The notes under the pieces: generated by a model
The model's input: the letters and a program-made list of their open reading frames with translations, nothing else
What the model was told of the DNA's origin: nothing
The model's database searches: none
Part shown: piece after piece, positions 1 to 64,000 of the stretch
Layout: every line of letters starts with the position of its first letter
Position numbering within the stretch: the first letter of the stretch is position 1
Position numbers and translations under genes: made by a program
NCBI GenBank assembly: GCA_903830655.1
Contig: CAIKUQ010000045.1
Coordinates: 19,893 to 83,892 of the forward strand
DNA length: 64,000 nt
Reading direction: 5' to 3'
From: an uncultured Actinomycetes bacterium
GTDB lineage: Bacteria; Actinomycetota; Acidimicrobiia; Acidimicrobiales; RAAP-2

Positions 1-1
1 A

Positions 2-178
2 CTCACCGAATTATTCGGTGCAGTCTTCAACCTAGACCACGTTGGTCGATATATTCACTGGGGCTTTATTCAGCTCAGCGTTTCCAACGCGATTGTTATT
101 GGATTGATGATTGCTATTTTCATCGCCGCACTCTTCTTGCCCTTTCCCGGCAGGCGTAGCCGTAGGGAGGGAAAATGA
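2..178 (+). CDS. 3' end of a small membrane protein in the cytochrome b operon (partial, starts before window)
   Basis: Open frame from base 2 to TGA at 176-178 reading ...LTELFGAVFNLDHVGRYIHWGFIQLSVSNAIVIGLMIAIFIAALFLPFPGRRSRREGK*; one TM helix; ATGA overlap with the next gene. Confidence 0.6.
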   Translation, partial: LTELFGAVFNLDHVGRYIHWGFIQLSVSNAIVIGLMIAIFIAALFLPFPGRRSRREGK

Positions 179-786
179 CAACGGAAATTGATCGCCAGTG
201 GACCACTCGTTTGCGCAAACGGGTAGTTGAAACACTCCCCCCCGACAAGCTCCTCCCCGACACCCAGCCGGCCTACGTGGCTTCGTGGATTTACGTCTTC
301 GGTGTTACAACCCTGGCCGCACTGGCCATTGTTATTCTCACGGGCTGCGTCCTGGCTATGAAGGGACCATTGTGGTGGCACCTCTCGGGCACGGGACATT
401 TTGTGAACTCGCTGCACCTGTGGAGTGTGGAGATTTTCTTCTTCGCCATGGTGATCCATCTTTGGGGAAAATTCTTTATGGCCGCGTGGCGCGGTGGGCG
501 CCAGCTCACCTGGATTACTGGTGTGGTTCTGTTTCTCACCTCCGTAGGTGCCGGATTCACTGGTTATGTTTCTCAAACCAACTACGACTCACAGTGGATC
601 TCCACTCAGGCGAAGGATGGCATCAACGCAACAGGTGGAGGTGCCTTCTTTAATGTCTTGAACTTGGGACAAATGCTCATGTGGCACATTGTCTTGCTGC
701 CTCTGGCCGCGGTGGCTCTTACCGCGGTTCACGTTATTTATGTTCGTATCAAAGGTGTCGTTCCTCCATTTGAAGAGGGGAAATAG
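175..786 (+). CDS. cytochrome b/b6 N-terminal domain protein (di-heme, 4 TM)
   Basis: Two His pairs in TM helices (HLWSVEIFFFAMVIH and HIVLLPLAAVALTAVH), hydrophobic helices, cytochrome b fold. Confidence 0.85.
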   Translation: MTTEIDRQWTTRLRKRVVETLPPDKLLPDTQPAYVASWIYVFGVTTLAALAIVILTGCVLAMKGPLWWHLSGTGHFVNSLHLWSVEIFFFAMVIHLWGKFFMAAWRGGRQLTWITGVVLFLTSVGAGFTGYVSQTNYDSQWISTQAKDGINATGGGAFFNVLNLGQMLMWHIVLLPLAAVALTAVHVIYVRIKGVVPPFEEGK

Positions 787-788
787 TC

Positions 789-1739
789 ATGGCTAAGAAA
801 GCTTTCAACCCAGACATCGACGCACCGGAGTACAAAGGCAAGTACTCGCCCTATGACATCATCAAGGAAGGAACGATTGCCGTCGTTGTCGTGGCCCTCC
901 TCACCGTCGTGTTGGCTGTTCTTTTCAGTTCACCTGATGAGAAGGCGGTGACAATTAAGTCCTGGTCTAATGCCACACCGATGGACTTTGCCGCGACCGC
1001 AATGACCGAACTAGATGGCTCCTCTGGAACAGCCACTTACGGACCGCCGTACAATAATGCGGCGACCGGTCAGCAAGTTGGTCCTCTCACTTTGGCTAAA
1101 TGGATGGGGATCAATGTGAATGTCAACACGGCGAACGACTTTGTGGTGGCGCCACTCTCAACCTTGGCCGACCAGCCCGCTTTGACTTCAGCGCTCACAA
1201 CCTTCGCGAGCGCAAGTTCGTCGCGGAGAGCAAACTGGGAAGCCAATTACTCGAAAGGGCTAAGTTCTGGCAGTTTCAGTAATGGCGTTTTACAGGTGGC
1301 TGCTGCAAATGCTGGTCCCCTTCCCGAAATGCTCGGCGCCCTTACGGCCATGGCTCGCTCGGGGGCACTAGACCAGGCCCTCGTTACACAAAAGGGTTTT
1401 TACACCACCGATTACACCAAACCACTGTTGTTCATGGCCGACGGTTCGTTCTTGGCTAACAAAGCTCAGGTTCAGCACCTTTCGGGAGACCAATGGGGAA
1501 TGATGAACGAGACGGGTAGTTACCCCGGCCAAGCCTGGTTGTGGCTGTACACCATGTGGTACCAAGTACCTCCGTTCTCAACGAGTTGGGGCGCTAACGC
1601 TGATGCACTTGTTTGGGCGTTCATGATGCTCTTAACTTTGCTCTTGGCGCTCACGCCCTGGATCCCAGGACTACGCTCAATCCCCCGCAAGGTCAAGGTG
1701 TACCGTCTCATTTGGCGAGAGCACTATAAAAACATGTAG
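789..1739 (+). CDS. membrane protein partner of cytochrome b, N- and C-terminal TM helices flanking a ~200 aa presumed extracytoplasmic domain
   Basis: Follows cytochrome b gene by 2 nt; TM helix near residues 27-47 and near C-terminus (ALVWAFMMLLTLLLALTPW). Confidence 0.6.
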   Translation: MAKKAFNPDIDAPEYKGKYSPYDIIKEGTIAVVVVALLTVVLAVLFSSPDEKAVTIKSWSNATPMDFAATAMTELDGSSGTATYGPPYNNAATGQQVGPLTLAKWMGINVNVNTANDFVVAPLSTLADQPALTSALTTFASASSSRRANWEANYSKGLSSGSFSNGVLQVAAANAGPLPEMLGALTAMARSGALDQALVTQKGFYTTDYTKPLLFMADGSFLANKAQVQHLSGDQWGMMNETGSYPGQAWLWLYTMWYQVPPFSTSWGANADALVWAFMMLLTLLLALTPWIPGLRSIPRKVKVYRLIWREHYKNM

Positions 1740-1747
1740 CACCACTC

Positions 1748-1782
1748 AAAAACGGGGTCGGCCAAGGTCGGCCCCGTTTTTT
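1748..1782. terminator. Rho-independent (bidirectional) terminator between convergent genes
   Basis: AAACGGGGTCGGCC-AA-GGTCGGCCCCGTTTTTT hairpin with T tract. Confidence 0.8.
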
Positions 1783-3637
1783 AGTTTCCGGCCACTTTTT
1801 TGACCAGTCGCAAACGCAACCCTCCGATTCGATTTGCGCGCACTTTGATAGCGCTTTCGATTGTCTCTAGAGTTCCGATTACGGTCACTTTTTCCTTTGC
1901 GCGCGTAACGGCGGTGTAGAGCAACTCTCGACTTACGAATGAGCTCTTGTTCGACGGGAGCGACACGATGACGTGCTCATAGTCAGAGCCTTGCGATTTG
2001 TGAATTGTCAAACTCCACCCAAGTTCGAAATGTTCAATTTCGCTGGAACGACGAATTCTTGGATGGCCGCTTGGGCCAAAAATAACTTGGCCACCCGTTT
2101 CGCCGGTCACCGCTAAACCAACGTCTCCGTTGCTCAACACTTCGCTGTCACTAAATCCAGCGCGAAGTTCATTTTTTGTCACCATGATTGGCGCTCCAGC
2201 CGGAATCCGCTGATCGGGTGCCAAGAGCCCCTCGGACACTAGAGCCATCTGAATCTTCTTTGTCCACCAAGCAACAGAGCCATTCCCCATCCTGGTGCCA
2301 CAGAGAATGCTTAGTTTCCTCAATGTCGCAATGCCCACTTCGCTAGTTGATTCATGTGATGCCGCTACTAACTCTCTGGCCCACGCAAGAATCTCTTCAG
2401 TCACGAAGTCCGCCGATGGCACGAGAGATAATTCTTCAGTATGCGCCGCGAAAGCTTTCTCGACCGCACCAATATCGCCCACATTAATTGCTGTAGCCAA
2501 TTCGTTAATTGGCAACCCGAACCTGTGCGCGATTGTCAACTCCGTGACGATTGGATTGGTGGGTCCATGCTGGTGGGCCAGTTCCACAATGTCACGGAGT
2601 ATCGCCCCAACGCGAACTGAGATGAGCTGATTGGGGTCGCCGACTAATAGAACGTGGGTGTGAGGTTGCACTGCGCCGAGCAGCTGCTCCAATAAGCCCA
2701 AGTCAAGCATCGAAACTTCGTCCACAATCAGCAAATCAATATCGAGTTCTCGATTCGCAGTGGAGCTGTTCTGGTGCATTTTTAACAGTCGCTGAACTGA
2801 ACCCGAACGAGAGTCGAAAGTGATTCCGTAGTTGTCGCTTCCCGGCAATCCAGAAAGAGCAGAGTCAATTTCTTCACCCAAGCGAACGGCCGCTTTTGAG
2901 GTAGGTGCACATCGCGCAACTTTTAGGATCTGGTGATTACGAACCGACTGAAGGTGCAGTGCCGCCAAGAATGCAGCCACCGTGAAGGTCTTTCCTGTTC
3001 CGGGGCCACCGGTCAATACTGAAATTCGCCGCGTGGTGAGATTGTCCAGCGCGTGCAATACTGCGTCGCTCGCAATGAAGTTCGGTGACGCTTCCCGTAA
3101 AGGCTCCGAAAGCGTCTCGCGGGTGAAACCTCGCTCGGAGAAGGCCGTAGAGATTGTCTTGAGGGAATCAACAAGCTCTAAGGCCACCTGATCTTCCGCG
3201 TAAGCCAAGCGACGAAGATAGACGAACTGAGCCGTTGAACCATCAGTCGCCACCACGATTGGAGCACCCGTTGGGACCACCTCGCTCGCGATATCAATTT
3301 GCTCGCATACACCCGTATGCCACGTTTGCGCAAGGCTGAAGACTTCAATCAGTTCTCTCGCCGAGGGGGCCTGGTCGAGCATTCCTCCGTCATCCGACCA
3401 GAGATCACGCTGGAGCTGTTCTTGTAGATCCTCTTCGTTTAACGGAAGCGCAACGTGTTCGAGACGGGTCGCTTTCACCAAAAGAAGAATCGCCATAACT
3501 TCAATCGCTGAGGGATCCCAACTTATTCCCCCCGCGCGCGCCTGACGTATGAGCGATTCCCCAACGAGAAGATCACTGGTGGTGAAGACCAATTGGAGAA
3601 CTTCACTCTCAATCCATTGGGTTCGCAGTTCATTCAT
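1781..3637 (-). CDS. recD: exodeoxyribonuclease V subunit alpha (RecD)
   Basis: Walker A GGPGTGKTFTVAAF, DEVSMLDLGL, C-terminal HKSQGSDYEHV...YTAVTRAKEKV helicase motifs; adjacent to recB. Confidence 0.93.
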   Translation of the reverse strand: MNELRTQWIESEVLQLVFTTSDLLVGESLIRQARAGGISWDPSAIEVMAILLLVKATRLEHVALPLNEEDLQEQLQRDLWSDDGGMLDQAPSARELIEVFSLAQTWHTGVCEQIDIASEVVPTGAPIVVATDGSTAQFVYLRRLAYAEDQVALELVDSLKTISTAFSERGFTRETLSEPLREASPNFIASDAVLHALDNLTTRRISVLTGGPGTGKTFTVAAFLAALHLQSVRNHQILKVARCAPTSKAAVRLGEEIDSALSGLPGSDNYGITFDSRSGSVQRLLKMHQNSSTANRELDIDLLIVDEVSMLDLGLLEQLLGAVQPHTHVLLVGDPNQLISVRVGAILRDIVELAHQHGPTNPIVTELTIAHRFGLPINELATAINVGDIGAVEKAFAAHTEELSLVPSADFVTEEILAWARELVAASHESTSEVGIATLRKLSILCGTRMGNGSVAWWTKKIQMALVSEGLLAPDQRIPAGAPIMVTKNELRAGFSDSEVLSNGDVGLAVTGETGGQVIFGPSGHPRIRRSSEIEHFELGWSLTIHKSQGSDYEHVIVSLPSNKSSFVSRELLYTAVTRAKEKVTVIGTLETIESAIKVRANRIGGLRLRLVKKVAGN

Positions 3638-6600
3638 TACTTGCCTCGTCCATCTAGCGCATCGCTAACCGCGACAATGAGAGAACTAGGAACCTGCCAT
3701 GTCATCAGTCCATCCTCCGGGCTGGCATTCACCAAGGCCCCACGAACGTAGTAGTACAAAACGCCTCCAATCAACTCCTCTGGATTAGAAGTCGTCACTC
3801 GACTTCGAATGAATCGGTACAGCGCAACCGTATATAAAAGGGCTTGCATCGGATAGCCCGATTTAGCCATCTCCATATTGAGCGACTCCGGGTCATACTT
3901 CTTGGTGATCGGCGCCCCGTTGGTTTTATAGTCAACGACCACCATTGACGGCTTTTCCTCACTACCAACATTCACCACTAGGTCTAGCGAACCTGTTAAA
4001 TAACCTTGTGTGAGTCGCGTGGCGTAATGAGGCGTTTTTAGTAGCTGCTTAAAGAACGGTGCGAACTGTCCTTGCGGATCGTGGTCACAAACCAACTTCG
4101 TAATTTCCATCAAGCGGTCATCACTTAGATTCCCAAATAGAGGAAGGGTGAAGCGCATCTCCGCACTTACAAGTTCGTTCGCGGTGCCAGCGAAATCAGC
4201 GAAGCTCTTGTTCTGGAACATGCTCCCGAGGGGTCTGTGCAACAGACGGTCCAACAACTCTGGCATGGCACTGGGAATGTCAAGAATGCCAAATTCCCCA
4301 AAGGCCTTAGTGAGGGCTATCTGCTTGCGCTCAGCGGTGATCTCTGGCGCACCGACGATAATTTCGAAATATCGGTGAATGGCCAAACCGAGCGAGGCTC
4401 CTCGCAATTGTCCAAATACTGACCGACCAGGGTCATCTTGTGAACCATCATCTAGTTCGACATCCTCGTCTTTTACCGCCGCAACATCTACCACCGGTGC
4501 ATCCCACTCGCTTTGTGATTCAATCAGTGAACTGATGCCGAGCCCCGAGTAGCTCCAACGTCTTTTGGCTTCAGTGACGGAACCGGGGGTCTCGTAGGTA
4601 GGTAGGAGTCGTATTTCACTGAACTTGGCCACGACGTCGGGGAATTCGGTGAAGTGTTCTTCGTTGATAGTGCGGACAATCGGATACTCAATTGGGAGGC
4701 CTGGATATTCTGCACGCCATTTTTCGAGATAGTTTGCCCCCTCTTCAGAGGTCAACTCGATTGACAAATCTCTGGCGAGGTCAAGGAATGGTGCAGCGCT
4801 ACTCGGCTCGGTGTGAATCCAAGAAATGACAGATTCTTTACCCCGAGTTAGCGCAACATATATGAGGCGACGGTTTTCATCAATCCTTCTGGACTCTGCG
4901 ATTTGCTTCAATTCAACATCGTCAATGCCAACCACTGATGAAACATCAATTACACGCCCTTCACTGTTTGTGAAGGTACTAATCGTTACCTTTGGGTCGG
5001 TTAGGTGAAGATCGGCAACAAGTACGTGTTTCCACTCCAAGCCTTTCGAAGCGTGCGCCGTAGTCAACCGCACAGCATTCGCGTCACTTTCAATCCGCCG
5101 GCGAGCGCTTTCGTCGTTGGCCTTAGATGCCTCTTCGTGCATCTCTTCGAGCCACCGACGAATCACCAGCGGGTTTGAGCTTTTTGGGAATTCCATATCA
5201 ATTAACTCACACAAGTGTTCTACATCGGTATAGCAACGTTCCCCTTGCGGGAGTCCAAGGACCTTCCGTAGGGTCTTACCGTTTAGGAGGTGGCGATGTA
5301 CTGCGGCGAACCCTTCGCTGGCTAAAAGAAGAGTGAGATCCGCGATGTCCGACGGATTCAACACGAACCACAGAGCTGGGAGAAGTTTTACGCGACGAGG
5401 ATTATTTGGTTCATCCAGCATCCACAACAAGGTGCGGAGTTGCCATGCGGCGTCACTACCAAATACGTTGTCGACCCGGACATTGACGCTCAATACTTTT
5501 CTGCGCTGCAACTCCCGGCCAATCAACTTCAATTGTCTCGTTTGTGCGCACAGAATGGCAATATCAGGAGCCGCCACTCCTGAATTCAGTAGCCGGACGA
5601 CCTCGTTACATACGTCTCGTCTAATTACTGGTTCCGCTTGAGAAACCTTGCCTTCGGCACGACGGATCTCAAATCGCCCCTCGCCCTCTTTTGCGGCATG
5701 AACGGGACGATAGATGAGTGCCGGAATCGCCTCACCCGACTGAGATTCCGATGGTCTAATCATTGATGCGAGTGGCCAGCCAATTTCATTGGCAAAGAGA
5801 AACAACCCGTTATAGGCGGCGATGATCGGCTTATTGGACCGGTAGTTAGTGCCCAGAACTGCCACTTTGAGACTGGGGTCGTCGCGTTGTTCAATCTCTT
5901 GCTGTTGCGCACGGAATACTTCAACGTCTCCTCCACGAAAACCGTAGATGGCTTGTTTCGGGTCACCCACCAGCACCATGGTGGTTGGCTCTCCGTAGGC
6001 CGTATCTCGAAAGAGGGTCTGAAAGATCTCCCATTGGACCTTGTCGGTATCTTGAAATTCGTCAATCATTACGATCTTGTACTGGTCGCGCAACGCGAGC
6101 GCGAGCGCTTCGGCCCCCTCATGGAGTTCTGCCGCTAGATCTGAAATCATGCCGTCAAAGGTGGAGATCCCCTCGTCCGCACGGAGCTTGTCGACTCTCA
6201 TTCGAGCGCTTGACAGAAGTGATGCAAAGCCGGAGTTTCCATCATTCTGTAATGACACGTGCTCTCCCGCCGAGGCCATCTTGTCAACGGCGGAGCGCAT
6301 TCGACTATCAAGGGCGTTGATGCGCGTTTCGAGTGTCGCATTCAAACCCGAAGAATCTAAAGCCGCACCGACGGTCTTGGTTTCACTGTTGGCTCTCCAA
6401 ATCAGCTCCTCATGAACTGCTCGTTCGACCAAGGAGTTGGCACTGGTTTGTTCCTTCGCGTCAATTTTGGTGATCGTCCCGATGAACGAGTGAATGGTGC
6501 GAGCAGATGCTTCGTCGAGGTCACTGAGGATGGAGCGCATCCGTGCCATTGCCACCTCAGGGCCCATCTTGGAGATAATCGTTGCAGCCCCGCTCCTAGG

Positions 6601-6882
6601 CACTTCATTGGAATCACCCTCCACGGAACCTCGAGCAACCTCTTCGAGGGCCTGGAGCCACTTCTTTACTCGACTACGCAACTTGGTCTTGAGCTCTCGT
6701 GCGGCATCCTTCGAGAAGGTGACCATGAGCAAACTCTCAGGTCTTTCATTGTTCTCGAGTAACCACCTGACGGCGAGATCGGTAATTGTGTACGTCTTGC
6801 CGGTGCCAGCGCTCGCTGAAATCATGAGCAGTGATGGCAGGTGTTCGGTTGACTCATCAATATTGAAAGTTAAGGACATCAC
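3637..6882 (-). CDS. recB: exodeoxyribonuclease V subunit beta (RecB), UvrD-type helicase plus nuclease
   Basis: SASAGTGKTYTITDLAVRWL, IDEFQDTDKVQWEIF, TTAHASKGLEWKHVLV, YVALTRGKESV, nuclease motif VVVDYKTN. Confidence 0.95.
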   Translation of the reverse strand: MMSLTFNIDESTEHLPSLLMISASAGTGKTYTITDLAVRWLLENNERPESLLMVTFSKDAARELKTKLRSRVKKWLQALEEVARGSVEGDSNEVPRSGAATIISKMGPEVAMARMRSILSDLDEASARTIHSFIGTITKIDAKEQTSANSLVERAVHEELIWRANSETKTVGAALDSSGLNATLETRINALDSRMRSAVDKMASAGEHVSLQNDGNSGFASLLSSARMRVDKLRADEGISTFDGMISDLAAELHEGAEALALALRDQYKIVMIDEFQDTDKVQWEIFQTLFRDTAYGEPTTMVLVGDPKQAIYGFRGGDVEVFRAQQQEIEQRDDPSLKVAVLGTNYRSNKPIIAAYNGLFLFANEIGWPLASMIRPSESQSGEAIPALIYRPVHAAKEGEGRFEIRRAEGKVSQAEPVIRRDVCNEVVRLLNSGVAAPDIAILCAQTRQLKLIGRELQRRKVLSVNVRVDNVFGSDAAWQLRTLLWMLDEPNNPRRVKLLPALWFVLNPSDIADLTLLLASEGFAAVHRHLLNGKTLRKVLGLPQGERCYTDVEHLCELIDMEFPKSSNPLVIRRWLEEMHEEASKANDESARRRIESDANAVRLTTAHASKGLEWKHVLVADLHLTDPKVTISTFTNSEGRVIDVSSVVGIDDVELKQIAESRRIDENRRLIYVALTRGKESVISWIHTEPSSAAPFLDLARDLSIELTSEEGANYLEKWRAEYPGLPIEYPIVRTINEEHFTEFPDVVAKFSEIRLLPTYETPGSVTEAKRRWSYSGLGISSLIESQSEWDAPVVDVAAVKDEDVELDDGSQDDPGRSVFGQLRGASLGLAIHRYFEIIVGAPEITAERKQIALTKAFGEFGILDIPSAMPELLDRLLHRPLGSMFQNKSFADFAGTANELVSAEMRFTLPLFGNLSDDRLMEITKLVCDHDPQGQFAPFFKQLLKTPHYATRLTQGYLTGSLDLVVNVGSEEKPSMVVVDYKTNGAPITKKYDPESLNMEMAKSGYPMQALLYTVALYRFIRSRVTTSNPEELIGGVLYYYVRGALVNASPEDGLMTWQVPSSLIVAVSDALDGRGK

Positions 6883-9800
6883 GCACCTCCCGCAGCAACA
6901 ATGGCTGCACGTATCCGAGGAGCCAACTCAGAACTGCCCGTTTTTATGTCATCAAACTCAAATGCATCTTTCCAGCTACGCAGTTCAGAAACATAGGGCA
7001 GTGCAGAGAGGTGCCGGGTTTCATCGAGGGAAAGAAGTCTTTGCAGGTCTTCGTACACATACGGGTAGAGAATCAGATTCTCGGACTTGGAGCCTTCGCC
7101 GAATGTGTTGTACCCATCCTCCCAAGCCCCCGCGCCGCTCTCACCGCTCGCAACGGCGAATGTTGTTTTTGGAAACAGCGGCACCGGCCCTGACCAAACC
7201 TTGGCGTACACCCCGAGAATCTCGACAAGGAGTTGGGCGGCCTGATCGGCCTCGAGCGAGCAGGTGATTGGCACAATTCCCATGCCGCGTGGAAGCCCAG
7301 TTTTGAAGATGGTCAAGTCTTCGAGATACAGGAGTTCTGCGCCTATATCCAACACTCCGGCGGCTTTGTAGAGGAGGAGTCCGAGCATCGTGCGAAAGTG
7401 TGTCTTGGTTAACGGACCCTTCTTATCCAACCGGTACCGGTCTCTTTTGCTCACCACGGAAACTAGGCGTAGTGCGCCCGAAAGGTGCTCGCGGTAGAGC
7501 TGGAACTCAGCTTCTGCTTGATCGCCCAGTTCGCCACTGGCGTCTATATTCCAGTCTCCTACTTTGAAGGTGCGGGGGAAAAGCGAATCAACTTGTGCAA
7601 AACGTTCGAACTCAGCTTCAATTGTTAGTGCCTCGTAGACAATCCCATCTCGGTCAATTGCCGATTGCCAAATGATCGGAGGTATCGCTCCGGTCTTTGC
7701 AGAATCAAGCTTTAACCCCTGGAGCAGCGAGGAGTAGAAATACTCAAATGCTTCGGCAATACCTGGGTCTCGCTTCACGAGTGATTTAGCGATCACCTCT
7801 TTATCGGTTACTAGGTGGACGACAGAATCTACCTCTCGATGCTCTCGAACGTACGTGCGAATCTCGTCAACGAGCAGTTTGCGAATGTCAGAGGTGGTCC
7901 ACCGGCTCCACTCAAAACTCGCCCCACTTACTGTTTCGGGCCAACCTGGTGGTCTTTGCGCGCCGGCCACTGAGGTCAAGAAGAACTTTTGTGGACTGTC
8001 GTAAAAACCCACCAGTTCTTTTACTGAGACAATCCGTCGGTCCGCTCGCTGAGTATCGAGATACTCGGCGAAATCAAGTTTGGCAGTTGGCGTATCGCTT
8101 TCAATGCCGATTAGTTGGCGAACACGCGGATCAAAGGTGCGTCCAAGGGGTTGGCTCGGTGACAAAAAGAATTCGTGCCGACTCGTCAGTACTGGCTTGA
8201 AGGTTCCCTCAGTAAGACTCGACAGACCCTCGATTAACTCCTCCAGTGGGATCGCTGGCTCGATAGATTCTCCACTCTCGTCACTATGAGCGTTGAAAGT
8301 AATAATCAAGTGACTGGTAGCGCTCAGTATTCCCTGCGCTAGGGCTTGCAACATTGACTGGCGGGGGCTCGGTTCGCCAATTCTGCGTTCACCCGATAGC
8401 CCCTCTCCAACACTCGCGCCGGGCAGGTTGGCCTCATCAAATCCAACTAGCGCAACGACCTTAAAAGGAACATTGGGTAAAGCGCTAAGTCCGCTCACCA
8501 GAATGCCGCCTCGGCCGAAAACGTTCGGTGCCGTTGCCGGACCCTTTGTCCCTCGCCATAAATCTTGGAACTCATCCATAGAAAGCTCGACTGAATCTGA
8601 GAGCTCTTGCGACCATTCTCGAAACTTCAATAGCTCTCGCTCGAAGCTGCGATCGGTATCGGTCGAAGGAAGCAACTCATTAACCCAGCCCTCGAGAAGA
8701 TCCAGCCAGACAGCGAATTCGCGCTTTTCACCACTAGTTCGCAAGTACGACTCATTCTCAAGTACGTGCAGAACCGGCAGCAATCTCGCCAGCAGTTGAA
8801 CATCGTCAATTGTGCCAATGCCACGTACATTTGAATTGGCTTCCGCTGGCAATGTGTACGTCGTTACCACCCCATCAATGAATCGCTCCCAAGTTCCAAC
8901 GTTGACGGGTACGCCGCTGGTACTGGTCGAAGGCATGAGTTCAAAGGAAGCACGCTGCTGATTTGAGGTACCCGCCATGACCTTGTTATCGATGGCCAGC
9001 GCCCACAGTCGATCCTGTTCTTCTGCCTCGAGCCCCAAAGCGACCCCTACCGCCGGAATCGCGACGAACTCACTCAGTTGTTCAATGGTGACTCGCGTGC
9101 CGATGATTTTGAGAAGTTTCGCGGAGGCATCCAATCGATTAACAAAGTGTCCGGCGGGTCGTTCGGCGTAATCAATTGGTAAGCGCGGAGTTTCAGCCAC
9201 TTGCTTTTCGTAGAGCCAGTGCCGTTCAAGAAGTGGGCCGAAACTCGGAAGATCTGGCGTGATGACCAGGATGTCGTGTGGCTCAATTCCTAGGGTTCGG
9301 TCACTGAGGATTTCTAACAATTCACTTCGGAGAGTTTCGATTTGCCGACTATTGCCATACGCCCCGAGGATCTTGACCGTGTCATCACTTTGAGCAGCTA
9401 GTGAAGGCCGACCGGACTTCATGCTCTCTTGTAAGTGGCCCAACAGAGAGCGGGGTGAGATTTGTCGAGGGGCCGTAGTTACCGTGACGTTATGTGATTC
9501 GGCCAGTTCTCGATATAGCTGCTTGGCTTCACCACTCTCGCTATTCCAACGACTTGGCAGGAATTCAGGTTCTCTGTCAATTTCAAGCAGGGTTGCTACC
9601 GGTTCAAATATGTGAACGTCACACTGAGCCGAGAGTGCGGCCAGCAGTTCACCAAACTGTCGACCACCGGGCATGTTGGGCAGTCCCACCAGCGCAACCA
9701 CCGAAGGTAGTCCCGAAACCTTGGAATGGCGCAGCGTGTCAATAACCAGCTGGCGTTGTTCGTGGGGACGCAGACCATACGAACTAAGTGCCTGGTAGAC

Positions 9801-10244
9801 GCTCTTGACTTCGCCAAGTTCCTCACCGGTCGGGTCGAGCAGCGCCTCCGGACGCCATCGATTTAGATTGTCAATAATTTCGCTCAATCTACGCGCCTGT
9901 GAAAACTTTGGGGCCATCCCTTTTCCGACGATCCGCAGAGTTAAAAGCTCTTTCGACCAATTGAGGCGAACGTGACCGATGCTCTGTAGAACAATTCGCT
10001 CAACTTCGCTCACGAGTTGTTCGGGGAAAAAATAGGCCAAGTTGGCCGTTACTCCGTCACGAAATCCATTGCCCGTGCCTAGATTTTCTGAGAGCTGTCC
10101 ATCGAGCCATTGCCGAATTCCTGACGACGGGACAACCAACCACGGTTTCTCCAGCAAGCCGAGTTCAGCGCTGGACAGCGTTGCCGCCACGCTCTCAACC
10201 GCTTCTTGTAAGTCTTCAGATTGGTGAAGGTGTAGTCCAGCCAT
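6879..10244 (-). CDS. recC: exodeoxyribonuclease V subunit gamma (RecC)
   Basis: MAGLHLHQSEDLQEAVESVA start, PRLPIDYAERPAGHFVNRL, size about 1120 aa, 4-nt overlap with recB. Confidence 0.93.
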   Translation of the reverse strand: MAGLHLHQSEDLQEAVESVAATLSSAELGLLEKPWLVVPSSGIRQWLDGQLSENLGTGNGFRDGVTANLAYFFPEQLVSEVERIVLQSIGHVRLNWSKELLTLRIVGKGMAPKFSQARRLSEIIDNLNRWRPEALLDPTGEELGEVKSVYQALSSYGLRPHEQRQLVIDTLRHSKVSGLPSVVALVGLPNMPGGRQFGELLAALSAQCDVHIFEPVATLLEIDREPEFLPSRWNSESGEAKQLYRELAESHNVTVTTAPRQISPRSLLGHLQESMKSGRPSLAAQSDDTVKILGAYGNSRQIETLRSELLEILSDRTLGIEPHDILVITPDLPSFGPLLERHWLYEKQVAETPRLPIDYAERPAGHFVNRLDASAKLLKIIGTRVTIEQLSEFVAIPAVGVALGLEAEEQDRLWALAIDNKVMAGTSNQQRASFELMPSTSTSGVPVNVGTWERFIDGVVTTYTLPAEANSNVRGIGTIDDVQLLARLLPVLHVLENESYLRTSGEKREFAVWLDLLEGWVNELLPSTDTDRSFERELLKFREWSQELSDSVELSMDEFQDLWRGTKGPATAPNVFGRGGILVSGLSALPNVPFKVVALVGFDEANLPGASVGEGLSGERRIGEPSPRQSMLQALAQGILSATSHLIITFNAHSDESGESIEPAIPLEELIEGLSSLTEGTFKPVLTSRHEFFLSPSQPLGRTFDPRVRQLIGIESDTPTAKLDFAEYLDTQRADRRIVSVKELVGFYDSPQKFFLTSVAGAQRPPGWPETVSGASFEWSRWTTSDIRKLLVDEIRTYVREHREVDSVVHLVTDKEVIAKSLVKRDPGIAEAFEYFYSSLLQGLKLDSAKTGAIPPIIWQSAIDRDGIVYEALTIEAEFERFAQVDSLFPRTFKVGDWNIDASGELGDQAEAEFQLYREHLSGALRLVSVVSKRDRYRLDKKGPLTKTHFRTMLGLLLYKAAGVLDIGAELLYLEDLTIFKTGLPRGMGIVPITCSLEADQAAQLLVEILGVYAKVWSGPVPLFPKTTFAVASGESGAGAWEDGYNTFGEGSKSENLILYPYVYEDLQRLLSLDETRHLSALPYVSELRSWKDAFEFDDIKTGSSELAPRIRAAIVAAGGA

Positions 10245-10274
10245 ACAGAACCACTTTATAGAAGGGGTGTGAGA

Positions 10275-11150
10275 CTAATTGGCTGCTTCAACCATCGCTG
10301 TCGACTTCTTGGGCCACCAGCGATCCACTCCAAATATTGCGGCGGCCACCAAACAGCCCGTAAGAAGTTCCAAAATAGCCGTGTGAACTAGGGAGCTGCC
10401 AAAACGCATCGAGAGGACATCGGTGGCCGCACTGGTTAATTCATCCTTGAACTTGCTCCCCATCACGATGCTGTGGACCACCTTTGACATCACAATCAGT
10501 AGGAGAGCCGGAACTACAAAACCAATTCCCGCAACTAGATACCGACCTCTTCGACTACGCATGAGTCCAAATACTGCACCAAGAATCATCACCAAGGCAA
10601 CGAGCCAGAGTGCCACGGAGCCGGTGCCTAATCGATTCAGATTAGAAAACACAACTTTCCCAGGATGAAAATTAACAACCATCTTGTTGGTCGTCGGAAG
10701 CGTAATTGGCACTCTCGGGTCTATTTTGTGGATACTCGCTGTTACCTGATTAACAAGTGGCACAAAATTTATAGAGGTATCTTTCTGTGTCTCAACTGCC
10801 GTGTAGGCCGACCTAACATCGGCGGCGACTAGTTGCTGGACTAGTGGATTATTTAACAACGAAATAACCGCACCATTTATCTCTTTCGCGTGAAGAGTAA
10901 TTAGCTGTGCCACGGCAACCGAGCTCGATTTCTTGAAATCTGTTTCTAGTTGAATGGTCACCGCACTCTGAACCGAGGGCACCTTCATTAATGAGATCAC
11001 GGTGTTCCCCGCATTATCAGCGTTGCCGATGAATCCCCAGCCCGCTCTCAATGGCCCCGAGATAACGAGGAGCAAGATTGCGAGCCCAGTAAGTATCACT
11101 GCGGCACCAATGCGCAGAGTGGACTTTAACGTGGTGTGGGTTTGTGACAT
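10275..11150 (-). CDS. hypothetical membrane protein (start likely MSQTHTTLKS)
   Basis: Several predicted TM helices; no family confidently recognised. Confidence 0.6.
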   Translation of the reverse strand: MSQTHTTLKSTLRIGAAVILTGLAILLLVISGPLRAGWGFIGNADNAGNTVISLMKVPSVQSAVTIQLETDFKKSSSVAVAQLITLHAKEINGAVISLLNNPLVQQLVAADVRSAYTAVETQKDTSINFVPLVNQVTASIHKIDPRVPITLPTTNKMVVNFHPGKVVFSNLNRLGTGSVALWLVALVMILGAVFGLMRSRRGRYLVAGIGFVVPALLLIVMSKVVHSIVMGSKFKDELTSAATDVLSMRFGSSLVHTAILELLTGCLVAAAIFGVDRWWPKKSTAMVEAAN

Positions 11151-11206
11151 GGAACACTCCCAGTTCACTCTTCGCCTAATTGCCAAGAGTTTGTATTTAT
11201 AAAGAC

Positions 11207-11890
11207 CTAATTAAATTCTGAAGCAAGTACGGCGGCGAGCTGGTCGGGTTGACACAAGAAAGGCGAGTGGTCCGAATCTAATTCGACAACCTTGCTCGCT
11301 TGTTGAGACATGGCCTCTTGGGCTACGAGTGGGATTGCTTGATCTTGTTTACAAAGGATGTAAGTCGAGGGCGTCGAAAGCCACGCGCAGGCCGACAACT
11401 TTTGTGAAAAAGAACTGACGCTCTGGGGGCTCAGAGATTGTGCGGTGCTCGAGGCAATCGCTGGTGCGCAGGTGTTGTAAAACACCGACTCGGGTTGCTT
11501 GGGGAAGATGGTCTCGCCATCGGCTGATCGATCCCACCAGGGGGGATCGACTTCGCCACACGCATCCATCAGGCTCGTCCCGACGTTAAGCATGAAAGCC
11601 GTTAAATAAATAAGCCGTGAGACATTTGGCGCACCGACCAGCCCCTGCGTTAGTGGCATTCCCCCGTAGGAGTGACCAAGAACGATGACCTCGTCCCCCA
11701 TTTGATCAACTGCAGCCCGCACTTGCTCGGCATCGCTAAACATGTCACCTAAGGGTTCGCCCTCACGCTGGGCGCTACGGAGATTTAGGGTCTTCGATTC
11801 GACACCTAATTCCTCAAGACTCGATACGAGTGGCGCGAAACCATCTTGATTGTGCCACGCACCATGAACTAGGAGAACCTGTTTCGCCAT
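11207..11890 (-). CDS. alpha/beta hydrolase
   Basis: VLVHGAWHNQDGF, nucleophile elbow GHSYGG, C-terminal LDSDHSPF. Confidence 0.85.
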   Translation of the reverse strand: MAKQVLLVHGAWHNQDGFAPLVSSLEELGVESKTLNLRSAQREGEPLGDMFSDAEQVRAAVDQMGDEVIVLGHSYGGMPLTQGLVGAPNVSRLIYLTAFMLNVGTSLMDACGEVDPPWWDRSADGETIFPKQPESVFYNTCAPAIASSTAQSLSPQSVSSFSQKLSACAWLSTPSTYILCKQDQAIPLVAQEAMSQQASKVVELDSDHSPFLCQPDQLAAVLASEFN

Positions 11891-11919
11891 TGTACGAAAC
11901 TAGTCCACGAGACTTTAAG

Positions 11920-11992
11920 TGGAGACGATGGGGATCGAACCCACGACCTCAGGCTTGCAAAGCCCGCGCTCTACCAACTGAGCTACATCCCC
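11920..11992 (-). tRNA. tRNA-Ala (anticodon TGC)
   Basis: Reverse complement GGGGATGTAGCTCAGTTGGTAGAGCGCGGGCTTTGCAAGCCTGAGGTCGTGGGTTCGATCCCCATCGTCTCCA folds as a cloverleaf. Confidence 0.97.
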
Positions 11993-12020
11993 GAAGGGAT
12001 TTCCAGTGTACCAACTTCTT

Positions 12021-12632
12021 TTACGCTGGTATCTTCCCTCGACGAGCCTTGGGGCCAATCTTGGTAATTACAAGGAAAGCGACGATGGCGTCCACAACAC
12101 AAACTGCTCCGGGAAAGGCGGCGCCGGCCGTCGTGAATTGTTGAAGGGTCAACAGCGTGATACCGGTGTACAGAGAACCCATGAGAAAAGGCGCGTACTG
12201 CTCCGATTCGGGATCGAGCCACGCCTTGCGCAAGGTCGGCAACGCAGCTAATTGGTCGGCCACAACAAAACTTAGGAGTCCTACTAGTGGCTGGTTACTC
12301 ACTAGCCAGTAGATAAGTCCGAGTATCGAGAGCCCCCCGCAGATGTAATCGAATGCCGTGACATCCCAAGAACCATTTTTTGCGATGAAGGTAATGGTCA
12401 AAACGACCGCTGGCATTAGTCCAAGCATCAAAGTGGCTAGTGAAGCCAGACCCACGTGTTGTTGAATCTCCGAAATAAAGGCGAGCAGTCCCTCAACGGT
12501 CCAAAGGCCCCAGGTGATCCGGTGCGGTCGCACCGTCGAACCCTTGGCCAGAATCGCCCGCATGTAGCTGATGGTTCCATAGGCCGACAGCGCCATGGCC
12601 ACGAAGATAAACCGTTGGTCAAGCATTCGCAA
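12021..12632 (-). CDS. hypothetical multi-pass membrane protein
   Basis: About 203 aa, several hydrophobic helices. Confidence 0.65.
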   Translation of the reverse strand: MRMLDQRFIFVAMALSAYGTISYMRAILAKGSTVRPHRITWGLWTVEGLLAFISEIQQHVGLASLATLMLGLMPAVVLTITFIAKNGSWDVTAFDYICGGLSILGLIYWLVSNQPLVGLLSFVVADQLAALPTLRKAWLDPESEQYAPFLMGSLYTGITLLTLQQFTTAGAAFPGAVCVVDAIVAFLVITKIGPKARRGKIPA

Positions 12633-12707
12633 AGTATTACAGAGAATTGTGGCTCAACTTGCCTCAAAAAGTCCCTTGGTGAGGTGGTGTAGATTGGTAC
12701 CCCTGTA

Positions 12708-12784
12708 GGGGCTATAGCTCAGTCGGTTAGAGCGCGTCACTGATAATGACGAGGTCGTAAGTTCGATTCTTACTAGCCCCACCA
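12708..12784 (+). tRNA. tRNA-Ile (anticodon GAT), CCA encoded
   Basis: GGGGCTATAGCTCAGTCGGTTAGAGCGCGTCACTGATAATGACGAGGTCGTAAGTTCGATTCTTACTAGCCCCACCA. Confidence 0.97.
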
Positions 12785-12903
12785 GAACGATCGCTAATGC
12801 TTGTGCGTTGCCGATGAGAACCACCCTTGGCCAATAAGTTCGATATTTGCGAATCATTCGCAAATTGTGCCTCAAGCTGCGCGCACCTCGGTACGCTTGT
12901 TTC

Positions 12904-13860
12904 ATGCCCGCAATCACCGTAGAAAACCCACTCGAATTACCTAAGGTCGCCGCGCCAGTTGACGGTGACCGTCCTCGTCGCGTCAAACAGATCACCACCG
13001 CTCCCCGCGGACTTGAGGGCGAGGGCTTTCCCGTTCGACGAGCCTTTGCGGGAATCGATATCACTGACCTCGACCCCTTCATCCACATGGACCAAATGGG
13101 TGAGATTGACTACGGCCCCGGTGAACCCAAGGGAACGCCCTGGCACCCTCACCGTGGTTTTGAAACTGTTACCTACATGATTGAAGGAACCTTCTTGCAC
13201 CAAGACTCCATCGGTGGTGGTGGTGTTATTGAAAATGGTGCAACCCAGTGGATGACCGCCGGTGCGGGTATCTTGCACATCGAGCGACCACCAGATTCGC
13301 TGATTGACAGTGGTGGCCTTTTCCACGGAGTGCAACTTTGGGTGAATCTACCTTCAAAACTCAAAATGGCTACTCCTCGCTACCAGGACATCGGCGCTGG
13401 TGAGATTTCACTCGTGACCAATGACAACGGTGACGCGGTAGTTCGCGTCATCGCGGGCAGTCTCGGTGAATTCGCTGGCCCGGGGGTGACTCACACACCA
13501 ATTTCGATTGTTCACTTAACCCTCTTCCCCGGTGGCTCCGTGGTCCTTCCTTGGAATCCCGACTACAACGCCTTAACCTATGTTTTGGATGGTCAAGGCA
13601 CTGTGGGGACTGAGCGCTCGCCAATAAGTTCGGGTCAAATGGCCGTGCACGTTGATGGCGACTACCTCGTTCTTAGCGCCGATGCGCAACAGCACTCCAG
13701 TACGGGTGCGCTGGAGGTGTACATCATGGGTGGTGAGCGCATTGGCGAACCGGTCGCGGCGTATGGTCCATTTGTTATGAATACCCGTGCTGAACTACAG
13801 CAGGCGTTTGAGGACTACCAAGCTGGTCGACTCGGCCAGATTCCCGCCAACCATATTTAA
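12904..13860 (+). CDS. pirin family protein
   Basis: FIHMDQMGEIDYGPGEPKGTPWHPHRGFETVTYMIEG, QWMTAGAGILHIE; start ATG at 12904. Confidence 0.92.
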   Translation: MPAITVENPLELPKVAAPVDGDRPRRVKQITTAPRGLEGEGFPVRRAFAGIDITDLDPFIHMDQMGEIDYGPGEPKGTPWHPHRGFETVTYMIEGTFLHQDSIGGGGVIENGATQWMTAGAGILHIERPPDSLIDSGGLFHGVQLWVNLPSKLKMATPRYQDIGAGEISLVTNDNGDAVVRVIAGSLGEFAGPGVTHTPISIVHLTLFPGGSVVLPWNPDYNALTYVLDGQGTVGTERSPISSGQMAVHVDGDYLVLSADAQQHSSTGALEVYIMGGERIGEPVAAYGPFVMNTRAELQQAFEDYQAGRLGQIPANHI

Positions 13861-13867
13861 CCTCTGT

Positions 13868-14509
13868 TTAGCGAGCGGTGCGATCGAGCGTTGGTAGGGC
13901 CGCGGCGGCGATATCGCAGCGCGTTAATGCCTCACTGACTCCCAAGCTAGAGAGCCAGTTAGCGATCATTCGGTGGCCACCCTCGGTCAAGATTGATTCG
14001 GGGTGGAACTGCACACATTCAAAGGGCAGTGTTTTGTGGCGCAGCGCCATTATTAGGCCGTCGCCCGTCGCCGAAACCTCGTAACCCTCTGGCACTTTTT
14101 CGACCACGAGCGAGTGATAACGCCCAACTCGCAGCGGACTCGGCAATCCCGCAAAGATTCCTCGTCCATCGTGTTCCACCTCGGTAGCTCGACCGTGGAC
14201 GAGTGCGGGCGCCAAGACCACCTCTGATCCAAAGGCCAGACCCATGGCTTGGTGGCCAAGACATACTCCCAGAAGTGGGATTTCTAAAGCCTCACAGCGC
14301 TTAACCACTTGACCAAGAATTTCTACTTCACGGGGGTGACCAGGTCCTGGAGAGATCAAGACACCGGCGTAGGTCGCAGCGGTGATTGATTCGAGATCTA
14401 CCTCGTTTGAACGAACCACCACGACTTCGGCTCCGAGCTCGCCCACGTAGTGAACGAGGTTGTAGACGAACGAGTCAAAGTTGTCAATGACGAGAACGGT
14501 CTTTCCCAT
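13868..14509 (-). CDS. trpG: anthranilate synthase glutamine amidotransferase component
   Basis: LVIDNFDSFVYNLVHYVGELGAEVVVVRSNE, SPGPGHP, LLGVCLGHQAMG, QFHPESILTEGG. Confidence 0.92.
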   Translation of the reverse strand: MGKTVLVIDNFDSFVYNLVHYVGELGAEVVVVRSNEVDLESITAATYAGVLISPGPGHPREVEILGQVVKRCEALEIPLLGVCLGHQAMGLAFGSEVVLAPALVHGRATEVEHDGRGIFAGLPSPLRVGRYHSLVVEKVPEGYEVSATGDGLIMALRHKTLPFECVQFHPESILTEGGHRMIANWLSSLGVSEALTRCDIAAAALPTLDRTAR

Positions 14510-14549
14510 AAGGAAATCTTAGTCCTACAAGCAACTACGCTCTCTAGTC

Positions 14550-16070
14550 ATGTGGAAGCCCTCGATCGACGAAGTGCAGTTTGCTGAGCGAGTTCGCACT
14601 GGCGAAAACTTCATCGCTCTGAGTACTACCCTGCAACTCGATCGTGCCACCCCCATCACTATTTACGACCGTTTGCGCGACGAATCAGCCTTCGTTCTCT
14701 TGGAAAGTGCTGCCCTGGCGGAAGAGACTGGTCGCTATTCCTTTATTGGCTTAGACCGACTCTGGCGAGTGCGATCACTGCGCAGTGGCGAGACCACCAT
14801 CAGTACACCAACGACAACCTCCACCGACTCGACTACCCCACCGCTCGACATCATTAAATCCATGCTGGCCAGCTACCACGCCGGTTCTCAAGAGAACTTG
14901 CCAGGCTTATTCGCGGGCGCAATTGGTTACCTTTCTTATGACTACGTTCGCCGACTCGAAAAGCTGCCTCGTTCTGACGAGGGCGCCCTTTGGCCCGACG
15001 TTGATTTCTCCTTTGCCCGGTCCATGATTGTCGTTGACCACGTCCGTCACTCCACCACCGTTATTGTCGGAGCGCTGCTCGAACAAGATGGCGACCAGGC
15101 GTACAGCCGCGCTACTGAGCGGCTCTCGCACCTCGTAGAAGTACTACTCTCTCCACCCGGACAGCAGGACATGGCCGTTGAAGAACTCGTGGCTTCGGCC
15201 CCACTTCGCAAGGCAGCGATTGAAATTCGCTCTATAGCTCAGCGGCTATCTAACTTTCGCAAGGAAGAGTATTGCGAAGTTGTAGTTCGAGCCAAGGAAC
15301 ATATCCGCGCCGGTGACATCTTTCAGGTCGTGCCTAGTCAGCAATTTAAGCGCAAGACCACCGTCGACCCTTTGACTCTCTATCGCATACTTCGTTCGTT
15401 AAACCCTTCGCCCTATATGTATCTGCTCGACATGGGTGACGCCCAATTAGTTGGAGCTTCCCCCGAGATGCTCGTGCAGGTCGATAACGGCGTCGTGCAC
15501 ACCCGCCCAATTGCCGGAACGCGCCGTCGCGGTGATTCTCTCGAGGCCGACTTACAACTTGAACAAGAGATGCTTAAAGACGACAAAGAGATCGCCGAGC
15601 ACATGATGCTCGTTGATCTGGGGCGCAACGATGTGAGCCGAGTTGCCGAGACCGGGACGGTGCGCGTCGATTCGCTCGCCAAGGTTGAGCGATTTAGTCA
15701 CTTGATGCACCTAGTTTCCCAAGTCAGTGGCCGACTAAAGAAAGGTTGGACCTCCTTTGACGCCCTCGACGCCCTCTTCCCGGCGGGGACTCTAAGTGGG
15801 GCCCCCAAAGTTCGCGCCATGGAGCTGATTGATACCTTCGAACCCGTGCACCGCGGTCCCTATGGTGGCGCAGTTGGCTACTTTGCCTTAAATGGTGACG
15901 CGGACTTTGCGATAACTATTCGAACCGTTGCCTTGCGTGATGGCACCGCGACCGTTCAAGCTGGTGGTGGAGTCGTCGCTGATTCTTCACCAGAGTTCGA
16001 ATACGAAGAGTGCATCTCGAAGGCGAGTGCCCCACTGCTCGCGCTCGAGTTGGCTGATCCTTCGAGCTAA
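14550..16070 (+). CDS. trpE: anthranilate synthase component I
   Basis: GDIFQVVPSQQF, PSPYMYLLDMGDAQLVGASPEMLV, RPIAGTRRRG, GTLSGAPKVRAMELID, ATVQAGGGVVADS. Confidence 0.95.
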   Translation: MWKPSIDEVQFAERVRTGENFIALSTTLQLDRATPITIYDRLRDESAFVLLESAALAEETGRYSFIGLDRLWRVRSLRSGETTISTPTTTSTDSTTPPLDIIKSMLASYHAGSQENLPGLFAGAIGYLSYDYVRRLEKLPRSDEGALWPDVDFSFARSMIVVDHVRHSTTVIVGALLEQDGDQAYSRATERLSHLVEVLLSPPGQQDMAVEELVASAPLRKAAIEIRSIAQRLSNFRKEEYCEVVVRAKEHIRAGDIFQVVPSQQFKRKTTVDPLTLYRILRSLNPSPYMYLLDMGDAQLVGASPEMLVQVDNGVVHTRPIAGTRRRGDSLEADLQLEQEMLKDDKEIAEHMMLVDLGRNDVSRVAETGTVRVDSLAKVERFSHLMHLVSQVSGRLKKGWTSFDALDALFPAGTLSGAPKVRAMELIDTFEPVHRGPYGGAVGYFALNGDADFAITIRTVALRDGTATVQAGGGVVADSSPEFEYEECISKASAPLLALELADPSS

Positions 16071-17086
16071 TCGTTCGAAACGGCAACGAGACGTTCTAGC
16101 ACCCGTTGCGCAGCGCCAGTCATGACACTTTCGCGCGCGAGCACGAAACCCGCTTCGAGAGAATCGCAGCGTTGAGCCACGACCAGAGCTAGTCCAGCAT
16201 TTGCGCATACCGCATCAAAGACGGGCCCTTGTTCGCCCCCGAGAAAACTTCGCACGACCGCGACGTTATGGGCCACATCACCACCGCGGAGTTCGTCGGT
16301 GGAAGCGCGCACACCCAAGAGGGCACCCGCGTCAATTCGCTCCTCGCGGATTGTCGCCCCCTCAACAAAGTTCACACTTGAAGTTCCGCTGAGCGAAAGC
16401 TCGTCCAATCCATCATCAGCGCTCACTAGCGCCACCGAGGTCATCGAACGAGCGGCAATGACGCTCGTCATCTTGGCAAGCAATTCTTTTGGCGCTACTC
16501 CAATCAATGAGTAATTGACTTGTGCCGGATTGGCCAGGGGGCCCAGCACATTGAAAATTGTGCGAAAGCCTAAAGCCCGACGAACTGGCGCAATCTTTCC
16601 CAGCATGGGGTGAAAGACGGGCGCAAACATAAAGCCGAAATTGGCCTCCGCGAGACATTCCTTCACGACCTCAACATCAACAGCGATATTTACACCAAGT
16701 CCTTCGAGCACGTCGGCCGAACCCACCGAGGATGAGGCCGAACGATTTCCGTGCTTGGCGACCTTGACTCCGGCTCCCGCGACTACCAAAGATGCCATGG
16801 TTGAAATATTCACCGAATCCAACTGATCTCCGCCGGTTCCCACGATGTCGAGGGCTCCTTCAGGCAAGGAAAAAGTGACGGCCTGCGCGATGAGGGCTTC
16901 TACAAAACCGGTCATCTCCTCGTTTGTTTCGCCCTTGCTGGTGAGGGCGGTGAGAAATGCGCCTATAGCAATTTCATCGACGCGACCGGACAGAATCTCT
17001 TCGAGAGCGGCGCGAGCTTGGGTTCGCTCAAAACTGACCCCACGAACTAGTGGATTCAATACATTTCGAGTGAACTCAGTTGCCAT
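16067..17086 (-). CDS. trpD: anthranilate phosphoribosyltransferase
   Basis: DIVGTGGDQLDSVNISTMASLVVAGAGVKVAKHGNRSASSSVGSADVLEGLGV; PVRRALGFRTIFNVLGPLANPA. Confidence 0.95.
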   Translation of the reverse strand: MATEFTRNVLNPLVRGVSFERTQARAALEEILSGRVDEIAIGAFLTALTSKGETNEEMTGFVEALIAQAVTFSLPEGALDIVGTGGDQLDSVNISTMASLVVAGAGVKVAKHGNRSASSSVGSADVLEGLGVNIAVDVEVVKECLAEANFGFMFAPVFHPMLGKIAPVRRALGFRTIFNVLGPLANPAQVNYSLIGVAPKELLAKMTSVIAARSMTSVALVSADDGLDELSLSGTSSVNFVEGATIREERIDAGALLGVRASTDELRGGDVAHNVAVVRSFLGGEQGPVFDAVCANAGLALVVAQRCDSLEAGFVLARESVMTGAAQRVLERLVAVSND

Positions 17087-17262
17087 AGATGGAGTTTAAG
17101 CCCTCAAATAATCATTGGAGATTCAAAAACGAAACTCTCTTGAGATTTCTTCAATGATTACAACATAATTCATCATGAATCACATTTCAAGTGTTCGTAG
17201 TTGTTCGCCTCTGTTCACATAGTTAAGCCGGTAGATAAGCCGGCTGGAACCGAATGACTATT

Positions 17263-17520
17263 TCAGCCGTCGATCATGAAAACACCATGCTGCCAAATCG
17301 AGGATACGAGCATTAGACAATTGCCAAGGATTGACACCAGAATCGAAGAATCTACAGAACGTATGTCAATTCCATGTATCTCTAGTAATGGAAATTCATC
17401 TTTCACCGAGCTAACTAATTCGCTGGCGCTAATACTTACCTTTATGCCCTCATCGGAGACTTCGCCCATAGAAATAGTTCCGCCAAGACTGAGTACTACA
17501 ACTCTTCTTGAATTGCTCAC
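17263..17520 (-). pseudogene. truncated L-asparaginase, N-terminal fragment only (~85 aa)
   Basis: MSNSRRVVVLSLGGTISMGEVSDEGIKV...VDSSI resembles the asparaginase N-terminus with GGTI; ends before the HGTDT motif; start overlaps the upstream amidohydrolase stop (ATGA). Confidence 0.55.
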
Positions 17521-18665
17521 GAATGCGCAATGCCATAGAGGTGCATTGCATTAGTTCGTCCAATCATCGTGATAACACGAATTGCATCGTTGAGAGTGCA
17601 ATCATTTTCTTCGACCCAAGTCGAAAGAACTCGAGCCATTCCACGACGCCATAGTTTTGCACCAAGAAAATGCAATTCCACCGGCCCCCATCCATCACTC
17701 GAGTAAAGCTGTTTAGAGAAAGGACCAATCTCAAGTGACTCCGCGACAATCTGTGCGCTTTGAAGTCCCGAGTAGTTGAGCGCCTCGCCTACATCAAAAA
17801 ATACATGTGGAAACATCTGTGAAAGGTATGCAGCCTCACGGTGATAAGGGTAACAATGCAGTAGCGCAACTGAAGCTCCAGATGTTTCAGTTGCTTTCAA
17901 AAAGTCGGTCAAAAGTGCCGGATTAGCCCTAACCAAATTTATGTCTGAATCACCATACCCAATGTGAATTTGAAGTGGTAGGCCCGTATCAATACCAGAC
18001 CACATCAAGAAGCTAAGTAAGACAGGATCTTCGACACGAATTTTTCCTGACTTCGCGCATTCACGTATCCAAACATCAGCGGCACTCAAAACATCTGCTT
18101 CACTCGGTCGTTGCTGAGGAACATCGAGACCGTATCGGTACGCGGCGATTGATTTCGTGCCAACAATTCCTCTGGAAACGGCTGAAGCCAATTCCTCACG
18201 AACTCCGTTCGCAAATTCTGCTGCGCTTATTTCACTGCGGACCAACTGTTCAGCAACTGCTTCTAGGCGAACTATTTCATATGTAGGTGCATTGGAGAGT
18301 GCTGCCATTTCCTCTAGATTGGCGAGCTCCCCCGTCGCAAATCCCGTGTCAATGATGAGTGCTCCCAATGAAGCTGCACGCAACAATCGAGCATTCACCT
18401 CCTCAACCCCAAGTTCTAAACGTCTGGCAACGTACAGTTCAGGCGCTGCAAATTCATCTAGACCCAGTTCTGGAGCACAGAATTTACGAATCGCCAAACC
18501 AACTTGTGAGTCAAAGTTTGTGGTTCCAATTCTTCGCGGACGATCAGATTCCGTGATGACATTTTCAAACTTCTCACGACTTAACTCAACACGTAACGTT
18601 CCATGTACATGATGATCAATTAGTAAAAGTTGATCGAGCGCTTCAATAATGGCTGGGTGCGTCAT
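17517..18665 (-). CDS. amidohydrolase family protein (FluG N-terminal-domain type)
   Basis: LLIDHHVHGTLR metal-binding start, LPLQIHIGYGDSDINL, VALLHCYPYHREAAYLSQMFPHVFFDVG, YSSDGWGPVELHFLGA. Confidence 0.8.
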   Translation of the reverse strand: MTHPAIIEALDQLLLIDHHVHGTLRVELSREKFENVITESDRPRRIGTTNFDSQVGLAIRKFCAPELGLDEFAAPELYVARRLELGVEEVNARLLRAASLGALIIDTGFATGELANLEEMAALSNAPTYEIVRLEAVAEQLVRSEISAAEFANGVREELASAVSRGIVGTKSIAAYRYGLDVPQQRPSEADVLSAADVWIRECAKSGKIRVEDPVLLSFLMWSGIDTGLPLQIHIGYGDSDINLVRANPALLTDFLKATETSGASVALLHCYPYHREAAYLSQMFPHVFFDVGEALNYSGLQSAQIVAESLEIGPFSKQLYSSDGWGPVELHFLGAKLWRRGMARVLSTWVEENDCTLNDAIRVITMIGRTNAMHLYGIAHS

Positions 18666-18699
18666 AACACTTCTTTCTTAATTATGAAGTACTACGAAC

Positions 18700-20040
18700 T
18701 TACCAACCAGCATATCCAGCAAGAACTTCTGGAGAAACCTTGCCAGCTACAGCATCAATGATTGCTTGATTAACTATTTCAATAGAACGATCGATTTCTT
18801 GGTCAGTTATGACAAGTGGAGGTGTTACTTCAAGAACATTGCCACCTACGCGGTACACGCATACCCCTAATTCAAAGGCTCGATAGACAACGGCAGATGC
18901 GAGTGCACCATCAGGTGTATTTGACTCCTTATCGGTTACCAGTTCGATTCCATTTGCCAATCCATGACCACGTATGTCGCCAATCCGAGGATGATTAAGA
19001 GACGTAAATCCAGCACGGATACGCTCTCCTGCGCGCGCAGAACGACGAACAAGGTCTTCTTCTTGAATCACTTTAAGTACTTCTCTAGCAACGGCTGAGC
19101 AAATGGGGTTACCGGCGGTAGTCAGTAGCGCTGCAGCTGCAGGCCCATCGAAAATTTCTGCTGGTCCAATTGCGGCTGAAATTGGAAGACCATTTCCAAG
19201 AACTTTTCCGAAACAAACAATGTCTGGAATTACACCGTCAATTTCAAACGCATGCATCATTCCTGGACGTCCAAGACCAACCTTGACCTCATCAACGCAT
19301 AAGAGAACTCCATAACGGCGACATAGCGTTTCTATTCCTTTAAGAAATCCAGGAGGTGGAACCACCATTCCACCGTCGGCAAGCATTGGTTCGACCATTA
19401 TTGCAGCGACATCGCCTACTGCAAAGAGGGCTTCAACTTGTGAATATGTTGCTACAAGTGGATCAGTGCCATCAGTTGGAGGACGAAATGGGTTCGGATA
19501 ATCAACAAAAGCAGTGTCACTATCGGCAACAACAGCACCTGCATCAACGTGAACGCCAGACGCTGCCATAGCAAGTCCAATTCCTCCGTGATACGAATTA
19601 GAAAAGACCACCAACTTGTGTTTACCGGAATTAAAGCGAACTGCTCTCAACGCAACGTCACATGCATCTGAGCCAGCATGGCCTAAATACACTCGACGAT
19701 CTCCGGTACCAGGAACAATCGCCAGTAATTCTTCAGCGAGGCCCACCGACTCATGATGCACTGCAGAGAGGCCACCTGCTCCGGGAGGAGTTTTTGCGGC
19801 CTTCGTCATTGCCTCAACAATGCGAGGATGGCCGTGACCCAGACCAGCAGCTGTCCATGTTGCTGTGAGGTCTATGAGCTCGCGCCCACCAACCTCAACA
19901 AGCGTCGAACCATGTCCCGATTCAAGAGCCAAAGGGAAAAATCGTAATTTTTCAATTCCTGCAACTACTGCCAGGTCGCGGCGGTAAAGCGCCGCCGCGC
20001 CTGGAGCAATGGAATCAAGTCCGAGCGGTTCTTTCATCAA
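18700..20040 (-). CDS. class III aminotransferase (PLP-dependent)
   Basis: YLGHAGSDACDVALRAVR, VFSNSYHGG, LLCVDEVKVGLGRPGMMHAFE, CFGKVLGNGLPISAAIG (PLP lysine). Confidence 0.9.
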   Translation of the reverse strand: MMKEPLGLDSIAPGAAALYRRDLAVVAGIEKLRFFPLALESGHGSTLVEVGGRELIDLTATWTAAGLGHGHPRIVEAMTKAAKTPPGAGGLSAVHHESVGLAEELLAIVPGTGDRRVYLGHAGSDACDVALRAVRFNSGKHKLVVFSNSYHGGIGLAMAASGVHVDAGAVVADSDTAFVDYPNPFRPPTDGTDPLVATYSQVEALFAVGDVAAIMVEPMLADGGMVVPPPGFLKGIETLCRRYGVLLCVDEVKVGLGRPGMMHAFEIDGVIPDIVCFGKVLGNGLPISAAIGPAEIFDGPAAAALLTTAGNPICSAVAREVLKVIQEEDLVRRSARAGERIRAGFTSLNHPRIGDIRGHGLANGIELVTDKESNTPDGALASAVVYRAFELGVCVYRVGGNVLEVTPPLVITDQEIDRSIEIVNQAIIDAVAGKVSPEVLAGYAGW

Positions 20041-21548
20041 ACTTCAGGTGTTGGGAATGGACCCTTTCCGTGACCAGACGATGCAGGCATGTTTTTACCC
20101 TCTGCCTCCCCCAAGTCACGAGTGAGACCCTTGCTTACCTTGACAGCAATTGCTGGCATTGCAACGAGAATGACAACTGCGACCAGCATTGCAGCAAATG
20201 CAACAAATGGTGCAGCTGTCCACGATGTTTGTGATTTCACGTTGTAGTAGAAAACGGCAGCAATCAAGGCTGATCCCAGAATTGGAATAACAACTTCCAC
20301 AATCTTTTCGCGACGTTCAGTAACCAAGTGTTTGATCGTTCCAATCTCAACCATGAGATATGCCACCATGAGTGCAATTGCACCAATAGTTGAGTAGTAG
20401 AAGTACATGTCAAGTGCAGAGTCACCAGTACCAAGAATAGGGTGACCAGCTACAAATGAAATCAATGAGACTACGAACGTAATAGCAATGATGGCAGTTA
20501 GTGCACTCGTTGGCTCACCACGCTTATCGAGCTTGCCCCAAACTTTAGGACCAACACCGTCACGAGAGAACGTAAACAACAAGCGACCCGCAGTACCTGC
20601 CGAGCCCAACAAGCAGCCAAATGAAGACATAATTGCTGTGAAGGAGAGAACTAACGAGAACCAAAGCCCAACGTAATTGTGTCCAAGTTGAGCTAGCGAG
20701 TTACCAGAATGTGAGAACGCAGTCACACCAGCGCTATTTGCTCCGAACCCTACTGTTTGAACAAACATCACAACAACGAACAAGATGCTTGATCCAACTA
20801 CGCAGGCAAGCAGTGCACGAGGAATGTTGCGACGTGGGTTATTTGTTTCCTCGCCAAGTGCGGCCGCACCCTCGAAGCCTCCCCACGAAAGTAGTGCACC
20901 GACAACCGCACCCATAATCACTGAGAAATGCTGTCCTTTGAAACTAAAGACTGAAAGTGTAAGGCCACCCGCGTGGTGATTTCCCCCTTTAGCTAAAACA
21001 ACGATGCTTAGTATCGCCATGCAGGCAACTCCAATGCCTTCAATAACTAGCAAAACCTTTACCACTGAACGAAATTCACGAGTGGCCAACATTGTTGCGA
21101 GTGCAAGACCTATGCCACCACTAAGCAACCAAGGCACGTGCGTAGGATGTGCAGGGTTATTCTGTGCATTAGCGACGAATGCATTGACAAAGCTGCCCAT
21201 CGCACCTACATTTCCGATTGCGAAAAATAGATAGGTAATCATGATGCCCCATCCTGAGAACAATCCAGCACGCGGGCCTAGGGTGTTACCCACAAGTGCA
21301 TATGCCGATCCTCCGCCGCTGTAACGCTGAGTTAAGCGAACAAATCCATGCGATATAAGCAAAATACATAATCCACCTAAAACGAAGATTAATGGAACTG
21401 CTTTACCAACCGCTGCCGCGGATCCTTGACCATTGCCTGACATCGCAAGACTTGGGCCTACGATTCCCAACGACAAACCAAGTGCCCCCCACAGTGTGAG
21501 ATTTCTACGAGGTTTTACGCTGGCATCGCTAAGTGTATTTTGACTCAT
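20037..21548 (-). CDS. APC superfamily amino acid/amine permease
   Basis: LTLWGALGLSLGIVGPSLAMSGNGQGSAAAVGKAVPLIFVLGGL, about 12 TM helices, SWGGFEGAAALGEETNNPRRNIPRALL; start likely MSQNTLSD. Confidence 0.88.
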   Translation of the reverse strand: MSQNTLSDASVKPRRNLTLWGALGLSLGIVGPSLAMSGNGQGSAAAVGKAVPLIFVLGGLCILLISHGFVRLTQRYSGGGSAYALVGNTLGPRAGLFSGWGIMITYLFFAIGNVGAMGSFVNAFVANAQNNPAHPTHVPWLLSGGIGLALATMLATREFRSVVKVLLVIEGIGVACMAILSIVVLAKGGNHHAGGLTLSVFSFKGQHFSVIMGAVVGALLSWGGFEGAAALGEETNNPRRNIPRALLACVVGSSILFVVVMFVQTVGFGANSAGVTAFSHSGNSLAQLGHNYVGLWFSLVLSFTAIMSSFGCLLGSAGTAGRLLFTFSRDGVGPKVWGKLDKRGEPTSALTAIIAITFVVSLISFVAGHPILGTGDSALDMYFYYSTIGAIALMVAYLMVEIGTIKHLVTERREKIVEVVIPILGSALIAAVFYYNVKSQTSWTAAPFVAFAAMLVAVVILVAMPAIAVKVSKGLTRDLGEAEGKNMPASSGHGKGPFPTPEV

Positions 21549-21605
21549 GTGATTCCCCCTATTCACGGCCCGACTTGGACCGATCACTTTTTTTAAACTG
21601 TACTG

Positions 21606-22976
21606 CTACGACGACCATGTGTACCGATACATTTCAATTAATTCTTCGCGAGATGATTGAGCCGAAAGAATGACTTCTCGACCTCGAACTGCACCAATCG
21701 CTTCAATCATTGAATCTCCAAGTATTGAACGGACAATATCACTCGTACATGTCGCAAGTAGGTTTTCAGCTTGGTCAGTACTAAATGACGAAATTTGGTC
21801 TGCAGTCCCCTCGAAAACATTAGGATTTACTGGTGCCTCAACTGGCAGGGCAATCTTCTCATCTATTCCACGTTCGATGAACCCCAAGATAGTGGCCAGC
21901 GCCGCATATGGATTAGCTGTGTGGTCTGTAACTTTGATTTCGACATTTGCTCCATGTGGATTACCGGGCGTCGCCTGACAGAGCCGAACTGCCGCTTCGC
22001 GATTTTCAACTCCCCAACATACCCATGCACCTGACCACTTTCCTGGAAGTAGACGCACACTCGACAGAAGAGAAGGCGCCAGCACCCCAAGTGATTCAGG
22101 AAGCCAGCGCAGTAGGCCTCCAATTGCGGAGGCGCCTTCTTGAGTTAGCCCTCTCTCGTATGCTCCACCAGAAAAAATTGGCGCACCTCGTTGAGTAAGA
22201 CTGCAGTGAACGTGTGCTCCATTACCAAGTCCATCATTGAGAGATTGTGGAGCGAATGAGAGCTTCTTGCCATGACGACGTGCAACTCGTGACAAAATTA
22301 ATCGTGTCACGACCAGGACATCAGCTGCTTCTACAGGGTTAAGTGGCGGAGTAGAAAGTTCAATCTGACCTAAGCCAGCTTCGGCGTGCAGTTGCTCAAG
22401 TTCAATACCTGCAATGCGCAGTCCGCTCGCAATGTCAGCAAAAAACTCTTCATTATCCATCATCGCTCGAAGTCCATAGGCTGGGCCACCACCAACATCA
22501 CCAGTTTTCTCATCAAACCAAGTGAATTCAATTTCATAAGCGCAACGAGCATCAAAATCAGCAGCCACCAAACGCTGGTACTGACTCCGTAGCCTTGCAC
22601 GTGGACAGTGATCTAAAGAATTACCTTCTTGGTCAAAAATGTCGAATGGGGCCCACGCGACACCGTCGCCAAGAATCCGTGCCGCGCTGAGGTCAGCACG
22701 CATGCGCATGTCACCGACAACTGAAAATGATGGTGTTATCGCTAAAACATCATCGATAGAAAATACGGCCCATGAATACGAAGCACCTAAACCGCTGCGA
22801 TGGATTGCAGAAGTTCGTTCAATTGGTACTTGCTTAGCTCGAGCAATGCCTGCATTGTCGATATACGTTCCGATAAGAGTGTGCACGTTCGACTTTTCTA
22901 GTTTCGAAACGAAATCAGATAATTCCTGGTCATTAAAAATTGGCATTATTACGTTGGTCACTTCATCCTCCTCCAA
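21606..22976 (-). CDS. glutamine synthetase family protein (gamma-glutamyl-amine ligase / FluG-GlnA3-PuuA type)
   Basis: NGAHVHCSLTQRG, GVENREAAVRLCQATPGNPHGANVEIKVTDHTANPYAALATILGFIERG. Confidence 0.87.
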   Translation of the reverse strand: MEEDEVTNVIMPIFNDQELSDFVSKLEKSNVHTLIGTYIDNAGIARAKQVPIERTSAIHRSGLGASYSWAVFSIDDVLAITPSFSVVGDMRMRADLSAARILGDGVAWAPFDIFDQEGNSLDHCPRARLRSQYQRLVAADFDARCAYEIEFTWFDEKTGDVGGGPAYGLRAMMDNEEFFADIASGLRIAGIELEQLHAEAGLGQIELSTPPLNPVEAADVLVVTRLILSRVARRHGKKLSFAPQSLNDGLGNGAHVHCSLTQRGAPIFSGGAYERGLTQEGASAIGGLLRWLPESLGVLAPSLLSSVRLLPGKWSGAWVCWGVENREAAVRLCQATPGNPHGANVEIKVTDHTANPYAALATILGFIERGIDEKIALPVEAPVNPNVFEGTADQISSFSTDQAENLLATCTSDIVRSILGDSMIEAIGAVRGREVILSAQSSREELIEMYRYTWSS

Positions 22977-23069
22977 ACAAAATAGTCCAGGTTCTATAAG
23001 TTTTGTTAGTGTGTGAGAGTTACTACAAAATAGCGTTTAGACATCAATTAAGCGCTCGAGAGAGGTCAT

Positions 23070-23909
23070 ATGTGCCGATTGCTCGCTTTTGCCTCAAGTG
23101 ATAACACGACAATTGAATCATTGTTAACACCTGAAGAATTTGATAACTATCGAAAACTATCGGAACTTCACGGAGACGGCTGGGGAGCAGCTTGGCAGAC
23201 CAATGGTTCCTCAGTCCAACAAGCAAACTCAGTTGAACGAGCTATTGACGATGATAATTTTCTTTACATCTCGAAAAAGTCAGCGAATATAGGTATTGTC
23301 CATTTACGCTGGGCTACAACAGGATTTCCCGTATGTGTTGAAAATACCCACCCCTTCGCAGCTGGTAGCTGGCGATTCGCTCATAACGGTGCAATCGCCA
23401 ACAGTGATCGATTGCTCAACGAATTAAGTCCAGCGAGGCGAGTTGCACTGAATGGAACTACAGATTCAGAAATGTATTTTCAATTGCTACTAGAAAACAT
23501 CGAAAAAACTGGTGATGTTGTAACCGCCATACAGGCAACTGTAAAAACAATTCGCAAAGTATGCGGACTCGGATCACTCAATTGCTTGCTTCTGAGTGAT
23601 GGCAGGATGATTGCAGTTCAGGCTTACGGTGAAACCCCTTCTCCAACCGATTCACTTGCAGTGCAGTTAGGTGGCATTGATAAGTTGCCAATTGGACACG
23701 GTGATGAGTACTACCACTTACGATTTACCGTACGAGATGGCAGTATTCTCGTAGCTTCCACCGGAGTTGGCGGTGAAGGATGGGAAGATCTTGGTGAGGA
23801 CTCGATCATTGATGTGAACTTTGCGAGAGGCGATGTGAAAATTCATAATCTGTCTGACGGCGATGTGGTGAGGACTATTCCACTATCCCCCACGATTGCA
23901 GTCGAATAA
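23070..23909 (+). CDS. class II glutamine amidotransferase (EgtC/YafJ-like)
   Basis: N-terminal catalytic Cys (MCRLLAFAS), HGDGWGAAW, HLRWATTG, NTHPFAAGSWRFAHNGAI, TDSEMYFQLLL. Confidence 0.88.
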   Translation: MCRLLAFASSDNTTIESLLTPEEFDNYRKLSELHGDGWGAAWQTNGSSVQQANSVERAIDDDNFLYISKKSANIGIVHLRWATTGFPVCVENTHPFAAGSWRFAHNGAIANSDRLLNELSPARRVALNGTTDSEMYFQLLLENIEKTGDVVTAIQATVKTIRKVCGLGSLNCLLLSDGRMIAVQAYGETPSPTDSLAVQLGGIDKLPIGHGDEYYHLRFTVRDGSILVASTGVGGEGWEDLGEDSIIDVNFARGDVKIHNLSDGDVVRTIPLSPTIAVE

Positions 23910-24066
23910 AAGAAATATCACTGAGATGTGCTCATGTGCTTATCCCAACTACACATGAGAATCAATAGTCCGCACGCCTACCAGAAACTAATTATTAAGA
24001 AATAATTGAAAGAGATTAAGAGCTCAGCATCATTTGGGGAGTTTAAGTGTCGCTACGCACCACGTC

Positions 24067-24951
24067 CTACTTGGACGCAATGTCCTTGGCAATCGCTTCG
24101 AGGTGGTTTAGCCAAATCGACATGTGGCCATCTTCGGCGAAATAGTGAGCGCTGGCTCCTGGAATCGACTTGGTCAGCCAGTCTCCGTGCGAGGAGGGCA
24201 CCATTAGGTCGTTACTGCCATACCAAAGAGAGACCGGCACCGTAATCTCCTGTGGAGAAAACCCCCAGGGCTTGAGGAATGCTCGATCGTCATCAAAAAA
24301 GCCGTCGCTGCTCGTGGCAAAGGCGTGGGCGTATTCCATCGCCGCTCTTTCACGAAGGTACAAAGGAGCCCACGCTTCTTTGTCCACCTCGGACATAACG
24401 TCACCAAATAAATCAATCACGCTGTCAACGGTCGCTCCCTTGAAGGCGTCGCCCGCTGCTCGGGCGTGTTGTTCGTATTCCGGGCCACCGACTTTGGCAA
24501 GTTCGAATTCGTCAATATTGGCTTGACCCATACCTTCGGTCCAGTCAAAGTCAGCGTCGATTGGAGCCACGCCCGCAACCGAAAGCGCCCCCGTGCAACG
24601 TGGGTCCAGCGCCGCGCAGGCTAATGAGTGTGGCCCTCCACCGGACCAGCCAACCGATACGTACGAAGAGCGACTCTCTTTGTCAAGGATCGCTCCGATA
24701 TCTTTGACCACGTCGCCGATGGTTCGTCCCTCACGGCGAGCGGACTGGCCATAGCCAGCGCGAGAGTACGCAATCACAAAAAAATCGCCCATTGTGAGTA
24801 GCTCTTGGTATTGCATAAAGGTAAATACGCAGCCCGGCGTTCCATGGTGAAAGACCACCGTCTGGCCGTTGGGGTTGCCAATTGTTGCGTATTCGAGGTT
24901 GCGTCCATCGACTGTTGTGAGTGAGCGAAGTGAAAGTTCCATAGGGCGCAA
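24067..24951 (-). CDS. alpha/beta hydrolase
   Basis: VVFHHGTPGCVFTF, AYSRAGYGQSARREGR, SVGWSGGGPHSLA. Confidence 0.85.
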   Translation of the reverse strand: MRPMELSLRSLTTVDGRNLEYATIGNPNGQTVVFHHGTPGCVFTFMQYQELLTMGDFFVIAYSRAGYGQSARREGRTIGDVVKDIGAILDKESRSSYVSVGWSGGGPHSLACAALDPRCTGALSVAGVAPIDADFDWTEGMGQANIDEFELAKVGGPEYEQHARAAGDAFKGATVDSVIDLFGDVMSEVDKEAWAPLYLRERAAMEYAHAFATSSDGFFDDDRAFLKPWGFSPQEITVPVSLWYGSNDLMVPSSHGDWLTKSIPGASAHYFAEDGHMSIWLNHLEAIAKDIASK

Positions 24952-25018
24952 TCTTAATATTCATTGAATCACCAATCTAGAAGAGGGGAACAATGGCCCT
25001 CCGCCCTAGAATTGACTA

Positions 25019-25798
25019 ATGGGAACCTACCTCGACGACATCGTGACTCGTCACCGAGTGCGCGCTGCGAGCGATACCCGTAATTGGCGAGAACGTATGG
25101 AAGTGGTGGTTCCTCGCAGCTCGACATTCGCACAGTCTCTCAGGGCCGGTGAAAACATCGCGGTGATTGCCGAAATCAAACGTAAGAGCCCCTCTAAAGG
25201 ATGGCTCGCACCAACACTTGATTGCGTTCACATGGCTGCTCTCTATGCGCAAAGTGGGGCCAGCGCCATCTCGGTACTCACTGATGAAGATGGTTTTGGG
25301 GGAACGCTCCAGGACCTGCGCGACGTAAGTGCGGTTAGTCCGCTCGCGTTGCTCCGGAAAGATTTCACCGTTTGCCACAATGACGTACTCGACGCCTTTG
25401 ATGCTGGCGCAGACGCAATTCTGCTAATCGTGGCCGCCCTTACCGACGGCGAGCTCTCTGAATTTCACGCACTGGCTACACAGCTCGGGATGGACGTCTT
25501 AGTTGAAATTCACTCTGAGGGAGAAGCCGAGCGCGCGGTGGCTCTCGGATCTTCAATCATTGGTATCAATCAACGCAACCTCAACACGTTCGAAGTTGAT
25601 TCAGACCACGCTGCTCAGCTGGCCTCTAGCTTGCCCAGTCACGTAATTAAAGTCTGCGAATCAGGATTACGAACTCCTGACGACGTGGCTACCGCCAGCC
25701 GAGCTGGCTTTGACGCCGTGCTTGTTGGTGAGCACTTCGTTACTAGTAACAATCCTGGAGACCTGGTTCGAGCCTTTGCGAGCATTGCGCGATCATGA
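25019..25798 (+). CDS. trpC: indole-3-glycerol phosphate synthase
   Basis: IAVIAEIKRKSPSKGWLAP, SVLTDEDGFGG, LLRKDFTV, IGINQRNLNTFEVD, ICESGLRTPDDV-like segment. Confidence 0.95.
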   Translation: MGTYLDDIVTRHRVRAASDTRNWRERMEVVVPRSSTFAQSLRAGENIAVIAEIKRKSPSKGWLAPTLDCVHMAALYAQSGASAISVLTDEDGFGGTLQDLRDVSAVSPLALLRKDFTVCHNDVLDAFDAGADAILLIVAALTDGELSEFHALATQLGMDVLVEIHSEGEAERAVALGSSIIGINQRNLNTFEVDSDHAAQLASSLPSHVIKVCESGLRTPDDVATASRAGFDAVLVGEHFVTSNNPGDLVRAFASIARS

Positions 25799-26415
25799 AG
25801 GAATTTCCCAAACATCTTGTAAAAATATGTGGTTTGACCACAAGCGCTGACACTCGTTACGCCGTAGAGCACGGGGCTACGGCCGTGGGCTTTATCTTCG
25901 CCCCAAGTTCACGTCAGGTCACGTCGACTCAGGCCCGCGAGCTTTCAGCTGTCGCGGCCAGTGTCTTGCGCGTAGGCGTCATGAAAGATTTGAATCCGAA
26001 AGAGATCATCGAAGTGGTGGACAATGTAGAGCTCGATGCCGTGCAGCTCCACGATGCTCCCAGTGACGACTTGGTCGCCGAGCTCCGTGGACGGGAACTC
26101 GGACTCTTGGCCGTTCACCATCGCGGGGATGATTTTTTAGGCCTCACCGCGGATTTTGATGCGTGGCTATTTGATAATCCAGAACCTGGCTCGGGTGTGG
26201 CCAATGACTTTCGAGCCTTAGGCGAAACTTGCTTTCAGGGCCCCATTGTTCTCGCGGGTGGACTAGACCCTGACAATGTTGGTGACTTAATTCGCACGCT
26301 CCACCCCTACGGTGTAGATGTCGCAAGTGGCGTGGAAAGCTCGCCGGGGATTAAAGATTTAGGGAAAGTTTTAGCGTTTATCACTACCGCCAACAAAACC
26401 TTCGAGGAACAGTAA
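25795..26415 (+). CDS. trpF: phosphoribosylanthranilate isomerase
   Basis: [64 protein letters not shown]. Confidence 0.95.
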
Positions 26416-27596
26416 TGGCACAACTAGATGTAATGGGAACACCAAACGACGATGGGCGATTTGGAGAATTTGGTGGGAGTTTTATTCCCGAGGCTCTCTA
26501 TCCCGCCGTCAGTGAGCTGGACGCTGCTTTTCGCGATGCTTGGGCCGACCCCATCTTCCGTGATGAATTTCACACCACGCTGCGCATCTTCGGTGGGCGG
26601 CCTACTCCGGTCACTCCGCTGCGTCGTCTCTCCGAAGAACTGGGTATTCGTCTCTACGCCAAGCGTGAGGACTTGGCCCACACTGGTTCACACAAGCTAA
26701 ACAATGTTGTTGGCCAGGCGTTACTCACTCGGCGAATGGGCAAAACTCGAATGATTGCCGAAACTGGTGCTGGGCAACACGGTGTGGCTTCGGCGACCGC
26801 GGCGGCGCGCTTAGGTCTCGAATGCACCGTATACATGGGCGAGGTCGACACTAAGCGACAAATTCTTAATGTGTTCCGGATGGAACTACTGGGAGCCAAA
26901 GTTGTTCCAGTGACTTCTGGTTCACGCACACTCAAAGATGCCGTCAATGAGGCAATGCGCGAGTGGGTTACCTGCGTGAGTGACACGCACTACTGCCTAG
27001 GTTCGGTGATGGGCCCACACCCCTTTCCCTGGATGGTGCGTGAGTTCCAAAGCATTATTGGTAAAGAGGCTCGAGAACAGATGCAAGAGTTTGAGGACCA
27101 AGTCCCCGATGCAGTCATCGCTTGTGTTGGCGGTGGCAGTAACGCCGCGGGCATCTTTGCGGGTTTCGCCAATGACACGAGCCGATTGATTGGTGTCGAA
27201 GCAGCTGGCGGGGCCGCTATTGCTTCGGGTGAGCCTGGAGTTCTCCACGGAATGCGTTCGATGTTGCTTCAAGACCCCCACGGCCAGATCCGTGAAGCAC
27301 ATTCGATCTCGGCTGGACTTGACTACCCCGGCATTGGCCCCGAGCACGCGCACCTCGCGGCATCTGGCCGTGCCGAATACGTTTCGATTAACGATGACGA
27401 GGTCATCGAGGCTCTCTCGCTCCTGAGCCGTTACGAGGGAATCATTCCCGCACTAGAGACTGCCCATGCCGTTGCTTGGATTGCCAAGGAGGCCGGAAAG
27501 TCCTTACCTAAGGGATCGACAGTGTTATTGAACCTTTCGGGACGTGGGGACAAGGACGTAGCCCAAGTCAAGGAAATGCTTGACGGTAATTCATGA
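26415..27596 (+). CDS. trpB: tryptophan synthase beta chain
   Basis: [59 protein letters not shown]. Confidence 0.97.
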
Positions 27597-28357
27597 AGTC
27601 ACTTGAGACCACTCTGCGAGCCATTCGCGCACAAAATCGCACCGCTCTGGTCCCCTACATCATGGCTGGAATCAGCGAAAGCTGGGTACAGACGATTGAC
27701 GCCCTCATTCAAGGTGGGGCCGACCTGATTGAAATTGGTCTTCCGTTTTCCGATCCCCTGATGGACGGCATCGTCATCCAAGAGGCAGGTACGCGAGCTT
27801 TACAACGCGGTACCACTCTGGATTCGGTTACCGAAGAGCTCGCAAAGCACCGCTTTAGCGTTCCGCTTGTCGTAATGACCTACTACAACGTCTTGTTACA
27901 CGAAGGATTGGCTTCGGCGGCCGCGAAGTTACAACGCGCTGGCATTACCGGAGCAATTATCCCTGACTTAACCCTGGAAGAGTCTGCCGAGTGGCGTACA
28001 GCCTGTGACGAAAACGACATCGCCACCATTTTGATGGTAGCCCCTTCGACGAGCGCCACCAGAGCTGCCACCCTCGTGGCATCCACCGAAGGATTCGCGT
28101 ACGCTTCGGCACGAATGGCCGTCACGGGAGCCGCCAGTGATGAAGGAAGTGGCCGAGAAGTTGTGGCGATGATTCGCCAGCACTCTGATGTGCCCGCCTA
28201 TATCGGAATCGGAATTACGACACCCGAACAGGCGGCTGAAGCCAGCAAAGTGGCTGATGGGGTCATTGTTGGCTCGGCCCTGGTGAAACTTCTGATGAAC
28301 AACGCGAGCAGCGATGAGATCACTGGCTTCGTTGCTTCGCTTCGCGCCGCAATCTAG
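27593..28357 (+). CDS. trpA: tryptophan synthase alpha chain
   Basis: [52 protein letters not shown]. Confidence 0.95.
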
Positions 28358-28376
28358 CGACTCAGAACTACAGCTG

Positions 28377-28646
28377 CTAGTGGTACTTGGTGGCGAGGTA
28401 GAAACCACCAAAGAGCGATCCCAAACCAATCAGCAGGTACCAGGGCGAGGTTGACCCCGGCAAAACTTGGAGGTAATTAAGGGATATCACCAACAGGCCG
28501 AAGGCAAACATTTCTAAAATCGCCACGCCGAGGTTGGTCGAACTTTGCTTACTCTCGGTGACCTGTTTCTTGGTGACTCGACCGCTTTGGGTAGGTGAAA
28601 GATACCGACCGACCTTTGGTTTTGGGGTTTCGGTGCGCTTGGTCAT
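28377..28646 (-). CDS. crgA: cell division protein CrgA-like
   Basis: Small protein with N-terminal basic segment and two TM helices, next to pknB/trp genes as in actinobacteria. Confidence 0.7.
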   Translation of the reverse strand: MTKRTETPKPKVGRYLSPTQSGRVTKKQVTESKQSSTNLGVAILEMFAFGLLVISLNYLQVLPGSTSPWYLLIGLGSLFGGFYLATKYH

Positions 28647-28669
28647 TGTGAAAATGCTAGTTGCTCGGA

Positions 28670-30568
28670 CTATGGACAGGCGGTGAGTGTGATGGTCGTA
28701 CCGTAAGGCACGAGAGTTCCCGCCGCTGGACTCTGTGTATTGATATCACCGGAATTGAGGCAGCCCAACAGGGTCTGGGTCAGAATTGGTGTGGCCACAA
28801 CAAATCCCTGGGCGTGCAGTGTTGCGAGTGCTGAATTGGTAGACACCATCGGACTAGAGACGTTCGGCACCGTGACTTGACACACGCCCGAAGAGGTAAT
28901 CAACTCCACCGCAGATCCCGCCTTAATGCTCGTGCCGGCGGGAGGAATTGTGGCTGCAACATTTCCAGTCGCAATCTTGTTCGAGCACTGTGTCGCCGTA
29001 GTCGTGCTGATAGTTAAGCCAATTTGGCCGAGCGCCGTGGCCGCGGCCAAGGTGGTGTCACCAGAAATATCGGGCAAGGGGAAGTTCACGCCCGGTTGCA
29101 AAACGGTAATCACAATTGTGTCTCCCGTATGAGCTTGCGAACCCGCTGGTGGGTTTTGTGCCAAGACGGTATCGGGAACCGCGTTAGCGGTAGGAGCAAT
29201 TGAGGTAAAGGCCAACTTTGGACTTAAGCCCAGCCCCAGCAGAGTACTTTCAGCATCACTCACACTTAGATTCAACACATTCGGTACCTGAACGGAGGCG
29301 GTGCTTGGCCCGAGGCTCACCTTCAAAGACACTGACTCTCCCTTAGTGATATGAGCACCGGCTGATGGGTTCGTTGAGATCACCGATCCTTTGGGCCTAG
29401 TTGAAGTTACGAGCTTGGTGGAGGTAACTATCAAACCATCGGCCTTCAAAGTCGCCACTGCTTGTGTTGCTTGTTGTCCAATGACGTTTGGCATCGAACT
29501 GGAGCTTGCCGAGCCAACAAAGAAGTAGGTGAGAGCGGCCACGGCAATAACCAGTGCCGCCGCGCCCATAATTTGTCCCGAATTTATGCGACGCTTTCGA
29601 CGAATATCGGTCCGAGGGCCCGTCATAATTGGTACCGCTTGGGTGCGCTCACCCGAGCTCGACACACGACCTACCGCACGAGTTGAGTCTGAACCCGAAA
29701 AAGCGCCTGAAGTTGAACCAGCGGCGCGGGTGGGTTGCCCTTCGCTAAATCGCAATAGGTCAGTGCGAAGTTCTTCGGCCGTTTGGTACCGCTGCTTAGG
29801 CGACTTAGACAGCGCCATCAAGACAATCGCCTCTAATTCTGCGGGCACCTTTGGATTGAATACCGATGGCGCAGGGGCTTTTGCGTTCACGTGCTGAGTA
29901 GAAACTTCCAGTGGGCTATCGCCCGTAAAGGGGGGACGACCCACAAGCATCTCGTAGAGCACAACACCGAGCGAGTACACGTCACTGCGACCGTCCGCCA
30001 CGGAACCTTCCGCTTGTTCTGGCGAGAAGTAGGTCGCGGTGCCCATTACCGAGCCCTCTTCGGCTAAGTGGTCCTTACTCGCTACCGCTTGCGCGATACC
30101 GAAGTCCGTCACCTTCACCTGACCATCGGCGGTAAGAAGAATATTGCCCGGTTTTACATCGCGGTGAACTACACCCGATCGGTGGGCGAATCCCAGAGCA
30201 GCGGCCACCTGTGCGACAACTTGCACGGCGCGAGTGGCTGTAACTTTTTTCCCACCCCGCAGCATCTCCGCCAAGGTCTTACCCTCAATGAGCTCCATAA
30301 CAATGAAGTACGTGCCATCGTCTTCGCCCCAGTCGTAGACGGGGACAATGTTGGGGTGCGAGAGATTGGCTGCCGCCTGTGCCTCGCGGCGAAATCGCTC
30401 AACGAAATTACGGTCTTGGCTGAGCTCGGGGTACAGAATCTTCAGCGCAACGGGACGATTCAGCATCTGGTCTTGGGCCCGATAGACGAGCGCCATCCCC
30501 CCTCGAGCAATGAGGTGGGTTACTTGGTAACGATTTGAATACAGCCGTGGGTCGTTTACAGGCTCCAT
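28670..30568 (-). CDS. pknB: Ser/Thr protein kinase with four PASTA domains
   Basis: YQVTHLIARGGMALVYRAQD, VVHRDVKPGNILL, VTDFGIAQ, TM helix, then four PASTA repeats. Confidence 0.95.
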   Translation of the reverse strand: MEPVNDPRLYSNRYQVTHLIARGGMALVYRAQDQMLNRPVALKILYPELSQDRNFVERFRREAQAAANLSHPNIVPVYDWGEDDGTYFIVMELIEGKTLAEMLRGGKKVTATRAVQVVAQVAAALGFAHRSGVVHRDVKPGNILLTADGQVKVTDFGIAQAVASKDHLAEEGSVMGTATYFSPEQAEGSVADGRSDVYSLGVVLYEMLVGRPPFTGDSPLEVSTQHVNAKAPAPSVFNPKVPAELEAIVLMALSKSPKQRYQTAEELRTDLLRFSEGQPTRAAGSTSGAFSGSDSTRAVGRVSSSGERTQAVPIMTGPRTDIRRKRRINSGQIMGAAALVIAVAALTYFFVGSASSSSMPNVIGQQATQAVATLKADGLIVTSTKLVTSTRPKGSVISTNPSAGAHITKGESVSLKVSLGPSTASVQVPNVLNLSVSDAESTLLGLGLSPKLAFTSIAPTANAVPDTVLAQNPPAGSQAHTGDTIVITVLQPGVNFPLPDISGDTTLAAATALGQIGLTISTTTATQCSNKIATGNVAATIPPAGTSIKAGSAVELITSSGVCQVTVPNVSSPMVSTNSALATLHAQGFVVATPILTQTLLGCLNSGDINTQSPAAGTLVPYGTTITLTACP

Positions 30569-30616
30569 AATTCCTTCCAGTCTACGCCTTATTTTCTCTC
30601 GGTAATTTGCTCAACT

Positions 30617-32101
30617 TCAACAGGTTGTTGGGGTACCGCTGGCGGGCTTGCCGTGGCTCAGCGCGTACGCCGCCTCCATTACGCACTTCATGACTGGACC
30701 GGCCGTGGAAGCACCTTCAGCCGCCGTGGGCTGGTAGGGCAAAACAACCGCGACCGCAATCGTTGGGTGGTTCGCCGGAGCGAACGCAATCATCCAGTCG
30801 TCGGTGTTCTTCACCGCGTTACCCACCTGAGCGGTACCGGTCTTTGCCCCCACCTGAAGATACGAAGGGAAAATCCCAGCGGCGGTTCCGTATTGAGCGA
30901 CGTTGACCATCAGCTGTTTGATTTGGCCGGCCTGCATGGGAGAGAGTGGGGTTTGCCAAATCTTCGCCTCATACTGACGCAGCAATGATCCATCCGAGGC
31001 GGTGATGTCGTTTAACAGGTGCGGCACCATAATGACGCCCTGATTTGCGATAGCCGCCGCCACTAACGCGTTCTCTAGTGCCGTAGCCCGTACGTCCTTC
31101 TGTCCAATCGCGGAGTAGGCCACGCCAGGCAAGTCGTTGGCTAGTTGCGTAGCGGTTGGGAAAGAGGAAGATTGGGTACCCGGAAGGTCCAGCGGTGGCT
31201 TTTGGTTGTAGCCGAATGAATCCGCGGTGGCCGATAGGAAGGCCCCGCCGAGGTCAAGACCTAACAAGGCGTAACCGGTGTCGCACGATGGCGGCAACAT
31301 TTCAGAGATTGTCCCCCCACACTTTTCGTGGGCGAAGTTCGACAAGGTCAAAGTCGATGTTGGCAGTGGCGTCTCACGCATTTGCGGGTACGACTTCAAC
31401 CACAGCCCTGGGTTAGACGTGAGCACCGAAGCAGTCGTCACAATTTTGAATGTCGACCCCGGGGGAAATGATTGCTCGGTCGCAACTGGCGCGAGTGCAG
31501 CAAAACCATTCGCATTCTTTTTTGTTCCAGCTTCCCAAGCACTTTTTACAGTGCTGTAATTCGAAGAGGCAAAGGGGTTGGGGTCATAGCCTGGGTTCGA
31601 GTACATCGCCAGTACTGCGCCAGTAGCCGGGTTGATCGCCACGACGGCGCCATCTTGACCATGAAGTGCCTTCATCGCAACCCTCTGCAACGCGGGGATG
31701 ATGGTGATTGAAATATTGTCTGCCGCGCTGGTTGGGGCTAGAACTTGCACGAAACTGTTAGGGGACTGTGGGTGCGACGTTAAGAATGAATCGTACTGAG
31801 CTTCGAGTCCCCACGTTCCGTAGTACCGCGAGGAAAATCCCACTACGCCCGCCGTTACTGCTCCCAGCGGGTAGTACCGACTGAAGGTAGAGCCCGTAGG
31901 TATCGATCTCGCCAAAAGTTCACCGTCGGCGGCGGTTATGTCACCGCGTTTGTAGTTACCCGCAGAAAAGATAATGCGTGGATTCTCTGTGGAGCTATTA
32001 AGCGAGGGGGCTTTTACGAACTGAATGTTGACCGCCTGCAGGGCGAGTACTCCAAACAAAACGAAAATCACGACCGCTAGTGAACTCATTCGGCGTCCCA
32101 T
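30617..32101 (-). CDS. pbpA: penicillin-binding protein (FtsI/PbpA type)
   Basis: FPPGSTFKIVTT (SxxK), AKTGTAQVG (KTG), N-terminal TM anchor. Confidence 0.92.
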   Translation of the reverse strand: MGRRMSSLAVVIFVLFGVLALQAVNIQFVKAPSLNSSTENPRIIFSAGNYKRGDITAADGELLARSIPTGSTFSRYYPLGAVTAGVVGFSSRYYGTWGLEAQYDSFLTSHPQSPNSFVQVLAPTSAADNISITIIPALQRVAMKALHGQDGAVVAINPATGAVLAMYSNPGYDPNPFASSNYSTVKSAWEAGTKKNANGFAALAPVATEQSFPPGSTFKIVTTASVLTSNPGLWLKSYPQMRETPLPTSTLTLSNFAHEKCGGTISEMLPPSCDTGYALLGLDLGGAFLSATADSFGYNQKPPLDLPGTQSSSFPTATQLANDLPGVAYSAIGQKDVRATALENALVAAAIANQGVIMVPHLLNDITASDGSLLRQYEAKIWQTPLSPMQAGQIKQLMVNVAQYGTAAGIFPSYLQVGAKTGTAQVGNAVKNTDDWMIAFAPANHPTIAVAVVLPYQPTAAEGASTAGPVMKCVMEAAYALSHGKPASGTPTTC

Positions 32102-32103
32102 GA

Positions 32104-33282
32104 TTACCCCTTGGCCTTGCTGGTAGTCGTGGTGGTGGGGCTACTTAGAAGGAATGCGTTGTGAAGGTAATTTGCCTCACTAAGCGCCGCCTCGAGTGTG
32201 GGCTCGCCAATACCGTGCTGTACCAAGAGCGCGTCGGCGGGGCGGAGTTCGTTCATTAAAAACGTAGTGTCCAGAACCTTTACCGGTTGATAGATCGCCA
32301 CGCCTCCCGGGGTGCCTTGAAATACCGCCACCGTCCCGTTGTCATCTCCGACGTAATAATTTGAGTAGGCGTACCAGTGCAAGATTGCAAAGAAACCCCC
32401 AACTACCGCTACGCCAGCCGCAATGAATGCGTACGTTCTCCAACCGAATCTGCGACGCGGAAGACGGCGACTCTTCAGAGCCCCAGGCTTAGCGCTCACC
32501 GACTCTTTCGGCGGTGTGGCAATTGAACTACGCGTTTTGCGAACTGGATTTGCGCTGAGGGTGACCTCATCAAATTCCACCAAAACAACCGAGATATTGT
32601 CACGCCCACCGTTGGCGTTGGCCTGCGTCACGAGAGTTGCCACCACCCGCTGGAGATCGTTATCGCTGCTTACGATTTTCGCAATCTCTACGTCGGTCAG
32701 TTCATTGGTTAAGCCATCACTACAGAGCAAGATGCGGTCGCCTGCCTGCACCGAAAGAGACATGACGTCGACGTTCAGTCGATCTTCAACGCCAATAGCT
32801 CGCGTTAGTTGGTGTCGCTTGGGGTGGACCGCAGCCTCTTCTGGGGAGAGCTTGCCCATCCGCACCCACTCTTCGACGACACTGTGGTCTTGACTCAGTT
32901 GCCGAATAGCGCCGTCACGAAATTGATACGCGCGCGAATCGCCCACGTGAAACAAGGTTGGTACTCGGTTACTACCTTCGGTTACTAAACCAACTGCAAT
33001 AACAGTGGTGCCCATGCCGTAGCGAGAGGGGTTAGCTTTGGCGTCCGCGAGTACATCGAGGTTGGAACGCTCGATAGAAGCCTCTAAGCCCTCCAAGGTG
33101 GGGTTGTCTTTGAAAGTTCGCGAAACAATGTCAATGGTCATCGCTGATGCGACTTCGCCGGCGGCGTGCCCACCCATGCCGTCAGCGACAACTGCGAGAC
33201 TGTCATCTACGTAGAGTGCGTCTTGATTGACCTGGCGTACTGCGCCAGTGTCTGTAGCCGAGGCGTAGCGCCAACGAGTCAA
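32104..33282 (-). CDS. pstP: PP2C-family Ser/Thr phosphatase
   Basis: VVADGMGGHAAGEVAS, FHVGDSRAYQFRDG, LCSDGLTNELTDVEI, NGGRDNISVVLV, C-terminal TM. Confidence 0.93.
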   Translation of the reverse strand: MTRWRYASATDTGAVRQVNQDALYVDDSLAVVADGMGGHAAGEVASAMTIDIVSRTFKDNPTLEGLEASIERSNLDVLADAKANPSRYGMGTTVIAVGLVTEGSNRVPTLFHVGDSRAYQFRDGAIRQLSQDHSVVEEWVRMGKLSPEEAAVHPKRHQLTRAIGVEDRLNVDVMSLSVQAGDRILLCSDGLTNELTDVEIAKIVSSDNDLQRVVATLVTQANANGGRDNISVVLVEFDEVTLSANPVRKTRSSIATPPKESVSAKPGALKSRRLPRRRFGWRTYAFIAAGVAVVGGFFAILHWYAYSNYYVGDDNGTVAVFQGTPGGVAIYQPVKVLDTTFLMNELRPADALLVQHGIGEPTLEAALSEANYLHNAFLLSSPTTTTTSKAKG

Positions 33283-33713
33283 CGAATAACCTCGAACAGA
33301 ATTCCTCCAACTTGAACAATGTCGCCCCGCTCAAGGTGAATTCTCTCTTCAACACTCTCTTGGTTTACGTACGTTCCGTTGGTCGAATCGAGGTCTTCAA
33401 TGGTTAAATCTCCACCGTCGTTATGAAAACGTGCGTGATGAGACGACAGGAAGTTATCAGCGATGCGTAACTGGCAGTCCGGAGCGCGACCCAACACCAT
33501 TGAACCTTCAATTTCGATTCTTTCACCCGCTCGGTCTAGTGGCTCGATAATTTCGAGAGCGAGTCCACGACCCTTCTTCTCCGTACCATCACCAGCTCGC
33601 GCCGCTACCGAGGCCACCCGTAGCACTCGCAGTAAAAATATTCCCGCTACCGCTAAGACTAGGAGTTGCAGGGGGCGGATAATTGCGGCGTAGTTCGTAG
33701 CGGCGATTTCCAT
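33279..33713 (-). CDS. fhaB: FHA domain protein with N-terminal TM (FhaB/FipA-like)
   Basis: LGRAPDCQLRIADNFLSSHHARFH...EDLDSTNGTYVN. Confidence 0.88.
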   Translation of the reverse strand: MEIAATNYAAIIRPLQLLVLAVAGIFLLRVLRVASVAARAGDGTEKKGRGLALEIIEPLDRAGERIEIEGSMVLGRAPDCQLRIADNFLSSHHARFHNDGGDLTIEDLDSTNGTYVNQESVEERIHLERGDIVQVGGILFEVIR

Positions 33714-34360
33714 TACGCCATTTCGATTCTGAATCGCACGTTACCAATCGAAACTTCATCACGTGGCGAGAGTGATACGGCGTCAATAACTTGACCATTC
33801 ACCACCGTGCCATTTGTTGATCCTAAGTCACGAATGGCAATTCCCTCTGGGGTGCGCCATACTTCGGCATGTTGTCGCGAGACATTGGAATCGTTCACGG
33901 TTACGTCAACGTCGGGGCTCCGGCCGATGACCAGGGGTCGATCACCGACCGCAAAGCTGCGCCCATCGGAACAGATAAGTTTTGGCTGAGCCGCACCGCC
34001 AATAAAGCGAACAGCAAGTTCAACATCCCCGAGAGATAGATCGTCTTTCAGAAAAATCTCTACTTTGACGGGGCCAGCGAAGCTGTACCCTTCTGCGACG
34101 GCGTGTTGTCGAACGGCCTCTTCGAGTTCTTTGATGAGGGGTTGTTGAAAACCGTCAAAGCGGTCGGCGTCCTCGGGGCCCAGCCAGACTCGCACCGCAT
34201 TCGCCGAGATCGGGCCTTGCCCGGTCAATCGACGTGTGAGGTCAATCTCACGCAGCATGCGTGAGGCAATTTCGACTGGTTGCAAGCCCGACTTAAAGGT
34301 CTTAGCGAAGGGCTTGGAAAACAATCGCTCGAGGCGGTTTTCTACATTTTTTAATACCAT
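33713..34360 (-). CDS. fhaA: DUF3662 and FHA domain-containing protein (FhaA-like)
   Basis: VENRLERLFSKPFAKTFKSGLQPVEIASRMLREID; VIGRSPDVDVTVNDSNVSRQHAEV...GSTNGTVVNG. Confidence 0.92.
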   Translation of the reverse strand: MVLKNVENRLERLFSKPFAKTFKSGLQPVEIASRMLREIDLTRRLTGQGPISANAVRVWLGPEDADRFDGFQQPLIKELEEAVRQHAVAEGYSFAGPVKVEIFLKDDLSLGDVELAVRFIGGAAQPKLICSDGRSFAVGDRPLVIGRSPDVDVTVNDSNVSRQHAEVWRTPEGIAIRDLGSTNGTVVNGQVIDAVSLSPRDEVSIGNVRFRIEMA

Positions 34361-34445
34361 GACCCTTTAACTTTACCCCCTACTTGTGCGCCAAAAGCCT
34401 TGGATTTCTAAGGATTCCTAATTTCCAGTAACCTTGGAATCCCTT

Positions 34446-34531
34446 GGGCGAGTGGTGAAATGGCAGACACGCCAGCTTCAGGTGCTGGTATTCGAAAGGA
34501 TGTGCGGGTTCAAGTCCCGCCTCGCCCACCA
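34446..34531 (+). tRNA. tRNA-Leu (anticodon CAG), CCA encoded
   Basis: GGGCGAGTGGTGAAATGGCAGACACGCCAGCTTCAGGTGCTGG...TGCGGGTTCAAGTCCCGCCTCGCCCACCA, class II tRNA with variable arm. Confidence 0.96.
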
Positions 34532-34637
34532 CTAGCGCTCTGCATTTAGGAAGAGAAAGGCGTCTCAAAAGTTTTCTTGACTAAAAATGCTAGTGGGCCG
34601 GCCATTCGAAGTTGAGGCTGCGTCGTAAACTCACCTC

Positions 34638-35744
34638 ATGGCTAAGCCCCTCCTTCCATTAGGCGCTCTTGCTACACACTGCACTGGTTTTTTGGCCGGT
34701 GATGGACCTCGCACCACGAGTTCCCTCATCGCTCAAATCTCAACCGATACGCGAATGGACGTGTACGGTGACGGCGGCGTTGTGACGGAACTCGAGGAGT
34801 ACATCGCCTCGATCTTGGGTAAAGAGAAGGCTCTTTTTATGCCCACGGGAATCATGACCCAGCAGGCCACCTTGCGCGTGCTCACCGACCACGCCCACAA
34901 TTCGCGCGTTGCGCTCCACCCAATGTCTCACCTGCGCACGCACGAAGAGAACGCATTCGTGCGGCTGCATGGTTTGCAAGAGGTCCTCGCTACGGGCGGG
35001 TCGCCACATGAACCAGTGAGACTCGAAACTCTAAAGGCTATTAAGGAACCGATTGGCGCATTGCTGCTTGAGCTTCCCCAACGCGACATGGGTGGGTACC
35101 TGCCAACGTGGAATGAGCTTGTGGCCCAAACAAAGTGGGCGAGGAAAAATAACGTAGCCCTCCATCTCGACGGAGCCCGACTCTGGGAAGCGGCGCCGTA
35201 TTACGCCGCTACCGCCAAAAAATCTATAAAAGACATCTGTGCTCTCTTCGATACCGTGTACGTTTCCTTCTATAAGGGCCTGGGTGGTATTTCGGGCAGC
35301 TGCGTCGCAGGCAAAGCCGAAGTGATTAATGAAGTGTCCTTATGGCGCACGCGCCATGGTGGGCGTGCGTACATGCTGTGGCCCTACGCCGCTTCCGCTC
35401 TCGCTGTGGTCAAGACCCGGCCCAAGGACATGGCCGCTTATTACCGTCGAGCGGTTGCTTTGTCGAAGAAGCTTCACGAAATTGAGGGCATCGAGGTTTT
35501 GCCCGATGAGGTCCGAAGCCCCATGATGCACGTGCGGTTTTCCGCTACCAAAGAGGAGATGGAAGCGCGCGTTCGCAAAATCGCCACTGAGCAAAAGATT
35601 ATGACTCTGCCAGGGATCTTTCTCAGTGAGAGCACAAATCTTCAGCGCTACGAATACCAAGTGGGTCGTGCGTCAATGAAATTTTCACTTCAACAAATGG
35701 TTCGCCTCTTTGAGGAGCTCGCTGGTTCAGTCACCGGCAACTAG
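34638..35744 (+). CDS. threonine aldolase / beta-eliminating lyase family protein
   Basis: ISTDTRMDVYGDGGVVTELEEYIASILGKEKALFMPTGIMTQQATLR, NNVALHLDGARLWEAA, SFYKGLGGISGSCVAG. Confidence 0.9.
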   Translation: MAKPLLPLGALATHCTGFLAGDGPRTTSSLIAQISTDTRMDVYGDGGVVTELEEYIASILGKEKALFMPTGIMTQQATLRVLTDHAHNSRVALHPMSHLRTHEENAFVRLHGLQEVLATGGSPHEPVRLETLKAIKEPIGALLLELPQRDMGGYLPTWNELVAQTKWARKNNVALHLDGARLWEAAPYYAATAKKSIKDICALFDTVYVSFYKGLGGISGSCVAGKAEVINEVSLWRTRHGGRAYMLWPYAASALAVVKTRPKDMAAYYRRAVALSKKLHEIEGIEVLPDEVRSPMMHVRFSATKEEMEARVRKIATEQKIMTLPGIFLSESTNLQRYEYQVGRASMKFSLQQMVRLFEELAGSVTGN

Positions 35745-35839
35745 GAGCGACGCCAGTACGCATTGTCCACGGCATTAGGTTTTTCTCGGTTAGATTGAGT
35801 TCACTTGCGATTTTATGTCGCAACTGAAAGTTGGCCACT

Positions 35840-36601
35840 ATGCGTACCGAACAAATTAAGCAACTGCGAAAGCTAAACACCATCGCTGGTCTGCTGCACC
35901 TTGGTTCCGCCATTGCGATTTTCGCCCTGGCGAATAATTTTGCGTTACCCGTTTTTGCTCGGTACATGGCCGGTCAGCCCGGATCTGGAAAATTCCAAAC
36001 TGTTTCCTACGGTTCGGTCTCCACCGCGCTGCTGATAGGAACCTTCTTCCTGCTCTCTTCGCTCGCCCACTTGACCGTGGCCTTTCCTAAACAGCAGTCG
36101 TACCTCGACAATCTCGCCCAGAATCGCAACCCCTACCGCTGGCTGGAATACTCCATCTCCTCTTCAATCATGATTTTCGCTATTGCGCAAATCACTGGCG
36201 TGGGCGACATTGCCGCCCTGCTCGGACTAGTCGGCGTTAACGCTGCCATGATCGGATTTGGTTGGATGCAAGAGCGCTACGAAAAGCCAGGTGGCTCAAT
36301 GCAACCTTTCTGGCTTGGCTGCATTGCTGGTGCGTTTCCCTGGATTGCTCTGGGCCTGTATTTGTTCTCACCTGGTGCAAGCCAGCACGCTCCTGGTTTT
36401 GTCTATGGGATCTACTTCTCGATCTTTGCCCTGTTCAACTGCTTCGCCTTGGTGCAGTGGCTTCAGTACAAGCAGATTGGTCGCTTTAAGGACTACGTGG
36501 CCGGAGAGCGTCTCTATATTTGGTTGAGCTTCATTGCCAAATCTCTTCTCGCCTGGCAAATCTTCGCCGCCGTACTTGGTGCGCAAGCTGCGCCCCACTG
36601 A
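35840..36601 (+). CDS. heliorhodopsin
   Basis: 7 TM; RWLEYSISSSIMIFAIAQITG (TM3 with Glu), QPFWLGCIAGAFPWIALGLYL, PGFVYGIYFSIFALFNCFALVQWLQY, AGERLYIWLSFIAKSLLAWQIF (TM7 retinal Lys); ATG at 35840. Confidence 0.93.
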   Translation: MRTEQIKQLRKLNTIAGLLHLGSAIAIFALANNFALPVFARYMAGQPGSGKFQTVSYGSVSTALLIGTFFLLSSLAHLTVAFPKQQSYLDNLAQNRNPYRWLEYSISSSIMIFAIAQITGVGDIAALLGLVGVNAAMIGFGWMQERYEKPGGSMQPFWLGCIAGAFPWIALGLYLFSPGASQHAPGFVYGIYFSIFALFNCFALVQWLQYKQIGRFKDYVAGERLYIWLSFIAKSLLAWQIFAAVLGAQAAPH

Positions 36602-36617
36602 TTTTCGTTAACAGCGA

Positions 36618-37529
36618 CTAGACCCGAAAGGGTCTCGGGACGGCGTCAATTTTCGGAAACTTCATCTTTCCAATTACGGTTCCCGGACACGGGTGCACAT
36701 TTTGGGCTACCCCTAAATCGCCCGCGACGGACAAAAAGATGAATGCGTCTTCAGGGCTGAAATCCCATTCGTCAACCAACAGCCGATAGGCCTCTTCGCA
36801 GGCGATAGTCATGGCTTCATTGATGTCTTCCGACGTGCCGTGCGTGATGATTGAGTCGGCTGTTTCGGTTACCGGCCAATTTCCGTGCTTGCCTTTAATC
36901 AAATCGACCTTGATTGTTCCTAATCCGCCAATCTCAACTCCGGTGCCGGAAATTTCCCCATCACCCATTGAAGCGTGCATGTCACCAATGGCAAGTTGAC
37001 CTCCAGGCTGAAACACGGGCAGGTGAATCGTTGCGCCGATGCCGTGGAGATTGTTGTCCATATTGCCGCCGTGGCGTCCCGCGGGCATCGTGGAGATTGA
37101 TCCTGATTCGGGAGACACACCAATAACACCGAACATTGGAGATGCCGGGAATGAAACTCGTTCGTTCATTCGAACAACCCCATCCTTGACGTGGAACATC
37201 CGAGTGGCGTCCTTCACGTGATGGCCCAGCTGCCCCCACTCAGGCTGACACATGGCTGAACCGATTTCGTCGGGCTGAATATTTATGAGCGTCACCGAGA
37301 GAGAATCCCCCGGCTCGGCACCGCGAACTCCGATTGGGCCAGTAGCCGAGTTGATCAAATCATTATTAATTGTTCGGTGGGTATCTGCTTCACTGGTCAC
37401 CTGGCCGGTATAACAATCCCAAGTTTGGATCTCAAGTGTCGTGCCGGGCTCGACGGTGACGATGGGTTCGGCATCCGCGTCGAAATGAAAAACATGGTGC
37501 TCTTTTGAGATACGGATTAATTCAGACAT
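36618..37529 (-). CDS. acetamidase/formamidase family protein
   Basis: TVEPGTTLEIQTWDCYTGQV, GPIGVRGAEPGDSLSVTL, PAGRHGGNMDNNLHGIGATIHLPVFQPGGQLAIGDMHASMGDGEI. Confidence 0.92.
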   Translation of the reverse strand: MSELIRISKEHHVFHFDADAEPIVTVEPGTTLEIQTWDCYTGQVTSEADTHRTINNDLINSATGPIGVRGAEPGDSLSVTLINIQPDEIGSAMCQPEWGQLGHHVKDATRMFHVKDGVVRMNERVSFPASPMFGVIGVSPESGSISTMPAGRHGGNMDNNLHGIGATIHLPVFQPGGQLAIGDMHASMGDGEISGTGVEIGGLGTIKVDLIKGKHGNWPVTETADSIITHGTSEDINEAMTIACEEAYRLLVDEWDFSPEDAFIFLSVAGDLGVAQNVHPCPGTVIGKMKFPKIDAVPRPFRV

Positions 37530-37589
37530 GGCCTACCTTTGGATTTCGTTCACAACCTTAGGTGAGAGGTTCAGCGTGCTCACAACTTC

Positions 37590-39188
37590 TTAGCGTTGTT
37601 CGATGAGGTCCATATATTCCTCATCCCAAATATCGAAGTATTCCTCAGGCAGCAACACTGCGTGGGTTGGCTCCAGGGCTTCGACGAAGCCGCGTTCGTG
37701 GCTCACCGCAACTATGGTGCCCTTCCATTGACGCATCATCTCGCCCAAAGCCTCAACGCTCGCTGGGTCCAAGTTGTTGGTGGGTTCGTCCAATAACAAG
37801 AGGTTGGCTTCCGAAGAGGCCAGCATCGCGAGAGCCAGTTTCGCTCGTTCGCCACCCGAAAGGGTGCGTGGCATTTGATTGGCCGCCTCACCTTTAAGCC
37901 CAAAGGCGCCCAGCATTGCGCGTCGTTGCATTTCAGTTTCAACTTTGGAGTTTTCGAGGTTCCCTAAAACGCTCTTATTGAAGTCAATTTGCTCGTTCTC
38001 TTGTGCGAAATACCCCACGCTCACGTTGGCCCCGAATTTCACCTCACCAGTATTGGCAACTTGGGTTCCGGCCAAACACCGAAGTAGCGATGATTTACCT
38101 GCGCCATTTCGGCCGACGATGACGATCCGATCCCCACGGCGAGTTATGAAATTGGTGTCTCTCAAGATTTCTGTTGTGTCGTAACTGACAGACAGGTGTT
38201 CGACCGTCATTGGTACATCGCCGCTACGCGCGGGAACGGGTAGTCGGAAGGTGACCTTCTTTTCACGCTTGGTTACTTCAATTTTTGACCCTTCAAGTTT
38301 TTCTACCTTGCGGTCTAAGACTTTGGCGAGGCGAGCTCGTTTTTCCGTCTGCCCGCGCATCGAGTCTGCCAACTTTGTGAATTGCTCAATTTTTGCTTCT
38401 TGGCCCGCAGCCACCTTTTCTTCACGCACGGTGCGCTCTTCTTCGAGTTGCAAGAACTTTGTGTAATTACCCTTGTACTCGCGAAGCTGCCCCTCGCGAA
38501 GTGCCAACACCCGATCAATAGATTTGTCAAGCAAGGGCAAGTCGTGGCTAATGACCAAGAGAGTTCCACGATACTTATCGAGTTCGTCGAACAGCCAGCG
38601 TTTCGCCGCCTTGTCGAGGTGGTTGGTTGGTTCGTCCAAGACCATGGTCTCTGGGTCTTGGTACAGAACCCGCATGAGGTCAATGCGCCGGCGTTGACCA
38701 CCCGAGAGAGAATCGAGGTCTTCGAGCAGAAACTCTTCAGCTAAGCCGAGTCCGGCTGCTAATCGTGCCACTTCAGACTCTGCTTCGTAGCCCCCTTTTT
38801 CACGGAACTGTTCTTCTAGTGAGGTGAAGTCTGAAATGTTTTGTTCGTTCGGGTCGGCCGCCATATCGTGGCGGGCCTTTTGCATTTGCGCGTCAATCAG
38901 GTCGAGTCCACGCGCACTCAACACGTGGGACAGACCGATGGGTTCTACTCCCAAGCCACCCGGAACTGGTTCTTGGGGAAGGTGGCCCAGCGTACCTTGG
39001 TGTTTAACCGACCCGCTAATTCGTAGGTGCTCGGGGTGCTTGCCTAGCAGCACCGAGAGCAGGGTTGATTTACCAGCACCGTTTCGACCAACGAGCCCCA
39101 CCTTGTCGCCATTCCCGACGGTGAACGAGACCGGCGCAAGAAGGCGTCGGGCACCAATCTCAATTGCTAACTCTTGGACAATGATCAC
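37590..39188 (-). CDS. ABC-F family ATP-binding protein (two ATPase domains)
   Basis: VGRNGAGKSTLLSVLLG, LSGGQRRRIDLMRVLY, VGRNGAGKSSLLRCLAG, LSGGERAKLALAML, LDEPTNNLD; no TM. Confidence 0.93.
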   Translation of the reverse strand: MIIVQELAIEIGARRLLAPVSFTVGNGDKVGLVGRNGAGKSTLLSVLLGKHPEHLRISGSVKHQGTLGHLPQEPVPGGLGVEPIGLSHVLSARGLDLIDAQMQKARHDMAADPNEQNISDFTSLEEQFREKGGYEAESEVARLAAGLGLAEEFLLEDLDSLSGGQRRRIDLMRVLYQDPETMVLDEPTNHLDKAAKRWLFDELDKYRGTLLVISHDLPLLDKSIDRVLALREGQLREYKGNYTKFLQLEEERTVREEKVAAGQEAKIEQFTKLADSMRGQTEKRARLAKVLDRKVEKLEGSKIEVTKREKKVTFRLPVPARSGDVPMTVEHLSVSYDTTEILRDTNFITRRGDRIVIVGRNGAGKSSLLRCLAGTQVANTGEVKFGANVSVGYFAQENEQIDFNKSVLGNLENSKVETEMQRRAMLGAFGLKGEAANQMPRTLSGGERAKLALAMLASSEANLLLLDEPTNNLDPASVEALGEMMRQWKGTIVAVSHERGFVEALEPTHAVLLPEEYFDIWDEEYMDLIEQR

Positions 39189-39317
39189 TTAGAAACCTAT
39201 GGGCGAATTGGCTTCGAGAAGTAAGGAGTCACCGAACAACGATAGGTCATTTCACCTCACCCCTCGCCAAATGGCCGCAACCCTACGTGCTCACTGCCAA
39301 CGTGGCACGATGGTTGG

Positions 39318-39965
39318 GTGACAACACCAATGGTTATCGATATTTGGAGCGACGTGGTGTGCCCTTTTTGTTATCTCGGCGAGGTGCAGCTCGCTAAGGC
39401 TCTGGAGGCTTTTGCCCACTATGACCAAGTCGAGATACGTACCCACGCCTTTGAGCTCGACCCCTCTTCCGTGTACAACCCGGATTTAGCACTTGATCAA
39501 TTGTTGGCCGATAAATACCAGATGCCACTCGAGCGAGCCCAAACCATGCACCACGATCTAGAGGCCAAGGCGGCCGACCTCGGCATGCATTGGTCCTTCG
39601 CCATCGCCAAGCCCACTAACACCTTCGATGCTCACCGCCTTATTGCTTTGGCGCGAACCCAAGAGCTAGATGCGACCATGGTGCAACGCTTGTTTCAAGC
39701 ATATTTTTCTGAGGGCAAACTCATTAGTGACCGCACGGTACTAAACGAACTGGCCCATGAAGTTGGTGTCGTTGGGGTGGATCAACTCTGGGATGGCGAT
39801 CTATTTGCTGATGAGGTACGTGTCGATGAAGCAACGGCGCAGGGGTACGGAGTCTCTGGGGTGCCCGCCATGATCTTTGATGGTAAGTACTTAGTAGTTG
39901 GGGCCCAAGGCGTCGAAGGTTATTCTCGCGCGCTTGAGCAAACTTGGGCTGAACGAGAAATCTAG
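39318..39965 (+). CDS. DsbA family oxidoreductase (FrnE-like)
   Basis: IDIWSDVVCPFCYLGEVQL (CPFC), GYGVSGVPAMIFDGKYLVVGAQ; GTG start. Confidence 0.9.
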   Translation: MTTPMVIDIWSDVVCPFCYLGEVQLAKALEAFAHYDQVEIRTHAFELDPSSVYNPDLALDQLLADKYQMPLERAQTMHHDLEAKAADLGMHWSFAIAKPTNTFDAHRLIALARTQELDATMVQRLFQAYFSEGKLISDRTVLNELAHEVGVVGVDQLWDGDLFADEVRVDEATAQGYGVSGVPAMIFDGKYLVVGAQGVEGYSRALEQTWAEREI

Positions 39966-42571
39966 TCTTCGTTGTAGGTAGGAACCACAGCTGCGGTAGC
40001 GACGTGTGAGTCCTTGTCAAGACTCATCACTCGAACACCGCTAGCGTCTCGGCCCTGGACCGAGATATCCGACACCGAGGTGCGAATCATGACGCCGTCG
40101 CTTGAAGCCAACAACACTTCGTCTGTTGGGGTAGCCATCATGGCCGCAACAACAAATCCGCGAGTGGCCGTAATTTTCACGGCACGAACACCTTGGCCGC
40201 CGCGACCCTGAACGCTGAACTTGTTAACCTCAACACGCTTACCGAATCCGGCGTCCGTGACGACGAACAAGTCCGCGCCCTTTCGCACCACATCAAGCGA
40301 TATTGCGTGGTCCCCAGTCTTTAAGTTGATACCGCGAACACCGGTCGAATCGCGACCCATGTTGCGGACATCTTTTTCACTAAAGCGAATTCCTTGACCA
40401 CGGTAGGTAACAATCATTATTTCGTCTGAGCCACTCGTAGCAACTACGCGTACGACCTCGTCGTTATCACGCAAGTTGATTGCAATCCAACCCTCACGGC
40501 GACTCTTGTCGTATTCGGAGAAGGCAGTCTTCTTGATTGTTCCATTCTTCGTCGCAAAAACCAAGAACTTGTCCTTCGGGAAGTCTTCCGTGCTCACGAC
40601 AGCCTGAATTGATTCTCCCGGGTGCAAGCTCAGTAGGTTCACAATTGAGGTGCCCTTAGCGGTTCGTTCTTTCATGGGGAACTCGTGTCCGCGCAGGCGG
40701 AACACTCGACCCTGGTTCGAGAACAGCAATAGGTACGCGTGGCTGGTGGTGTGAATGATTTGGTCGACAAAGTCGTCATCTTTCAACTTCGCACCCTTCA
40801 CTCCTCGCCCACCGCGTGCTTGCACACGGAAGGTGTCTCCCGCCATGGCTTTTACGTAGCCGGACTTGGTGATGGTAATAACGATTTGCTCGTCTTGAAT
40901 TAGGTCCTCGACACCTAGTTCGCCTGGATCATTAATGATCTGAGTGAGCCGTTCGTTAGCGAACTTGTTGCGAATCGCAGTTAGCTCGTCTGAAATCACA
41001 GCACGGAGCCGTGTATCTGACTTCAAGATTGAGGTGAGTTCGGCGATGGTTTCGCGGAGCTTCTTCATCTCTTCTTCGAGTTCAGTTCGCCCAATCTTGG
41101 TTAGGCGACCCAAGGTCATGTCCAAAATGTGGTTGGCTTGCTCCTCGGTGAACTTGAATGGGGCCTTCATCAAAGCATCGCGAGCAGCTGAGCGGTCGGC
41201 GGCGGCACGAATCGTCTTGATGATTGCGTCCAGCATGTCGATGGCTTTAAGTAGGCCTTCGACAATGTGGGCACGCGCTTCGGCCTTTCGAAGACGGAAC
41301 TGGCTGCGACGAGTAACTACATCTACTTGGTGGGTGATGTAGTGACCAAGAGCCTGGGACAAGGTCAACGTGCGAGGAACGCCATCGACCAAGGCGAGCA
41401 GGTTAACTGAAAAGGTTGTCTGCAGCGAGGTGTTCTTGTAGAGCTTGTTCAACACCACATTCGCGTTGGCATCGCGCTTGAGTCGAATCACCAAGCGGGG
41501 CTGACGCCCAGCCGAGTCGTTTTGGACGGCGGCAATTCCTTCAATCTCCTTAGCGTTCACCAAGTCGGAGATTTTTTGCTCAATTGATTCAACCGATACT
41601 TCATAGGGGAACTGCGTAACCACAATGCGTGAGTCTCGAGTTCCCTCTTCAATCTCAGCCACCGCTCGTAGCTTGATTGAGCCCTTACCGGTCTTGTACG
41701 CGTCTTGAATTCCTTGACGACCAAGGATCTGGGCTCCCGTAGGAAAGTCAGGTCCCTTAACGAACTTCATCAACTCATCGTCGCTGGCCTTGGGATTAGC
41801 GAGCAGGTGCAATACAGCGTCGCTAACTTCGCCGAGGTTGTGTGGCGGAATCTTGGTCGCCATACCCACGGCAATTCCCTGTGATCCATTGACTAAGAGG
41901 TTGGGAAAGCGCGCCGGTAGAACGATTGGCTCTTGTGTTGAGTTGTCGTAGTTGGCCTGGAAGTCAACCGTCTCTTCGTCAATTGAGTCCAGCATTTCGA
42001 GCGCTAGTGGCGCGAGGCGACATTCGGTGTATCGCATCGCCGCAGCGCCTTCGTCTGGTCCGGTGCCACCGAAGTTTCCGTGACCACTGATGAGTGGGTG
42101 ACGCATCGAGAAGTCCACGACCATGCGAACCATGGCGTCATAGATTGCGCTGTCGCCGTGTGGGTGATAGGTACCCATGACTTCACCAACCACCTTGGCG
42201 CACTTGGTGTGCGGTCGGTCAGGGCGAAGACCCTGGTCAAACATTGAGTACAGGATGCGACGGTGGACGGGCTTTAAACCATCACGAACGTCAGGTAGTG
42301 CGCGCGAAACGATGACCGACATCGAATACTCGAGGAAGGATCGCTCCATCTCCAAGTTGATTTCGATTGGCTCGATATAGCCTTCAACCTCATCGGCACT
42401 AGGTGGTGTGACTGGTGGTTTTGCTCCCCCAGCGGCCACTTTGGCTAATGCCTTTTTGGCGGGTGCTGGTGTTTTCTTAGCGGGAGCGGCCTTCTTGGCT
42501 ACCGCTTTTTTGGCGGGAGCTTTGGTTGTTTTTTTAGGAGTTGCTTTAGTGGGTTTCTTGGGAGTGGCCAT
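39962..42571 (-). CDS. gyrA: DNA gyrase subunit A with Lys/Ala/Pro-rich N-terminal extension
   Basis: ERSFLEYSMSVIVSRALPDVRDGLKPVHRRILYSM, YHPHGDSAIYDAMVRM, C-terminal beta-pinwheel repeats; SD AGGAGG upstream of ATG. Confidence 0.97.
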   Translation of the reverse strand: MATPKKPTKATPKKTTKAPAKKAVAKKAAPAKKTPAPAKKALAKVAAGGAKPPVTPPSADEVEGYIEPIEINLEMERSFLEYSMSVIVSRALPDVRDGLKPVHRRILYSMFDQGLRPDRPHTKCAKVVGEVMGTYHPHGDSAIYDAMVRMVVDFSMRHPLISGHGNFGGTGPDEGAAAMRYTECRLAPLALEMLDSIDEETVDFQANYDNSTQEPIVLPARFPNLLVNGSQGIAVGMATKIPPHNLGEVSDAVLHLLANPKASDDELMKFVKGPDFPTGAQILGRQGIQDAYKTGKGSIKLRAVAEIEEGTRDSRIVVTQFPYEVSVESIEQKISDLVNAKEIEGIAAVQNDSAGRQPRLVIRLKRDANANVVLNKLYKNTSLQTTFSVNLLALVDGVPRTLTLSQALGHYITHQVDVVTRRSQFRLRKAEARAHIVEGLLKAIDMLDAIIKTIRAAADRSAARDALMKAPFKFTEEQANHILDMTLGRLTKIGRTELEEEMKKLRETIAELTSILKSDTRLRAVISDELTAIRNKFANERLTQIINDPGELGVEDLIQDEQIVITITKSGYVKAMAGDTFRVQARGGRGVKGAKLKDDDFVDQIIHTTSHAYLLLFSNQGRVFRLRGHEFPMKERTAKGTSIVNLLSLHPGESIQAVVSTEDFPKDKFLVFATKNGTIKKTAFSEYDKSRREGWIAINLRDNDEVVRVVATSGSDEIMIVTYRGQGIRFSEKDVRNMGRDSTGVRGINLKTGDHAISLDVVRKGADLFVVTDAGFGKRVEVNKFSVQGRGGQGVRAVKITATRGFVVAAMMATPTDEVLLASSDGVMIRTSVSDISVQGRDASGVRVMSLDKDSHVATAAVVPTYNED

Positions 42572-42584
42572 AGTAAATAACCTC

Positions 42585-44534
<1,950 letters not shown>

Positions 44535-44628
44535 TCAAGGAAAAATCAGGGTGAAATAGTTAAATTTCTGCATTCATTCTACCCGACTACGGGTGAGTTT
44601 TGGTACCCAAAGGTCGTTACGGGGCCTT

Positions 44629-44934
44629 TTACGCTTCGCTAATACGGGTTTTTAACGAAGTTGGCGCCTTATCCCCCAAAACGGAAAATCCGCGCAAGAT
44701 TAGAGGGGTGTCGCTGATGATTCTTTGTGCGAACGCTCCAGAGGGGACGCGAACGATTAGCACCCCATCTTTAATCATCTCTGGTTGACAACGCTGTGCG
44801 ACTACCGGCTCAACAATGGTCGGCCACAACGCTTGGATGTCGTCGATTATTCGAAGATCGACCTTTTTTAATCTGCCGGCTAACACATCGAGCATTTCGC
44901 TCAAGGGCACAATGCGCTCACTCCGTCGACTCAT
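44629..44934 (-). CDS. DUF721 / DciA family protein
   Basis: Located between recF and gyrB; LWPTIVEPVVAQRCQPEMIKDGVLIVRVPSGAFAQRI. Confidence 0.8.
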   Translation of the reverse strand: MSRRSERIVPLSEMLDVLAGRLKKVDLRIIDDIQALWPTIVEPVVAQRCQPEMIKDGVLIVRVPSGAFAQRIISDTPLILRGFSVLGDKAPTSLKTRISEA

Positions 44935-46013
44935 GAGTTCCTTTGGGTTAGATCAATCACAACCGCCGGCTCCATCCCGGAAGGGAGCGGTGAGGCGGTG
45001 GTGACGAGGGTTTGTCCTTTGGGGAGTAGTTCGAGTAATTGATCGCTTCGGTAGGGGTCTAGTTCGCTAAAGACGTCGTCGAGCAACAAGAGGGGGTCTA
45101 CGCCGCGGGTCTTCTTGATGAGTTCGTGTCCGGCCAAGCGCAGAGCGAGCGCCAGGGTCCGTTGTTCGCCCTGGGACGCTTGGTGCCTTGAGTCTCGCCC
45201 ATTTAATTCAATGAGTAGATCATCAAGGTGGGGTCCCAGTACGGTGCTGCCACGTAACACTTCGTGACGAAACTCTTTGGCTAGTTCATCATTGAGGTTT
45301 CCGGACCAAGAGATTTGAAATTTCAACTCCACCCGGTCATCTTGTTGAGAAATTTGAGAATATTTTTGTTGGACTAGTGGGGTGAGTTGTTTAATAATTT
45401 CTATTCGGAGCTGGTTTAGTTTTTCTGCGGATTGCACAAACTGGAGTGTCCAGACGGTGAGCTCTGCTTCGATAGATCCGGTGGGGAGTTGTTTTTCTAA
45501 GGATTTAAGAAAGGCGTTGCGTTGCTTGAGTACTCGTATGAAGGTGGCCACGGTTTCTTCATTTTCGGGCGCCACATCACCAATTAGAAGATCCAAAAAG
45601 TGTCGCCGGTGGGAGCCACTTTCTCTAATAATTTCAACACCCTCTGGGGTGAAAATTGTGATTGGCATGAGTTCGGCTAGCAGCGCCCGGGACGCCGGTT
45701 TCTTTCCGTTCACGAGCATTTGTTTTGTGGTTCGGTGTTCGTTCTTAGTAAGGGTGAGATCGACTTGGAGCCGGCGTTCCTGCTGGAACACCACTCCGTG
45801 CACTTCCGCTTGAACGGAGCCCGAGTGAATTAGGTGGGAAGAACTGTTAGTTCGAAATGACCCGAGGGTACCCAGGCAATACACCGCTTCGAGAACTGAG
45901 GTTTTCCCTGTGCCGTTTGGTGACACAAACACCGTAACGGCGTCAGGATCTGGGTGGAAGGAATATTCCTCAAAGATTCTGAAATTACGAACGGTGAGTT
46001 CATGCAGCCCCAC
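44931..46013 (-). CDS. recF: DNA replication and repair protein RecF
   Basis: LTVRNFRIFEEYSF, PNGTGKTSVLEAVYCLG, GPHLDDLLIELNGRDSRHQASQGEQRTLALALRLA. Confidence 0.95.
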   Translation of the reverse strand: MGLHELTVRNFRIFEEYSFHPDPDAVTVFVSPNGTGKTSVLEAVYCLGTLGSFRTNSSSHLIHSGSVQAEVHGVVFQQERRLQVDLTLTKNEHRTTKQMLVNGKKPASRALLAELMPITIFTPEGVEIIRESGSHRRHFLDLLIGDVAPENEETVATFIRVLKQRNAFLKSLEKQLPTGSIEAELTVWTLQFVQSAEKLNQLRIEIIKQLTPLVQQKYSQISQQDDRVELKFQISWSGNLNDELAKEFRHEVLRGSTVLGPHLDDLLIELNGRDSRHQASQGEQRTLALALRLAGHELIKKTRGVDPLLLLDDVFSELDPYRSDQLLELLPKGQTLVTTASPLPSGMEPAVVIDLTQRNS

Positions 46014-46028
46014 TGAGATAATCCTTGG

Positions 46029-47126
46029 TTAGATGCGAACGGGCATCAAGAGATATTTGAATTTCTCATCATCTACTCCGTGAATCAACGCGGGGCGAAC
46101 GGAGTCAGAAATCTCGAGAACAATTTCGTCCCCCACTACTGATTCAATTCCTTCGATGAGGAATAGTGGATTGAACGCAATGGTGATTTCTTCACCTGAG
46201 TAATCTGCCTGAATTTTGTCTTCCACATCTCCGGAGTCTTGGCTTTGGGTGCGGATCTCTAAAGTTAGTTCCTTTAGGGTTAACCGCACTGACGCGTTGT
46301 GGTCTTTAGCCATCAGTTTTGCCCGGCGCAGGGAGTTAAGGAGCGTGTCTTTAGCAATCCTCAGCTGACTGGTAAAGCTGGTGGGGATGAGTTGTAAGAC
46401 AGAGGGGTAGTTTCCGTCGATAAGGCGTGACGAAATAGAGGTCTCGCCCACCACAAAAGAAATCTCTGAATCGGTGACTGTTATTCCAATAGTGGCTTCT
46501 TCGCTTAGGTTTGCCGCCGCTCGCTGTAATTCACTGAGGGCGCGGGCTGGAACCAGGAGATCTTTGTTTGAATTAAATGGTGGAACTCCAATTACGTCAC
46601 GTACTGCGAGCCGGTATGAGTCGGTTGCGATGAGTCGTAGATTGCCACCCTCTGCTGTTAATAAGACACCCGTCAAAAGAGGGCGTGCATCATCGGTTGC
46701 GGCTGCGCGAATTGTTTGTGCTAATCCGTGAGCTAAATCACCTGCGGGGATTTCTACGATGGCTCCTGATATAGGTGAAATCTTTGGGTAGTCGGCTACG
46801 GGGAAGGTTCGAAGATTAAAACGCGCGTTGTTGAGCTCGACTTCAACGTTCTCCCCTTCGGTGTGAACAGATACCGCTCCAGACTCAAGTGATCTAACCA
46901 CCTCACCAATAAGTCGGGCAGGGACGACAACTGACCCATCTTCTGAACCAACAACCATAAAGGAGGTTCGAACAGTGAGGTCCGTGTCAGTACCTGTAAT
47001 GGTCAGTTGGTTGCCCTGGAGGTTTAGGAGAATCCCTGACGGTGCACCCAGGGTGCGGTTGGAGACAGCGCGACCAGCGGCGCTCAGGGCCTCGGCCAAG
47101 ATATCTCGCTCAGATTTAAATTTCAT
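46029..47126 (-). CDS. dnaN: DNA polymerase III beta sliding clamp
   Basis: MKFKSERDILAEALSAAGRAVSNRT; ARPLLTGVLL; ATDSYRLAVRD; YLLMPVRI end; start ATG at 47126. Confidence 0.96.
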   Translation of the reverse strand: MKFKSERDILAEALSAAGRAVSNRTLGAPSGILLNLQGNQLTITGTDTDLTVRTSFMVVGSEDGSVVVPARLIGEVVRSLESGAVSVHTEGENVEVELNNARFNLRTFPVADYPKISPISGAIVEIPAGDLAHGLAQTIRAAATDDARPLLTGVLLTAEGGNLRLIATDSYRLAVRDVIGVPPFNSNKDLLVPARALSELQRAAANLSEEATIGITVTDSEISFVVGETSISSRLIDGNYPSVLQLIPTSFTSQLRIAKDTLLNSLRRAKLMAKDHNASVRLTLKELTLEIRTQSQDSGDVEDKIQADYSGEEITIAFNPLFLIEGIESVVGDEIVLEISDSVRPALIHGVDDEKFKYLLMPVRI

Positions 47127-47375
47127 ACTTTGCCTTTCTAACGGACTGCAGTTACAACTGTTGATTTCATTTAAGTAAGTAGTTAAGTAGTAGTAGCCCT
47201 GTGGATTGTTGATTACTTTGTAAAACCCCTGATAAAGAGGATTCAACTAGAACCTTCAAAACACACAACGTTGTCCAAAACTCCTTAAACCTTCTTTATT
47301 CAACCTTGACGTCATGTGGATTAATCAAAGCAAAGACACTAGTTATAAACACCAACGTCCTCACCTTTTACACAA
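47127..47375. other. putative oriC (dnaA-dnaN intergenic region)
   Basis: AT-rich gap between dnaN and dnaA with DnaA-box-like 9-mers TGTGGATTG (47200-47208), TGTGGATTA (47315-47323), TTTTACACA (47366-47374). Confidence 0.65.
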
Positions 47376-48755
47376 CTAGCCGCGCGTGTCGCCCTGTAAC
47401 TTTCTCTTCAATTTATTTACTTCATCTAACAAAACCGAATCAACCGGGAGCTGCTCTTTCATTTTTTCCACCGCTGAGATAACCGTGGTGTGGTTACGAC
47501 CATCAAAAACTCTGGCAATCATGGGATATGAGTAGTTGTTAAGCAGGTCCCTAAACAGATACATCGCCACATGTCTGGCGTGGACCAGGGGGCGAAGTCG
47601 CTTCGATCCACGAACCTCATCAACGGTTAATCCATAAAAATCAGCGACGGTTTTTAAGATGGTGTCCGGCTTCAAAATTATTTGTTCTGATCCCAAATTG
47701 TTGAGGTGGTTCTTAGCCAACTCGAGGGAGATTGGCTCTTGACGCAGATTCGAAAATGCGCGAAGCATGGTGATTGATCCTTCGAGCTCGCGAATGTTGT
47801 CACGAACACGACGCGCAATCCATTCAACAACTTCATCAGGAAGTCGCACGCCCTCAGCCTCAGCTTTTGATCTGAGGATATTGATGCGAGTTTCTAAATC
47901 GGGCTGGTCGACCTCGGTGATAAGCCCCTGGAGCAGACGAGTGCGGAACCGTTCATCTAACCAACCAAGGTCGCGGGGAGAACGATCGGAGGTCAACACA
48001 ACTTGCTTGCCTGAATCACGCAAAGCGTTATAGGTGTGAAACACCTCTTCAGCAAAAGCGGGACCGCGGGTCTCCATAAATTGAAAGTCGTCAATTAAAA
48101 AGACGTCAATTTCACGGTACCGGTTGTGCATAGCGAGTTGGGTTTTGGAGCGAATCGCATCTAAAAAGTCATTCAGATATGTCTCGGTGGTGACGTAACG
48201 AACACGACGCTCGGGATAGTTCTCCTGAATGTAATTACCAATTGCGTGAAGCAGGTGGGTCTTGCCCAAACCAGAGTTACCGTGGATGATGAGAGGGTTG
48301 TAGGAGCGACCAGGAATCTCCGCAACCGCTAAAGCGGCCGCTGCGGCGAAGGCGTTGGAGGGACCTTCAATAAAAGTGGCGAAGGTCATACGAGGATCAA
48401 GTTTTACTGAACGCTCAGAGCGCACACCAGCGACTTCCACAACCGCCGGTTCGGTTGGGTTGTGGAACTCTTCCATGTAGGGCTCAGCCATGAGAGCTTC
48501 GTTTACCGTGAGGGACACCTCTACTTGTTGACCCACCAAGGCGGAGGCTTGTTCAGTGATGAATTCGAGATAACGCTGTTGGATGCGAGTCTTTTGAATT
48601 TCATTCGGCACGCCAATTACAAGGAGGTTGTCGTGGAAATCAACAAGACGCAGTGCATTAAGTCCCGCCATCCACATCGACTCGGTTGCATTGTGCCGCA
48701 AGGACTCTCGCAACCCACTCCAAAACTCTTCACCACTCAACATTGATTCCTCCAC
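47376..48755 (-). CDS. dnaA: chromosomal replication initiator protein DnaA
   Basis: NPLIIHGNSGLGKTHLLHAIGNYI, VFLIDDFQFMETRG, RSPRDLGWLDERFRTRLLQGLITEV, GRNHTTVISAVEKM. Confidence 0.98.
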   Translation of the reverse strand: MEESMLSGEEFWSGLRESLRHNATESMWMAGLNALRLVDFHDNLLVIGVPNEIQKTRIQQRYLEFITEQASALVGQQVEVSLTVNEALMAEPYMEEFHNPTEPAVVEVAGVRSERSVKLDPRMTFATFIEGPSNAFAAAAALAVAEIPGRSYNPLIIHGNSGLGKTHLLHAIGNYIQENYPERRVRYVTTETYLNDFLDAIRSKTQLAMHNRYREIDVFLIDDFQFMETRGPAFAEEVFHTYNALRDSGKQVVLTSDRSPRDLGWLDERFRTRLLQGLITEVDQPDLETRINILRSKAEAEGVRLPDEVVEWIARRVRDNIRELEGSITMLRAFSNLRQEPISLELAKNHLNNLGSEQIILKPDTILKTVADFYGLTVDEVRGSKRLRPLVHARHVAMYLFRDLLNNYSYPMIARVFDGRNHTTVISAVEKMKEQLPVDSVLLDEVNKLKRKLQGDTRG

Positions 48756-48770
48756 AGAACGACTTTGACC

Positions 48771-48779
48771 TTATCCACA
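48771..48779 (+). promoter_or_regulatory. DnaA box (perfect TTATCCACA)
   Basis: Exact consensus 9-mer in the dnaA-rpmH intergenic region. Confidence 0.75.
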
Positions 48780-48952
48780 GGGGCTAGGGGCGCGCCATTC
48801 GGACAACGCCACTTCAGGGGAGATAACCATACACCGAGTGGCGATGGCCGACTTTGCGCCGAGCCCTGCGATGCACTAACATTGTGCAACTCAGCCGGCG
48901 GTTGCACTCCAGGAGGCATCGCCGAGCAGGTCTGAATTTAGAAGAGGATTCT

Positions 48953-49087
48953 ATGAAGCGTACGTACCAACCAAATCAGCGTAAAAGGGCTAAAAGTCAC
49001 GGTTTTCGTGCCCGTATGCGCACCAAGGCCGGGCGAGCAGTTTTGAAGGCTCGCCGTGCCAAGGGACGCCGCAGCTTGACGGTTTAA
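48953..49087 (+). CDS. rpmH: 50S ribosomal protein L34
   Basis: [44 protein letters not shown]. Confidence 0.98.
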
Positions 49088-49091
49088 GAGC

Positions 49092-49427
49092 ATGCCCGGG
49101 CGGGTCCATACCCGTCGACAGTTTGCGCTCTTTGCTCGGCCCTCAGCTCGTGGTTCTAGCGGCCCTCTTCGGATCAGTTTCGTCGAAGGTGGCTCCCCCG
49201 CCAGCCAGGTCAACGTAGCATTCGCAATCAGTCGAAAGGTAGGCAATGCGGTCGAGAGAAATCTCATCCGCCGCCGACTCCGGGCTCTCTGTGACGAGAT
49301 GACCCCTTCGCTAAAATCAGGGAATTACCTGATCAGAGCGGCCATCGAGACTCCAACCCTTACCTATGACGAACTTCGTACCCACCTTAAAAACGCCCTT
49401 GAGCGCTGCAAAACCCTTGAAAAATAG
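49092..49427 (+). CDS. rnpA: ribonuclease P protein component
   Basis: [24 protein letters not shown] directly after rpmH. Confidence 0.94.
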
Positions 49428-49659
49428 CCTATTTTCACGCTTTTTGTCCCGCGGAATCCACGCCTATCAGCACCTCAATGCTGGAAAGGCTTCACCTTGT
49501 CGATTCATCCCAACCTGCTCGAATTACGCCCTTGAGGCGATCGAAACCCACGGAGCCCTAAAAGGCTCCGGTTTGTCCCTACGCCGTATTGGTCGTTGCC
49601 GTCCCGGCGGCGCTCATGGCGTTGACCTTGTACCAACAAAGAAGGAGAGCAACAACTAA
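49366..49659 (+). CDS. yidD: membrane protein insertion efficiency factor YidD (true start may be further downstream)
   Basis: [46 protein letters not shown]. Confidence 0.9.
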
Positions 49660-50558
49660 TGCATTCCATAATCCACGCAATTGGCGCAGTTTTTCAGCCA
49701 ATTTTCACCCTATTTGGCTGGTTGATGGCCTTTTTCTACGGGATCGTACCCAACTACGCCCTAGCCATCACCCTGCTCACGATTGTCATCATGGGGGCTT
49801 TAACCCCATTTACGGTGAAAAGCACCAAATCAATGCAATCAATGGCTCGTTTGCAACCAGAAATCAAGAAATTGCAGGCAAAATACAAGGGAGCTGAGAA
49901 TCGCGCCCAGTTAAACGAAGAGATGATGAAGCTCTACCGCGAAGAAGGGGCCAACCCAGTCGGCGGATGCCTACCCCTGCTTCTCCAAGCTCCATTCCTT
50001 TTCATCCTGTATCAAGTAATTAAAGGACTTTCTAACCAGGTCCTGGCCCACGGGATGCTGGTTTCCCAGCCCCGCTACATTCCTGGGACCTCCAAGATGT
50101 ACCACGATTTGTTGGTAAGTCATGGAAAAATCGATGTTTTTGGGATGGATATGAGCTTGAAGCTCTTCAGCCACCACGCCACCACCGTGGCCGCTATCCC
50201 CTTCTTCGCCATTGTCCTGTTCGCCGTCGGCCTTCAGTACTTCCAGATGGCTCAATTGAACCGTCGAAGTATGAAGTCGGGCCAAGAGATGTCCTCGCAG
50301 CAGAAGATGACCCAGCGCTTCATGCCGATTCTTTTCGCATACTTCTATATGGTTATCCCAGCAGCAGTCGTGCTCTATATGGTTGTTTCCTCAGTTATTC
50401 GCATTATTACTCAAGATGTCATGTTCCGCACCGGCGTAGTTACCACCGGCAAGCCAGCCGAGCGCGAGCTTCCCGCAGTGCAGGACGACAAAACCTCAAC
50501 TTCAAAGCCCGGAGTGCAACCTCGGGCTAAGAACAAGCGTAAAAGGAAGGACCGTTAA
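49659..50558 (+). CDS. yidC: membrane protein insertase YidC
   Basis: NYALAITLLTIVIMGALTPFTVKSTKSMQSMARLQPEIKKLQAKYKG; GCLPLLLQAPFLFILYQVI. Confidence 0.95.
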   Translation: MHSIIHAIGAVFQPIFTLFGWLMAFFYGIVPNYALAITLLTIVIMGALTPFTVKSTKSMQSMARLQPEIKKLQAKYKGAENRAQLNEEMMKLYREEGANPVGGCLPLLLQAPFLFILYQVIKGLSNQVLAHGMLVSQPRYIPGTSKMYHDLLVSHGKIDVFGMDMSLKLFSHHATTVAAIPFFAIVLFAVGLQYFQMAQLNRRSMKSGQEMSSQQKMTQRFMPILFAYFYMVIPAAVVLYMVVSSVIRIITQDVMFRTGVVTTGKPAERELPAVQDDKTSTSKPGVQPRAKNKRKRKDR

Positions 50559-51391
50559 TGGATTGGGTAGAAACCACTGGTAAAACAGTAGAAGAAGCCA
50601 CCGAACGCGCCCTCACCCACCTGGGTGTAGGTCGTACAGATGCTGAGATCGAGGTTCTAGAAGAACCAAAGACCAGTATTTTCGGTAAAGCTAAGGGAGA
50701 GGCTCGAATTAAAGCTCGAGTTCGACCTGCTGGACCACGACCAAAGCGGTCATCAGGCCGCACTAGTCGCCCCTCAGAGAACCGTCGACCTCGCAACGAC
50801 CGTGGCCCAAAGCCTGAAGGTTCAGCGCGTAAGGAAAATGAAAGCCAAAGACCACCACGTGCAGAAAAGCCTCGCGCCCCAAGGGAGCATGGCAACCAGG
50901 AGGAGAAAGTGTCAACTACCGTTCCACTAGCCGATCAGGGTGCCCTTGGTAAGGAGTTCCTTGAGGGTTTGTTGAAGTCTATGCAGATCACCGCAACAGT
51001 GTCGGTCAAAGAAATTGACGCCGAAACTGTTGAAATAGCAGTAAATCACGAACCGCCCACCGAACTTGGTGTGCTGGTTGGACCCCGTGGCACCACCCTG
51101 CAGGCCCTCCAAGAGGTCACGCGAACCCTCGTTCAGTCGAAGGTGACGGGACGCACCGACCGAATTTTGGTTGACGTTGCCCACTACCGCGAGCGCCGTG
51201 TAGCCGCTCTTGGCCGCTTCGCCCAACAGGTAGCTGAAGAGGTTGTTGAATCGGGAGAAGAGCGAGCACTAGAGCCTATGAGTTCAGCTGATCGTAAGGC
51301 TGTGCACGACGCATTAACCGATAACTCAGGCATTACGACTCGCTCTGAGGGTGAAGAACCACGTCGTTTCGTGGTCATTGCCCCGGCGTAA
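50558..51391 (+). CDS. jag: Jag/KhpB RNA-binding protein (Jag-N, KH, R3H)
   Basis: VETTGKTVEEATERALTHLGVGRTDAEIEVLEEPKTSIFG; GPRGTTLQALQEVTRTLV; R3H region EPMSSADRKAVHDAL. Confidence 0.92.
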   Translation: MDWVETTGKTVEEATERALTHLGVGRTDAEIEVLEEPKTSIFGKAKGEARIKARVRPAGPRPKRSSGRTSRPSENRRPRNDRGPKPEGSARKENESQRPPRAEKPRAPREHGNQEEKVSTTVPLADQGALGKEFLEGLLKSMQITATVSVKEIDAETVEIAVNHEPPTELGVLVGPRGTTLQALQEVTRTLVQSKVTGRTDRILVDVAHYRERRVAALGRFAQQVAEEVVESGEERALEPMSSADRKAVHDALTDNSGITTRSEGEEPRRFVVIAPA

Positions 51392-51397
51392 ACTGCC

Positions 51398-52021
51398 GTG
51401 ACTAACGCTTGGTTGCCCCGTTCTCTTGAAATATCAAGGGAACGGGGCTTCTTATCGCCCCAACCACTTGAGCCACAAATCGAACACGCACGGGGCTTTG
51501 TGGCGGCTTGGAACTCGGTTTCCCCTACTCCCCCAGTAAATTTCCTAGATTTAGGCAGTGGCGGAGGACTTCCCGGGCTCGTTCTCCTTCAGGAATGGAA
51601 TATTTCAGCAGTTCTCATGGATGCAATGGAAAAGCGCGTAGCGTTCCTCCAGGAGGTGCTGGACTTTGAAGATGCCCCGGGCCAAGCAATTGCTATCCAA
51701 GCGCGGGCCGAAGAGCTCTCTCGAGACCCGGATTACCAAGAATCCTTTGATCTCGTTACTGCGCGAAGCTTTGGCCCACCCGCCGTTACCGCAGAATGCG
51801 CTGTACGGTTCCTGAAAATAGGCGGCTACCTCATAGTCTCCGAGCCGCCAGACGATAATGCCCCAAATCGTTGGTTGGTTGAAGGTTTACAGAAGGTTGG
51901 GCTAGAAGACCTCGGCCGACACCGCTTTGGCTCAGCATTCCAAATTCTCCGCAAAAAGTCCCGCACCCCTAGCTTTTACCCTAGGGAATCCGGAACTCCG
52001 AAGAAAAAACCACTCTTTTAG
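51398..52021 (+). CDS. rsmG: 16S rRNA (guanine-N7) methyltransferase RsmG
   Basis: NFLDLGSGGGLPGLVLL, VLMDAMEKRVAFLQEVL; position between jag and parA; GTG start. Confidence 0.88.
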   Translation: MTNAWLPRSLEISRERGFLSPQPLEPQIEHARGFVAAWNSVSPTPPVNFLDLGSGGGLPGLVLLQEWNISAVLMDAMEKRVAFLQEVLDFEDAPGQAIAIQARAEELSRDPDYQESFDLVTARSFGPPAVTAECAVRFLKIGGYLIVSEPPDDNAPNRWLVEGLQKVGLEDLGRHRFGSAFQILRKKSRTPSFYPRESGTPKKKPLF

Positions 52022-52030
52022 GGCCGAGAA

Positions 52031-52046
52031 TGTTTCACGTGAAACA
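52031..52046. promoter_or_regulatory. parS site 1
   Basis: Perfect TGTTTCACGTGAAACA. Confidence 0.95.
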
Positions 52047-52068
52047 TTCTGACGAAGCCGAGTCCAAT

Positions 52069-52084
52069 TGTTTCACGTGAAACA
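52069..52084. promoter_or_regulatory. parS site 2
   Basis: Perfect TGTTTCACGTGAAACA. Confidence 0.95.
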
Positions 52085-52105
52085 TCCAGGCCAAGAGGAT
52101 TCAAT

Positions 52106-52121
52106 TGTTTCACGTGAAACA
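52106..52121. promoter_or_regulatory. parS site 3
   Basis: Perfect TGTTTCACGTGAAACA. Confidence 0.95.
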
Positions 52122-52220
52122 TTTTATACTTGACGTAGCCCCAAAAACGTAGTTAGATGTACGGAGCAACATTCCCGTGCGCCTATTTATAAGTTCGGGT
52201 CCTGTCGGAGGCCATATATT

Positions 52221-52973
52221 ATGCGGATTTTCGCTGTAGCGAACCAAAAAGGTGGAGTGGGTAAGACCACAACGACGATCTCAGTCGGGGCCGCCTTAGC
52301 GGAATTAGGCCGTAGGGTTCTCATTATCGACTTGGACCCCCAAGGTAACGCCACAACCGGCTTAGGAGTCGACGCCCGCCGTTTTGAGCACTCAATGTAC
52401 GATGTTTTGCTCAATGACATGCCTATGGCGGACGTCGTTGAGGCTACCGGCTTTGCCAACCTGTTCTTGGCCCCCGCTACCCTGGACCTGGCAGGTGTCG
52501 AGCAAGAGCTGAGCTCAGTAATTTCGCGTGAAACCCGCCTTAAGCGCTCTCTAGAGTCTATACAAGGGGAATTTGATTACGTGATGATCGACTGCCCCCC
52601 TTCCTTAGGCTTAATTACAATCAACGCCTTCTCCGCAGCCACCGACATTTTGGTGCCTGTCCAGTCAGAGTTCTACGCACTAGAAGGACTAAGCCAATTG
52701 ACCAAAATTGTTGAGCTGGTTCAAAAGAATTTGAACCCCTCCTTGAGGATTTCCAAGGTTGTTTTGACTATGGCCACCGCTACGGCCCTGTCATCGGACG
52801 TCGCTAAGGAGGTCAAAAAGGCCTTCCCCAAGGAACTTTGCAAGACAACTATCCCTCGTACAGTCCGATTGGCGGAAGCACCTTCCTTTGGACAACCAAT
52901 TACGCAATTCGACCCCGCTTCTAAGGGTGCCAAGGCCTATAAGGCATTAGCAGAGGAGATTGACAATGGCTAG
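52221..52973 (+). CDS. parA: chromosome partitioning ATPase ParA
   Basis: FAVANQKGGVGKTTTTISVGAALAELGRRVLIIDLDPQGNATTGLG. Confidence 0.95.
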   Translation: MRIFAVANQKGGVGKTTTTISVGAALAELGRRVLIIDLDPQGNATTGLGVDARRFEHSMYDVLLNDMPMADVVEATGFANLFLAPATLDLAGVEQELSSVISRETRLKRSLESIQGEFDYVMIDCPPSLGLITINAFSAATDILVPVQSEFYALEGLSQLTKIVELVQKNLNPSLRISKVVLTMATATALSSDVAKEVKKAFPKELCKTTIPRTVRLAEAPSFGQPITQFDPASKGAKAYKALAEEIDNG

Positions 52974-53886
52974 AAAGCCCGGTTTAGGTAAGGGTCTGGA
53001 AGCCCTCATTCCCAATAGTGGAGGCGGTAACGAAGGGGAGAGCAATTCTCCCTTGCGTCGAGTCCCCGTTAGTTCCGTTCGGGCCAACAAGTTCCAACCC
53101 AGAAAGCACTTTGACGAAGAGTCCTTGGCCTCATTAGCCACTTCGATCAAGGAAATGGGTGTTTTACAGCCAATTATCGTGCGCTTGGACCCCGACGAAG
53201 AGGGTAGCTACGAGCTGATTGCTGGTGAGCGTCGCTGGCGTGCCTCCCAATTGGCTGGTATGGAGACGATCCCGGTCCTGGTTTCTGATGGGGTTGATAA
53301 TCTCCTCTCTCTAGAACAGGCTGTTGTGGAGAACCTCCACCGTGAAGATCTCCATCCTCTTGAAGAGGCCGCCGCCTATCAGCAATTAATCGATGAATTC
53401 AGCCTCATTCATGATCAAATCGCGAAACGCGTTGGAAAAAGTCGCACTTACATTACAAATACCTTAAGGCTATTGGCATTGGGCGAGTCTGCCCAGCTAG
53501 CTCTGGGATCTGGAAAGATTTCTGCTGGGCACGCACGAACGTTGCTGGCCATCGCCAATCCAGAGGCCCAAACCAAGATGGTACAGCGGATTATTTCTGC
53601 AGAATTGTCCGTCCGTGACACCGAAGCAGCAGTCAAAGCCTTACTGCAACCTAAAGAAACGAAGCCCACGGCCCCGAGTACGAGTGCAACCCCATCGAAA
53701 CCAACACTCCGCCCGGTTCCAGACCCTGCGGTGGCCGAAATCGAGAACCTTTTTGAGGCCTACCTCGACACCCGAGTCCACGTTGACCTTCGAGATGCCA
53801 AGACGGGGCGCATCATTATCGATTTTGCCGACCTAGATGACCTCGAGCGAATCTATAAGGCCGTAGCCAAGCGGGGACTGCACTAA
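52960..53886 (+). CDS. parB: chromosome partitioning protein ParB
   Basis: GLGKGLEALIP, ELIAGERRWRASQLAGMETIPVLV, ENLHREDLHPLEEAAAYQQLIDEF, KRVGKSRTYITNTLRLL. Confidence 0.95.
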   Translation: MTMARKPGLGKGLEALIPNSGGGNEGESNSPLRRVPVSSVRANKFQPRKHFDEESLASLATSIKEMGVLQPIIVRLDPDEEGSYELIAGERRWRASQLAGMETIPVLVSDGVDNLLSLEQAVVENLHREDLHPLEEAAAYQQLIDEFSLIHDQIAKRVGKSRTYITNTLRLLALGESAQLALGSGKISAGHARTLLAIANPEAQTKMVQRIISAELSVRDTEAAVKALLQPKETKPTAPSTSATPSKPTLRPVPDPAVAEIENLFEAYLDTRVHVDLRDAKTGRIIIDFADLDDLERIYKAVAKRGLH

Positions 53887-54015
53887 GTCTCAACTAAACC
53901 CTCAGGTTGAAGTTATCCCCAAACTGTGCAGTAGGTTGTGGTTAAACCCCGCCATCATCAGGGGAAATCGCTATAACCCTTATAGGGCACAGGTTTGAAG
54001 GTTTTTTTGGAAGTG

Positions 54016-54906
54016 TTATCTGTGGATAACTTGCTGAAGAACCTCTTGAAATACCGTGACCACGAGGTGAACTTCCTGTTCAGAGAGGTTGCCCTGCTCA
54101 ATGACCAGCGCGGTCATTGGGGTTTCACGTAAAACAGGGAGGCTCATTCCCGTCAAGTCAACGTCAATGCCTGGAGCGGCCTTGCGCAGAGCCCCCACCA
54201 GTAACGAGCCAAGTTCTTCGCCAGCGAGGGATCGAGAGAGGTAGCCCTGCCAAAAGTGGATATGGAGACCCTCGATGCCAGCCAAAGTCTTGATGGCTAG
54301 GACGAGTCCTGCCCCGCTCGAAATGGCGGCTTTCGAAAGGTTCGAATCATCCCCATGGAGGGGGAGTGATAGCCCACCGGATAAGGCCTCGGCGAACGGA
54401 CCCGAGCCACCAATAAACAGCTCACCAGAAATTCCACCGGCGCCGAGATCTTGAATGGCGTTAACGGGGGTGCGGTCGTCAGCCGAGGAAAGGCGCAAGA
54501 TTTCGTCGAAGGCCAACTTCGTCAAAACACCGGTGACCTCGAGTCCGGTATTGGCTTGAAACTCTCTGAGGGCCGATTCGGACTTCGGGCCAAAGATTCC
54601 ATCTAGGCGCCCAGGGTTGAACCCAAGTCGAGCGAGTCTCACTTGCAAGTTGGCTACGTCATCTCCTCGAAGGAATGGCGTAGCGATAAAGAGCAGCCGG
54701 CCGCCCAGTGTCCAAGAGGCTTCGGCTAAGCGCTCCCAGGTGAGTGCGTCGACGAGGCCAGTCATGGGTAGGCCGCGGTCATGCTGGAAGGCCGATACAC
54801 GCTTAGCGGTGAAGGGGTCGAGCGCGTGTGGTGAATTCAGCTGCTCGCCAACACCCTTCGAGGTCAAATCACTTACGAGCGCTTGAACCTCGAGGGTGGT
54901 GAGCAA
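54016..54906 (-). CDS. cwlM: CwlM-like protein: two peptidoglycan-binding domains plus degenerate amidase_3-like domain
   Basis: VSAFQHDRGLPMTGLVDALTWE and LGFNPGRLDGIFGPKSESALREFQANTGLEVTG; synteny parB-cwlM-trxA-trxB as in mycobacteria. Confidence 0.72.
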   Translation of the reverse strand: MLTTLEVQALVSDLTSKGVGEQLNSPHALDPFTAKRVSAFQHDRGLPMTGLVDALTWERLAEASWTLGGRLLFIATPFLRGDDVANLQVRLARLGFNPGRLDGIFGPKSESALREFQANTGLEVTGVLTKLAFDEILRLSSADDRTPVNAIQDLGAGGISGELFIGGSGPFAEALSGGLSLPLHGDDSNLSKAAISSGAGLVLAIKTLAGIEGLHIHFWQGYLSRSLAGEELGSLLVGALRKAAPGIDVDLTGMSLPVLRETPMTALVIEQGNLSEQEVHLVVTVFQEVLQQVIHR

Positions 54907-54921
54907 AACGAAATTCCCGAC

Positions 54922-55245
54922 TTAGAGGTTGTCGGTGATCTCTTGGAGCATGGCACCCTTGGGCTTTGCACCAACGAGACGAGCGGCGACCTCGCCGTTT
55001 TTGAACAACAAGAGGGTTGGGATGCTCATAACGGAGAACTTGGTTGCGGTGGCGACATTGGCGTCGACGTCGAGCTTGGCGATGGCGAACTTGTCCGCCT
55101 GCTCGTCAGCGAGCTCTTCGAGGATCGGGGCAATCATCTTGCAAGGCCCGCACCATTCGGCCCAGAAGTCCACCAAGATGGGCTTGTCTGACGACTTGAC
55201 GGCTTCGTCGAAAGTTGCGTCTGTGAGATGTGCGATTGTGGCCAT
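54922..55245 (-). CDS. trxA: thioredoxin
   Basis: [26 protein letters not shown]. Confidence 0.97.
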
Positions 55246-55293
55246 GATTTCCTCCTTGCGACGCGGCGATTGCCGCGAGTTCCATCGTAGCGA

Positions 55294-56253
55294 CTAGTGG
55301 GAAAAACCTTGCGCTTCTAACCAGCGCTCGGCATCGATAGCGGCCACACAACCTGAGCCCGCCGAGGTAATGGCCTGGCGATACTCGTGGTCTTGAACGT
55401 CACCCGCTGCGAAGAGTCCCTCGATGTTGGTGTAGGAACCGTGCATCGTCTTCACGTACCCCGCGTCGTCTAGGTCTAACGAGTCGGTGACCAAAGTGGT
55501 GTTGGGGATGTGACCAATCGCCACAAAAATTCCGGTGAGGGGCAGGACACGAGTCTCACCAGTAACGGTGTCTTCGAGGAGAACACCCTCGACGCGCTCT
55601 TCGCCCAGTACTTCGGTCACCTTGGTGTTCCAGGCAAACTTGATTTTCTCATTAGCGAAGGCGCGCTCTTGCATGATCTTGGAAGCGCGAAGAGAGTCGC
55701 GGCGGTGAATCAGGGTTACCGACGAGGCGAACCGAGTTAAGAAGGTGGCCTCTTCGATAGCGGAGTCGCCACCACCCACTACGGCGATGTCTTGGCCACG
55801 GAAGAAAAAGCCGTCACAGGTCGCACAGGTCGAAAGCCCGTGACTAAGTAGGCGTTTTTCGCCAGGAACATTCATCATCAAGGATCGAGCACCGGTGGCC
55901 AGAATCACTGAGTCCGCGGTAATCGAAGGGTCGACGTCGTCGGTGAGCCAGGCCTTAAATGGGCGAGAGGTGGCGTCGAGTTTTTGGACCTTGGTTACGC
56001 GCAGGTCGGCCCCGAATCGCTTGGCCTGTTCGCGCATGTTGGCCATGAGCTCAGGTCCCGTAATTCCCTCGGGAAATCCAGGAAAGTTCTCGATTTCGGT
56101 CGTGAGCATGAGTTGACCGCCGGGCTGATCGGTGGTCGACGAAGGTTCGCCTTCAATGACAATCGGGGCGAGCTGGGCTCGACTCGCATAGATGGCCGCG
56201 GTGAGTCCGGCGGGGCCCGACCCAATGATGAGAACTCGGGTGTGGTCGGTCAT
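55294..56253 (-). CDS. trxB: thioredoxin-disulfide reductase
   Basis: [61 protein letters not shown]. Confidence 0.96.
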
Positions 56254-56657
56254 GAACGACGGGCTTTTCTTGAGATGCGGAATCGATAGATACAGAGTCC
56301 GAGGAGAATAAAGAGTGCGCCGATGCTCATGTAGCTAAGCCACTGGTGCGAGGCGAAGAGGTACGTGTCCACGAAGCGAAAAAGTCCAATAACAAAAAGG
56401 ATGAATGAGACGATGCCCACCACGACCAAGATGATCGAAAAGGCGAGGGCGCGAGCGGCCACGGTGATGGGGCGAACCACCTTGCGCTGGACCTGGTTTA
56501 CGGCGCTGTCGACAAAGTCCTCGGCCTTGGACTGAACCTTGTGAATCGCTTCATCCACCGAGTCACCAACCTTGGCGTACCGCCGCTCCATGGCCCCTTC
56601 GATAAAGGCCTCAACCTTTTTGGACCAGTGGGAAGACTCGGCTTTGCTCACCACCAA
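56250..56657 (-). CDS. hypothetical membrane protein
   Basis: N-terminal soluble helix and two TM helices; overlaps trxB start by 4 nt. Confidence 0.6.
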
Positions 56658-56668
56658 AATTTAGTGGT

Positions 56669-57511
56669 TTAAATTGGTTCGCGAATCCACGCCACGCCAA
56701 TGATCCCGGGCCCCCCGTGCGTGCCAACGGTAGAGCCCATATCGGCGGTGATGAGGGGGAACCGAGTGGGAATTTCTGAGACCAGATCAATCAGGGCTTG
56801 GGTGTCAGAACACTGTGAGTGAATGACCGAGATGCGACGAATCGGACCCGCATCACGCGCTATTTGGGCCAATGCGGCCAGAGCCTTCGAACGGGTCCGG
56901 GCCCTTCCCGCCTCGACAACAACCCCTTCGCGGAGGGCGAGTATTGGTTTTATTGAGAGGATTTGGCCCAAGAAGGCCTTCGCGCCACCCAAGCGACCAC
57001 CCTTGATGAGGTGCTCGAGGGTGTCGATGGTGGCGATGACTCCTAATTCGGGAACAAGCTCATGGCCCCTGGCCACAATCTCGGCCAGTGAGCTTCCGGC
57101 CTGGGCCATCTCGGCCAGTTCAATGGCGAGCAAGCCTTCGGACATCGTTACCGCGCGAGTGTCAATAATAGAAATTGGAATGCGATCCTTGACCGCCTCG
57201 GCCGCCAGGGTCGCAGAAGAAAAGGTCGCCGACAACAGCGAGGTGAGTGATATGACCACAATGCCCTCACACCCTTGGCTGATGGCGCGTTCGAAGGCCT
57301 CTTGAAACGCGCCCGGGGAGGGGGCGGAAGTCTCGGGCAAGGTCGCTGACTGGACACACTTCGCCCAAAACTCCTCCGGAGCCAGGTTGCGGTCGAGGAA
57401 CTCTTCGGAACCAAATCGAATTGTCAGCGAAACAATGTCAATACCTAGACGTTCGGCTAGCGCATGTGGAAGGTCGCTTGCGCTATCGGTGATTATGCGT
57501 ACTGGGGCCAC
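56669..57511 (-). CDS. DegV family protein (fatty acid-binding)
   Basis: VRIITDSASDLPHALAERLGIDIVSLTIRFGSEEFLD; TSAPSPGAFQEAFERA. Confidence 0.92.
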   Translation of the reverse strand: MAPVRIITDSASDLPHALAERLGIDIVSLTIRFGSEEFLDRNLAPEEFWAKCVQSATLPETSAPSPGAFQEAFERAISQGCEGIVVISLTSLLSATFSSATLAAEAVKDRIPISIIDTRAVTMSEGLLAIELAEMAQAGSSLAEIVARGHELVPELGVIATIDTLEHLIKGGRLGGAKAFLGQILSIKPILALREGVVVEAGRARTRSKALAALAQIARDAGPIRRISVIHSQCSDTQALIDLVSEIPTRFPLITADMGSTVGTHGGPGIIGVAWIREPI

Positions 57512-59075
57512 GTCGCTCCTTCAAATGAGACTGCTGCCTTCTTTGACCAACCAAAAGTACTACGAGATAAATTACAATGCCGACAACCGCCGCCGCGAAG
57601 AATCGTTCAAAGAGCCCAATCCCGACCGTGGAGGTACTAGCGGAATAAGCAAAAGCCATGGCGACGAGTGAGAGAGAGCTCGCGGCCACTGTCCGCCGGA
57701 CGTGAACGGACCACAGTTCGGACCAGATGGAAACCTCGTTTCGCGACAGTACCCACAGAACCAGTAGGGCACAGGCCGAATAGGCAATGGACACCGATCC
57801 GGTGAGACCGGCCATGGAGTGTCGACCAATGGCGTAGGCCAAAGCGATGGTGAGGATATTTTGAAGGGCGTAGAGAAAGAAGACTTGGCGGGCCTTTTGC
57901 ATAGCTTGTAACCCCCTAATTCCCAATTGAAATAGGGTAAAACCAGGCAAACCGATGGCCAGAATCCGCAAGACCGTGCCCGCCAACAAGGGGTGTCGCA
58001 AGTCGGCGTGGTGCAAGAACAGCGCAACCAGTGGCGAACCCAGTACCACTAAGAACAACGCGCACGGGATGATGATCACCAGCGATTGGCGCAGCCCAAA
58101 TCGCAATTGCTTAGTGAAGGACCCAAAGTCCTGGTCGGTAGCAAAACGCGCAAGTTGCGGAGTGAGCGACGTGAGTACCGACACCACCACCACGGCGTAG
58201 GGCATTTGCATAAAACTCCAGCCGTAGGTGTAGGCCGAGACCGGACCACTACCCCCGAGGGAGAAGGCCACCGCGAGTACGACGTACAACGAAGCTTGAT
58301 TCGCGAGGACCACGGCGAGAGTCCACGCACCCAGTCGACGAACTGCCGTAATCGCGGGGTCGGCGAAGTCCAGCCGCAAACGCAAGCGATAGAGGTCGGT
58401 GGCACTGAGCGAGGGAAGCAAGAATAAAAATTGCAAGGCCACACCAAAGGTGGTGCCAACACCTAGGTACATCAGGTGTTGCGTCGACGAAACGGAAGCC
58501 ACGCTCGGGCTGGGTTCGACCTGGTGAAACCAAATCAACACCGCAATGCAGATGATGTTGTTAACTACCGGCGTCCACGCGCCAGCGGAGAATCGATTAC
58601 GAATGTTTAACAGGGCGGTTGAAATGCCAATTAGTCCATAGAAGAATATTTGGGGAACAAACCAACGAAGTAATTGAACGGCGACCTCGCGCTGGGCGGC
58701 GAGGTGGTGAGTGGCGCCGTGCTGCATGGCGGTGAAGCCTTGGATAACTTGCGGTGCCAGCACCCAAGCGGCCGCCGAGGTGATCGCCAAGACCAGAATC
58801 GCTCCCGTAATCACCGACGAGATCGATCGCCACGCCCCCTCTTCGGTGTCGACCGCGAGCCGTTCAACGAAAACGGGGATAAAGGTCGCCGAAGCGACAC
58901 CTCCCAAGACCAGGTCAAAGACCATATTTGGCACGGTATTGGCCAAGTTAAAGGCGTCAGCGAGGGGGGTAAATCCAAGCACCCAGGCCAGAACGAGCAC
59001 GCGCAGTAGCCCCGTCAGGCGCGAGGCGAAGGTTCCGCCGGCGAGCGAGAGAACTCGCGAACCGTGAGTACTCAT
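57483..59075 (-). CDS. murJ: lipid II flippase MurJ/MviN family
   Basis: GGTFASRLTGLLRVLVLAWVLGFTPLADAFNLANTVPNMVFDLVLGGVASATFIPVFVERL. Confidence 0.92.
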   Translation of the reverse strand: MSTHGSRVLSLAGGTFASRLTGLLRVLVLAWVLGFTPLADAFNLANTVPNMVFDLVLGGVASATFIPVFVERLAVDTEEGAWRSISSVITGAILVLAITSAAAWVLAPQVIQGFTAMQHGATHHLAAQREVAVQLLRWFVPQIFFYGLIGISTALLNIRNRFSAGAWTPVVNNIICIAVLIWFHQVEPSPSVASVSSTQHLMYLGVGTTFGVALQFLFLLPSLSATDLYRLRLRLDFADPAITAVRRLGAWTLAVVLANQASLYVVLAVAFSLGGSGPVSAYTYGWSFMQMPYAVVVVSVLTSLTPQLARFATDQDFGSFTKQLRFGLRQSLVIIIPCALFLVVLGSPLVALFLHHADLRHPLLAGTVLRILAIGLPGFTLFQLGIRGLQAMQKARQVFFLYALQNILTIALAYAIGRHSMAGLTGSVSIAYSACALLVLWVLSRNEVSIWSELWSVHVRRTVAASSLSLVAMAFAYSASTSTVGIGLFERFFAAAVVGIVIYLVVLLVGQRRQQSHLKERRGPSTHNHR

Positions 59076-61015
59076 GGGAGTTTTCGCTGGCTCCGGCGCC
59101 GCCACGCGGTCCGAATCCACCACAGCGCCAAGACGAGGGCGGAGAAGAAGGTGAGTAGGTATCCCGCCAGAGAAGCTCCGGCAAAGCGCACCTGTACCGC
59201 TTCGTGGGTGAGGACGAATTGGCCATCTTTGGTGAGCACATTGATTCGCAGGGTGAGTGACGAACCGTGCAAGTTGATGGCGGGGATTCGAATTGATTTG
59301 GTTTGCGAGTTGATGGTGACGAGCTGGGTAGATCCCCTTGGAAAGCTCAGCCCATTCGCGCTCAATTGGACTTGAACAGTTATTGGATAGTGCGCCTTGG
59401 AAAGCAGGGTCACTGGGATGCTGGCGTGGCGAGAGGTAAGGGTGATGCTAGAGGGATCAACACTCAGCAAGCGAAATTGATGAGCGAGTGAATTGCCGAC
59501 TTGAGTTAACGCATTGTCGAGTACAGCGGGAGTGCCGATTTGTTCGGCGTTGGCGAGCCGTTCCATCAAAGTGAGACTGAGCCATGGATAGGTGATGGAC
59601 TGGTTAAAGGAACCGACCTCGGCGATGAGCTGATCAAGGTAGGCGAGTGAATTTTGGGTCCACGCGGGAGTTGGTTGATCGATGACCGATTGACTAGTCG
59701 GGGCGCCGGTGGACCCGATGCGAGATGAGGCGAGCACCGTCGACAGCGGCGAGGGTGCAAGAACCCGGTTGCGCGAGAGGCCTGACAAGAATTCGTCTAG
59801 GAAGTGGCCATCGGCACTGCGGGCGTTGATGGGAACAATCACCGAGCGCTCGAAAGGAAGAGTGGGTGCTTCGTAGTGCAAGACAGAGAGCAGGGCGAGC
59901 AGGGCGTTCGCTCGAGTAGCGGGCCCCAAGCCGGCGCGGTACAGCAGCTGGTTGATCGGCGCGAAGGTTGGAATTGCCGTAATACCTGGGGTTTGCGAGA
60001 GGGTAAAGGGAGCGCCCCAGTTCCAGAAGCCAGATGGTGGAGTTACCAGTGAACTCTCGGCCACCACCGCTTGTTGGACCCCGGCTTTGGCGAGTGCGGT
60101 AAGCGAAGCCACTGGCGTGGTGGTGCGTAGGTAGATCGGTGCGTCAAGGTTTCGACCAGTAGCGGCGTAGAGGAATTCGTTAGTGAGGTTGAGTTGTTGC
60201 TGGACCTGTGAGTCAAGACCGTTAGCCGAGAGCTGCCCAAAATCAATCCGTGGTGACGGCGTAGCGATTACTCGGTGCGCGAGCGAGTCCACCGCAAGTC
60301 GCAAGGCGTGACTCACCGTGCTCGGAGCGATCGTAATTTTTTGGAGGGCTTGGTAATTTGTCGCCAGAGTGACTGGTGTAGCGGGGTAACTCGCGATTGT
60401 TCGAAGGAGAGATAAAAGTTGACTCGAAGAGTTGGTGGCCCCGCCGTCCATCGTGATCAGGGGAACCACGTCGAGCGGGTGAAGAACTTTGTCGTTCGAG
60501 ATAACCACTAAAACCCACGTAGCGGATTTCGCTGTTCCTTCGGTGGCGATGTACTGAACGGGATACACACCGTCACAACGAGTCTGTTGACAACTTAAGG
60601 GAAGAACGAGCGGGAGTTCATTACAGGCGCCCTTGCCCGCACTCTTTTGGCCGGACTTCAAAACCATCGTGACCGCGGCAAAGCCGTTCTTGGTACAGGC
60701 GAGCTGGATGGTATTGGAGGTCGCCAGAGCCACCGTTCCGGGTCCCACCCCACTCGCTACGTCAATGACCTGGGAGGTGCCGACTAGTGGTGGGTAGAGT
60801 TCGGCCTGCAGGGTCGCCTTGGTGGGGGAGGGAAGGGTAAAAGTGGCTGAAAATCGTGCAATGCCGTTGCCGTTCATCGTGGCGACGGTGTCTTGGTGGT
60901 TCAGCACCAAGTCGAGGGTGGTCGCAGCCACGCTGACGTGCGGCCACGTGATCGTCGCGAGGCTCATGAGTACCACGCACAGCGCCCGCCACCAGGAAGA
61001 AAAACGGTGGAACAT
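59072..61015 (-). CDS. secreted/membrane-anchored protein, DUF6049-like
   Basis: Signal peptide, large extracellular region, C-terminal TM; precedes murJ with ATGA overlap as in actinobacteria. Confidence 0.65.
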   Translation of the reverse strand: MFHRFSSWWRALCVVLMSLATITWPHVSVAATTLDLVLNHQDTVATMNGNGIARFSATFTLPSPTKATLQAELYPPLVGTSQVIDVASGVGPGTVALATSNTIQLACTKNGFAAVTMVLKSGQKSAGKGACNELPLVLPLSCQQTRCDGVYPVQYIATEGTAKSATWVLVVISNDKVLHPLDVVPLITMDGGATNSSSQLLSLLRTIASYPATPVTLATNYQALQKITIAPSTVSHALRLAVDSLAHRVIATPSPRIDFGQLSANGLDSQVQQQLNLTNEFLYAATGRNLDAPIYLRTTTPVASLTALAKAGVQQAVVAESSLVTPPSGFWNWGAPFTLSQTPGITAIPTFAPINQLLYRAGLGPATRANALLALLSVLHYEAPTLPFERSVIVPINARSADGHFLDEFLSGLSRNRVLAPSPLSTVLASSRIGSTGAPTSQSVIDQPTPAWTQNSLAYLDQLIAEVGSFNQSITYPWLSLTLMERLANAEQIGTPAVLDNALTQVGNSLAHQFRLLSVDPSSITLTSRHASIPVTLLSKAHYPITVQVQLSANGLSFPRGSTQLVTINSQTKSIRIPAINLHGSSLTLRINVLTKDGQFVLTHEAVQVRFAGASLAGYLLTFFSALVLALWWIRTAWRRRSQRKLP

Positions 61016-61074
61016 GCTTCACTAGGCTACAAGCGCACCGCTACGAAAGCCGGCGCATATTACCGTTAAGAGCA

Positions 61075-62490
61075 ATGAATTTAAATGAAAACGCAATGAC
61101 TCGCTTAAGTGAGATTGCGACACTCGCTGAACCGCTGGCCCAGGCCTTCGCCCAAGAGGGCTTCTCCCTCTACGCGGTCGGAGGGTGTGTGCGCGACGCA
61201 TTCTTAGGGGCCGAACTTGGACCGGATATCGACTTCACGACCAACGCTCGACCCGATGACATTGCTCGAATCATGGGGCCGCTGTGCAAGGGAATGTGGG
61301 AGCAGGGCCGAGCCTTTGGGACCATCGGTGGCATTCTGAAAGAAACCGGCATCGAAGCGGAGGTCACGACCTTCCGATCTGAGAAATACGTTGACCATTC
61401 GCGCAAACCCGCAGTGGAGTGGGGAGACTCCCTCGAGGCGGATCTCTCGCGTCGCGACTTCACGCTGAACGCCTTAGCCTTTGACGTTATTGCCGAAGTG
61501 TTGAATACCCCTGATACGCAGAGGATCTTCGATTTCTTCGGGGGCGTTAGTGACCTAGCGGAGGGCGTCCTGCGAACGCCGATTGATCCCGTCACCCTCT
61601 TTCGAGATGACCCGCTGCGAATGTTGCGAGCCGCGAGGTTTTCCGCACGCTTCGCACTCAAGATCGACGCGCCCGTTGAGGCGGCGGCCGTCGCCACCGC
61701 GAGTGAATTATCCAAAGTGTCCGCGGAGCGTATTCGTGGTGAACTTGATTTGCTAATGATGACCGAGGTTCCGTCAATCGGTCTTGACTTCATCACGCGC
61801 ACCGGTCTCGCCGACCACTTCTTTCCCGAATTACCGGGACTGCAACTCGAGCAGGATCCGATCCATCAACACAAAGATGTTCTGCGCCACACCTGGGCGG
61901 TCGTCGATAAGACAAGCCCACGTCTGGTGCTTCGTCTCGCCGCGCTCTTCCACGACATCGGCAAGCCCGTCACCCGCGCCATCACCCCAGCGGGCGTGAC
62001 CTTCCGCTTCCACGAGGTGGTGGGGGCGAAAATGACCCGCAAGCGCATGAAGGAGCTCAAGTACTCCCAGGAGATGATTGACGACGTCTCCGAGCTCGTG
62101 GAGCTCCATCTGCGGTTCCACACCTACAAACTGGGCTGGACCGATTCGGCGATTCGCCGCTACGTGACTGATGCGGGACCCCTACTCGAGGACTTGAATG
62201 AACTCACACGGTGTGACTGCACAACACGTAACGCTCGCAAGGCCCAAGAACTGTCCGCTCGCATGGACGAGTTGGAAATCCGCATCGCCGATCTTCGAGA
62301 GCGCGAAGACTTGGCGAAACTGCGGCCCGCACTTGATGGTACGGAAATAATGGAAATTTTGGCACTGTCTCCCGGCCCAGCCATTAAGGGAGCCATCAAC
62401 TTTCTAATGGAGATTCGTCTCAACGAGGGGGAAATCTCCAAAGCCGAAGCAACCCACCGCTTAAAAGAGTGGTGGGATGAGGCACGGTAG
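61075..62490 (+). CDS. pcnB: CCA tRNA nucleotidyltransferase / poly(A) polymerase family with HD domain
   Basis: LYAVGGCVRDAFLGAELGPDIDFTTNARPDDI, RRDFTLNALAFDV, DDPLRMLRAARFSARF, ALFHDIGKP. Confidence 0.93.
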   Translation: MNLNENAMTRLSEIATLAEPLAQAFAQEGFSLYAVGGCVRDAFLGAELGPDIDFTTNARPDDIARIMGPLCKGMWEQGRAFGTIGGILKETGIEAEVTTFRSEKYVDHSRKPAVEWGDSLEADLSRRDFTLNALAFDVIAEVLNTPDTQRIFDFFGGVSDLAEGVLRTPIDPVTLFRDDPLRMLRAARFSARFALKIDAPVEAAAVATASELSKVSAERIRGELDLLMMTEVPSIGLDFITRTGLADHFFPELPGLQLEQDPIHQHKDVLRHTWAVVDKTSPRLVLRLAALFHDIGKPVTRAITPAGVTFRFHEVVGAKMTRKRMKELKYSQEMIDDVSELVELHLRFHTYKLGWTDSAIRRYVTDAGPLLEDLNELTRCDCTTRNARKAQELSARMDELEIRIADLREREDLAKLRPALDGTEIMEILALSPGPAIKGAINFLMEIRLNEGEISKAEATHRLKEWWDEAR

Positions 62491-62504
62491 TTAATGGGTA
62501 AAAC

Positions 62505-62538
62505 AAAAGGCCCGGTGCTCTAGAGCACCGGGCCTTTT
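62505..62538. terminator. bidirectional intrinsic terminator (34-bp perfect palindrome)
   Basis: AAAAGGCCCGGTGCTCTAGAGCACCGGGCCTTTT between convergent pcnB and ino1. Confidence 0.9.
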
Positions 62539-62551
62539 AGTCACCAGCTGC

Positions 62552-63646
62552 TTAGGGCCAGACGGGGTTGTCGGCGCCCTTATTGGCAAACTCTTCTACT
62601 GCGTTGTGCGCAACGTCATCGTGGAGCTGAATTGGCGGGCTCTTCATGAAGTACGCCGATGGAGCGATGATTGGTCCACCAATACCGCGGTCCAGTGCAA
62701 CCTTGGCGCAACGCACGGCGTCGATGATGACACCCGCTGAGTTGGGGGAGTCCCACACCTCGAGCTTGAGTTCAACATTCAACGGAACGTTTCCGAAGTT
62801 GCGGCCCTCCATGCGGATGTAGGCCCACTTGCGGTCTTCCAACCATGGCACGTGGTCGCTCGGTCCGATGTGGACAGTGCCCTCTTCCATGTGCGAGATC
62901 TCGAGCTGGCTAGTAACGGCCTGAGTCTTTGAGATCTTCTTTGACTCGAGACGGTCGCGGTCGAGCATGTTCTTAAAGTCCATGTTTCCACCAACGTTGA
63001 GCTGGTAGGTACGGTCCAGGGTCAGACCACGGTCTTCGAACAAACGGGCCAAGACACGGTGCGTAATGGTGGCGCCCACTTGACTCTTGATGTCGTCACC
63101 AATGATTGGCACCTTGGCGTCGGTGAACTTCTTGGCCCAGACGGGGTCTGAAGCAATGAAGACGGGGATGGCGTTGACAAACGCCACGCCAGCGTCCAAA
63201 GCGGCCTGAGCGTAGTAACGCTGGGCGTCTTCAGAACCTACGGGGAGGTACGAGACCAGGACATCGGCCTTAGCGTCACGCAACGCCTGAGCGACGTCGA
63301 CCGCTTCAGCGGGCGACTCTTCGATGGCGGCGCGGTAGTACTTGTTAAGTCCGTCCATGGTTGGACCACGCTGCACCAAGACGCCGAGTGCGGGCACGTC
63401 GGCGAACTTGATGGTGTTGTTCTGTCCACCCCAGATGGCCTTGCTCAGGTCCTGTCCGACCTTGGAGGCGTCGACGTCAAAGGCGGCGACGAACTCTAAG
63501 TCACGGACGTGGTACCCACCGAGGACGACGTGCATCAAACCGGGGACGTGGTCCTCGGCCTTAGCGTCCTTGTAAAAGGTCACACCTTGGATTAATGAAT
63601 TGGCACAGTTACCCATACCAGCAATGGCGACACGAATGTTTCCCAT
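62552..63646 (-). CDS. ino1: inositol-3-phosphate synthase
   Basis: [95 protein letters not shown]. Confidence 0.95.
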
Positions 63647-63656
63647 AGCTTCCTTC

Positions 63657-64000
63657 CTACTTCGCTTCTTCGGCGAAGGATTGTTGATTATTGCGTTCGG
63701 CGGACAACATGGAATCGATCCAGTTGATGTCCAACTCGACACCCTGCGCGGCGTGCGACATCACACTGCGCGCATACAGGTCGAGACTTTCGTTATGCGA
63801 ACCGGCCTGAACTTCGGCGAGTCGCTCCACGAGGTCAGCGCGGCGACGCTCTAAGAGGCGCACACGCATAGAAGGGGTCAAGTAGCGATAGAGCGCTACG
63901 CGAAGAGAAAATGTCTTGGAGTCATCCAGGGTGGAGGAGTCTTCGAGGAGGGTGGCGAATTCAGTGCGGCCCCGCTCGGTAATTGAATAGACCTTGCGAC
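63657..64000 (-). CDS. PadR family transcriptional regulator (partial, runs off window end)
   Basis: Reverse strand reads ...[60 protein letters not shown]...; adjacent to ino1. Confidence 0.82.

Follow-up and report, generated by a model that had tools for sequence, protein, structure and literature searches.

A block of about 7 kb within the window (the whole stretch of 64,000 nucleotides that was analysed) is inserted foreign DNA that was acquired horizontally. It carries a catabolic cassette in which, at what we judge to be even chances, an imported basic, amino-acid-derived compound would be gamma-glutamylated in a pathway that includes a racemase-family PLP enzyme. The features of the island and its flanks, in window coordinates, are:

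16067–17086, minus strand: trpD, adjoining the island on the left and lying downstream of its operon; the sister genome has it in collinear position with 88% identity
17091–17100, plus strand: left copy of the direct repeat GGAGTTTAAG, which occurs just twice in the 64-kb window
17101–24047, unstranded: inserted island, 6,947 bp including one direct-repeat copy, delimited by the empty site in the sister genome and by composition
17266–17520, minus strand: asparaginase remnant, N-terminal part only (Pfam PF00710, E 5e-4, below the cut-off)
17517–18665, minus strand: FluG-type amidohydrolase (AH), Amidohydro_2-type; best solved relative 2qpx (LSEI_0440), E 2e-72
18700–20040, minus strand: PLP enzyme placed in the alpha-amino-epsilon-caprolactam (ACL) racemase family by bit scores, active-site residues and tree; annotatable as a class III aminotransferase
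20037–21587, minus strand: APC-family amino acid/amine permease (Pfam PF00324/PF13520)
21606–22976, minus strand: GS-like gamma-glutamyl ligase, assigned by tree; best solved relative PA5508 (4hpp)
23070–23909, plus strand: protein of predicted class II glutamine amidotransferase fold, EgtC-like (GAT), divergent from the operon; C2, RWAT, HNG and TDSE kept
24038–24047, plus strand: right copy of the direct repeat
24067–24951, minus strand: alpha/beta-hydrolase gene, the right neighbour, outside the island; 86% identical and adjoining trpD in the sister genome

The island is recognised as an insertion because of an empty site in a close relative, a flanking direct repeat and a foreign composition. 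The close sister genome (G019/L039) is collinear on both flanks and lacks the block, placing the insertion point at the junction of trpD and the alpha/beta-hydrolase gene. The 10 bp repeat that flanks the insert has no copies on the opposite strand of the 64-kb window, and its 9-bp core occurs once in the sister. GC content drops from 54–58% to 44–50% across approximately 17.1–24.05 kb, GC3 is 0.31–0.41 in the five intact island genes compared with 0.58 ± 0.05 in 37 flanking genes (z −3.3 to −5.1), and the codon-usage distance of the island genes is 0.23–0.28 against 0.145 ± 0.03 for flanking genes. The initial annotation had proposed an AT-richer inserted island at this place, and its position, insertion and named genes were all borne out, with GC and codon usage differing from the flanks rather than matching them as in an ancestral block. 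It had also described the trp genes as interrupted between trpD and trpC; the block does lie there, but no trp operon is split, because trpD (minus strand) and trpC (plus strand) are divergent neighbours, in most congeners about 50–100 bp apart. ATGA overlaps had been reported at the permease/aminotransferase and amidohydrolase/asparaginase junctions, which instead read TGATG (or TTGA with an upstream TTG start) and GTGA, respectively. A classical transposon or integrase-borne element was rejected: no recombinase gene was found among the island ORFs (ORF list and Pfam), and the inverted ends are not significant, their alignment being matched by 10 of 300 shuffles in a terminal inverted repeat test. 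Promoter and terminator scans of the island performed no better than on shuffled sequence. No AT-rich immediate donor was found, the six other cassettes measured having 60–71% GC.

The PLP enzyme had been called a class III aminotransferase, a label that holds at the Pfam level only and not in the PuuE-like sense. It scores 383 bits to ACL racemase (2zuk) versus 198 bits to GABA aminotransferase, is 47% identical to ACL racemase, and falls with it and with amino acid amide racemase (6gio) into one clade (support 100/98), in which the cassette enzymes differ by forming a subclade of their own. All six of the ACL-racemase active-site residues inspected are kept (W49, Y137, D210, D238, K241 and K267), whereas PuuE and GabT have I49, E210 and Q241 at the matching positions. 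The E210 and Q241 of a class III aminotransferase of the PuuE/GabT type are missing and the family score is below its cut-off, so that an ordinary aminotransferase was rejected on bit scores and active-site residues. The enzyme can be assigned to the ACL racemase family, itself falling within the aminotransferase fold, and it may have transaminase activity. ACL racemase is an industrial enzyme (EC 5.1.1.15); its structures are PDB 2zuk and 5m46–5m4d, with 6gio for the amino acid amide racemase.

The ligase groups in the tree on the FluG/GlnA3/PA5508 side, apart from GlnA, lacks the GlnA ammonium-site acids, and reaches 193 bits against the PuuA NCBIfam model, which has a cut-off of 650 bits. 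Both a GlnA and a PuuA identity were rejected on these grounds, in agreement with the initial view that the protein is not a biosynthetic GlnA, and it can be classed by sequence as a gamma-glutamyl ligase of the FluG/GlnA3/PA5508 side. The AH is FluG-type by homology to LSEI_0440. Its structure model (pLDDT 92) has a TM score of 0.85 to 2qpx, and, apart from LSEI_0440, the fold search returned nothing but weaker matches to the uronate-isomerase branch; conserved H19, H21, K171, H234, H270 and D324 form a likely metal site. The island thus holds counterparts of both halves of Aspergillus FluG, an amidohydrolase-ligase fusion, with LSEI_0440 and PA5508 as their best solved relatives. These two proteins can stand in for FluG halves, LSEI_0440 for the N-terminal one (PMC6478659). 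Unlike in FluG, the halves are separate genes here, accompanied by the permease, the racemase-type enzyme and the GAT.

The best structural match of the GAT model is EgtC (4zfk) of the ergothioneine pathway, a class II Ntn-fold enzyme that cleaves off a gamma-glutamyl group (PMC9103826). The N-terminal Cys, the gamma-glutamyl-binding residues and a predicted EgtC-like fold are all present in GAT, but it is only about 20% identical to EgtC and its 70 bits fall below the cut-off of 219 for EgtC proper (TIGR03442). Among the 11 racemase cassettes, GAT alternates with an M20 hydrolase (six with GAT, five with M20, none with both; over 57 loci p is 0.019 without correction for phylogeny, and independent cases are few). 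The earlier suggestion that a class II amidotransferase takes the place of PuuD fits this exchange with M20 hydrolases, as well as the EgtC-like fold and glutaminase signature.

The pathway, as we infer its substrate, order of steps and individual activities, would be largely non-redox. The permease would import a basic, amino-acid-derived compound, and the ligase would join the gamma-carboxyl of glutamate to its amine. An alpha-amino amide or a lactam, such as that of lysine or of ornithine, or else a related amine, is the most probable substrate; in terms of class, an amino amide, lactam or amine of basic character is the best reading. The PLP enzyme most likely inverts the alpha-carbon, making both stereoisomers usable, and the AH most likely opens or processes the amide or lactam, or the glutamylated form of the same. 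The EgtC-like GAT would then strip the gamma-glutamyl group, giving back glutamate.

In 10 more actinobacterial genomes the cassette turns up as well, at different loci. Most of these loci were recruited via the amidohydrolase, and one recruited by the PLP enzyme alone (L148) likewise carries the ligase and amidohydrolase. When the PLP enzyme was used as the query at E ≤ 1e-90, five of 395 genomes matched in the class draw and the window genome alone in the phylum draw, so the cassette is rare in these samples. On proteobacterial plasmids, the neighbours of an ACL-racemase homologue include a GS-like ligase, an isochorismatase-type hydrolase and an enzyme of the formylglutamate-amidohydrolase type at all 11 loci checked, one of the homologues being 98% identical to the crystallised ACL racemase; none of six GabT control loci had a ligase neighbour. 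The uncharacterised Klebsiella oxytoca plasmid cluster (CP056420) has the identical order of ligase, APC permease and ACL racemase (41, 43 and 47% identity to the island proteins), but its hydrolases are of the formylglutamate-amidohydrolase and isochorismatase types rather than GAT and AH. A ligase-permease-racemase core is therefore common to two phyla, with the hydrolase slot occupied by GAT or M20 in Actinobacteria and by the formylglutamate-amidohydrolase type in Proteobacteria.

A coherent cassette that recurs elsewhere as a unit agrees with the original description of a self-contained import and degradation system, but not with its reading as a variant of the E. coli Puu pathway (puuPADRCBE). 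A permease, a GS-like ligase and a candidate glutamyl hydrolase are shared with Puu, but PuuB- and PuuC-type redox enzymes are absent from the island ORFs and from the common members of related cassettes, the hydrolase is of a different fold class, and the supposed PuuE-like aminotransferase has the ACL-racemase active site. A diamine or polyamine route of the GlnA3/Puu kind would have the ligase form gamma-glutamyl-putrescine or -cadaverine, the PLP enzyme stand in for PuuB as a transaminase, an aldehyde dehydrogenase from another locus replace PuuC, and GAT or AH replace PuuD. We consider this rather unlikely, since the PLP active site is not that of an aminotransferase and no dehydrogenase gene is common either to the actinobacterial cassettes or to the plasmid ACL-racemase clusters, although eight aldehyde-dehydrogenase-family matches occur elsewhere in the window genome. 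GlnA3-like genes lie on the same side of the tree as the ligase, and Orn/Lys/Arg decarboxylases, which make diamines, adjoin five of the 11 cassettes, a point that also counts for the main reading; none was found above the cut-off in the window genome, which counts against it. In the S. coelicolor operon SCO6962-SCO6961-SCO6960, polyamines induce glnA3 together with the amidohydrolase gene next to it and, as in the island, a GS-like gamma-glutamyl ligase is paired with an Amidohydro_2 protein; that operon differs in its polyamine substrates, and neither an ACL-racemase-type gene nor a class II amidotransferase is described in it (PMC5403932).

The asparaginase piece ends after about 85 codons, with a continuation-like stretch in another frame (read by eye). 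Such a remnant could mark a decaying, non-working pathway, which is quite improbable given that none of the remaining five genes is truncated, that their catalytic residues are retained and that the coupled gene order of relatives is kept. No asparaginase was detected in related cassettes with this fragment as the query, so it need not belong to the pathway. It is scarcely credible that the genus had the block from the start and the sister later discarded it, with no insertion involved, a view rejected on the empty site and composition: four congeners (G215, G289, G047 and G039) do carry the cassette, but with host-like GC (60–71%, compared with about 47% here in a 55% genome), the two loci tested directly (L026 and L027) have no trp gene adjoining it, trpD and trpC almost abut in most congeners, no trpD-cassette-alpha/beta-hydrolase order was seen in relatives, and insertion is what the empty site and the direct repeat indicate.

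More broadly, and with somewhat less than even confidence, we propose that ACL racemase may be a core enzyme of a widespread, mobile gamma-glutamylation pathway of Actinobacteria and Proteobacteria. Its hydrolases would be interchangeable, and it would break down chiral alpha-amino amides, lactams or thiolactones with no redox chemistry involved. To our knowledge the natural pathway of ACL racemase is undescribed; searches of the open literature gave no physiological pathway for it, and nothing on the combined gene set of the cassette. A Brevibacterium genomic island is listed, by automatic annotation, with an M20 deacetylase, an ipuC ligase, murR, cadA, a 2-aminohexano-6-lactam racemase and puuP, and differs in that the genes appear in a table, with no pathway drawn there (PMC12467314). 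The cassette offers an industrial enzyme, ACL racemase, a testable natural context and ties it to GS-like ligases and FluG-type amidohydrolases. It also illustrates how a recurrent pathway can be masked when its members are named 'aspartate aminotransferase family protein' or 'glutamine synthetase family protein'. FluG governs sporulation in fungi, and the pathway would supply a chemical role for the FluG-type amidohydrolase. Compact, culturable systems for a substrate search are available, e.g., Shinella zoogloeoides and Ensifer.

The GC content of the window falls to 44–50% across 17.1–24.05 kb, compared with 54–58% around it, and codon usage departs from the flanks in parallel (GC3 0.31–0.41 in the five intact genes of the block; 0.58 ± 0.05 in 37 flanking genes). 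These results confirm the AT-richer block described in the initial annotation, and all the genes listed there were found in it. The reported ATGA overlaps are in fact TGATG and GTGA junctions. The truncated asparaginase is indeed a remnant, and its seeming continuation sits in another frame, as judged by eye. The host assembly comprises 1.4 Mb in 74 contigs.

Most congeners have trpD and trpC as a divergent pair with ~50–100 bp between them. The closest relative (sister genome G019, TrpD 88%) is collinear with the window across the region and has the order trpD-ABH-trpC, ABH being an alpha/beta-hydrolase gene; this places the insertion point of the block between trpD and ABH. Window positions 12843–17100 and 24068–25749 align to adjoining stretches of the sister's trp locus (L039), where ~20 bp replaces the block. 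A direct repeat was located at the block ends:

17091–17100 and 24038–24047, direct repeat GGAGTTTAAG, no further copy in the window

The 9 bp core of GGAGTTTAAG is single copy in the sister, and by sequence the pair looks like a target-site duplication. Neither a recombinase gene nor significant inverted ends were found in or on the block. Since ABH and trpD are co-directional in the sister, the insert now separates trpD from whatever was upstream of ABH, and could possibly alter trpD expression. ABH itself (window 24067–24951, minus strand; L039 9733–10614) lies between trpD and trpC in both genomes, other congeners having just ~50–100 bp at its position; with its host-like GC, it looks like an earlier insertion. 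An unusual feature of the trp loci was their GC within one genus label, 49% in L040 (G022) versus 72% in L043 (G032).

The PLP enzyme, initially called a class III aminotransferase, belongs instead to the alpha-amino-epsilon-caprolactam (ACL) racemase family, as indicated by scores (ACL racemase 383 bits, amino acid amide racemase 356, isoleucine 2-epimerase 253, GABA aminotransferase 198), by a 100/98 clade with ACL racemases and by active-site residues. The window protein and each of the nine full-length cassette members retain W49, Y137, D210, D238, K241 and K267 (ACL-racemase numbering), whereas positions 49, 210 and 241 are I, E and Q in PuuE and GabT. PMC6424897 anchors two of the six residues, Y137 and D238; the roles of the other four (W49, D210, K241 and K267) are general background. 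Substrates of ACL racemase include alpha-amino lactams, amides, esters and a thiolactone (PMC7431475, PMC11391342).

The best solved relative of the ligase is PA5508 (4hpp, 278 bits; archaeal GlnA 193 bits), and neither of the two acids of GlnA's ammonium site is present. A 58-sequence tree puts it together with the other cassette ligases in the PA5508/GlnA3-like part, separate from both GlnA and PuuA. The two halves of FluG are replaceable in vivo by PA5508 and LSEI_0440 (PMC6478659), and the amidohydrolase of the block shares the fold of LSEI_0440, with its likely metal-binding residues conserved. The class II amidotransferase-fold protein (GAT) retains the catalytic cysteine and gamma-glutamyl-binding residues of its fold; its model best matches EgtC, which takes off a gamma-glutamyl group (PMC9103826). 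GAT occurs in six of the 11 racemase cassettes and an M20 hydrolase in the other five, never both. Among 57 loci with a GS-like ligase and amidohydrolase, five have GAT, 30 M20, none both and 22 neither (p 0.019, uncorrected for phylogeny).

The order ligase-permease-PLP enzyme-amidohydrolase recurs in four congeners (G215, G289, G047, G039) and, within the named collections, in six loci of Actinobacteria, the relatives of the window genome (L065, L066, L068, L070, L100, L101). Six recurring cassettes have GC near that of their own flanks. Between the window and G215, identity is 57% for GAT and 65–76% for the other four genes, yet only 57% for TrpD, a pattern consistent with sharing of the cassette by transfer. 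Its distribution is patchy: at E ≤ 1e-90, the PLP gene was found in 5 of 395 genomes sampled from the class. L026, L065 and L066 carry two distinct GS-like ligases flanking an Orn/Lys/Arg decarboxylase, one in the racemase cassette and the other of GlnA3-like type with an M20 hydrolase (for GS2 genes of Streptomyces loci, this term derives from the glnA3-Amidohydro_2 gene order of S. coelicolor, not direct comparison with SCO6962).

Eleven plasmid loci of ACL-racemase homologues were compared (Shinella, Ensifer, Maritalea, Sulfitobacter, Sinorhizobium, Rhizobium, strain NT-25 and Klebsiella), which are partly non-independent, several being from related Rhizobiaceae. Three genes are common to all 11, for a GS-family ligase, an isochorismatase-type hydrolase and an enzyme of the formylglutamate-amidohydrolase type. 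Ten also have an RpiR regulator, by annotation or by match, and the racemase homologue of one locus shares 98% identity with the crystallised enzyme. The formylglutamate-amidohydrolase type appears to fill the place of GAT or M20 in Proteobacteria; the family has already been suggested to process gamma-glutamylglycine during ethanolamine degradation (PMC9397018). The Klebsiella cluster has the ligase-APC permease-racemase order of the window (41, 43 and 47% identity, respectively). GabT controls from the same collection, with incomplete gene tables, showed an annotated GS-family ligase within 8 kb in none of six loci. L148, retrieved from the class by the PLP enzyme alone, again has the ligase and amidohydrolase. 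Because of these plasmid loci, controls, Klebsiella order and L148, the association of the ACL-racemase family with a gamma-glutamyl ligase is the firmest new result.

Together the parts suggest a pathway without redox enzymes, in which the substrate would be imported, adjusted stereochemically and glutamylated, an amide or lactam would be hydrolysed, and glutamate would be released. The main rival is a pathway for polyamines that would use an atypical transaminase; in Streptomyces coelicolor, an Amidohydro_2 gene follows the glnA3 ligase gene, and polyamines induce both (PMC5403932). An Orn/Lys/Arg decarboxylase adjoining five of the 11 cassettes hints at a lysine- or ornithine-type substrate; none scored above the cut-off in the window genome. 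Every enzyme family in the cassette is already known. In the open-access papers searched, no description was found of a conserved mobile unit that pairs an ACL-type racemase with a gamma-glutamyl ligase; a Brevibacterium genome table (PMC12467314) lists such genes together, in the table itself without comment.

In two congeners, G050 (L033, ~5.9–15 kb) and G008 (L034, ~4.4–13.6 kb), a GS-like ligase is grouped with a class II GATase and a FluG-type amidohydrolase, and the locus further includes a methylaspartate ammonia-lyase, an isochorismatase-type hydrolase and two SDR-like genes, on gene content a different predicted pathway on the same ligase-hydrolase set. The window genome has a second, resident ligase cluster (L160, contig C44, ~5056–15460), with a GS-like gene (9693–10982), a PuuD-type gamma-glutamyl hydrolase-like gene, an APC permease, an SDR and a cytochrome P450; on its divergent side are aldehyde dehydrogenase-, fumarylacetoacetase-type- and extradiol dioxygenase-like genes. 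The ligase and aldehyde dehydrogenase were identified by search and the remaining genes by ORF reading, and the cluster may degrade an aromatic amine.
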